Shown here: positions 1 to 35,388 of the stretch, piece after piece
Position numbering within the stretch: the first letter of the stretch is position 1
How the letters are laid out: each line of letters opens with the position of its first letter
Source of the DNA: Zhongshania aquatica
Lineage (GTDB): Bacteria > Pseudomonadota > Gammaproteobacteria > Pseudomonadales > Spongiibacteraceae
Reading direction: 5' to 3'
Assembly: GCF_027257955.1 (NCBI RefSeq)
Contig: NZ_JANZNQ010000027.1
Coordinates: 1 to 35,388, forward strand
Length of the DNA: 35,388 bases
Program-made: the position numbers and the translations under genes
The notes under the pieces: generated by a model
Told to the model about the DNA's origin: nothing
The model's input: the letters and a program-made list of their open reading frames with translations, nothing else
The model's database searches: none

Positions 1-92
1 CAAAGAAATGGACAATGCCAATTAGAAATTGGCGTGCGGCCATGAACCGATTTATGATTGAGTTCGAAGACCGCTTGAAAGACTATGCGTAA
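1..92 (+). pseudogene. IS256-family transposase, C-terminal fragment
   Basis: The reading frame from base 3 encodes a tail containing KKWTMPIRNW and later FMIEFEDRL, then a TAA stop at 90-92. The W-T-M-P-I-R-N-W block followed by an aromatic-rich FxIxFExRL tail is typical of the C-terminus of IS256-family (MULE-like DDE) transposases. The rest lies to the left of the window, so it cannot be told whether the element is whole. No terminal inverted repeat was recognised between here and the next remnant. Confidence 0.75.
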
Positions 93-166
93 ACCACGAG
101 CAGTTACACAGAATTATTTACAGGCTCAAATAAACACGTCGTTCACTAAGCGAAAGGGCATCCATC

Positions 167-379
167 ATGAAAATCAAAGTCATAGATATCGATCTCGCTA
201 AACCTGTATTTTACGTCTGCGTTTTACAGACAGATAAAAAAGTCTTGTTTAACAAGAAAGTGAAACGTGCAAGTCTCATATCTACTGTGAGGCAGTTCGA
301 ACCTGGAACTTTATCAAAACGGGTAACTCTCTCTTTTTCTAGAAAATATGTCAGATCAGATCGAGACTACTACAACTAA
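167..379 (+). pseudogene. IS110-family transposase, N-terminal fragment
   Basis: The 70-residue product starts MKIKVIDIDLAK, matching the start of IS110-family DEDD transposases, whose first catalytic aspartate sits in a GIDLAK-like motif. The similarity continues through VLFNKKVKR and VRQFEPGTL, about 48 residues. After this point the frame diverges into unrelated sequence and stops, whereas a full family member is about 340 residues. This is therefore a truncated remnant, probably cut by rearrangement, and would be non-functional because the later DEDD acidic residues and the C-terminal serine domain are missing. Confidence 0.75.
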
Positions 380-455
380 TTTGTAGTAGCATATATTTAT
401 CAAGGAATCGCGACCAGTGTTTTTCGTCGCATATACACCTATGTAGCCTATTTCG

Positions 456-1103
456 TCAAGCGTCCATTATCGCTTCCCCAAAACTATTTTGGAAACATAA
501 AGATTCATTAATTAGCACGGATAATTGGTGGAGCTGGTTACTATAAGTTAGTCTAAGTTGAGCTTCGTCATCTAGAGAATCATTCATCACACATTGTATC
601 CTCAGCTTCTGATTACTTAAGTACTGATATACTGAAAATCCAACATTTCGCTTATATTTTGCCCGTAAATTGATATACCCATCTTTACAAATAAAACGAT
701 TAACTAGCTTAGACATGCGTTTCACAACTCTATCCTCGCCATCTTGGTTCCCACATACAACTGACTTAATATGCTCGACTATTTCCAACCAAATGTCATT
801 CAGGAGAAGCCACTTATCAATACTAGTATCACCGCCATAACTTCTAAAAAGCATATAGAATACACTCTTCAATTTTAACGCTATCTCTTGCTCGGCAATA
901 ACTTTCATCCTTTTGTCGTGATCAACAAACGCAATAATCCATTTTGACTCCCAATAAAGATACGATGTCATAATGTACTCAATTTCTAAGTCAGGCAATG
1001 CTGGCAATCTATTCTTAACAGCCTCTTCTCGCTTATACTTCTTAACCATAATAGACCCATAAAAAGTGGCAATTAGAACAAGAAGCATCATTTCCGTATC
1101 CAC
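456..1103 (-). CDS. hypothetical protein with one N-terminal membrane segment
   Basis: This 215-residue protein is not recognised. Residues about 4-20 (MMLLVLIATFYGSIMV) form one hydrophobic segment that could anchor it in the inner membrane, followed at once by a basic stretch (KKYKREE), so the bulk probably faces the cytoplasm. The rest is mixed charged and aromatic sequence without a motif I can name. It lies alone between transposase remnants and a LysR gene transcribed the same way, 126 bp away, with AT-rich codon use. These features suggest accessory DNA. Coding status rests on length and ordinary composition only. Confidence 0.55.
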   Translation of the reverse strand: MDTEMMLLVLIATFYGSIMVKKYKREEAVKNRLPALPDLEIEYIMTSYLYWESKWIIAFVDHDKRMKVIAEQEIALKLKSVFYMLFRSYGGDTSIDKWLLLNDIWLEIVEHIKSVVCGNQDGEDRVVKRMSKLVNRFICKDGYINLRAKYKRNVGFSVYQYLSNQKLRIQCVMNDSLDDEAQLRLTYSNQLHQLSVLINESLCFQNSFGEAIMDA

Positions 1104-1229
1104 GGGAATACCTCTTTATACCGGAATTTACCTACTATAATTCTTTTACGGCTATCGCAGTAAATGAAAATTTACTACACTTAATATCATTAGTATTGAT
1201 ATTAAGGTGCCACCTAATACCATCACTAC

Positions 1230-2075
1230 CTAGAACTCTCCACGACCCGCTACTTCTACAGCACAACTTAGTGCCTCTAATGCAATACCCATCAATTTGG
1301 ATGCGTTACCGCGAGAATATATAACATATATTGGATAGCTGAATTCCGGTACGCCATCAATGCGCTCAACAAGACCGCTATCGATATATGGCTTAACCAC
1401 ACGGCTCCTAAAGTACCCGCTGCCGCCGTGACAAGCTAAATGATCCAAAGCTAGAGGGCCATAATCTACATATAAATCGCTACGGCACAGCTCTGGAAGA
1501 GCCGCATCATGCTGACGACAGAAATGTTCACCCCAATCTACATATATATACGGATCTGCACTCTTTACCGACTTCACTTTGATTAACTTTTCTTCTAATA
1601 CTTGCTCTGCCTGGATACCTGGCCAGTAATCCGGCTGATGAACAAGCGCGGCATCTAACACGCCACGCTCGATTTTTTCATGAAGACTCGAGCGCTCCGC
1701 CACCTCTATTCGAACACCTACATCGCCTTTATTAATTCTCAATTCATGCAGCCATTCCAATAGCAGAGGATTCCAAAGGCTCGCCTCCCCACCCAAAGTT
1801 AAGATCGTATCTGCTCCCTTTGGGAGAGGAAGCTCTCTACGAGCCACTTCCCACACTTGAACCAATTGGCTCGCATGGGAAATAAATCGCTCACCATCAT
1901 TAGTAACCTTTGCTCCCGCTCGATTACGAACAAACAATCTACAACCTAATTGCCCTTCAAGGTTTCTGATCCGGGCAGTAACAGTAGTTTGAGTAACATG
2001 CAGACGTTCACCTGCAGCAATGAAACTACCTGTTTTAACTATTTCAAGAAAAGTCCGTGCAAGTTCAATATCCAT
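1230..2075 (-). CDS. LysR-family transcriptional regulator
   Basis: The 281-residue protein begins MDIELARTFLEIVKTGSF and has the classical N-terminal LysR winged helix-turn-helix (residues about 2-60, with AAGERLHVTQTTVTARIRNL as the recognition region and LEGQLGCRLFVR following). The remainder is the length of a LysR effector domain. It is divergent from the sulfite reductase cluster, separated from the cysJ start by about 106 AT-rich bases. In LysR families such a position usually means control of the divergent operon and of itself. It is not obviously CysB or Cbl: it is shorter (CysB/Cbl are about 320) and differs in its start. The ligand is unknown; a sulfur compound would fit the neighbours. 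Confidence 0.9.
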   Translation of the reverse strand: MDIELARTFLEIVKTGSFIAAGERLHVTQTTVTARIRNLEGQLGCRLFVRNRAGAKVTNDGERFISHASQLVQVWEVARRELPLPKGADTILTLGGEASLWNPLLLEWLHELRINKGDVGVRIEVAERSSLHEKIERGVLDAALVHQPDYWPGIQAEQVLEEKLIKVKSVKSADPYIYVDWGEHFCRQHDAALPELCRSDLYVDYGPLALDHLACHGGSGYFRSRVVKPYIDSGLVERIDGVPEFSYPIYVIYSRGNASKLMGIALEALSCAVEVAGRGEF

Positions 2076-2181
2076 AAGTCTCTATCAATATTTTTCAATT
2101 AAACTGACATTATATTTCATTATTCATCAAAATATCTGCTTGTCATACTGTCAGAAATATAACCTGAAAGCAGTACTTTCA

Positions 2182-3915
2182 ATGCAAGCACCTAACCATA
2201 TATTTTCAAAACAGCAGTGGCGCGAACTACACAGCTTACTCAATGAACTAGATGACAAACAATCATTGTGGCTAAGCGGCTACCTTGCAGCCACTGCAAT
2301 AGAATCAACAGCGACTGAAAACAGTACCAATCTAAACATTCCGCTAATTGCATTTGGCACCGAGACCAATAATTGCAAGCAACTTGCCTATCTATTCCGC
2401 GACTTATGTCGCAAGTCTGGAATCAACGTAGATGTTTCCGACCTTTCATACATCAAACCCCGAGCACTATACAAACGAGATCATTTTGTAGTCATCACTT
2501 CAACTCACGGTGATGGTGCCCCCCCTGAGCCAATAACACCTTTTTATGAAGCGCTATTCAGCAACGACGCACCTAAACTTAATAATATCAAATTTTCTGT
2601 ATTAGCTTTAGGCGATAGCAGCTATGAGAAATTCTGTGCTACCGGTATACAAATAGATCATCGCTTAGAGGAGTTAGGTGGTCACCGCTTTTTACCTCGA
2701 CAAGATTGTGACGTTGACTATGAAGAATCTGCAAAAAAATGGATGGCATCATTACTGACGTTACTTCCCAGAAGTTCAAAGAACGCTAGCGATAAACTAC
2801 ATTTAAACTTACCGATCACGCCTAGCGAATGCAATAAAAGTAATCCCGTCACTCTTGAAGTGCTATCAAATTTGAACCTTAGCAGCAAAAGTAGAAAGGA
2901 TCCCATTCACCACCTTGAGCTAGCGATCGGTTCCAATACCATCTCTGTCGAACCCGGGGATGCAGTAGGCGTTTATGTTGCCAATCCACCCGAACTTGTA
3001 GCGGCATTATTAGATGCGACCGGTCTCTCCGCTGAACACCCAGTGACACTAGATGGTCATGCGCTTCAACTAGTTGAAGCATTAAGGGAACACCGCGATC
3101 TAACCATCCCGAGCTTAGCACTTTTAGAATATTGGTCTAATTTAACGAACGATACGGAACTAACTACCATTGCAAACAGCACAAAACCAGATCAACGCCG
3201 GTATTTACGCACAATACAAGTGTCAGATCTGATAATTAAGCAGCCCGCCCATCCAGACCCACAATCCCTAATTAATACATTGCGCCCATTACAGCCGCGG
3301 CTATATGACGTATCTAATTCGCTTTCAGCAATCGATGATGAGATTCACCTTACTGTCAAAATGTATAGATATCCATTTGGAAAACGCAGAGAGGAAGGTA
3401 TTGCGTCACGATTCCTGCTTGAATTGCAGCCCGGTGATAGCATTACAATTTACCCCCACCAAAATACTCGGTTCCACTTACCAAAGGACAACACCACCCC
3501 AGTAATTCTCTTTGCCGAAGGCACAGGCATCGCACCCTACCGAGCCTTTATTCAAAAATTATCAACTCTGGAACAAGCACCTCAATGTTGGCTGCTATTT
3601 AAAGAACAACACTTTGAAGAAGACTTTCTTTATCAGATTGATATTCAACGAGCTCACATAAATAACGTTATCACCCATATAGACACTGTATTTTACGGCG
3701 ATAGCTGCGAAGCCACACTGCATTCAATCGCTCTCAAAAATGAGCAACGACTCATGTCGTGGATCGACAAAGGAGCACACCTCTACTTTTGCGGAAAAAG
3801 AGCCACTTTAGAGCACTGCGAGTCCCAATTAAAACGACATTACGATTTTTGTTTAGGCGAAGGAAAGTGGACGTCTCTTTCTAAAAGTAAGCGTATCCAT
3901 CGCAACCTATACTAG
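2182..3915 (+). CDS. cysJ: sulfite reductase [NADPH] flavoprotein alpha subunit
   Basis: This subunit carries electrons from NADPH through FAD and FMN to the sulfite reductase hemoprotein, which reduces sulfite to sulfide in the cytoplasm. The 577-residue product (E. coli CysJ is 599) has an FMN flavodoxin domain with FGTETNN near residue 57 and LGDSSYE further on, a ferredoxin-reductase FAD domain with RLYDVSNS near 373, a pyridine-nucleotide site with GTGIAPYRAF near 446, and an aromatic C-terminus. RLYDVSNS differs from the more usual RLYSISSS, with D in place of the first serine. The frame is open upstream to 2020, but that part overlaps the divergent LysR start and has no family similarity, so the ATG at 2182 is chosen. 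cysI starts 10 bp after the stop. Confidence 0.93.
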   Translation: MQAPNHIFSKQQWRELHSLLNELDDKQSLWLSGYLAATAIESTATENSTNLNIPLIAFGTETNNCKQLAYLFRDLCRKSGINVDVSDLSYIKPRALYKRDHFVVITSTHGDGAPPEPITPFYEALFSNDAPKLNNIKFSVLALGDSSYEKFCATGIQIDHRLEELGGHRFLPRQDCDVDYEESAKKWMASLLTLLPRSSKNASDKLHLNLPITPSECNKSNPVTLEVLSNLNLSSKSRKDPIHHLELAIGSNTISVEPGDAVGVYVANPPELVAALLDATGLSAEHPVTLDGHALQLVEALREHRDLTIPSLALLEYWSNLTNDTELTTIANSTKPDQRRYLRTIQVSDLIIKQPAHPDPQSLINTLRPLQPRLYDVSNSLSAIDDEIHLTVKMYRYPFGKRREEGIASRFLLELQPGDSITIYPHQNTRFHLPKDNTTPVILFAEGTGIAPYRAFIQKLSTLEQAPQCWLLFKEQHFEEDFLYQIDIQRAHINNVITHIDTVFYGDSCEATLHSIALKNEQRLMSWIDKGAHLYFCGKRATLEHCESQLKRHYDFCLGEGKWTSLSKSKRIHRNLY

Positions 3916-3924
3916 GAATTAATT

Positions 3925-5634
3925 ATGGATCTAAACACTAAATTACCCAGTCAACTAATAGATAATCTTCATGAAAATGAAAAATTAAAAGCGACTAGTC
4001 GACATCTACGTGGAAACATCTCAAATGGATTAGATAACCCCCTTACCGGCGCAGTTCCTGGGGACGACCATCTTTTAATGAAATTCCATGGCGTCTATCA
4101 ACAAGATGATCGAGATTTACGAAATGAACGCCGTCAAAGGTACTTAGAAAATCTTTTTCAATTCATGGTTCGCCTTCGTATACCCGGGGGCGTACTTACC
4201 AAAGATCAATGGCATGGACTCGATATTTTATCAAGGCGATTTGCTGAACGAGGAATACGTATTACAACACGTCAAACAATACAGTTTCATGGCATTCGAA
4301 AGCGGAAATTGCGAGCACTCATGCAAGGAATTCATAATCTAGGCTTAGATACTATTGCTGCATGTGGCGATGATAATCGTGGCGTTGTTTGTGGAGCAAA
4401 TCCGAGCCTATCCGCACTAAATAAGCAAGTTAACGAACTTGCTAAAGAGACAAGCAACCGCCTCATTCCTAAAACCGGCGCATACTCTGAGATATGGTAC
4501 CAAAAACCCACAGTTAAAACCGATAATGAAGAACCTATTTACGGTGATTTATATTTGCCCCGTAAATTTAAGGTAGGCTACGCTATACCTCCCATCAACG
4601 ACATAGATGTATACGGCCAAGACGTTGGTTACATTGCCATAATAGAAAACGGTGCACTTACTGGTTTCAACGTTTGCGTAGGTGGCGGCATGGGGCAATT
4701 AGATGCAAGGACCGACAGCTATCCTAGACTAGCCGATCTAATCGGGTTTATTGAGGCCGATAAAGCACCACGGCTTGCCGAGACGATAATGACCATACAG
4801 CGAGACTTTGGTGATCGGATAGACAGACACCGTGCGCGCTTCAAATACACCCTAGACCGACTGGGGTTAGATTGGTTTAACAATGAGCTAACTGCGCGTT
4901 TTGGCGAGACCTTGGGCTTACCACGCCCATTCAAATTTGAACAAAATGGAGACAAATTAGGCTGGCATCAGGCCGATGATGGTCTTTGGCATACGACTAT
5001 ATATATCGAAAATGGCCGAATTGACGGCGCACTTCGTGATCAGTTATCTGGATTTTTTCAGTTTTACGGCGGACGCATTAGGCTTACCACCAATCAAAAT
5101 TTGCAACTTACCCACATTGCCGATTACGAAAAGAGTCAAATACAATCACGCCTAGACGACCTCGATTTACTATGGCGATTAACACCACATCATCAAGCTA
5201 ATCATCTTCTAAGCTGTGTAGCATTACCCACCTGCGGCTTAGCCATGGCCGAAGCGGAGCGCTACATGCCAAGGTTATTAGATCTATTCGAGCGTTTAAA
5301 GGCACGTCACGGCGTAAACGACATACCTATAACAATACGACTTACCGGTTGCCCCAATGGCTGCGCCCGCCCCTATTTAGGTGAAATCGCCCTTACTGGC
5401 CGAGCACCTGGATTATACAATCTCTATTTAGGTGGCAGTTTTCATGGCGATCGTTTAGCGACTCTTTACGCTAGTAATATTGATGAGGAAACCTTCTCCA
5501 TCTTACTTAGCCCATTACTCGAGCACTACAGTAATGAACGTTTGACCAACGAGCACTTTGGCGATTTTTTAGTTCGCCAAAAGTTGCTAGATTCTCAATG
5601 CACATCCGTCAACCTAGGAAACCCCAATGTCTAA
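3925..5634 (+). CDS. cysI: sulfite reductase [NADPH] hemoprotein beta subunit
   Basis: This is the siroheme and 4Fe-4S catalytic subunit that carries out the six-electron reduction of sulfite to sulfide. At 569 residues it matches E. coli CysI (570). The cluster/siroheme cysteines are all present in the expected spacing: C431 and C437 in SCVALPTCGLAMAEAE, and C476 and C480 in TGCPNGCARP. The N-terminal half contains the family blocks MYQQDDRD-like VYQQDDRDLRNERR, RQTIQFHGI and the IPPINDIDVY region. The assimilatory type is supported by the CysJ partner. No cysG, cysH, cysD or cysN lies in the window. The last codons overlap the next gene by 8 bp, a sign of translational coupling. Confidence 0.95.
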   Translation: MDLNTKLPSQLIDNLHENEKLKATSRHLRGNISNGLDNPLTGAVPGDDHLLMKFHGVYQQDDRDLRNERRQRYLENLFQFMVRLRIPGGVLTKDQWHGLDILSRRFAERGIRITTRQTIQFHGIRKRKLRALMQGIHNLGLDTIAACGDDNRGVVCGANPSLSALNKQVNELAKETSNRLIPKTGAYSEIWYQKPTVKTDNEEPIYGDLYLPRKFKVGYAIPPINDIDVYGQDVGYIAIIENGALTGFNVCVGGGMGQLDARTDSYPRLADLIGFIEADKAPRLAETIMTIQRDFGDRIDRHRARFKYTLDRLGLDWFNNELTARFGETLGLPRPFKFEQNGDKLGWHQADDGLWHTTIYIENGRIDGALRDQLSGFFQFYGGRIRLTTNQNLQLTHIADYEKSQIQSRLDDLDLLWRLTPHHQANHLLSCVALPTCGLAMAEAERYMPRLLDLFERLKARHGVNDIPITIRLTGCPNGCARPYLGEIALTGRAPGLYNLYLGGSFHGDRLATLYASNIDEETFSILLSPLLEHYSNERLTNEHFGDFLVRQKLLDSQCTSVNLGNPNV

Positions 5635-5953
5635 TTACTTATTCATCCAAAGCCAAGATCCTTTCACGGAAACACGCACAAGCCATCAGTATCAACTTGC
5701 TCAAGATCTACTGCTCGCCGGCAACACCGTCACCGTACTACTTGTTCAAAACGGTGTAATGCCAGCTAGACAGAAGGCTATCTCAAAAGAATTTGATGCC
5801 CTTTTGAATTCAACTGTCGTCGTCATCGCTGACAAATTTTCTTTACAACAAAGAGATATATTTAATAACGAACTTAAAAATAATATCTATGTGGGAACAT
5901 TAGAGCATGCCATCGACGCTCTACTTGCTGGTCACAAAGTTATTTGGAACTAG
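5627..5953 (+). CDS. DsrE/Tus-like small sulfur-relay protein (no cysteine)
   Basis: The 108-residue protein begins MSNYLFIQSQDPF and continues with a Rossmann-like pattern of hydrophobic strands (VTVLLVQNGVMPAR near residues 38-52 and a closing ALLAGHKVIWN). This is the layout of DsrE/DsrF/DsrH and TusBCD-type proteins, which pass persulfide sulfur between proteins as hetero-hexamers. I see no cysteine in it, so if it is in such a complex it is a structural partner like TusB or TusC. It overlaps the end of cysI by 8 bp and is followed 8 bp later by a related gene. Family assignment is by fold pattern; the exact subfamily is not certain. Confidence 0.65.
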   Translation: MSNYLFIQSQDPFTETRTSHQYQLAQDLLLAGNTVTVLLVQNGVMPARQKAISKEFDALLNSTVVVIADKFSLQQRDIFNNELKNNIYVGTLEHAIDALLAGHKVIWN

Positions 5954-5961
5954 GAGAAATT

Positions 5962-6381
5962 ATGAAAAGTACTAATGAACAAACATTAACATTCGCTTTC
6001 ATGGATCCCCCCTTTGAAAGTGAGAGAACGGTAACATTCTTCCGCCTTCTGGAAGCTGCACTTGATAAAGGGGCGAATATAAGAGTGTTTGCATACGAAG
6101 GTGCTGTATCTTTGTCACTCTCCTTACAAAAGGCCCATGGTAATTCGATTCATGGCAGAAACGCCAAAGAAGAAGACCACCCTTTGAGCAAAGATTGGAT
6201 ATCTAGCCTACAACATAAAGCAGCTAGCAATAATTTGAAGTTTGAATGGATTAACTGCGGACTTTGCGTCGACGAAAGAGGCGTCACCGATGTTATTAAA
6301 GGCTGCACCCGAGGAGGTCCTCCAGACCTGTGGCGATATGCTAGTGAATCACTAAACACCCTCACAATAGGAACGAGGTAG
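5962..6381 (+). CDS. DsrE-family protein with CxxC, candidate persulfide carrier
   Basis: The ATG at 5962 follows a strong AGGAG at 5952-5956, giving 139 residues. The N-terminal strand-helix (LTFAFMDPPFESERTVTFFR) and the late INCGLCVDERGV segment match DsrE-type proteins, in which a cysteine near this place carries sulfane sulfur. Here there are three: C99 and C102 in a CxxC arrangement and C115 in GCTRGGPPD. It is the only cysteine-bearing member of the trio, so in a DsrEFH/TusBCD-like complex it would be the catalytic subunit, as TusD is in E. coli. The position directly behind cysJI suggests that sulfide or persulfide made there is passed on; that is inference. Confidence 0.7.
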   Translation: MKSTNEQTLTFAFMDPPFESERTVTFFRLLEAALDKGANIRVFAYEGAVSLSLSLQKAHGNSIHGRNAKEEDHPLSKDWISSLQHKAASNNLKFEWINCGLCVDERGVTDVIKGCTRGGPPDLWRYASESLNTLTIGTR

Positions 6382-6386
6382 ACCGA

Positions 6387-6767
6387 ATGAAAGTACTACA
6401 AGTTATTGACCAAGCCTTTCGCACAACAACAGAAGAACAGGACGACACAATACTTTGGCTTACTCGATCCATGCGTAGTGTAGGTGGCGATCTCACAGTA
6501 TTACTGGCTGGGCACGGCGCATATTACGCGGTTCTAAAAACTGCTCAACCTTCTCTCTCTCTAGGAAAATGGCATCAAAGCCAACCCGCTGATTTACCAA
6601 AGGACATCAATCAATTAATCGATAGTGGTGTGCCCGTATTTATTATTGAGGAAGACTTTATAGAACGCGGTTTACAACGACAATCTATTATTCAAGGCGT
6701 ACAAACGATAGCACGACATAATTTACCAGTACTTTACGAACACGCCGACCAGGTGTGGCAATGGTAA
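6387..6767 (+). CDS. DsrE/Tus-like small protein, third member of trio
   Basis: The 126-residue protein (MKVLQVIDQAFRTTTEEQDD at its start) shows alternating strands and helices with LTVLLAGHGAYYAVLK in the middle and VFIIEEDFIERG later, again resembling DsrE/DsrH/TusB-type proteins. No cysteine is present. It starts 5 bp after the preceding stop and overlaps the next gene by a few bases (ATGGTAA junction), so it is plainly co-translated with its neighbours. The combination of one cysteine protein and two cysteine-free ones mirrors TusD with TusB and TusC. Assignment to the superfamily is moderate; I would not assign it to a specific subunit type. Confidence 0.55.
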   Translation: MKVLQVIDQAFRTTTEEQDDTILWLTRSMRSVGGDLTVLLAGHGAYYAVLKTAQPSLSLGKWHQSQPADLPKDINQLIDSGVPVFIIEEDFIERGLQRQSIIQGVQTIARHNLPVLYEHADQVWQW

Positions 6768-7756
6768 AAACTACCTCGCCTCTACATACCCCACTTTGTG
6801 ACTTACTAGGCTGTCAATTTCCTATTATGCTTGCGGGAATGGGAGGCGTAGCTAGGCACCGCCTCGCAAGCGCCGTTGCTAACGCCGGCGGATTTCCAGT
6901 ACTTGGCATGGTACGCGAACCTTGCGAGCGCATGCGCTTCGAAATAGCCGCACTCAAACAGCAATGTATTACTCCCTTTGCAGTCAATCTCATTCCTGCG
7001 GCAACAGATTCCAGCCTGCTAAAAGCACAAGTAAGTCTATGCATAGAACTAGATGTTCCATTTATAGCATTATTCTGGGATATCGATAAAAAGCTGATTC
7101 ACCAATTAAAGTTTGAAGGATGTAAAATTATCCATCAAGTCGGTAATCGCAAGGACGCTGAAGCCGCATTGGATGCAGGAGTTGACGTCCTCATAGCACA
7201 AGGGCAAGAAGCCGGAGGACATGTACGCGGCAAAGTCAGCAGTCTCCCCCTCTTAGCAGAATTACTTCCAATAAGTCCTATACCGGTTGTAGCCGCAGGC
7301 GGCATAGGCAATGGTAAGTCAATCGCAGCAGCACTAACTCTTGGCGCCCAAGGTGTAAGTTTAGGTACTGCTTTTTTAGCGACTACTGAGGCTAATGCCC
7401 ATGAGCATCACAAGCAGCGGATCATCAAAGCAAATGCCAACGATACCGTTTACACCACTCAGTTTCACCGCAATTGGCATGAACCTGCTCCAGTAAGAGT
7501 ACTTGCAAACGCTATCACTCGAGGGGAGCGTATAGACTCGAACAAACAAGATCATCCTATTGTAATTGGCTATCAAGACAATCAATCCATACATCTCTGT
7601 TCCACAGACTCTCCGCTAACTGATGCTATAGGTGCCATTGATGATATGGCGCTTTATTCCGGTCAATCGTGTGGTCAGATAGCGAAAGTAACTAGTGTGA
7701 AACAAAGAGTCGACGCGCTGGTTACAGAAGCCAAATTGGCGCTGAAATTTCCCTAA
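6761..7756 (+). CDS. nitronate monooxygenase-like FMN enzyme (NPD family)
   Basis: The 331-residue product is an FMN-binding TIM barrel of the 2-nitropropane dioxygenase/nitronate monooxygenase family. Diagnostic blocks are PIMLAGMGGVA near the N-terminus, the catalytic-histidine motif AQGQEAGGH near residues 146-154, and the phosphate-binding VVAAGGIGNG and GVSLGTAFL further on. The ATG at 6761 overlaps the previous stop (ATGGTAA) and has AGGTG just upstream; a GTG two codons earlier is also possible. Family members oxidise nitronates, but many homologues have unrelated or unknown substrates. Sitting behind sulfite reductase and DsrE-like genes, an oxygenase or reductase acting on an organosulfur compound is plausible, which is inference. 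Confidence 0.85.
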   Translation: MVKTTSPLHTPLCDLLGCQFPIMLAGMGGVARHRLASAVANAGGFPVLGMVREPCERMRFEIAALKQQCITPFAVNLIPAATDSSLLKAQVSLCIELDVPFIALFWDIDKKLIHQLKFEGCKIIHQVGNRKDAEAALDAGVDVLIAQGQEAGGHVRGKVSSLPLLAELLPISPIPVVAAGGIGNGKSIAAALTLGAQGVSLGTAFLATTEANAHEHHKQRIIKANANDTVYTTQFHRNWHEPAPVRVLANAITRGERIDSNKQDHPIVIGYQDNQSIHLCSTDSPLTDAIGAIDDMALYSGQSCGQIAKVTSVKQRVDALVTEAKLALKFP

Positions 7757-7905
7757 ATGATATCCCTAGAGATTATCTCAAAAACTGAAGAACAGTAATT
7801 TTCTTAAATTGCAGCGAAGAAAACCTACTTACACCGTACACATTTGAAATTTGTATTCACACACAACTTATATTACGCAATTCCTTAAAGGGAGATCCAC
7901 CCATC

Positions 7906-10563
7906 ATGCTTCTCGACAGTGATCCTCACGAAACAAAGGAGTGGCTTGACGCTTTAGATTCCGTTATCCAGTTTAATGGTCAAGAACGAGCGCACTTTCT
8001 TGTTTCTCATCTCATTGATAAGGCGACATTATCAGGGATTGCGCTGCAAAATGCAGTTACCACTCCTTTTCAAAATACCATTGCGCCCCATCAGGAAAAA
8101 TTAATGCCAGGCGACCTTTTTATGGAACGCCGTATTCGTTCGCTAATTCGCTGGAACGCGCTCGCCATGGTAGTTAGGGCAAACACCAAAAATTCCGGAA
8201 TCGGTGGCCATATAACAACTTTTTCCTCCTCAGCTACCTTATATGACATAGGCTTTAATTATTTTTTCCATGGCCGAGGGTCAGATCATCTTGGTGATTT
8301 AGTGTACTTTCAAGGACATAGTTCGCCCGGAATCTATGCCCGCTCATTTTTAGAGGGTCGCCTAACCGAGGAGCAACTGGAAAACTTTCGTTTAGAAGTC
8401 GACGGCAACGGCCTTTCCTCATACCCCCATCCTTGGCTGATGCCCGACTATTGGCAATTCCCCACTGTGAGCATGGGTCTAGGGCCTATCCAAGCAATTT
8501 ATCAAGCGCACGTTATGCAATATCAACATAGCCGCGGTTTAATAGACCAAAATAATCGCAAGGTCTGGTGCTTTTTAGGCGACGGAGAATGTGATGAACC
8601 TGAATCTTTAGGTGCGATTTCATTAGCGGGTCGCGAAAAGCTCAACAACCTCATATTCGTCGTCAACTGTAATCTGCAGCGCCTAGACGGTCCAGTACGC
8701 GGCAATGGAAAAATAATACAAGAACTTGAAGGAGTGTTCCGCGGCGCGGGTTGGAATGTCATCAAAGTAGTATGGGGCCGACTATGGGATCAGTTATTGA
8801 AAAAAGACACCACTGGCTTACTCCTGCGCCGTATGGACGAAGTGGTTGACGGCGAATTACAGAATTACAAAGCCAACGGTGGAGCCTACACTAGGGAACA
8901 TTTTTTCGGCAAGTACCCTGAATTACTTGAATTAGTCAAAGACCTCTCTGACGATGAAATCATGCATCTTAATCGTGGTGGTCATGACCCATATAAAGTA
9001 TACGCCGCATACGCAAACGCGATAGAGACGAAGGATAAGCCAACCGTAATACTAGCTATGACGGTAAAGGGCTACGGTCTCGGTAGTAGTGGCGGAGAGG
9101 CACAAAACGAAGCCCACTCAGTAAAAAGTCTAGACATGGATGAAATGAAACGTTTCAGAGATCGCTTCGATATACCGATTAGCGATGAAGATCTTGTTAA
9201 TGTCCCATATTACCGCCCGCCAAATGACAGCCCTGAAATCCAATATATGCATGCGCAACGCCAAAAATTAGGCGGTTATTTACCAGCTAGAGTATCGGAT
9301 TATGATTCTTTAACGGTTCCGGATCTCACTAAATTTGAAAGTCAACTTAAAGGTACGGGTACTAGAGAAATTTCCTCAACAATGGCCTTTGTTCGTGTTT
9401 TATCTACGCTAATAAAAGACAAAAATATAGGCAACAAAATCGTACCCATCGTGCCGGATGAGGCGCGCACGTTCGGCATGGAAGGCATGTTCCGACAACT
9501 TGGAATCTATTCATCACAAGGTCAGCGTTACACTCCGCAGGATGCCGGCCAGATTATGTATTACAAAGAATCAAAAGAAGGTCAAATACTAGAGGAAGGC
9601 ATTACTGAAGCTGGCGCCTTCTCTGCTTGGCTTGCGGTGGGAACATCTTATGCCAACCATAAAATGCCATTAATTCCATTTTACATATTTTATTCTATGT
9701 TTGGATTTCAACGAGTGATGGATCTCTGCTGGGCTGCCGGTGACTCTCAAGCTAGGGGGTTCCTCATCGGTGGCACATCCGGACGCACCACCTTGAACGG
9801 AGAAGGCTTACAACACCAAGATGGCCATAGTCACCTGCTAGCAAATATGATCCCAAATTGCGTATCTTATGATCCGACCTACTCATACGAGGTAGCCGTG
9901 ATTATCCAAGATGGCATTAAACGCATGTATCACAACAAAGAAAACATTTTCTACTATATAACCGTAATGAATGAAAACTACCCCCACCCAGTAATGCCAA
10001 ACGGCTGCGAAGCCAACATCATTAAAGGCTTGTATAAGATACAGGGCATGACCGACGAGACATCCAAATTAAAAGTTCAATTACTAGGCAGTGGTGCCAT
10101 TTTACGAGAAATTGAAGCAGCCGCTGAGATTCTCAAAGAAAATTACAATGTAGGCACGAACGTATGGAGTGCAACCAGTATTAATCAATTGCAACGTGAC
10201 GGTATGGATTGCGAACGTTGGAATAGGCTTCACCCGTTAGAATCCCCCAAGACTTCTTTTGCTAGCCAGCAATTAAACCAAATAAATGCACCAGTAATAT
10301 GTGCCACTGATTACATTAAGGCCTACGGAGAACAATTACGACCCTACATTAATTGCCGTTACGTGGTACTTGGCACTGATGGATATGGACGTTCTGACAC
10401 TCGCCCAAAATTACGTGAGCATTTTGAAGTCGATCGCAAACACATCGTCGTCGCTGCCTTAAAGGCACTAAGTGACGACGGCGTAATTCCGGCGACAGAA
10501 GTAAACCAAGCCATCATAAACATGGAAATTGAAACTAATGGCTTAAACCCGCTTTATAAATAG
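7906..10563 (+). CDS. aceE: pyruvate dehydrogenase E1 component, homodimeric type
   Basis: The 885-residue protein (E. coli AceE is 887) is the thiamine-diphosphate E1 that decarboxylates pyruvate and acetylates the lipoyl group of E2. It has the ThDP motif opening GDGECDEPES near residue 225 and the VVNCN closing element, DEARTFGMEG in the second half, and RGFLIGGTSGRTTLNGEG. The histidine corresponding to E. coli His407 is present in NEAHSVKSLDMD. A good GGGAGA ribosome site precedes the ATG. The 149-bp gap from the previous gene holds a possible TTGAAA/TTATAT promoter (7844-7849 and 7868-7873, 18-bp spacer), so aceEF may have its own start as well as read-through. No PdhR-like gene is nearby. 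Confidence 0.93.
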   Translation: MLLDSDPHETKEWLDALDSVIQFNGQERAHFLVSHLIDKATLSGIALQNAVTTPFQNTIAPHQEKLMPGDLFMERRIRSLIRWNALAMVVRANTKNSGIGGHITTFSSSATLYDIGFNYFFHGRGSDHLGDLVYFQGHSSPGIYARSFLEGRLTEEQLENFRLEVDGNGLSSYPHPWLMPDYWQFPTVSMGLGPIQAIYQAHVMQYQHSRGLIDQNNRKVWCFLGDGECDEPESLGAISLAGREKLNNLIFVVNCNLQRLDGPVRGNGKIIQELEGVFRGAGWNVIKVVWGRLWDQLLKKDTTGLLLRRMDEVVDGELQNYKANGGAYTREHFFGKYPELLELVKDLSDDEIMHLNRGGHDPYKVYAAYANAIETKDKPTVILAMTVKGYGLGSSGGEAQNEAHSVKSLDMDEMKRFRDRFDIPISDEDLVNVPYYRPPNDSPEIQYMHAQRQKLGGYLPARVSDYDSLTVPDLTKFESQLKGTGTREISSTMAFVRVLSTLIKDKNIGNKIVPIVPDEARTFGMEGMFRQLGIYSSQGQRYTPQDAGQIMYYKESKEGQILEEGITEAGAFSAWLAVGTSYANHKMPLIPFYIFYSMFGFQRVMDLCWAAGDSQARGFLIGGTSGRTTLNGEGLQHQDGHSHLLANMIPNCVSYDPTYSYEVAVIIQDGIKRMYHNKENIFYYITVMNENYPHPVMPNGCEANIIKGLYKIQGMTDETSKLKVQLLGSGAILREIEAAAEILKENYNVGTNVWSATSINQLQRDGMDCERWNRLHPLESPKTSFASQQLNQINAPVICATDYIKAYGEQLRPYINCRYVVLGTDGYGRSDTRPKLREHFEVDRKHIVVAALKALSDDGVIPATEVNQAIINMEIETNGLNPLYK

Positions 10564-10585
10564 GCCTACACAAAAGGATCTCAGG

Positions 10586-11884
10586 ATGGCTACTCAAACA
10601 ATTGAAACACCAGACCTAGGTAATGATCAGGCCGCCGAAGTCATTGGGATCTGTATTATGGCTGGCGACAGTGTCACCGAAGGTGATCCTCTCATTGTCT
10701 TAGAGTCTGATAAAGCTTCAATGGAAATCCCCTCACCGTTAAGCGGCGTAATCCAGGAACTCAAAGTCAAAATTGGAGACAGTATCCAAAAAGGCAATAT
10801 TATTGCAGACATTAAGGTAGCTTATCAGCCACCGTCTACTGAAAATAAATGCATACAAGATGATACGGCTGATGACCAAATACGATCCAACAGTGAATTT
10901 AATAGTCCAGCCGTACCACCATCTAATGACCTTTGTGGCCCGCTCTCTAACAGGCCCATGCCGATCGACACCAATAATAGTACCACCGAGATATACGCTG
11001 GGCCTACAGTTCGAAAACTAGCGAGAGAGCTCGGCATTAATTTGAAAGAAATAGACTCCAGCGGCCCTAGAAATCGTATTATTAAAAAAGACATACACAC
11101 TTATGTAAAAAAAATTATTTCCGGCAACAGCATACAAAATATTGCCCCTAACCTATTGGCGAAAACAGATATTGATTTTTCAAAATCTGGATCAATAGAT
11201 GTATTTTCACTCAGCGAGAAAGATAAAATAACCGCATCCACATGCCGCAAACACTGGTTTAGCACACCTCAGGTCACACAGTTCAACGAAGTAGACATTA
11301 GCGATTTAGAGAATTTTCGACACTCTCTTCATAAGGAAGCTGCACACCGCAATATTGAATTAACATTGACGCCATTCATCCTTATGGCAACGGCATCAGC
11401 TCTAAAACAAAACACTAAATTTAGCGCGACACTTAGCCCGGATAATGAAAAAATAATTTACAAAAAATTCATTAATATTGGTGTCACCATAAATACAGCA
11501 GGCGGACTAATTGTCCCCGTACTCCGAGAGGTAGACCAGAAATCCATTTTTGACTTAGCAGAAGAACTGACACAGCTAACGCTCAAATCCCGCAATCAAT
11601 CATTAACGCAAGATGATTTAACCGACGGCTGTTTCACTATTATAAACTTAGGTAAGTATCGCGGCGACGGATTTACACCGATCATTAACTCACCAGAACT
11701 TGCCATTCTTGGCATTTCTCAGATCAATATCAAGCCTATGTGGCACGATCAATGCCTCCATCCACGGACTATGCTTCCCCTATGTCTAAGTTATAATCAC
11801 AAGTTAATCAACAGCGCGGAAGCAGGAAAGTTTTTAACTGACTTAAGCTCGAGACTGGAAGACGTACGCAAGCTACTTCTTTGA
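10586..11884 (+). CDS. aceF: dihydrolipoamide acyltransferase (E2), one lipoyl domain, altered active site
   Basis: The 432-residue protein has one lipoyl domain (residues 1-80, lipoyl-lysine K43 in ESDKASMEIP), a long polar linker, an E3-binding domain (about 139-176, GPTVRKLARELG) and a catalytic domain. E. coli AceF carries three lipoyl domains. The catalytic histidine is kept at H405, but the usual DHRxxDG reads NHKLINS, so the aspartate is asparagine and the glycycine position is serine; the usual FTISSLG reads FTIINLG. In characterised E2 proteins these serine and aspartate positions assist catalysis. It follows aceE by 22 bp with an AAGGA site. No E3 gene follows. It may be a specialised or impaired E2 using a housekeeping E3. 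Confidence 0.85.
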   Translation: MATQTIETPDLGNDQAAEVIGICIMAGDSVTEGDPLIVLESDKASMEIPSPLSGVIQELKVKIGDSIQKGNIIADIKVAYQPPSTENKCIQDDTADDQIRSNSEFNSPAVPPSNDLCGPLSNRPMPIDTNNSTTEIYAGPTVRKLARELGINLKEIDSSGPRNRIIKKDIHTYVKKIISGNSIQNIAPNLLAKTDIDFSKSGSIDVFSLSEKDKITASTCRKHWFSTPQVTQFNEVDISDLENFRHSLHKEAAHRNIELTLTPFILMATASALKQNTKFSATLSPDNEKIIYKKFINIGVTINTAGGLIVPVLREVDQKSIFDLAEELTQLTLKSRNQSLTQDDLTDGCFTIINLGKYRGDGFTPIINSPELAILGISQINIKPMWHDQCLHPRTMLPLCLSYNHKLINSAEAGKFLTDLSSRLEDVRKLLL

Positions 11885-11914
11885 CTTTTTCTCTATTTTA
11901 GAACCGCGCCATTT

Positions 11915-12112
11915 TTAACGTGAGTACCAGGCAGAAATACTGGAGACCAGATACGGAACAATATAAGTTAACGCCACTTTTGTAGCATCTACTTTGTCCC
12001 AATCAGCCAAAAGCACATAATCAAAGTTATTGATTAGGTTCAGCAGGCTTCCGACAATAAGGGCGACAAAAAACCACCGCCCTCGAAGAAAATGCTTAAC
12101 TGCGCTTTCCAT
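11915..12112 (-). CDS. nrtS: NrtS-type nitrate/nitrite transporter
   Basis: This 65-residue protein has two hydrophobic segments (WFFVALIVGSLLNLIN at about 13-28 and VALTYIVPYLVSSISAWY at about 46-63). The pattern of LNLIN followed by TYIVPY and a terminal SAWYSR is that of the small NrtS family, reported as a nitrate/nitrite transporter in cyanobacteria. Its start codon abuts the stop codon of hmp, so the two are co-translated. Since Hmp turns nitric oxide into nitrate, a coupled nitrate carrier makes sense, perhaps for export; direction of transport is inference. Confidence 0.75.
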   Translation of the reverse strand: MESAVKHFLRGRWFFVALIVGSLLNLINNFDYVLLADWDKVDATKVALTYIVPYLVSSISAWYSR

Positions 12113-13285
12113 CTATAAGCTTGTTGTCGGGCCGAAAATTTCATAATGCAATTGTTCATCCGCAAAGCCGATACTACTAAGTTGCCTTTTAAGCTCAGAC
12201 ATAAAAGGCTGAGGGCCGCAAAAATAAACTTGTGCAGATTTGTCGATGAGCCAATTATCTAAGATTGCAGGAGTTAGCCGTCCCGAAAAGTCGCCGCCAT
12301 CCCCATACTCAAAAACTTGCTTCAACACAGTGGCACCGGCATCGGCTAGTTGTTTGAGCTCATCCTTAAATATCTGATGCTCCCTGCCACGACAACATTC
12401 AACGAACAATAGATTTGTTTTGTCCATGCCGCTCGCAACAGCTTGTTGCAACATAGAGAATAGAGGGGTAATACCCACGCCGCCCGAGATAAATACATGC
12501 TGTTGAGCATCACTATTTAAGGTAAATTCGCCAAATGGCGGACTCAATAAGACAGAATCACCGATCGTATAATTATGCAAGACATTAGATATAGTGCCTT
12601 CCGGCTCCTTCTTCACGGTCAGACGATATCTGTCAGTCGAAGTGGACCAATTTGAAAGCGAATACTGCCTGATCTGGTCGTAACCCGTGGCGTTACTAAA
12701 TATTTTCAATCCAACGTACTGGCCGCCTGAAAAATTCAGCACAGGCGCATTGTCGGCAGGCTTGAGGATAAATGATTTCACTTCAGGCGTTTCACCCTTG
12801 ATGCTAATGATATTGAAGGTCCTGAACCCACGCCAACCACCTACTGCCTGCTCACGCGCTGTGTATAGCTCAGATTCAGCGCCAATGAATATGTCCGCAA
12901 GTATCCCGTATGCTTCTCCCCACGCTTCTAGTGCAGGATGTTTGTCAGGCAATGAAAGTACCTGCTGAATGGCCTTAAGCAAACTTGCTCCTACTAGTGG
13001 GTAATGACGCGCCTCAACACCTATACTGGAGTGTTTATTAGCAATGCGTTTAACAGCAGGTACCAACACCTCAATATTGTCAATGTTATTCGCATAAGCC
13101 AGCACTGCATCTGCCAAGGCACGAGATTGAGAGGCATTCCGCTGGTTAGACATGTTGAATACATGCTTTAGATCAGGCGCTGCTTCAAACAGCATCTCAT
13201 AGAATTTTTCTGTAATGCTAAGACCGTTTTCCTGCAGTGCAGGCACAGTGGATTTGACGATATTAATGGTCGATTCTGAAAGCAT
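12113..13285 (-). CDS. hmp: flavohemoglobin / nitric oxide dioxygenase
   Basis: This cytosolic enzyme oxidises nitric oxide to nitrate with oxygen and NAD(P)H. The 390-residue chain has a globin domain (about 1-138) with FYEMLF carrying the distal B10 tyrosine, VFNMSNQ, and the proximal heme histidine in ANKHSSIG. A FAD domain follows with IRQYSLSNW, then an NAD-binding domain with GGVGITPLFSML and VYFCGP. The size and all key residues agree with E. coli Hmp (396). It is the first gene of an hmp-nrtS pair, divergent from nsrR, with a perfect palindrome between them, so NO-inducible repression by NsrR is the expected regulation. Confidence 0.95.
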   Translation of the reverse strand: MLSESTINIVKSTVPALQENGLSITEKFYEMLFEAAPDLKHVFNMSNQRNASQSRALADAVLAYANNIDNIEVLVPAVKRIANKHSSIGVEARHYPLVGASLLKAIQQVLSLPDKHPALEAWGEAYGILADIFIGAESELYTAREQAVGGWRGFRTFNIISIKGETPEVKSFILKPADNAPVLNFSGGQYVGLKIFSNATGYDQIRQYSLSNWSTSTDRYRLTVKKEPEGTISNVLHNYTIGDSVLLSPPFGEFTLNSDAQQHVFISGGVGITPLFSMLQQAVASGMDKTNLLFVECCRGREHQIFKDELKQLADAGATVLKQVFEYGDGGDFSGRLTPAILDNWLIDKSAQVYFCGPQPFMSELKRQLSSIGFADEQLHYEIFGPTTSL

Positions 13286-13299
13286 GTAGGCTACCCCTA

Positions 13300-13324
13300 A
13301 ATATTCATTTCATATGAATATTTA
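13300..13324. promoter_or_regulatory. probable NsrR operator, perfect inverted repeat
   Basis: The arms AAATATTCAT (13300-13309) and ATGAATATTT (13315-13324) are exact reverse complements around a 5-bp centre. It lies 14 bp upstream of the hmp start and 52 bp upstream of nsrR, the place expected for an NsrR site. Known gammaproteobacterial NsrR sites are ~23-bp palindromes with ATTCAT/GCAT-like cores, which this resembles. Binding by NsrR is inferred from position. Confidence 0.7.
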
Positions 13325-13376
13325 CTGTAATGCATGATTGAGTTACGGTCAATCTGCTATTGGGAATAAAAGAAAT

Positions 13377-13802
13377 ATGCAATTAACCAAACACACCGAT
13401 TTTGCCTTTCGAACATTGATTTACCTAGCATCAATGCCTACAGAATCAACGACCATTCAAGATGTCGCCGATCGATTTGACATGCCCAAAAGTCACTTAA
13501 TGAAAGTGGTTAGCACCTTGGTAGCAAATGGTTATGTGCATTCTATACGCGGCAAACAAGGCGGTATTTCGCTCGCAAAGACGCCTGAGGAAATCACGCT
13601 TCGAGAGGTTCTGGAGTTAATGGAAAAGACACTGGAGCCACTAGACTGTGTCGGGCAGGACTGCCTAATATTAAAAACCTGCCGACTAAAACGGACGCTC
13701 AAATCTGCCCAGGACAAATATCTTGTGCACCTAGGCGGATACTCGATTGCAGATATGGTCGACACCCCCACTATTAATGTGATTCACCTTTTAACCCCTT
13801 AA
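13377..13802 (+). CDS. nsrR: NO-sensitive Rrf2-family repressor NsrR
   Basis: The ATG at 13377 (MQLTKHTDFAFRTLIYLASM) aligns with the start of E. coli NsrR; the 13-codon extension upstream is not needed. The 141-residue protein has an Rrf2 winged helix (recognition part SHLMKVVSTLVANGY, wing RGKQGGISL) and three cysteines spaced C-x4-C-x5-C in DCVGQDCLILKTC, which in NsrR ligate the NO-sensing Fe-S cluster. Loss of the cluster on nitrosylation relieves repression. Location divergent from hmp with a shared palindrome fits autoregulation and control of hmp-nrtS. RirA or IscR are less likely given the cysteine spacing and neighbour. Confidence 0.92.
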   Translation: MQLTKHTDFAFRTLIYLASMPTESTTIQDVADRFDMPKSHLMKVVSTLVANGYVHSIRGKQGGISLAKTPEEITLREVLELMEKTLEPLDCVGQDCLILKTCRLKRTLKSAQDKYLVHLGGYSIADMVDTPTINVIHLLTP

Positions 13803-13882
13803 ATTGCCGAGTACTCGATTGGGATAGCCCACATCCCGCTGCCACCATCGTTTATAAGACATGCTGAATCTAAGTATAAGTA

Positions 13883-13912
13883 GGAACGTTTTCCACCCAG
13901 GTGGCATCAAAT
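13883..13912 (+). promoter_or_regulatory. ECF-type promoter upstream of the sigma factor gene
   Basis: GGAAC at 13883-13887 and TCAAAT at 13907-13912 are separated by 19 bp. The sigma gene ATG follows 30 bp later. GGAAC is the usual -35 core of ECF sigma factors. The identical layout (GGAACG, 19 bp, TCTAAT) recurs upstream of the gene at 15555, which supports both as real and suggests autoregulation. Confidence 0.6.
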
Positions 13913-13942
13913 GGTTATATACCGCAAATCCGGAAAGCTCAT

Positions 13943-14689
13943 ATGCCCACATTGCCATTTGATGCTCAAAATACGCCAGCCGAACTGAGTGATATTGAAC
14001 TGGCTCAGCGCATCGCCGCAGCCGACACCGTAGCATTGGAGCTGTTGATGCGTAGGCACAATCAATTACTGTATCGAGCCGCCCGCAGCATCCTCAAGAA
14101 CGAGGAAGAAGCGGAGGAGGCGGTACAGGATGCCTATCTACAAGCCTTCCACACTATAGGAAAATATCGCGGTGATGCCAAACTCTCAACGTGGTTAACT
14201 CGCATTACAATTAACGAAGCGTTAGCGCGCGCCCGTAAATACAAGCGTCGCGCCGAAATTGCCCCCATTTATGGCGGCGAAATGCTCGCCACTGCAGCGC
14301 AAGAGGATTCCCAAATGCAACACAGTGCTGCCTCCTCCCCTGAGACTGAGGCCCAGAACGCTGACATTCGCCGCCTGATCGAACGCAATATCGACAAACT
14401 CCCTGAAGCATTTCGCTCGGTGTTTGTACTTCGCGCACTGGAAGAAATGACGGTCGAAGAAACCGCTACTTGTCTTAGTATTCCCGAAGCTACTGTGCGG
14501 AGTCGCTACTTCCGTGCTCGTGGCCAAATGCGCGAAGCACTAGCGCGAGAAATTGATAGTAACTACGAAGAAGCTTTCGGTTTCGCCGGTGATCGTTGTG
14601 ACCGCATCGTCAATAAGGTATTAGATCAACTTGCGACTAAGATCGCCCCTCTTAAACCCCACTGCCCCCCCGGGGAACGCAAGCGCTAA
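13943..14689 (+). CDS. ECF RNA polymerase sigma factor
   Basis: The ATG at 13943 has GGAAAG six bases upstream; a longer start at 13901 would overlap the predicted promoter. The 248-residue protein has sigma region 2 (LLMRRHNQLLYRAARSIL, then EEAEEAVQDAYLQAFHTIG and KLSTWLTRITINEALARAR) and region 4 (LPEAFRSVFVLRALEEMTVE, with EATVRSRYFRARGQMREAL as recognition helix). A C-terminal extension after region 4 (EAFGFAGDRCDRIVNKVL) is longer than in minimal ECF factors and might take part in control. No anti-sigma gene is adjacent; the next intact gene is 860 bp away and pseudogenes lie between. A promoter of the same type drives the exported protein at 15555. Confidence 0.9.
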   Translation: MPTLPFDAQNTPAELSDIELAQRIAAADTVALELLMRRHNQLLYRAARSILKNEEEAEEAVQDAYLQAFHTIGKYRGDAKLSTWLTRITINEALARARKYKRRAEIAPIYGGEMLATAAQEDSQMQHSAASSPETEAQNADIRRLIERNIDKLPEAFRSVFVLRALEEMTVEETATCLSIPEATVRSRYFRARGQMREALAREIDSNYEEAFGFAGDRCDRIVNKVLDQLATKIAPLKPHCPPGERKR

Positions 14690-14744
14690 AAGCATTGAAA
14701 AAAGAGATTTACTCTCTGACACATCATTTGATCTTTACCAAATT

Positions 14745-15041
14745 ATTAGTCCCCACATTGCCCGCTAAAGCATCCAACTTACATACAGGCAAACTGACGG
14801 CTATGCTACTTATCACGGAACGACAGGTATCGGCAAGTAACACCCCTGCTTGCCGGCGAACCTCCCCAGCCAGAAATAGTCATACCTACGACCCCAACTG
14901 CTGGCATTCCGGGACGGCTCTTGGAATAACTCTAAGAAGAATGACATTATTAAAACCTTAAGCGATACGAAAATTGAAAATCTTGCAGCATTTTCCCAAG
15001 GTAACTCATCATTAGCTTTCCCAGCAATGGTAGATCTTTAA
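14745..15041 (+). pseudogene. decayed c-type cytochrome gene
   Basis: In the frame ending at the TAA of 15039-15041 one reads YATYHGTTGIGK (14802-14837), a stop, HPCLPANLPSQK, a second stop, then YLRPQLLAFRDGSW and later TLSDTKIENLAAF. This follows the class I cytochrome c plan (CxxCHG-TGIG, PxLAGQ, YLxxQLxAFRxGxR, LSDxxIxxLAAYF). Both heme cysteines are replaced by tyrosine (TAT), two internal stops (14838 and about 14877) break the frame, and the upstream part is shifted to another frame. A TTG-started reading of 88 residues over 14695-14961 is a by-product of this decay. The relic lies directly behind the ECF sigma gene and was probably co-transcribed with it. Confidence 0.8.
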
Positions 15042-15468
15042 ATGCCCACCACAAAATTTTGCAGATAAATAGTGCTATTTTCCAAGCAGCAGAAGAGAAT
15101 GTAGGTATTCTCTAGCCAAGCTTAGACACCTTACTAACTCCATCCTTCCCACCGACACAATTATAAATAGCACCCAAATAATACCGACCACACAAAAAGA
15201 TCACACGCCCCAATGCCGCTGTATAAGCGCCCCATCACAATAGAAACTTAAGGCTAATCAGTATTTCCAGCCCCCATCGCCATTTTTCAGTCATAACTGC
15301 TTAACTTAGCATGTGATTAGGCTGTATGCGCTAAACCCTCGCCTATCAGGATTTCTTGAAGAAACCACAACGGTATTTTCTGAAGCAATTGACACTTCCG
15401 TTAAGCAAATCCATCGCCGCTGCGCATCTTGTAAAGCAAGTAAGCGTTTATCTCTTTTCGACTAATTG
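15042..15468. other. non-coding stretch after cytochrome relic
   Basis: No gene is supported here. A short open frame at 15310-15465 without an ATG reads FLEETTTVFSEAIDTSV and ends with RRCASCKASK; the CASCK resembles a cytochrome-like CxxC with H replaced by K, so it may be a second relic, but similarity is too thin to call. Confidence 0.4.
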
Positions 15469-15498
15469 GGAACGCCACGGATAGACACATCATCTAAT
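15469..15498 (+). promoter_or_regulatory. ECF-type promoter upstream of exported protein gene
   Basis: GGAAC at 15469-15473 and TCTAAT at 15493-15498 with 19 bp between, the same spacing and near-identical elements as at 13883-13912 before the sigma factor gene. The start codon is 56 bp downstream, leaving room for a short leader with a ribosome site at CAGGAGA. Confidence 0.6.
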
Positions 15499-15554
15499 AG
15501 TCACATTAGTTAGATCTATATATTGCCACCACAAATTTATTCAGGAGAAATATC

Positions 15555-16241
15555 ATGACAACTCAAATTCAGACCATATATTCGCCGCACCACCGACGCC
15601 CTTTTTCTGGCATATGGACCATGACCCTTGTTACGTTATTAGTTATCGGCTTCACCGAATGTGTTATCGCCAGCACTAATGATGATAGCCACCGCCCCCC
15701 CCCTCAACGTACAACTGCAATCAACATGTTCGGCGGTGCATCCTACCAAGGAGCACCTGCCTTGGCCGTAACTGCTGCACTAGTAGAAGCTGGCGGTGGT
15801 AGCGGCAACTTCAGTTTTGCGAAAGCATTGGTATTCATGCTTGGCGAAGATACCGTCAATACCGAAGTTTCAAAATTGACCAACCAGTATGGCGAAGCAG
15901 ATCTTAAGACCTTTTTGGGTGGGATGGATTTGGCCATTGCGCTCAGCCTAAAACACGCCACCCAAGCCGGTGTCCATTTGCCAGAACCTGCCGTCCTTAC
16001 AGGTGTCGAGCTGGCAAAGACCTTAGTCAGCGCGGGCACCACACCGGATGGCACCTTCTGGAGCGGATATCTTTTCGATAAGGCCGTGTCCAACAAGATA
16101 CACCAACAAGTGATGATGGATATCAATGAGAGCGCGGGTTATGAAGCGGATCTGATAACTCATAAGATTCTTAACCAGGCTATGTACGACGTAGCTCATG
16201 CCTTGGGGATGAAAGATGTGAAATTAGCCAGCTTGCACTGA
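15555..16241 (+). CDS. exported protein of unknown function, ECF-regulon candidate
   Basis: The 228-residue protein has a basic N-terminus and a hydrophobic segment at about 22-36 (TMTLVTLLVIGFTECVIAS), which looks like a long signal peptide ending at VIAS, so it should be periplasmic. The mature part is unusual: Gly-rich LVEAGGGSGNFSFAKALVFML, then FLGGMDLAIALSLKHA, and a conserved-looking C-terminal region (SGYLFDKAVSNKIHQQVM and YEADLITHKILNQAMYDVAH) with several histidines that could bind heme or metal. I recognise no domain. An ECF-like promoter precedes it and AGGAG precedes the ATG at 15555. A decayed cytochrome and membrane protein flank it, so it is the survivor of a larger operon. 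Confidence 0.75.
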   Translation: MTTQIQTIYSPHHRRPFSGIWTMTLVTLLVIGFTECVIASTNDDSHRPPPQRTTAINMFGGASYQGAPALAVTAALVEAGGGSGNFSFAKALVFMLGEDTVNTEVSKLTNQYGEADLKTFLGGMDLAIALSLKHATQAGVHLPEPAVLTGVELAKTLVSAGTTPDGTFWSGYLFDKAVSNKIHQQVMMDINESAGYEADLITHKILNQAMYDVAHALGMKDVKLASLH

Positions 16242-16303
16242 AAATATGGAATTGCAGCTGCGCATGAGTAGCTGCCTATCACGGTAAATAAAAGGAACTG
16301 AAT

Positions 16304-16707
16304 ATGTTGAGCCACGCTTTGAGCGCATTTGGTGTTGCCGCCGTAGGCGGCTTAGTCCTAGCAGCAAGCATGCTGCGCAATAAATTCCCCCCATGGACAC
16401 TATCCCCCGTACATACGCTATTGGGCACCACCGGATGTGGAAATGCGGTGCCCACCATACTGACCGGTCTTCCGGACCTGTCACGAGCTCCTGAGGGGGC
16501 GCCCATGTGGGATGCGTATTAGCACATGGCAGCCATGCTGCTGGCGCTCACCTTATTTACAACGAGATTATTACTTGGTTTGGAACATTTCCAAATTGTC
16601 GCACCTAACACTACGTCATTGTACCCCGATGCGACAGGGTCTATCTCGTTTATTCTGGACGGCTGGCTAGGTGACAACTGATGTATGAGCACGGCGCCGA
16701 TACCTAA
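16304..16707 (+). pseudogene. DUF2231-like membrane protein, broken by stop and frameshift
   Basis: The frame starts MLSHALSAFGVAAVGGLVLA after an AAGGAA site and runs to an in-frame TAG at 16520. Reading on in the same frame gives HMAAMLLALTLFTTRLLLGL and ILDGWLGDN, then TGA. A one-base shift at about 16677 continues LMYEHGA to a stop at 16707. HxAAMLLAL, GGWLG and LVYxHG are the C-terminal hallmarks of DUF2231-type four-helix membrane proteins, so the two breaks interrupt one ~133-codon gene. It sits between the exported protein and folE and was likely part of the same transcript. Confidence 0.65.
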
Positions 16708-16792
16708 TCATACGCTGACCTCTCCCATTGATTTTATACTGTGCATTTTTCAACAGATCTGTTCTTACGCACCTCTACCGAGTATTTATTAC

Positions 16793-17512
16793 ATGCCCAC
16801 CAAAAACCAAAATTCTAGGTATCCTCGGCAAACCAACAGCACCGCCCCCCCTATATCGGCAACTATTCGCAAACGCCTAATCCAGGCTGGGAAACGCTTC
16901 TATGCAAATGACAACATTGCAGAATATCTGAAACCTGGAGAGTTAGATGCTCTTCGCATTGAAGTCGAACATCGCATGCGGGATGTACTAGACTCCCTAG
17001 TGATTGACATAAATAACGACCACAACACTATAGACACAGCAAAACGAATTGCAAAAATGTACGTCAACGAACTATTCAAAGGCCGTTATCAACCTGCACC
17101 ATCCATGACACACTTCCCCAATATATCGGCACTTAATGAGCTGATGATCGTCGGCCCAATTACGGTGCGCAGCACTTGCTCTCATCATCTATGCCCAATT
17201 ATGGGGAGGGTTTGGGTTGGTGTGCTCCCGAGCGCAGACTCAGAATTGATTGGCTTGTCAAAATACGCTCGTCTTTGCACCTGGGTTATGAATCGACCGC
17301 AAATTCAGGAAGAAGCCGTGATGGCGCTAGCGAACGAACTTGAACAGCGCATCCAGCCAACTGGCTTGGCCGTTGTAATGGAAGCAACGCATTACTGCAT
17401 GCACTGGCGTGGTGTTAAAGACAACCAATCAGTCATGACAAATTCCGTTATGCGCGGCGCGATGCTCGACAACCCCAGCCTGCGACGCGAGTTTTTAAGT
17501 TTGATAAAATAA
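16793..17512 (+). CDS. folE: GTP cyclohydrolase I (FolE type)
   Basis: The enzyme converts GTP to 7,8-dihydroneopterin triphosphate, the first step of folate and biopterin synthesis. The 239-residue chain shows the family blocks AKRIAKMYVNELFKGRY, the zinc/active-site CSHHLCPIMGRVWVG (Cys and His ligands) and the second zinc cysteine in ATHYCMHWRG. An ATG at 16685 would add 36 residues overlapping the DUF2231 relic, so 16793 is chosen; even so the first ~25 residues are a variable tail. It is probably an extra copy under local control, since housekeeping folE is seldom placed in such a cluster. The sigma-factor locus suggests stress-linked pterin synthesis, which is inference. Confidence 0.92.
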   Translation: MPTKNQNSRYPRQTNSTAPPISATIRKRLIQAGKRFYANDNIAEYLKPGELDALRIEVEHRMRDVLDSLVIDINNDHNTIDTAKRIAKMYVNELFKGRYQPAPSMTHFPNISALNELMIVGPITVRSTCSHHLCPIMGRVWVGVLPSADSELIGLSKYARLCTWVMNRPQIQEEAVMALANELEQRIQPTGLAVVMEATHYCMHWRGVKDNQSVMTNSVMRGAMLDNPSLRREFLSLIK

Positions 17513-18384
17513 TAGATCAGCCTATCTGATACCGCCCATGATCCACATGAGGCAAGCTGCATGACTACTGCCCTACCTGTTTTCGCTTAAAGGGTAGGCA
17601 TCAACGAATCACCAAAAGCAGTGTTTCGAGCATACATTATCGACATACTATTTCAGCCTCAAAACTAAAATTCAGCCCCTGCTTGACAGCGACAAATATT
17701 TATGATTTATTGCCCCTTATCAGATACTTGTAGTACAGTTCGCTAGACTGGTTAAATAAGTAGCTATGAATTGACTATTTTAGTCACACAAGATATGCAC
17801 CTGAGGGTGCAGCTGCAAATGTGTTAGTAGGCAGATGCTATAATTCTAACCCAGCGCATATACATGATAGCTGCCGGTCGTTTTTGACTAGAGCTACGCT
17901 TACGGTTTCTATCCCTAAGCTTCCTATACTTACTTTAAGTTGCCTATTTTACTTTCTAGCAGCTTAATATTTTCGAAGTGTCCGTATCGAAAAATACAAC
18001 GCAGTTCGGATCTTTCGTGTTCGAACACAAAATCTACTTTATTTAAGCATCCCAATTCTAATTTTGATTATTTCTGCGCGAGCTACTAAGTATGCACTAA
18101 TAATCATAATTGGTTACCGCACATAAAAGCGAAGCTGTCTCCAGCGTTCATAAAGCTTGCGTGATTGCGCTTCGCAATTCGAAAATCTAGTCGAAATTAC
18201 ATGCTAGACCAAAACACTTGCATAAGCGTTCCGCTCACTCGATGTGAGATAAAGTAATTGCGACCTACTTTCCGAGTGAAACGATAAGCGCACCATTATT
18301 AATCAAAGAAACATTCAATTCTTGTAGACAAGTTTATTGTCCTCAAGGCCCCCTTGGCTCCATTTTCTTGCCCCGCACCCTGCC
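17513..18384. other. long non-coding stretch
   Basis: About 870 AT-rich bases without a convincing gene. A small hairpin at 18164-18178 (ATTGCG-CTT-CGCAAT) lacks a T tract. I see no transposase similarity, tRNA or repeat array. It separates the folE locus from the accessory block and may hold an eroded boundary. Confidence 0.5.
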
Positions 18385-19308
18385 ATGGAAATAATAGATA
18401 TCAACTCAGACATTGCGCGGGGCATTAAAAAGGTTATTAAAATGAAAAAATCAGAATACAGTAATGGTGAAGAGCTTGAGACTAAATTACGCAATATTAC
18501 GGATATTGCGGCAGAAGGATTTGGCGCGCCTTTCGCGTACCTTTTCCCGCAAAGCTCCTCGGTTACCCATCTTAATAAGGATTGGATTTCATACGATGAA
18601 ACTGATGTAGGATGCCAAGTGCGAAAGCAGTTTGCAAACGGGGTGATGCACGCTTGCAACACTTTCATTGAAAAATATTATTCAGAGTATGATGTAAGCG
18701 TTGCTGCCCGAAATTTGATCGCCACGAATTCCATGATAAAACGAAAACAGAGAACTGTATTGTTTTTGGTTAATCATGACCGTGCTGGAGAAGTATTAGC
18801 GAAATTACCTGATGTTGTCTGGCATGTCTGCAGCAAGGTAAGGCAAACCCAATCAGACTTGTTTCTTCACGACGATAGGTTTGGGCTGCTTCCACCAGAA
18901 ATAGATTTTCTTGAAGATCAGGTCAATGAATTTCGGAAAAAAATGAGCGGTAAAAAGATCGCCCACCCCTTCGGAATTAAAAGTATTAGCTCGGACTCAA
19001 AAATTATTGGATTTTCTGGAGAATTTGAGACCTTTGAATATGATTTTCCACCCGCAGAAGAGGTTTCTGGTTTAGCATTAGTGGATGGGTTTCGCGAGTT
19101 TTGTAATACTGCATATTTAACAACTATCGGGGAGAATCAAATTTACGAGGCATCCAAAATTTTTGTCCTCAAGGACACAATGCTATTAAAAAAGATTGCA
19201 GAAGCAAACTACTTCTCTAAAAATATCCGCTTTATCGCCGACAAGGTGTTTGAAAGAGACCCTGATAAACCAACGTTCATACTCAAAAGTGTCGAAATAC
19301 TTGGTTAA
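18385..19308 (+). CDS. hypothetical protein, orphan of accessory region
   Basis: This protein of about 307 residues is not recognised. Two starts compete: ATG 18385 (MEIIDINSDIARGIKK) without a ribosome site and ATG 18442 (MKKSEYSNGEELETK) with AAAAAGG about 9 bases ahead; the frame between reads like coding sequence. The sequence is soluble and mixed, with no signal peptide or membrane segment. Residues RKQRTVLFLVNHD and later FEYDFPPAEEVSGLALVDGF stand out but match no motif I know. Base and codon use are AT-richer than the neighbours to the left, and the flanks are a long empty stretch and IS debris, pointing to acquired DNA. Confidence 0.55.
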   Translation: MEIIDINSDIARGIKKVIKMKKSEYSNGEELETKLRNITDIAAEGFGAPFAYLFPQSSSVTHLNKDWISYDETDVGCQVRKQFANGVMHACNTFIEKYYSEYDVSVAARNLIATNSMIKRKQRTVLFLVNHDRAGEVLAKLPDVVWHVCSKVRQTQSDLFLHDDRFGLLPPEIDFLEDQVNEFRKKMSGKKIAHPFGIKSISSDSKIIGFSGEFETFEYDFPPAEEVSGLALVDGFREFCNTAYLTTIGENQIYEASKIFVLKDTMLLKKIAEANYFSKNIRFIADKVFERDPDKPTFILKSVEILG

Positions 19309-19380
19309 ATCAATCAAATAAGGATAAATTTTTAATATTGTAGTTAGCATGCGACTGGTAGGACAAACATTTTATCTATA

Positions 19381-19797
19381 GTAGCTCAGACTTGAGCTGA
19401 CAGTTACCCGTTTTTTACCGGTGTCTGCCAGTTTAGATCTGAGCTAAATTATTCTCAGCCCAGATCGTTTTACCATCAAGTAAAGTTGCCATTGGTGTTC
19501 TGCCGCAACACATCTTGCCCTGATGAGCTCGCTCATTGTTGTAATATTTAATCCATTCGTCCATATCTTTTTGTAGCTCGTTAATATCGGCATACAGTTT
19601 CTTACGGAAGATGATCTGATAAAACTCTTGTAGAATGGTTTTGTGGAAGCGCTCGCAGATCCCATTGGTCTGCGGGTGCATGGCTTTCGTCTTCGTATGA
19701 TCAATGTCGTTGATCGCCAAATACAGCTGATAATCATGCTGCTCAACACGACCACAATACTCTGTTCCACGATCCGTCAATATCCGCAACATCGGCT
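19381..19797 (-). pseudogene. IS481-family transposase, C-terminal fragment with terminus
   Basis: On the minus strand the frame stopping at 19433 encodes ILTDRGTEYCGRVEQHDYQL, HPQTNGICERFHKTILQEFY and YNNERAHQGKMCCGRTP, the second and third acidic motifs of IS481-family rve integrases. Similarity starts near 19797; upstream residues of the frame are antisense to an IS66 remnant, so the N-terminal half is missing. Bases 19381-19440 hold related CTGACAG/CTGCCAG and CTCAGA/TCTGAG elements that look like the element's end. Confidence 0.75.
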
Positions 19798-20173
19798 GAT
19801 CGGAAAACGGCTGCAGGTACCCGATGGCAGCGCGACAGCCAAAGCGATTGAGTACAGCTTGAAACGCTGGGATGCGCTCACGCGCCACCTTGATGATGGC
19901 GCCTGTGCCCATCGACAATAACTGGGTTGAGAATCAAATTAGACCTTGGGCGCTTGGCCGTTCGAACTGGCTGTTTGCGGGGTCACTGCGCAGTGGCCAG
20001 CGTGCGGCTAATGTCATGACCCTAATCCAGTCCGCGAAGATTAATGGCCTGAACCCGCAGGCCTACTTGAAGGATGTAATGGAAAGATTGCCGACTCAGC
20101 GGGCGTCAAAGATCAGCGAATTACTGCCGCATAATTGGCGGCCGTAGGCAATGTGGGTTTGCCGGACGCTTAC
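19798..20173 (+). pseudogene. IS66-family transposase, C-terminal fragment with right end
   Basis: The plus strand encodes VPDGSATAKAIEYSLKRW, then after a one-base shift near 19905 PIDNNWVENQIRPWALGRSN and WLFAGSLRSGQRAANVMTLI, stopping at 20147. These are the closing blocks of IS66 TnpC with its C-terminal extension (ELLPHNW). The GGGTTTGCCGGACGCTTAC ending at 20173 fits the IS66 terminal repeat that ends GTAAGCG. The 5' two thirds and the accessory genes are absent; the left edge is fused to IS481 DNA. Confidence 0.8.
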
Positions 20174-20204
20174 ATGTGACCCACCATGCGCCGTCGATAA
20201 GATC

Positions 20205-20222
20205 GATAGCGCCAGCGCTATC
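20205..20222. repeat. short perfect hairpin just outside IS66 end
   Basis: GATAGCG (20205-20211), CCAG loop, CGCTATC (20216-20222). It lacks a T tract and so is not a clear terminator. It lies between the IS66 end and the minus-strand genes. Confidence 0.4.
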
Positions 20223-20326
20223 AGAGAAGCTCACTAGTGCTGCCTATGCCTCGCATCTTGATGGCATGATCGAAACTCATGATATTAGGGTCTGGGTGGT
20301 AATCCTCCCGTTTTTAACGCCGTAGG

Positions 20327-20875
20327 CTAATGTGATTGGCCTGCCTGCTTTACCTTGCACATAAATCGCTGCGCTAATGGCAATGTTAGCTCGCTGGGGA
20401 AGTAGGTATAGACCTGCACTTGAGAAAATGACCACGCAGTAATTTTTTCAATAGTATTGCCGTCACCTTCCAGTACTAATTCGATCAGTGCATCTAGGTA
20501 AGATTTTGATTTCTCATTCGAGATCAACAGGTATATTGCGCGGGCAATGCAACGCAGCTCTCGTTCAGTAAGTGCTTTTGCCGGAATAAAGCGTTGCTGT
20601 GCTTGTAGTTCAGCTTTGCCTCCAATGGCGACTTCAAGTTTTAGGTCATTCAGGTGCTGCATCAAGGCTTCAGACGCATACTCTACCAATAACTCCTTAA
20701 GTCCGACTTCGATGTTGGCAAAACGAGACATTAGCCATGACTGCACAGCCTGTTCATTATCGGATTCTCGGCCTGTACCAAGAATAGCCACCAAATCATC
20801 GTTATAGTACGTAGATAGACTGTTATTGATAACCTTTGCTAGAGAGCGTGCGGTCTCTATAGTTAATATGCTCAT
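20327..20875 (-). CDS. hypothetical protein downstream of Phd-type antitoxin
   Basis: The 182-residue protein begins MSILTIETARSLAKVINNSL after a strong AAGGAG site. It is predicted mostly helical, with LMSRFANIEVGLKELLVEYA and ALTERELRCIARAIYLLI; no signal peptide, membrane segment or catalytic motif is evident. It lies 66 bp behind a Phd/YefM-like gene on the same strand. It does not look like Doc, YoeB or RelE: it is longer and lacks their motifs. It could be the partner of the antitoxin-like gene or an unrelated island gene. Family unknown. Confidence 0.6.
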   Translation of the reverse strand: MSILTIETARSLAKVINNSLSTYYNDDLVAILGTGRESDNEQAVQSWLMSRFANIEVGLKELLVEYASEALMQHLNDLKLEVAIGGKAELQAQQRFIPAKALTERELRCIARAIYLLISNEKSKSYLDALIELVLEGDGNTIEKITAWSFSQVQVYTYFPSELTLPLAQRFMCKVKQAGQSH

Positions 20876-20941
20876 AGTGACTCCTTATTTCTAAGTGTTT
20901 TTCACATCGTGGTTTTCGTTAATTTATTCAGCAGCTTTTAC

Positions 20942-21157
20942 TTAAATAGAATCATCAATATCGAGTCGCTCGAGCTGGTCTGCCAGATTGGGTAACTCCG
21001 CTAACAAGCTTTCAAAGTGCTTTATCGATACTAGATAGGTGACCGGTTTCTCTTTGCGTGTAACGATATAGGCGTCAACGCTATTACGAGCCAGCGTGCG
21101 AAAAACTTGGTTCATCTCCCGCTTTAGCCGGCTGATAGGTATGTTCTCGACAATCAT
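20942..21157 (-). CDS. Phd/YefM-family antitoxin-like protein
   Basis: The 71-residue protein has the Phd/YefM layout: an opening MIVENIPISRLKREMNQVFR (the DNA-binding N-terminal fold), DAYIVTRKEKPVTYLVSIKH (the repeated 'xxITRxGKPxAVLVS' core) and an acidic, flexible tail ELPNLADQLERLDIDD that in the family wraps the toxin. GAGGAGG precedes the start. No known toxin follows; the next gene is an unrecognised 182-residue protein. It sits between that gene and the integrase, 71 bp from each side or less, so it is likely island-borne. It may stabilise the element or repress its own unit. Confidence 0.75.
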   Translation of the reverse strand: MIVENIPISRLKREMNQVFRTLARNSVDAYIVTRKEKPVTYLVSIKHFESLLAELPNLADQLERLDIDDSI

Positions 21158-21227
21158 TGGAACCTCCTCTCAGGCATTGAGATATCTGCGTTCAGCGGTT
21201 GGCCATTTCTACAAATGTATTTGTTCA

Positions 21228-22427
21228 TCAACTATCCACTCGCTCTTCCTGTACGCCAAGCATTTGCTCAAATGCAGAACCGTCTTGTCGCGTAAGATTA
21301 GGGATATATCGTGAGTACACTTTAAAGAGCATTTCAGTACTAGCGTGACCAAGAAATCGAGCTACCCACTCGGGATTTTCACCGGAAGCCAGCAATAGTG
21401 TCGCAGCGGTATGGCGGGTTTGATAAGGCCGTCGCATCTTGAGACCTAGATGACGGAGCAAGGGGTACCAGACACGCTTAGTAATGTTGTTGTGGTCTAA
21501 GGGCTTGCCTTCGGTATTGCAGAACACATAAGGGCTTAGCTTACCGGTTGCTAGATACTGAGCCTCTAATGCGGCTTTAACTGGCCCTAGCATGGGAATA
21601 TCCCGCTGGCTGCCGTCAGTTTTGGTGTATTCAGTCTTGCCTTGAACCAGTGTTTCTCTGATAGCAATCAGTCCGCGCTTAAAATCGACGAACTCCCAGC
21701 GAAGCCCATCGATTTCGCCAGTACGCATACCGGAGTAAAAGCGTACCGCATAATAGTTGCGGTAATCTTCGCGTACCGATTCGATGACCCGGTTAACCTC
21801 TATCAGGGAAAACGGTTCAACATGAGTACGCTGGAGCTTGAGCGGCTTGATATTCTTATAAGGGTTCTCAAAGGAATAGCGATCTGATGCCTCTTCCAAA
21901 ATACCCTTTAGTAGCGCCATATGAGTATTGATGGTCTTGGCTGCAATCTGCTCTTTACCGCCACGCCCTGGCTTAGATGCGAGCTTGGAACGGAACTCAA
22001 GAATCTCAGCTTTGGTGATATCGGATAACACACGCTTGCCGAAAAACTTGATCAGCGAATTTGAAAGCACCGATTCAATGTTGCGGGCATGAGATGCCCG
22101 CCACTCTATTTTCTTCTCGGTTTGCCATTGGCGTGCGAAGAATTCGAACCTTGGAGTATCAACTTCTTTCTCAGGCTTTGACTCTACGAAGCTAACTCCC
22201 GAGCTTGAGTGCAAGAACTTCGCAATATTTGAGCTGTTCGGAAAAAAATCAGCGTAGTTAAATTCGCCAAGCAGAATTTTGGCTTCCATTCGCTGAATAA
22301 ATGCTTGGAGTTGCTTTCTGTTTTTCGGACTATCGTCTAGCAAAGTCTGCTCGCGATAGCGGTTACCTTTAATTCGAAAATCGATAAATAACTTACCTGT
22401 CTCTGGTCTGGTTCGAATATTAGCCAT
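21228..22427 (-). CDS. int: tyrosine recombinase / integrase
   Basis: The 399-residue protein carries an N-terminal arm-binding domain (MANIRTRPETGKLFIDFRIK), a core-binding helical domain (about 100-190) and the catalytic domain. Catalytic residues are visible: Arg in YSGMRTGEIDGLRWE, Lys in KTDGSQRDIPM, HxxR-like TRHTAATLL, His in LGHASTEML and the tyrosine nucleophile in FKVYSRYIP. The ATG at 22427 overlaps the excisionase-like gene by 8 bp; the upstream extension of the frame is rejected for that reason. It is complete and likely the mover of the surrounding island, in operon with the excisionase-like gene. Confidence 0.93.
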   Translation of the reverse strand: MANIRTRPETGKLFIDFRIKGNRYREQTLLDDSPKNRKQLQAFIQRMEAKILLGEFNYADFFPNSSNIAKFLHSSSGVSFVESKPEKEVDTPRFEFFARQWQTEKKIEWRASHARNIESVLSNSLIKFFGKRVLSDITKAEILEFRSKLASKPGRGGKEQIAAKTINTHMALLKGILEEASDRYSFENPYKNIKPLKLQRTHVEPFSLIEVNRVIESVREDYRNYYAVRFYSGMRTGEIDGLRWEFVDFKRGLIAIRETLVQGKTEYTKTDGSQRDIPMLGPVKAALEAQYLATGKLSPYVFCNTEGKPLDHNNITKRVWYPLLRHLGLKMRRPYQTRHTAATLLLASGENPEWVARFLGHASTEMLFKVYSRYIPNLTRQDGSAFEQMLGVQEERVDS

Positions 22428-22653
22428 GTGAGACACCCCCGTTGGCCAAAGGAATTGCAAAGTTGCTGTTAAAACCTTCAAGCATTTCTTGCTCTATTAC
22501 TTCCCATATGTACAAGATCTTCCGTCCGCCAAAAGGACGTATGTAATGTTTACCCTCAAGTAGGACGCTATCTTTAAGGCTTTGCCTGATGGTTCTAGGG
22601 TCATATTTTATTTTTGACGAAAGCTCTTCAGTTGTAAGGTATGTTCTGTTCAT
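22420..22653 (-). CDS. excisionase-like DNA-binding protein
   Basis: The 77-residue protein begins MNRTYLTTEELSSKIKYDPR, a MerR/excisionase-type helix-turn-helix, and continues YIRPFGGRKILYIWEVIEQE, the wing and second helix found in small proteins that precede integrases with this arm domain. The GGAG ribosome site is well placed, and the end overlaps the integrase start by 8 bp. Such proteins help direct excision by bending att DNA; this role is inferred from position and fold. Confidence 0.75.
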   Translation of the reverse strand: MNRTYLTTEELSSKIKYDPRTIRQSLKDSVLLEGKHYIRPFGGRKILYIWEVIEQEMLEGFNSNFAIPLANGGVSHG

Positions 22654-22686
22654 GCGATCATCTCCAGCGTAGATTTAAATCGTTAA

Positions 22687-22704
22687 TGATAATATAAATT
22701 ATCA
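22687..22704. promoter_or_regulatory. palindromic operator candidate between excisionase and repressor
   Basis: TGATAAT (22687-22693), ATAA, ATTATCA (22698-22704) is a perfect inverted repeat in the divergent 128-bp spacer. A related half-site TTGATAATA lies near 22750 close to the repressor gene. This is the expected arrangement for a repressor controlling both directions. Confidence 0.55.
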
Positions 22705-22781
22705 TTTGATATTAAATATACCTAGATTTGCGATCAATGCAATCATTATTTGATAATATTTTTAATCGTTTGAGGTTTTAG

Positions 22782-23003
22782 GTGATCCGTTTTCATTTGA
22801 AAGAGCTAATTGCAGAAAAGGAGTTCGCGGAAAAGCGGCGGATTACTATTGGTGAGATAGCTGCGGAGACTGGGATAAATCGGATGACCCTGTCGAAGAT
22901 CATCAATCATCCTGGTCATAGCACGGTGACGGATAACCTAGATAAGCTGTGTAACTACTTTGATTGCGAAGTTGAGCAATTGGTTACTCATCTAAAAAGC
23001 TAG
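22782..23003 (+). CDS. Cro/C1-type helix-turn-helix regulator
   Basis: The gene uses a GTG start at 22782 with GAGG six bases upstream and encodes 73 residues. The helix-turn-helix is clear: ITIGEIAAETGINRMTLSKI followed by NLDKLCNYFDCEVEQLV, as in small Cro/C1 or Xre regulators (the HTH_26 type). It diverges from the integrase-excisionase pair with palindromes in between, so it probably represses or balances them. It is also 266 bp upstream of the helicase-nuclease gene and in the same direction, so control of that unit is possible. Confidence 0.85.
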   Translation: MIRFHLKELIAEKEFAEKRRITIGEIAAETGINRMTLSKIINHPGHSTVTDNLDKLCNYFDCEVEQLVTHLKS

Positions 23004-23269
23004 CCTTTCCTGCTAAGGTCTATATTCAGCATTCTGCATAAAGCCTTTTTGTAATTTAATGTCTCTGGAGTGCCTACTTCGGCGACCTAAATTAGGGGTA
23101 ATCTTGAGTATCTTGCATTTCAATCATGATTTTAAAGATTTGTAAGCCTATAGTTAGGGGCGTTGGCGGTACACCGTATGATGACGGTGGGTTACAAAAA
23201 GCCTAATATTACTGAGAGAATTTAGCCGTCAATACTGCTAATGAACGCTTAGAAATGGAGATGAAAGCT

Positions 23270-26200
23270 ATGGATCAGCAGCAGATACCACTAACGGAGG
23301 CACCTGAATCGACTTTAGGTCTTAAAATTGATTCGGCAAGAGTGCTGAATTTTGCTTCTATCGCAAATAAAATTCCGGTAATTCAAAAGATCGAATTGCA
23401 AAATGCTGGTGGTCCTGATCTCGGAGATGTAACGATAAGCATAAGCGCGAACCCTGCTTTAATTAATACCAAGACGTTGCATGTCGCACAAGTCTACGCG
23501 CAGCAGAATTACGTTATTGGGCATGTCGATCTAATTGCAGATAAAGAACGTTTAAGCCAGCTTAACGAACCTGTCGTATTAACGCTTACCGTCGAAGTTA
23601 GCTGCGCTAGCAAAGTCATTGCAACAACAGCGATTGACGTCGACGCGGCGGCCTATGAACAATGGCCAGGTGATCGGTTGATGCCACAATTGCTCGCCAC
23701 CTTTTGTCAGCCCAACACTAAGGCTGTAGCTGGTATTCAAAAAAACGCCGCTCAGATATTAAGAGCTGCAGGGCAGCAAATGTCCTTGTCCGGATATCAA
23801 TCAGGCGACCGAAAAGATGTCGTGCGCCAGCTGTCGGCCATTTACTCTGCAATCGCCAGAATGGAGATTGACTACGCAAATCCGCCAGCCGCGCTAGCGC
23901 AGGAAGGACAGCGTATTCGAACCCCGATGAGAATCATGCAGGATAAGTTGGCCACCTGCTTAGATACCACGCTGTTGATGGCGTCGGTAATGGAATCCTG
24001 TAATTTACACCCAGTACTTTTACTCACGACAGGGCATGCGTGGGTCGCATGCTGGTTAACGAATTCATCGCTCAGTAGCGCATGGACCGATGATGCGCAA
24101 GAAATCCGTAAGCGGATCGCCGGTGGCGAAATGATTGCTGTGGAGACAACCTTGGTATGCGCAGGTAATCAAGCTAAGTTTAGCGCGGCTACTGCGCGTG
24201 GCGCGGAACGTTTAGACCCAGATCGATACTCTGATTTTTGCTACGCCATTGACGTTACCCGCGCTCGTCACCAGAAGATCAGCCCGTTACCCGCTCCAGG
24301 CGAAAAGCTGCAGGACGAAGCCCCTGACGAGTTGGCGGCTGCGGAGAAGATGGATCTTGATGATCTTGAACTCCCTCTGCTCGCTGACGAATCAGAACCA
24401 GAGGCAGTTGCCGATGCGCAGGAAACTGCGGCGCGAATTGAGCAGTGGAAAGCACAGTTACTGGACCACTCAATGCGAAACCGCTTGCTGAATTGTGAGC
24501 CGGGTAATCACAGCCTCCGGTTCATTCACTCGGAGCCAGCAAAAATAGAAGATCTGCTTGCGGATGGCAAAAAGTTGCGGATTGAATCTATCGTAAAGCA
24601 CGCTATTGGTAATGATCCTCGCAGCGATACTTTGCTAACGCGTCATGCAGATAAATCCTACCAGGCCGAGCTCGCTGAACAGGCCTTGGCGCGAGATCGT
24701 ATCGTTGTCTTGGGCAGTGAAGAAGAGACGAGTAAGCGGGCAATAAAATTGTTTCGTGATGCGAAAAATAATGAGGAAGAGACGGGAAGTAACACTCTTT
24801 ATTTTTGCATAGGCTCTTTAACATGGCGGCCAGTTGATAAAAGTAAAGATTATCAAGCGCCTTTGCTCATGTTACCAGTACGTATGGAGCGCCGATCCGT
24901 TGGCTCCGCGTTTAGGCTTGTGCGTCATGACGATGAACCGATTCTGAATCCGACGCTTTTGGAGGTCTTATCGGAGCAGTTTTCAATATCGATACCGGAG
25001 ATTCCCGCGCCACATGCGCTTCCAACCGACGACTCTGGTGTAGACGTTAACCGTATTCTCAGCCTTTTTCAGCGGGCGATTGCCGAGCAACCGAATATGG
25101 AAGTGCGGACTGATATTGTCCAGCTCGGGAATTATAGCTTTGCCAAGTACTTACTTTGGAAAGATTTGGCGAGCAAGGCCAACCAACTCCTTGAGCACCC
25201 TCTGGTAAATCTTATGGTGGAGGGTAGTCAGGAAGCTGCGGCGGCCCTGCATTTAGGTGAGTTTGTTGCTAGCGAGGAGCTGGACACGAAATTGGATGTC
25301 GGTGATCTTAATTTGGTTACCATGGCTGACGCATCGCAATTGGTTGTTATTCACGAGGCAGCTCAGGGTCGCAGTTTTGTAGTTGAGGGGCCTCCGGGAA
25401 CAGGGAAGTCTGAGACTATTACTAACCTTATTGCAGATCAACTTGGTCGCGGTAAGCGGGTGCTCTTTGTTTCAGAAAAAATGGAAGCACTCGAAGTGGT
25501 GCACAAGCGCCTATGTAAAGTGGGGTTGGAGCCATTTATAATGGTGCTTCATGCCGCCAAGGCTAGTAAGCGTGAAGTATTGGCGCAGTACCAAAAGGCC
25601 ATTGAGGCGGCAAGCGCACATAGGCCTGAGGGATGGGAGGAGTTGCGCAGTCAGCTTCGGCAAAAACGCAATACCTTAAATACCTATGTAAAGACATTGC
25701 ACGAGCGTCACCCGTGCGGCTTAAGTGTGCATCAGGCCATTACTATATTGGCCTGTCATCGCGATTGGACGCCAGCGGCCCTTAGCTGGCCTAGTCTGGA
25801 TGCTATTGGTCCGGAAGAAATCGAGCAATTGCGCAGCTCCGCGAGAAATATGGGCGTGTTAGCCGAAAACTTTGGCGGTTTCGCAGGCAACCCACTCACG
25901 GAGATGCATGCCACCGCATTCACCCCTGCTTGGCGTGATCAATTGCTCGAAGCGGCGGAAGTGTATATAGCTTCTTTTGCCAAATTGCACTCGCTTGTGG
26001 TCAAGTTTTGTAGCCTGTTTAAAATTGACCATCTGATATGGAGCGCCGATGATTACGAGAAAATCAATCGCCTCGTTAGGCTCCTTTTAAATCCACCGTC
26101 TATTATTCAGAACCTCTCGAATGCCGCTTCCGCTGGTGATTCGATCAAATTAGCCAGCAAAGTCGGTGAAGCAATTTCGCATCGTACGGTGCTGAGTGAA

Positions 26201-29200
26201 ACGCTGCTTAATCATTGGATAAAAGATGCACTTGGGCTTGAGGTTGCGGGCTATAAGCTCCGGTGGCGAACGGCCATGGGTAAATTCTGGCCTTTGTCAT
26301 GGTTTGCAATGTTTTCAATCCGCGGCCAACTTGCGCCATATACGTTGGCAGGTAAAAGGCCGAAAGCTGATCAGGTTATAGTCTCGCTTGAATATATCGA
26401 GAATGTTCAGCAAGCAGATAATGCATTACGTGAGATGGAAGCCTCCGCTAAGTCATTAATGGGCGCTGACTTTCAAGGCTTGGAGACTGACATTTCCAAA
26501 CTGAATCAATCACGCGAGTGGATGGAAAAAGTGTCATTGGTACTTAGTGATCTTTTTCCTGATGCCGCGCAAGCTTGGCAATATCACAAGTTTATAATGG
26601 GCGTTGTGGGAAAACACCAAGCCCGAATGACCAGCATCGGCGATTTCGGTCAGCTTTTTGAACAAGTTTTACAAGCTAAAGCCGATCATGATAAAGCTTT
26701 TCATATTGTGTGTGAGAAGGCCGGGCGACGCCTCGCAGATATATCGCTTGGTCTACCAAATGAACTTCATAATTGGTCGAAAGAAGTTAGTCAGTGGCAG
26801 TCTGCAGCTCAGCGTATACAGCCGTGGTGCGTCTGGCGAAAGCAGCGCGAAGAGGCTGTAGAGAACGGCTTGTTGCCATTAGTTACTGCGCTGGAAGAGG
26901 GTAACTTGACCCCTGCGGATTTTGAAGCGTACTTTCAGTATTCATTCGCACATTGGTGGCTGAATGAAATAGTTGAGCGGGCACCTGTACTCCAAAACTT
27001 CTCGCGCGCATTGCACGAGCGGGATATTGCCGATTTCCGTAAACTCGATGAACAATTCATCGAGGCCACGCGGCTGGAAATTTTTGCGAAACTTGCTGCT
27101 GGCGTACCTCGGCCAGATATCAATATTCCCGGCTCACCGATGGGATTTTTACGAGACCAAATTACACGCCAGCGTGGCCATCGGTCAGTGCGCGAGATTA
27201 TTCATAAGCTGGGGGAGCAAAATCAGCAACTTAAGCCCTGCATGATGATGTCACCACTCACTGTGGCGCAATACCTTGACGTGGTCGATACGCATTTTGA
27301 CATTGTGATTTTTGACGAGGCATCACAGATTAAAACCTGTGATGCCATTGGCGCAATAGCTCGTGCGCCGCAAACTATCATAGTAGGGGATTCAAAGCAG
27401 CTGCCTCCCACATCGTTTTTTGCGAAAAGTACACCGGATGATGATGCAGCGGTGCAGGATCATGAATCAATTCTAGATGAATGTGCCGCTGTGCTGCCCT
27501 CACATAGCCTGTGTTGGCATTACCGATCTCGAAATGAAAGTCTTATCGCGTTTTCAAATGACCGGTATTACGACGGCAAGCTTATTACTATGCCGTCGCC
27601 GACAAGTGACAAGGCGGTGGTATTTCATAAAGTCCCCGGTATATATGATCGCGGTAAGTCGCGGACGAATAGAATCGAGGCTAATGCCGTGGTCGACTAT
27701 ATTAAGAATCGTGTATTAGCGCCAGGTACACGCCAGCAGTCTATTGGCGTAGTGACCTTCTCTGCGACGCAGCAGAACCTAATTCAAGACCTACTAGACC
27801 GAGCTTGCGGGGAAAACCCCGACTTGGAGCGGGCGATCGGGGGAGCCTTTAATCGCGACCGTGATGAAGTCTTTGTTAAAAATCTGGAGAGCGTTCAGGG
27901 GGATCAGCGTGATGTGATTGTGTTTTCGATCTGCTATGGCCCCACTCACAGTGGCACTGTTTACAATGAGTTTGGTCCGCTCACGAGAGAAGGCGGTCAG
28001 CGTCGATTGAATGTAGCCGTAACAAGGGCGGCGGAGGAGGTTCACGTCTTCAGTTCACTGGATGCTGAAGACATAAAGAGCGCATACCTTCAGGCCAATG
28101 AATCTGGTGTCGGAGACTTAAAACGGTATTTATCTTTCGCACGCGACGGCGTCGGGGCCCTTGAGACCTACAGCTCACCCACTGGAAGAGGTGTTGACTC
28201 AGAGTTCGAGGCCCAAGTTATGCGTCGCCTCGTTGATCGCGGTTGGGATGTTCATCTCCAGGTAGGTATATCGAAATTTCGTATAGACTTAGCCGTTGTG
28301 GATCCTCGAAAGCCTGGTCGCTATCTTGCGGGAGTTGAGTGCGACGGCGCGACATATCATTCAAGTGCCACTGCACGAGACAGAGACATAGTTCGTCAAT
28401 CGGTATTGGAAAATCTAGGGTGGACAATATTGCGAATCTGGTCCACTGAGTGGTGGAACGATGCTGACTCTGAAGTCGAGCGAATTCATGGCGCGTTACT
28501 TAGTCTCAGTGAAATACCGTTTCCAGAGCACTCTGCCGATGACGTAGGCTTTGATCCCAGCACAATCGTGGATGAGCTTTCTAGCGATAGCGATGACCTG
28601 CTAGCGGAAAAGGAAAAGCCGGCGTCGCATACGGATAATGATGAAGAGCAGCCTGTATTGCTAAGGGCGGACAATAGCGGTACACCGATTCATGCGCGTT
28701 ACCCGACATATCAGATATGTGACCTAGGTAAAATAGAGTGTGAGCTCTATGATATTCATGCTGCTGTAAGTGCCGTAAATGAGGCAACGCGGGTATTGAT
28801 TTGTTGCGCGCCGATGCTGAAAGAACCACTATTTCGAGCGGTTTTAGAGGCGTTCGGGCAGCGTCGTTTAACGGCGAAAGCTGAAGAGGCACTTGCCCGC
28901 TACTTGTCGAGGGTGCCTACAACAAAAGTTTGCGGCGAGCAGGTGTTTTGGCGGTCGCTTGAACAGGCTTCAGATTACTCTGGGTTTCGTATCGGTGGTG
29001 GGAGGGGATTAATTGAAGTACCTCTGATCGAGCTATCAAATTTGGCTGGAGAGCTTATAGGTCATGCAATTCAATGCAGTAAAGCTGACTTAGCGAAGGC
29101 AATGTCTGAGCAATTAGGGGTCGCTCGCTTAACGGCAGAAGCGCAGGTAAGGTTGATTGAGTCTATCGATATATTGATCCAAAGTAATCGCGCCGAGGCC

Positions 29201-29239
29201 GTTGGTGAAGACGCTGTGCGATATATTCCTAAGGTTTAA
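23270..29239 (+). CDS. giant DUF4011 / SF1 helicase / Vsr-like nuclease fusion, candidate antiphage protein
   Basis: This protein of about 1989 residues starts at ATG 23270 (GGAG nine bases ahead; ATGs at 23255 and 23261 are alternatives). In order: an N-terminal beta-rich region; a Cys/His segment (CLDTTLLMASVMESC near 230, GHAWVACWL near 260) resembling a transglutaminase-like core; a DUF4011-type segment LLDHSMRNRLLN near 400; an SF1 helicase with Walker A GPPGTGKS at 707-714, Walker B FDEASQ at about 1348, GDSKQLPP near 1373, VQGDQRDV near 1540 and NVAVTRA near 1580; then a PD-(D/E)xK Vsr-like nuclease (FRIDLAVV near 1670, VECDG near 1690); and a DUF3320-like end. Such fusions are typical of defence islands. 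The cofactor and trigger are unknown. Confidence 0.88.
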   Translation: MDQQQIPLTEAPESTLGLKIDSARVLNFASIANKIPVIQKIELQNAGGPDLGDVTISISANPALINTKTLHVAQVYAQQNYVIGHVDLIADKERLSQLNEPVVLTLTVEVSCASKVIATTAIDVDAAAYEQWPGDRLMPQLLATFCQPNTKAVAGIQKNAAQILRAAGQQMSLSGYQSGDRKDVVRQLSAIYSAIARMEIDYANPPAALAQEGQRIRTPMRIMQDKLATCLDTTLLMASVMESCNLHPVLLLTTGHAWVACWLTNSSLSSAWTDDAQEIRKRIAGGEMIAVETTLVCAGNQAKFSAATARGAERLDPDRYSDFCYAIDVTRARHQKISPLPAPGEKLQDEAPDELAAAEKMDLDDLELPLLADESEPEAVADAQETAARIEQWKAQLLDHSMRNRLLNCEPGNHSLRFIHSEPAKIEDLLADGKKLRIESIVKHAIGNDPRSDTLLTRHADKSYQAELAEQALARDRIVVLGSEEETSKRAIKLFRDAKNNEEETGSNTLYFCIGSLTWRPVDKSKDYQAPLLMLPVRMERRSVGSAFRLVRHDDEPILNPTLLEVLSEQFSISIPEIPAPHALPTDDSGVDVNRILSLFQRAIAEQPNMEVRTDIVQLGNYSFAKYLLWKDLASKANQLLEHPLVNLMVEGSQEAAAALHLGEFVASEELDTKLDVGDLNLVTMADASQLVVIHEAAQGRSFVVEGPPGTGKSETITNLIADQLGRGKRVLFVSEKMEALEVVHKRLCKVGLEPFIMVLHAAKASKREVLAQYQKAIEAASAHRPEGWEELRSQLRQKRNTLNTYVKTLHERHPCGLSVHQAITILACHRDWTPAALSWPSLDAIGPEEIEQLRSSARNMGVLAENFGGFAGNPLTEMHATAFTPAWRDQLLEAAEVYIASFAKLHSLVVKFCSLFKIDHLIWSADDYEKINRLVRLLLNPPSIIQNLSNAASAGDSIKLASKVGEAISHRTVLSETLLNHWIKDALGLEVAGYKLRWRTAMGKFWPLSWFAMFSIRGQLAPYTLAGKRPKADQVIVSLEYIENVQQADNALREMEASAKSLMGADFQGLETDISKLNQSREWMEKVSLVLSDLFPDAAQAWQYHKFIMGVVGKHQARMTSIGDFGQLFEQVLQAKADHDKAFHIVCEKAGRRLADISLGLPNELHNWSKEVSQWQSAAQRIQPWCVWRKQREEAVENGLLPLVTALEEGNLTPADFEAYFQYSFAHWWLNEIVERAPVLQNFSRALHERDIADFRKLDEQFIEATRLEIFAKLAAGVPRPDINIPGSPMGFLRDQITRQRGHRSVREIIHKLGEQNQQLKPCMMMSPLTVAQYLDVVDTHFDIVIFDEASQIKTCDAIGAIARAPQTIIVGDSKQLPPTSFFAKSTPDDDAAVQDHESILDECAAVLPSHSLCWHYRSRNESLIAFSNDRYYDGKLITMPSPTSDKAVVFHKVPGIYDRGKSRTNRIEANAVVDYIKNRVLAPGTRQQSIGVVTFSATQQNLIQDLLDRACGENPDLERAIGGAFNRDRDEVFVKNLESVQGDQRDVIVFSICYGPTHSGTVYNEFGPLTREGGQRRLNVAVTRAAEEVHVFSSLDAEDIKSAYLQANESGVGDLKRYLSFARDGVGALETYSSPTGRGVDSEFEAQVMRRLVDRGWDVHLQVGISKFRIDLAVVDPRKPGRYLAGVECDGATYHSSATARDRDIVRQSVLENLGWTILRIWSTEWWNDADSEVERIHGALLSLSEIPFPEHSADDVGFDPSTIVDELSSDSDDLLAEKEKPASHTDNDEEQPVLLRADNSGTPIHARYPTYQICDLGKIECELYDIHAAVSAVNEATRVLICCAPMLKEPLFRAVLEAFGQRRLTAKAEEALARYLSRVPTTKVCGEQVFWRSLEQASDYSGFRIGGGRGLIEVPLIELSNLAGELIGHAIQCSKADLAKAMSEQLGVARLTAEAQVRLIESIDILIQSNRAEAVGEDAVRYIPKV

Positions 29240-29269
29240 TCTACGCCCTAAATACAAGGAGGCAATATT

Positions 29270-29962
29270 GTGTGGGAGCTGCGGGCGCGAATAAGGCCAG
29301 TTATTGAGTCGCGAGAAACACCCGCAGGGCGGATATTTGATTGGGCAATCCAATTGATGATTTTGGTGTCGGTGGTGAGCTATACCATTGAAACGATGCC
29401 AGGGCATTCTGAAGAGTTCTATACTGCACTAAAAGGTATTGAAGTATCCCTGCTTGCGATATTTACGTGCGAATACGTTGTGCGTTTATGGGTTGCCGAG
29501 CGACCGTGGAAATTCATCTTTAGTTTCTATGGTTTGGTGGATTTAATATCCATTCTGCCGTTCTATTTAACTCTTGGTGGCGACTTGCGGGCAGTCCGTG
29601 CGATTCGGATGTTAAAAATTCTGCGCTATAGTCGAGCAATGAATCGATTTCGCCTAGCGTTTATAGAAATACGAGCCGAATTAGCCGTTTTTGCAATAGC
29701 GTCATTGCTGGTTATTTACCTCGCAGCCGTTGGAATCTATATCTTTGAAAATCCTGCTCAGCCTCAAATATTTCGATCGGTGTTTGATGGCATCTGGTGG
29801 GCTGTGGCAACGCTAACCACCGTAGGCTATGGCGATGTATATCCGGTCACTATCGGAGGTAAGGTGTTTACTTTCCTTGTTCTTGCAGTTGGGCTGGGTG
29901 TCGTGGCGGTCCCATCCGCCTTGCTGGCTTCTGCGCTTTCTCGCACACGAACTCAAGAATGA
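29270..29962 (+). CDS. voltage-gated-type potassium channel (six-helix ion transporter)
   Basis: The 230-residue protein starts at a GTG with a perfect AAGGAGG seven bases ahead. Six membrane helices are visible, with an S4-like segment rich in spaced arginines (RAVRAIRMLKILRYSRAMNR), a pore loop and the potassium selectivity filter TVGYGD at about 183-188, followed by S6 (FLVLAVGLGVVAVPSALLAS). There is no cytoplasmic RCK or cyclic-nucleotide domain, so gating would be by voltage or a partner. It begins 30 bp after the helicase-nuclease stop, on the same strand, so the two are probably co-translated. A channel as effector of the upstream sensor is inference. Confidence 0.88.
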   Translation: MWELRARIRPVIESRETPAGRIFDWAIQLMILVSVVSYTIETMPGHSEEFYTALKGIEVSLLAIFTCEYVVRLWVAERPWKFIFSFYGLVDLISILPFYLTLGGDLRAVRAIRMLKILRYSRAMNRFRLAFIEIRAELAVFAIASLLVIYLAAVGIYIFENPAQPQIFRSVFDGIWWAVATLTTVGYGDVYPVTIGGKVFTFLVLAVGLGVVAVPSALLASALSRTRTQE

Positions 29963-30112
29963 CCGCGATTGGTTGATATTTACAGTCTTGAGCGCCTGTA
30001 TGTCGTTTGAGTCGTTTCGTATTGATGAGTAACTTTGGGCGTTCATATTTAAATTCTTGCCGGTGACTGAAGGTCATGATGCTAGGAATTTATTTCGGTT
30101 GGGATGAGGGTT

Positions 30113-30142
30113 TGGGCACACCGTGGGCACAGGATGGGCACA
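30113..30142 (+). repeat. three TGGGCACA repeats at 11-bp steps, probable integrase arm sites
   Basis: TGGGCACA occurs at 30113-30120, 30124-30131 and 30135-30142, exactly 11 bp apart, thus on one face of the helix. The array is 69 bp from the 3' end of the initiator tRNA. Such phased short repeats next to a tRNA are typical of integrase arm-type sites in att regions. No second copy of the array or of the tRNA end was found in the window. Confidence 0.6.
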
Positions 30143-30210
30143 GAGGTCCAAAACAGACAGGCGAAAAAAAACGGCAAGCCAGTAAGTCACTGATTTGCCG
30201 CTCTTTAATG

Positions 30211-30287
<77 letters not shown>

Positions 30288-30324
30288 ACTGATCTGTTGT
30301 CTTTTTCTCTAAGACAGGGCGCGC

Positions 30325-30353
30325 ATTATAGGGATGGAATTTAAGTAATGCAA
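30325..30353 (-). promoter_or_regulatory. promoter of the initiator tRNA gene
   Basis: On the minus strand TTGCAT (30348-30353), a 17-bp spacer and TATAAT (30325-30330) form a near-consensus sigma-70 promoter. The bases after the -10 are GC-rich (GCGCGCCC), the discriminator usual for stringently controlled stable RNA genes. It lies about 37 bp ahead of the tRNA 5' end. Confidence 0.8.
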
Positions 30354-30474
30354 CCGCTTCTCGAAGATAAAATAGGAAAAACTGAAATTAGTCCGGTTGC
30401 CGAGAAAAAGCGTCGCGGAGAAATAGGCAAGAAGCCATACCGGCATCTTGCTCTTGATTCATTTGGTCGAACTG

Positions 30475-30738
30475 TTATTTCAGCGCATCTGCTTCGCTTA
30501 CCACCGGGCGATCGACTTTGGTGCCGCGCATAACGTTACCTGCGGGAGGCGTGTTGCCATCCCAATGAGCCAACATGACGTGGTCGTTATGAACTTCTAC
30601 CAACACGCCGACAAAGGGCATATCCATCATGGTGCCTTCAACGCGGTAACTTACGAGGTCGCCTGCCTTAAATGTATCGGGTTCAAAATTTAGATCGAAG
30701 GGGCATTTTTCGCCGCTATCGGAAGTCATATTCATCAT
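30475..30738 (-). CDS. small hypothetical protein
   Basis: The protein of about 87 residues (MMNMTSDSGEKCPFDLNFEP at its start) has a compact beta-type pattern: FKAGDLVSYRVEGTMMDMPF followed by VGVLVEVHNDHVMLAHWDGN, which looks like a small barrel such as a Tudor/SH3-like fold. One cysteine is present. The start could be at 30768 (ten more residues) or at 30729. It lies upstream of the tRNA, so it belongs to the ancestral chromosome and not the island. No family is recognised. Confidence 0.6.
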   Translation of the reverse strand: MMNMTSDSGEKCPFDLNFEPDTFKAGDLVSYRVEGTMMDMPFVGVLVEVHNDHVMLAHWDGNTPPAGNVMRGTKVDRPVVSEADALK

Positions 30739-30915
30739 CGCGTCTGGTCTCTCTATTTGTAGGTGCACCGATATGGATTATCCAAGATTATATCAATTCC
30801 TAACGCCGTGGCCAGCTAGCGCCAAGCCGTGGCGTGCAACATCGGCCACATCTCAAGTAACGTAAGCTATTTATTGGGTACTGATCACGCTAATCTGTAA
30901 CCCCGCATATTACTG

Positions 30916-32445
30916 ATGGATATTCAAATAACGATGAAAATTCTGAGATTCATAATCTATGTGCTGATTATATTGATGGCTACGCCGTTTTTATTGGTGC
31001 ATTACGGCCCACCGGGCGTAGCGACCACATCAAAAGTCGCATTGCATGCGCTGGTGGGATACGGCGGAGATGAGCCAGATGCAGATTTAGTTCGTCAGCA
31101 ACTGCATGTCGCTGACGGCTTCCGCTTGAACTTATACGCAAGTGGTTTAGGTAAGATTCGGTTTTTACGCACGACGGAAGCCGGGGATATTTTGCTCAGC
31201 CGCCCGCGTACCGGCGATGTGTTAATGTTGACCCGTGATGCAAATCAGGACGGATTTCCGGACGATGTGCGGGTTTTGCTCAGCGGCCTAACACGTCCCC
31301 ACGGCATGGATATTTTAGACGGTTGGCTATATATCGCAGAGTCGAATGCTGTTGGAAAGATAGGGTTTAACGTTGAGTCCGGTGAAGTCAACGGCGACTA
31401 CATTCGGATCATTGAGGGACTTGGCGACAAAGGGAATCATTGGACCAAGACCTTGCGCGCGGGCCCAGACGGCTGGATGTACTTAAGCTCAGGCTCTACC
31501 TGCAATGTTTGCGAAGAAGACGATCCGCAGCGAGCAACAATTATGCGCTTTAAACCCGACGGCAGTGAGCTTTCGGTTTATGCAACAGGCTTACGCAACA
31601 GCGTCGGAATGGATTGGGCGCCTTGGAGCAATGAACTGTTCGCCACAGATAACGGTAGAGATTTACTCGGTGATGATTTTCCACCCTGCGAGCTAAATAA
31701 TATTGTAGCGGGAGGATTTTACGGGTGGCCGTATATTAATGCCTCTACGCCGGACCCAGATTTTGGAGCTAAATTACCCAGCGACGCGACCGCAAATCGC
31801 CCACCCACCTTTGAATTTAATGCACACAATGCGCCCTTGGGAATTACCTTTCTAGAACACAGCAAACGCGCCGGTTTTGATCGCAGCGCTCTTGTCGCCC
31901 TACACGGCTCATGGAATCGCAGCATTCCTGACGGCTATAAAGTAGTGGTGCTCGATTGGCAAACCGACGGAACGGTTACTGAGCGAGATTTTGTAACAGG
32001 ATTTTTACAAGGGGGCAAATTACTGGGGCGGCCAGTCGATGTTGCTGAGGCAAGCGACGGTAGCATTTATATCTCGGACGATTACTCTGGCTCGGTATAT
32101 CGGGTCGATGTTGCGGATGACAGTCAATCCTCAGTTTCTTTGCCAAATCCAGTGCCGCAGTTAGTTGCTAGCGTAGACGTTCTCGGTGCTTACAATTCGG
32201 CGGAACTACGTAGCGTAAGTGCGCAAGGAAAACAGCTATACGACCAATTTAATTGCTTTAGCTGTCACGAGCAGAAAATCGGCAAGCCACTCATTAACCT
32301 GCATGAGAGCTATAACGTAGCGAGCCTAGCTGACTTCTTTAGTGCACCAACCCCACCCATGCCCGCCTTTCCCTTGAATGCGGATGAGCGTGAAGCTTTG
32401 GCGGTATACCTATTTGATCACGAACTAAATAACAATCAAAAATGA
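30916..32445 (+). CDS. sorbosone/aldose dehydrogenase-like beta-propeller with C-terminal cytochrome c
   Basis: This 509-residue protein has an N-terminal hydrophobic segment (IIYVLIILMATPFLLVHY, about 12-29) acting as signal or anchor, then a six-bladed beta-propeller of the sorbosone dehydrogenase/Asd type (RPHGMDILDGWLYIAES, DGWMYLSSGSTCNVC, YATGLRNSVGMDWAP, FYGWPYINAS, LVALHGSWNRSIPDGYKVV), a family that commonly binds PQQ and oxidises sugars or aldoses in the periplasm. The last 75 residues are a cytochrome c domain with heme motif CFSCH at 447-451 and a possible distal methionine near 482 (PPMPAF). The fusion would pass electrons from the propeller to the respiratory chain. Substrate and presence of PQQ are not shown. 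It stands alone. Confidence 0.87.
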   Translation: MDIQITMKILRFIIYVLIILMATPFLLVHYGPPGVATTSKVALHALVGYGGDEPDADLVRQQLHVADGFRLNLYASGLGKIRFLRTTEAGDILLSRPRTGDVLMLTRDANQDGFPDDVRVLLSGLTRPHGMDILDGWLYIAESNAVGKIGFNVESGEVNGDYIRIIEGLGDKGNHWTKTLRAGPDGWMYLSSGSTCNVCEEDDPQRATIMRFKPDGSELSVYATGLRNSVGMDWAPWSNELFATDNGRDLLGDDFPPCELNNIVAGGFYGWPYINASTPDPDFGAKLPSDATANRPPTFEFNAHNAPLGITFLEHSKRAGFDRSALVALHGSWNRSIPDGYKVVVLDWQTDGTVTERDFVTGFLQGGKLLGRPVDVAEASDGSIYISDDYSGSVYRVDVADDSQSSVSLPNPVPQLVASVDVLGAYNSAELRSVSAQGKQLYDQFNCFSCHEQKIGKPLINLHESYNVASLADFFSAPTPPMPAFPLNADEREALAVYLFDHELNNNQK

Positions 32446-32585
32446 TACAGGCATTTTTATACTACGCGTCGGACTCGGCGCGTCAGATAATTTTCTGAAA
32501 ATCAGAACCGCTTTTGAACATTCGATCGATGCACAAGGTAAGAAGATTACCCAGCTAATAAACTGAGAAATACAATTACTTTTCT

Positions 32586-33158
32586 AGCTCTGTCGCATAA
32601 AACAGAAGCCACTTCTTATTTGCTAGAGTTGGAATTCTAAATTATCAATATGAGTTAGGTATGATCACCTTCAAAGGTCGGCACACCCCCGAATTCACTA
32701 CCCTCCAGTGCGTCTGATGGTACTTCGCCTATTCACTAAGTTACCGGCATATTGAGGAGATGATAGCTGAGCGTGGCTTTAAAGTTGACCACAGTACATT
32801 GAATCCATGGGTTGCGTACTATACATCAAAGTTGGAAAAAATCTTTCATCAAAAGAAGAAGCGACCAGGCAACCACTGGCGACTTGACGAAACATACATC
32901 AAGGTAAAGCGTGGGAATACGATTGATTTTCTCCTCACTACAAAGCGTGCTACCAAAGCTGCAATCAATAGACTTAATCAGAAAATCATCAACGAGACAA
33001 AACTCGCCAATACAAATATCTAAACAATGTTGCAGAGCAGCTGGTGCGGCAACCCGATCATCGTCATTGAAAGTGAACAACACAGTCAATGCTAGGCTTT
33101 AAAAGTTTTCACTGCGCCCAAAGCACTTTGGCTGAAATTGAGCTAGTTGCTACGTCGA
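32586..33158 (+). pseudogene. IS6/IS26-family transposase, multiply broken
   Basis: From ATG 32661 the frame reads MITFKGRH, a TGA where a Trp/Arg codon is usual (after TTLQCV), then WYFAYSLSYRHIEEMIAERG and FKVDHSTLNPWVAYY, WRLDETYIKVK, an internal deletion of about a dozen residues, and GNTIDFLLTTKR. After a stop at 33023 the end is found in another frame: KYLNNVAEQ and MLGFKSFHCAQSTLAEIEL. These are ordered blocks of IS6-family transposases, so this is one decayed copy. CTCTGTCGCA near 32588 resembles the left terminal repeat. It follows the propeller gene. Confidence 0.8.
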
Positions 33159-33171
33159 AGAAAAGTTAAAT

Positions 33172-33211
33172 GAAGAAAAATTGGGCGGGCGTATTAACTC
33201 CCACCGCCCAA
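33172..33211 (-). terminator. Rho-independent terminator of the tetR-like gene
   Basis: TTGGGCGG (33181-33188) pairs perfectly with CCGCCCAA (33204-33211). On the minus strand the stem is followed by TTTTTCTTCATTT. It lies 90 bp past the stop of the TetR-family gene and would end its transcript. Confidence 0.7.
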
Positions 33212-33300
33212 CTCTACGCTTTAGCTGCGTAAGCCGAAAACTGATAGTCGATTTTCGACGAATACTATATTCGCGACAGAACCCACACTACTTAATTAGA

Positions 33301-33915
33301 TCAAATTGAACCGGGAGCGTATTGAATCGTATTCTTAAAATGCTCAAGCAAAGTTTGCGTGGCAGTCATATCCTTAAACTCTGGCGACAGTAGATCCGCT
33401 ATCACCCGCAAGTCCTCGGCCATAATTGCTGAGCAAAAAAATGAGTAAATTTGGATTTTTGCATTAATACCCGGTTTGTATTGCATTAAAAGATCGACTA
33501 CATAGGAAAATGGGCGCAGCAACGCCAACTCGGTGACAGACGCAAGATCAACACCGTTAGAGTCAATTAATAATCGTTGTATTAAGCGACGCAAAACTAG
33601 GTCTGCTTGCAGTCGCGTAAGAAAACTCTCGACAAAACTGAATAGTCTTTCTTCCGAACTGTAGCTCTCCTCCGTCAGACTCATGCTAAAAATATCACTT
33701 ATAGCGCATTCTATGTAATGCGCCACGCAGTGAGTGTAGACATCTTCCTTACTATTAAAATGGTCGTAAAGCGCCCCTTTAGTGAGTCTGCACGCTTTCC
33801 CCAGCCCATCCATACTCACACCACTATATCCCGACTTGGAAAATAAGGTCGCTCCGGTATGCAGGATATGCGCTCTAGTTCGTTCTCTTTTAGTCATCCC
33901 GATATCTTGTGGCAT
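33301..33915 (-). CDS. TetR-family transcriptional regulator
   Basis: The 204-residue protein has a TetR/AcrR N-terminal helix-turn-helix (THILHTGATLFSKSGY-like segment, then GVSMDGLGKACRLTKGALYD and HFNSKEDVY) and a helical ligand domain. ATG 33915 has GGAA ahead; ATG 33897 (MTKRERTR) is possible. It diverges from an outer-membrane-type gene, with the near-palindrome ATACC-AAAC-GGTAT between, so it probably represses itself and that gene. The ligand is unknown. Confidence 0.9.
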   Translation of the reverse strand: MPQDIGMTKRERTRAHILHTGATLFSKSGYSGVSMDGLGKACRLTKGALYDHFNSKEDVYTHCVAHYIECAISDIFSMSLTEESYSSEERLFSFVESFLTRLQADLVLRRLIQRLLIDSNGVDLASVTELALLRPFSYVVDLLMQYKPGINAKIQIYSFFCSAIMAEDLRVIADLLSPEFKDMTATQTLLEHFKNTIQYAPGSI

Positions 33916-33986
33916 AAATTTTCCGTTTTAGATTTTCTGCAAACGATACTAACTCTAATTATGGACATATTACCTTGTAAATTAAA

Positions 33987-34000
33987 ATACCAAACGGTAT
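33987..34000. promoter_or_regulatory. probable TetR-type operator
   Basis: ATACC (33987-33991), AAAC, GGTAT (33996-34000) is an inverted repeat in the divergent region, 72 bp from the regulator start and 141 bp from the downstream gene. Short palindromes of this shape are common TetR-family sites. Confidence 0.5.
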
Positions 34001-34140
34001 ATTTATTCGCTGAGCCGCAGTAAAAAATCAAAAACTCGTATTTAGTTATTTTTTTCACCTGATTCACGAGCACTGCAAACAGCTAGCTCCCTAGCGAGAG
34101 TTATATTAAACACATTAACAACAATCAGACGATTACTAGC

Positions 34141-34986
34141 ATGTCGGATCTAAAAGCCCTGAACATAAGTCGCGGATTTCTAACCCTGCTACTATTTCTC
34201 GTCTACCTTACCGTACACGCGGATGGGCTTGGAAACTGCATCGGAGATATCTGTTTCTCATCGCCGGAAAAATCACAACAAATATTGATTGCACCCTATC
34301 TATATGGCCCCGACATCAACGGAAATGCTGAAGTTGAAGGTATGGATGCAAATTTTGACTACAGCGTAGAAGAATTGGCCAGTGGTATTAACGCTGGCGG
34401 TATGGGATACCTTGTATGGGAGCGTGGATCGGACTTTTTCTATATGGAAGGATTGGGCTTTCGTTACAAAGATCGAATCAACGCATTCCAAGATAAACTT
34501 CTGAGCGCTGAAATTGCTCTTTTGGAACTAGGCTATGGGCGAAATTACTGCACAGGCATTACGCAAGCAGGATCTAAATGCGCCTTGATGATTAGCCCAT
34601 ATATTGGACTGCGACATACCCGAATGAATATTGCAATAAAGTTGAATGAAGGAGGTCTCGAAGCCATATTTTTGGCTCTTGCCGGCTTGCCGAATGTCTA
34701 TCAAGCAGATGAGCGATGGCTTGATCCCGCAGTAGGCATCATCATAAAGTATGACATCAACACGCGTCTCAAGTTTTATACCAAAGGAGATATTGCTGGT
34801 TTAGGCATTGGTTATAATGACTATTGGAACTTTATGAGCGCGCTCTACTTACAAGCTACGGAACATTGGAATATTGCTGCCGGATATAGGGTCTCCGACT
34901 TTGACGCGACTCCCGGCGGTGGAAACAAACTGAAATTAACATTGCATGGAGCAGGACCAATAGTCGGTATCGTATACAATTTTTAA
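34141..34986 (+). CDS. outer-membrane beta-barrel-type protein, function unknown
   Basis: The 281-residue protein has a signal peptide (hydrophobic FLTLLLFLVYLTVHA at about 14-28, cleaved near HADG) and a mature part with alternating short hydrophobic and aromatic strands (LIAPYLYGPDI, MGYLVWERGSDFFYMEG, LKFYTKGDIAG, WNIAAGYRVSDF) that ends with a terminal phenylalanine (IVGIVYNF), the usual insertion signal of outer-membrane barrels. Mature cysteines in NCIGDICF and YCTGITQAGSKC may form disulfides. It is divergent from a TetR-family regulator with an operator-like palindrome. It could be a MipA- or OmpW-like protein, but no family is certain. Confidence 0.75.
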   Translation: MSDLKALNISRGFLTLLLFLVYLTVHADGLGNCIGDICFSSPEKSQQILIAPYLYGPDINGNAEVEGMDANFDYSVEELASGINAGGMGYLVWERGSDFFYMEGLGFRYKDRINAFQDKLLSAEIALLELGYGRNYCTGITQAGSKCALMISPYIGLRHTRMNIAIKLNEGGLEAIFLALAGLPNVYQADERWLDPAVGIIIKYDINTRLKFYTKGDIAGLGIGYNDYWNFMSALYLQATEHWNIAAGYRVSDFDATPGGGNKLKLTLHGAGPIVGIVYNF

Positions 34987-35388
34987 TTGCCATTTATCAA
35001 TAAACTGTCACGCACTGGGCACCCTGTGAAACCGTGTAAATCTGCCTCCCCAAAAAAACGAAACAACGCGTAGTACAACGCTGTCTGTTGAAGTAATTAA
35101 GAAACTTATACTAGCTTAAAAGCTAACTCCCCCACATAAAGATGAATACTTGGCATATGACAGAGTCATCTGCTGAAGTCACGCCGACAACAGGGAGAAA
35201 ATTTTCGTCACAACCCCAAAGCTAATTGTAATTAGCTCTCAGCTAACGCTAGAGCATACAAGTGCGTATTCCGCTGAACCTGATCAGTCGTACCGCTTGA
35301 ACGTGATCACTTAATCCACCTCATACATCATGTGCCGTCTTTTTACTTTAAGTGATCATCTTCAGTCAATGTAGTCATCAGTTTTCGC
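34987..35388. other. non-coding end with IS21-like terminal repeats
   Basis: No gene is visible. At 35268-35286 and 35290-35309 two copies of an ATTCCGCT/TACCGCTTGAAC-type unit each end in TGATCA, 23 bp apart, and a third TGATCA occurs at 35353-35358. TGATCACTTAA (35304-35314) is the exact reverse complement of TTAAGTGATCA (35348-35358). Tandem ~20-bp terminal repeats of this form are characteristic of IS21-family ends. The body of the element is not in the window. Confidence 0.45.

Follow-up and report, generated by a model that had tools for sequence, protein, structure and literature searches.

A recurrent lysR-cysJI-dsrE-npd operon lying mostly near nitric oxide and nitrite genes in Zhongshania and Alcanivoracaceae

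Organization of the locus in Zhongshania aquatica

ORF, family and locus comparisons in a 35,388-nucleotide stretch of Zhongshania aquatica DNA (the window) confirm an operon of seven genes, lysR<>cysJ-cysI-dsrE1-dsrE2-dsrE3-npd. This is a smaller set than that of the original prediction, an eight-gene cluster behind a divergent LysR that also took in aceE and aceF. The divergent gene, lysR (1230..2075, minus strand), encodes a LysR-family regulator and is kept together with the operon. On the plus strand follow genes for a cysJ-like sulfite reductase flavoprotein (2182..3915) and a cysI-like siroheme sulfite reductase (3925..5634), three genes for DsrE-type subunits, dsrE1 (5627..5953), dsrE2 (5962..6381) and dsrE3 (6387..6767), and npd (6761..7756), which encodes a flavoenzyme of the 2-nitropropane dioxygenase/nitronate monooxygenase family (NPD). 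The cysJ start was taken to be the ATG at 2182, giving 577 aa, where the mechanical frame opens at 2020; the mechanical starts are TTG 5944 for dsrE2, GTG 6755 for npd and TTG 13338 for the Rrf2/NsrR-like ORF described below. With the chosen starts the gaps from cysJ through npd are 9, -8, 8, 5 and -7 nt, and the first six genes do overlap or lie within 10 bp, as predicted. A promoter and terminator scan of window positions 1000-14000 returned sites no more frequently than in shuffled sequence.

The gap between npd and aceE (7906..10563, plus strand) is 149 nt, and 22 nt separate aceE from a gene for an aceF-type E2 with one lipoyl domain (10586..11884, plus strand). The aceE product scores 1421 bits against the equivalog TIGR00759 (cut-off 859.9), while the E2 reaches 423 bits against TIGR01348, under the cut-off of 552. 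The genome holds another aceEF (G000:C12), in which aceE is 74% identical to the operon-side copy and the E2, of 550 aa, carries two lipoyl stretches. In our comparison aceEF adjoin the operon in only two of 15 loci, both Zhongshania (including Z. marina), and we rejected them as operon members on that ground; they are bystanders, a second PDH copy. Further downstream lie two recurrent neighbours, an hmp-like flavohemoprotein gene (12113..13285, minus strand; Globin, FAD and NAD domains) and an Rrf2/NsrR-like regulator gene (13374..13802, plus strand). The regulator is above the rrf2_super cut-off, and its best named model is NsrR at 117 bits, under that model's cut-off of 182.

Recurrence and distribution of the operon

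The arrangement lysR<>cysJ-cysI-dsrE1-dsrE2-dsrE3-npd was found in 15 loci, from Zhongshania, Alcanivoracaceae and one MAG. It is intact in 14 of them, and in the remaining locus cysJ and cysI are fused through a deletion. Outside this count stand a remnant in genome G602 (L057), trios without cysJI (L030-L032 and L085), L034, which is another stretch from the genome of L004, and a variant operon on a Methylophaga plasmid (L084), in which a ccoN gene lies between dsrE3 and an NPD gene of a different subfamily (32% identity). Across 12 loci (11 for cysI, with L004, L052 and L065 excluded), lysR, cysI, dsrE2, dsrE3 and npd correlate with one another in pairwise identity (r 0.76-0.92). Because the block recurs intact in 14 of the 15 loci and the identities of its genes co-vary, its association is beyond chance. 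The claim that the sulfite reductase, the sulfur relay and NPD belong together as an operon behind LysR is borne out; by genome comparison it is aceEF that are only neighbours here, and not cysJI, the trio or npd. The spread is patchy, with the operon in 12 of 46 Alcanivoracaceae genomes. The phylum sample contained no carrier besides the genome itself (1/398, E<=1e-15), and in the class sample the four matches among 369 genomes are the genome itself and three distant trios.

All 15 lysR-cysJ gaps contain one copy each of the element TATTTCATTATT-N19-CATACT (2113..2149, plus strand, in the window). It occurs once per genome in all 16 genomes searched, exactly in 15 and with two mismatches in one, where it sits at a lysR-npd pair without cysJI. 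As a control, the reversed pattern gave one match each in G000 (the Zhongshania genome) and G012 and none in the remaining 14 genomes. The element is probably an operator plus -10. An exact FNR-type pattern is absent from all 15 gaps. LysR identity is 62-65% in the 13 loci outside Zhongshania and 60% in the Methylophaga variant, where the promoter element does not match, and falls to 50% in L029, where lysR adjoins an npd but cysJI is missing.

The surroundings of the operon include other genes. In L054 metY lies beside it, and cysM is found near an NPD in L091. Genes of the gdhA type occur near the operon or a lone npd in L004, L029 and L064 and, by sequence start only, in L065, and also near plasmid NPDs. 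Genes for cytochrome bd and CydDC are present in L051 and, by sequence starts, in L052 and L053.

CysJI and the source of sulfite

All three expected domains are present in CysJ (Flavodoxin_1, FAD_binding_1 and NAD_binding_1), which reaches 469 bits against the equivalog TIGR01931, under the cut-off of 668. CysI exceeds the cut-off of the curated model NF010029 (677.6 bits, cut-off 457) and falls under that of the narrower TIGR02041 (661, cut-off 756.55). It aligns with the E. coli sulfite reductase hemoprotein (SiRHP, 6c3m) across 13-554 and keeps R83, R152, K214 and K216, which we take to be the sulfite-binding Arg/Lys residues, as well as cysteines 431, 437, 476 and 480, presumably those of the siroheme-linked cluster. 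A CysI of another, DUF934-linked type is found, at 57-63% identity, in 44 of the 46 Alcanivoracaceae genomes whether the operon is present or not, and the two genomes without it are 86% complete. The Zhongshania genome likewise has a second sulfite/nitrite-reductase-type gene with DUF934, the one genome in which the DUF934 link was checked. Because this other type is present with or without the operon, the operon's CysJI looks accessory, in agreement with the earlier view that it probably does not carry the main load of assimilation. Main sulfate assimilation as the sole role was rejected, the other CysI being near-universal in the family sampled.

In the original prediction an organosulfur substrate may release sulfite, which CysJI would reduce and the trio relay as persulfide, while aceEF would turn a 2-oxo acid product into an acyl-CoA. 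Its starting observation is correct for the window, which has a sulfite reductase and no cysH, cysD or cysG; the search of the genome beyond the window was for the second sulfite/nitrite-reductase-type gene. It is also true that aceEF lie on the same strand 149 nt downstream, and likewise in Z. marina. In 13 of the 15 loci, however, aceEF are not beside the operon, and this, together with the other aceEF in the genome, argues against the channelling step. Nor did the flanking ORFs of the 15 loci, inspected mostly by eye, contain a recognisable sulfonate or sulfone cleavage gene, and no sulfonatase, desulfonating oxygenase or sulfonate transporter stood out there as a repeated neighbour. A single xsc was seen; it neighbours a distant NPD on a plasmid of Paracoccus that carries neither cysJI nor dsrE. 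We consider this scheme very improbable and set organosulfur catabolism aside, since no linked C-S cleavage or sulfonate gene was recognised in this largely visual survey of the 15 loci.

The DsrE-like trio and NPD

Three adjacent DsrE-type subunits are recognised by Pfam for dsrE1 and dsrE2 and by predicted fold for dsrE2 (a middling model) and dsrE3. Against Pfam DsrE (PF02635, cut-off 22.7) dsrE1 scores 24.5 bits and dsrE2 35.4. The DsrH/TusB-like dsrE3 has no Pfam match, and its predicted model resembles DsrH; its orthologue in the Methylophaga variant matches Pfam DsrH, and its profile finds weak TusB/DsrH matches among PDB sequences, where the dsrE1 and dsrE2 profiles gave chance-level matches only. 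By elimination dsrE1 would be DsrF-like. In alignment, conserved cysteines within the trio are confined to dsrE2, as a C-x2-C (in NCGLCVDERG) plus a third cysteine, C115; dsrE1 and dsrE3 have no conserved cysteine. Between lysR and npd none of the 15 loci has dsrAB, dsrC/tusE, tusA or yeeE.

Some related trios have no NPD: those of L030-L032 adjoin a gene for an MBL-rhodanese protein (family-tested in L031; dsrE2 identity 55-56%), and that of L085 lies next to metal ATPases. Together with the cytochrome bd and CydDC genes, which would suit exposure to sulfide as much as to NO, the MBL-rhodanese neighbour is consistent with a role in sulfite detoxification or sulfane-sulfur homeostasis, in which the trio would collect persulfide, elsewhere for a persulfide dioxygenase-like enzyme, while here CysJI would return sulfite to sulfide. 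Against this, sqr, pdo and sulfite exporter genes were not among the recognised recurrent companions of the full operon, and NPD and the NO genes described below are left unexplained; we regard such a role as quite improbable.

NPD matches Pfam NMO (PF03060) with 175.9 bits, above the cut-off of 28, and scores 188.8 bits against the FabK equivalog TIGR03151, far under the cut-off of 453.1. The solved structures nearest to it are FabK and T. maritima 3bo9, and some of its relatives are fused to DUF6306.

Association with nitric oxide and nitrite genes

The recurrent context of the operon is NO/nitrite metabolism, which had no part in the original prediction. In 13 of the 15 loci at least one gene of this kind (hmp, nsrR, NnrS, NirK, qNOR) is found no more than 30 kb away. 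Eight loci have one within about 10 kb and five more have NnrS within 30 kb; no NO gene was seen in the available flanking DNA of L054 and L050. In the window hmp and the NsrR-like gene stand just downstream of the cluster, and hmp relatives are also near the operon in L004, L055, L063, L066 and L067. Among the 46 Alcanivoracaceae genomes NnrS is found in 9/12 carriers of the operon and 6/34 non-carriers (Fisher p 0.0006), a difference that within one genus is 2/2 against 1/15 (p 0.022) and within another 7/10 against 0/3 (p 0.07). The corresponding figures for qNOR are 5/12 and 1/34 (p 0.003). NnrS lies within 30 kb of the operon on the same contig in 7/9 of the carriers that have it; as a yardstick, it lies that close to the other CysI in none of 14 genomes with both. 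Six of the 15 NnrS-bearing Alcanivoracaceae are without the operon, and 3/12 carriers are without NnrS. Gene neighbourhood is not function, and loci of one family are not independent.

The association extends to NPD genes elsewhere. In L029 a lysR-npd pair without cysJI is accompanied by nsrR, a truncated globin gene and gdhA. Of 16 records of plasmid NPD contexts we used 12 annotated ones (H6 and H20 are unannotated; H8 and H9 were left out), and eight of these have NO-type genes. In the other four no NO gene was counted; one is the context near xsc, and H17, whose group II truncated hemoglobin is cut off by the end of its stretch, was scored as without an NO gene. Because the trio occurs without NPD, and no NO gene was recognised there, the connection with NO may be a property of LysR-NPD alone.

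This context could also mean that CysJI acts mainly on nitrogen (nitrite, hydroxylamine, NO), with NPD freeing nitrite from nitro compounds and the trio maintaining or protecting the enzyme. Sulfite reductases are promiscuous toward nitrite, and the gdhA-type genes near the operon, the lone npd and the plasmid NPDs would fit, as would the NO/nitrite neighbours themselves. In nitrite reductases, however, Asn replaces the second lysine, and the CysI pocket here retains both sulfite reductase lysines, K214 and K216. Relatives of NirB size (849-907 aa frames, judged by size only) exist in 12/12 carriers, so that nitrite reduction may already be covered, and the trio is left unexplained. We think this rather unlikely.

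Proximity to NO genes might instead reflect a shared insertion hot spot, the operon being simply a reserve for assimilatory sulfite reduction, together with a TusBCD-like relay of the tRNA-thiolation type. Every enzyme is of assimilatory or Tus type, metY adjoins the operon in L054, and the patchy distribution and plasmid carriage agree with such a role. The genomes keep another CysI besides, however, the operon's own element occurs once per genome, and a lone lysR-npd with NO context and a near-identical element is not expected from a hot spot alone. This explanation seems to us unlikely.

Possible function of the operon

Because the operon, scattered among marine bacteria, usually lies near genes handling nitric oxide and nitrite, our results suggest that it serves NO/nitrite stress rather than organosulfur breakdown. 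From the original prediction, the LysR operon and the unity of cysJI, relay and NPD stand, and organosulfur sulfite release and 2-oxo acid channelling are not supported. We give about equal weight to belief and doubt that it is a sulfur module, accessory and patchy in its inheritance, that works with nitrogen-oxide (nitrite/NO) metabolism. Such a module would be switched on by a LysR of its own, acting from the conserved element; CysJI would reduce sulfite to sulfide using NADPH, and the DsrE/F/H-like trio would hold the sulfur as persulfide, presumably on dsrE2, to which its conserved cysteines are confined, and hand it on to the repair of NO-damaged thiols or Fe-S sites. NPD might remove a nitro or nitronate compound, or a similar product, that nitrosative chemistry leaves behind. 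A stricter version, a dedicated nitrosative-stress operon in which LysR would sense a nitrite/NO product and induce a second sulfite reductase, the sulfide from this enzyme, loaded on the cysteine-rich DsrE-type carrier, would rebuild NO-damaged Fe-S/thiol sites and NPD would clear nitro products, is possible, though doubtful; if true, it would also explain the puzzling npd genes of anaerobic and denitrification studies.

If the module reading is right, reduced-sulfur and nitric oxide stress, two chemistries mostly treated in separate studies, are joined in one compact operon that is transferable and brings its regulator along. It would offer a handle on why 'nitronate monooxygenase' genes appear among anaerobic or denitrification genes, and point to a DsrE-type relay that serves neither tRNA thiolation nor the Dsr pathway. 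Being small, the gene set could be tested in marine bacteria that grow in culture. In the open-licence PMC literature, which is only part of what has been published, we found no paper joining DsrE, nitronate monooxygenase, sulfite reductase and CysI, nothing on sulfite reductase, DsrE and Alcanivorax together or on nitronate monooxygenase with truncated hemoglobin and denitrification, and none relevant by title for DsrE with nitronate monooxygenase or DUF488 with NO terms. In PMC1274295 nitropropane, COG2070, DUF488, COG3189, sulfite and cbb3 are not mentioned.

Comparison with known systems

The operon resembles E. coli CysJI in the gene pair, the domain make-up, the CysI active-site residues and the siroheme cysteines. 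It differs in having its own LysR, a sulfur relay and NPD, in a CysJ under the equivalog cut-off, and in hosts that hold a further CysI type.

With the nitronate monooxygenase/2-nitropropane dioxygenase family NPD shares the Pfam NMO domain and an EAGGH stretch. Its score is far under the FabK cut-off, and it is distinguished by often standing among NO/nitrite genes. Two NPD-type genes have appeared in related settings: N. gonorrhoeae NGO1024 is anaerobically induced (PMC3032703), and the npd gene BPSL2363 of B. pseudomallei is named in a list alongside NorB, SufB and hemerythrin genes (PMC8191878). The gonococcal study finds an anaerobic 'nitronate monooxygenase' unusual, as the known reaction uses O2 and nitroalkanes (PMC3032703). 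We liken these genes to ours by family only, and the parts of the two papers drawn on here mention no cysJI-dsrE operon (PMC3032703, PMC8191878).

The trio shares with DsrEFH/TusBCD (types I and II, the former system's type II being defined by its authors with an HMM cut-off of 80 bits; PMC13293266) three adjacent DsrE-family genes, a conserved cysteine in one subunit (E/D) and a DsrH-like third subunit. It differs from them in lacking dsrAB, dsrC/tusE, tusA and yeeE within the operon, in the C-x2-C plus third cysteine of dsrE2, in an order that appears to be F?-E-H, and in its partners, which here are CysJI or an MBL-rhodanese protein.

Results

The window carries one divergent LysR gene and eight plus-strand genes, and the coordinates, overlaps and families originally predicted for lysR through aceF agree with our ORF and family checks. 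The first six plus-strand genes, cysJ, cysI, dsrE1, dsrE2, dsrE3 (the last three forming a trio) and npd (a 2-nitropropane dioxygenase/nitronate monooxygenase-family flavoenzyme, NPD), are separated by gaps of 9, -8, 8, 5 and -7 nt, while 149 nt separate npd from aceE. When the window proteins were searched by tblastn against fetched loci, the order lysR<>cysJ-cysI-dsrE1-dsrE2-dsrE3-npd was found in 15 loci: the window, Zhongshania marina ZX-21 (L004, NZ_PQGG01000030.1; the only relative that the named collection yielded), a MAG locus (L054) and L049-L053, L055, L056 and L063-L067 of family f222, called Alcanivoracaceae here. The original prediction was of an eight-gene cluster, and on searching other genomes for the same order the part from lysR to npd recurs, with every gene matched as a single piece in 14 of the 15 loci, but aceE and aceF adjoin it in the window and L004 only. 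The window's genome has a second aceEF on contig C12, whose E1 is 74% identical and whose 550-aa E2 has two lipoyl stretches. The exception to intactness is L066 (genome G757), where cysJ continues into the last third of cysI (L066:7186-9073), a deletion fusion that leaves the trio and npd intact and suggests that these can persist without CysJI. In L049 and L050 a DUF488 gene (Pfam) comes after npd, with look-alikes in several other loci. A 215-aa ORF without a Pfam or NCBIfam match (window 456-1103) has an 80% identical counterpart at a similar position upstream of lysR in Z. marina.

All 15 loci have the element TATTTCATTATT-N19-CATACT within the lysR-cysJ gap. With a tolerance of two mismatches, each of 16 whole genomes (the 15 operon carriers and G002) has a single occurrence. 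The copy in G002 carries two mismatches; flanking it are a LysR (50%) and an NPD (52%), with neither cysJI nor the trio alongside. A reversed control pattern matched once in the window's genome, once in G012 (a genome assigned to the genus of the window) and nowhere in the remaining 14. We infer that this element may serve a single dedicated LysR as operator and -10 region. On a Methylophaga thalassica plasmid (L084) the gap holds loosely similar sequence with no match within four mismatches; there identities are 60% for LysR, 38% for CysJ, 59% for CysI and 54, 71 and 46% for the trio, and at L084:15858-18502 ccoN and a gene for an 80-aa protein separate dsrE3 from a different NPD (32%).

The distribution of the operon is patchy. 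At E<=1e-20 dsrE2 was found in 12 of 46 f222 genomes, one of two genomes of the MAG's family, 11 of 390 order genomes (one of these, G602, a remnant) and 4 of 369 class genomes, namely the window's own and three with distant trios and no cysJI in the surrounding DNA examined; at E<=1e-15 only the window's own genome was found among 398 of the phylum. Distant trios (dsrE2 55-56% identical) at L030:8733-9874, L031:8641-9782 and L032:10831-11982 have an MBL-rhodanese, persulfide dioxygenase-like protein in place of CysJI. A trio remnant with partial dsrE2 and whole dsrE3 (L057:9181-9752) adjoins transposase-like genes. Marinobacter, Halomonas, Methylophaga and Methylotenera are named among the best 120 of 1161 protein-search matches, and proteins from same-sized contigs suggest that dsrE2 and NPD are linked in Marinobacter sp. 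1Y8 and Halomonas elongata. In proteins P0197, P0213 and P0215 NPD is fused to DUF6306; for P0213 and P0215 a dsrE2 protein comes from a same-sized contig (3037 and 4934), so this fused form may represent a variant of the operon.

Genes for nitric oxide (NO) or nitrite lie within about 10 kb of the operon in 8 of 15 loci. In the window, aceF is followed 0.2 to 2 kb on by hmp and an NsrR-like gene; in L055, L063, L066 and L067 hmp and nsrR relatives are near the operon on the lysR side, the L066 hmp scoring over the NO-inducible flavohemoprotein cut-off; L004 has hmp 9 kb downstream, L049 has NnrS, and L056 combines NnrS, qNOR and an nsrR relative with a copper nitrite reductase (TIGR02376 over cut-off). 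Counting NnrS genes some 13-28 kb beyond the edge of the operon in genomes G771, G774, G738, G706 and G560, the total is 13 of 15. L050 stops at a contig end, its genome's NnrS being on another contig, and no NO gene was recognised within 15 kb in L054. Layouts differ: hmp is downstream in Zhongshania and upstream in Alloalcanivorax, and NnrS is on either side. In f222, NnrS occurs in 9 of 12 carriers versus 6 of 34 non-carriers (p 0.0006) and qNOR in 5 of 12 versus 1 of 34 (p 0.003); within the two carrier genera, NnrS occurs in 7/10 carriers versus 0/3 others (p 0.07) and 2/2 versus 1/15 (p 0.022), and because the genomes are related all these p values overstate independence. As a yardstick, of the 9 NnrS-bearing carriers 7 have NnrS on the operon's contig and no more than 30 kb from it, and the other CysI has NnrS that close in 0 of 14 genomes having both; several of the genomes are fragmented.

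NPD relatives at E<=1e-60 occur in sixteen plasmid records, and in 8 of the 12 annotated contexts counted (7 or 8 kb flanks) NO-type genes are nearby: Hmp, Rrf2, NnrS, NirB and NarG in one; Rrf2, group III truncated hemoglobin and hemerythrin in three, one also with NnrS and cbb3 oxidase; Rrf2, hemerythrin, cysM and a metal-sulfur assembly factor in a Paraburkholderia plasmid (L091); Rrf2 or truncated hemoglobin with cbb3 oxidase and gdhA in two; and, weakest, DUF6522 with cbb3 oxidase in one. The other four were counted as without NO genes, one having a truncated hemoglobin cut at the stretch edge. The NO link therefore goes with NPD, whether the trio is present or absent. Around the trio alone (L030-L032, L085) no NO gene was recognised, the neighbours being the MBL-rhodanese protein or metal ATPases. 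DUF488 adjoins NPD in 6 of the 12 plasmid contexts. The window also encodes an ECF sigma factor (13901-14689) and an exported-looking 228-aa protein without a Pfam match (15555-16241); in L050 their relatives are neighbours of each other after DUF488, and NPD in L091 has next to it a sigma factor with 49% identity.

Farther along the window, a 1994-aa helicase-like protein (23255-29239; PADLOC candidate defence model PDC-S37 1197 bits, Hhe 538 bits) is flanked by an integrase-like gene (21228-22481) and tRNA-Met (30211-30287), and this may be a defence island.

Discussion

A different type of CysI, accompanied by DUF934, is encoded elsewhere in the window's genome. Since this CysI type occurs in 44 of 46 f222 genomes regardless of the operon (the two without it are 86% complete), the operon is probably not the assimilation pathway. 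NirB-sized relatives (judged by size) are also present in all 12 carriers. A plain back-up role is a less likely alternative to the reading given below, and so is a nitrogen compound as what CysJI truly acts on.

The operon's sulfur half speaks for sulfide production, with the sulfide held as persulfide. NPD points to nitrite or NO, as do the lone lysR-npd locus and the gene neighbourhood. The simplest joint reading of these two indications is that the operon would supply sulfur for repairing Fe-S and thiol sites during nitrosative stress, and that NPD would take away a nitro product. The metY gene adjoining the operon in L054, and cysM and the assembly factor near NPD in L091, would fit sulfide use, and the cytochrome bd and CydDC genes that L051 has close to the operon would agree with either sulfide or NO.

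Among the partly available sources searched on the gene combination and NO themes, we found no description of this operon. PMC13293266 defines DsrEFH type I and II, and CysI, nitronate and Alcanivorax do not occur in its main text; PMC1274295 gave no npd entry under the terms used. In two other papers, a supplementary legend lists a putative 2-nitropropane dioxygenase alongside NorB, SufB and hemerythrin genes (PMC8191878), and a gonococcal npd gene, termed unusual there, is induced anaerobically (PMC3032703).
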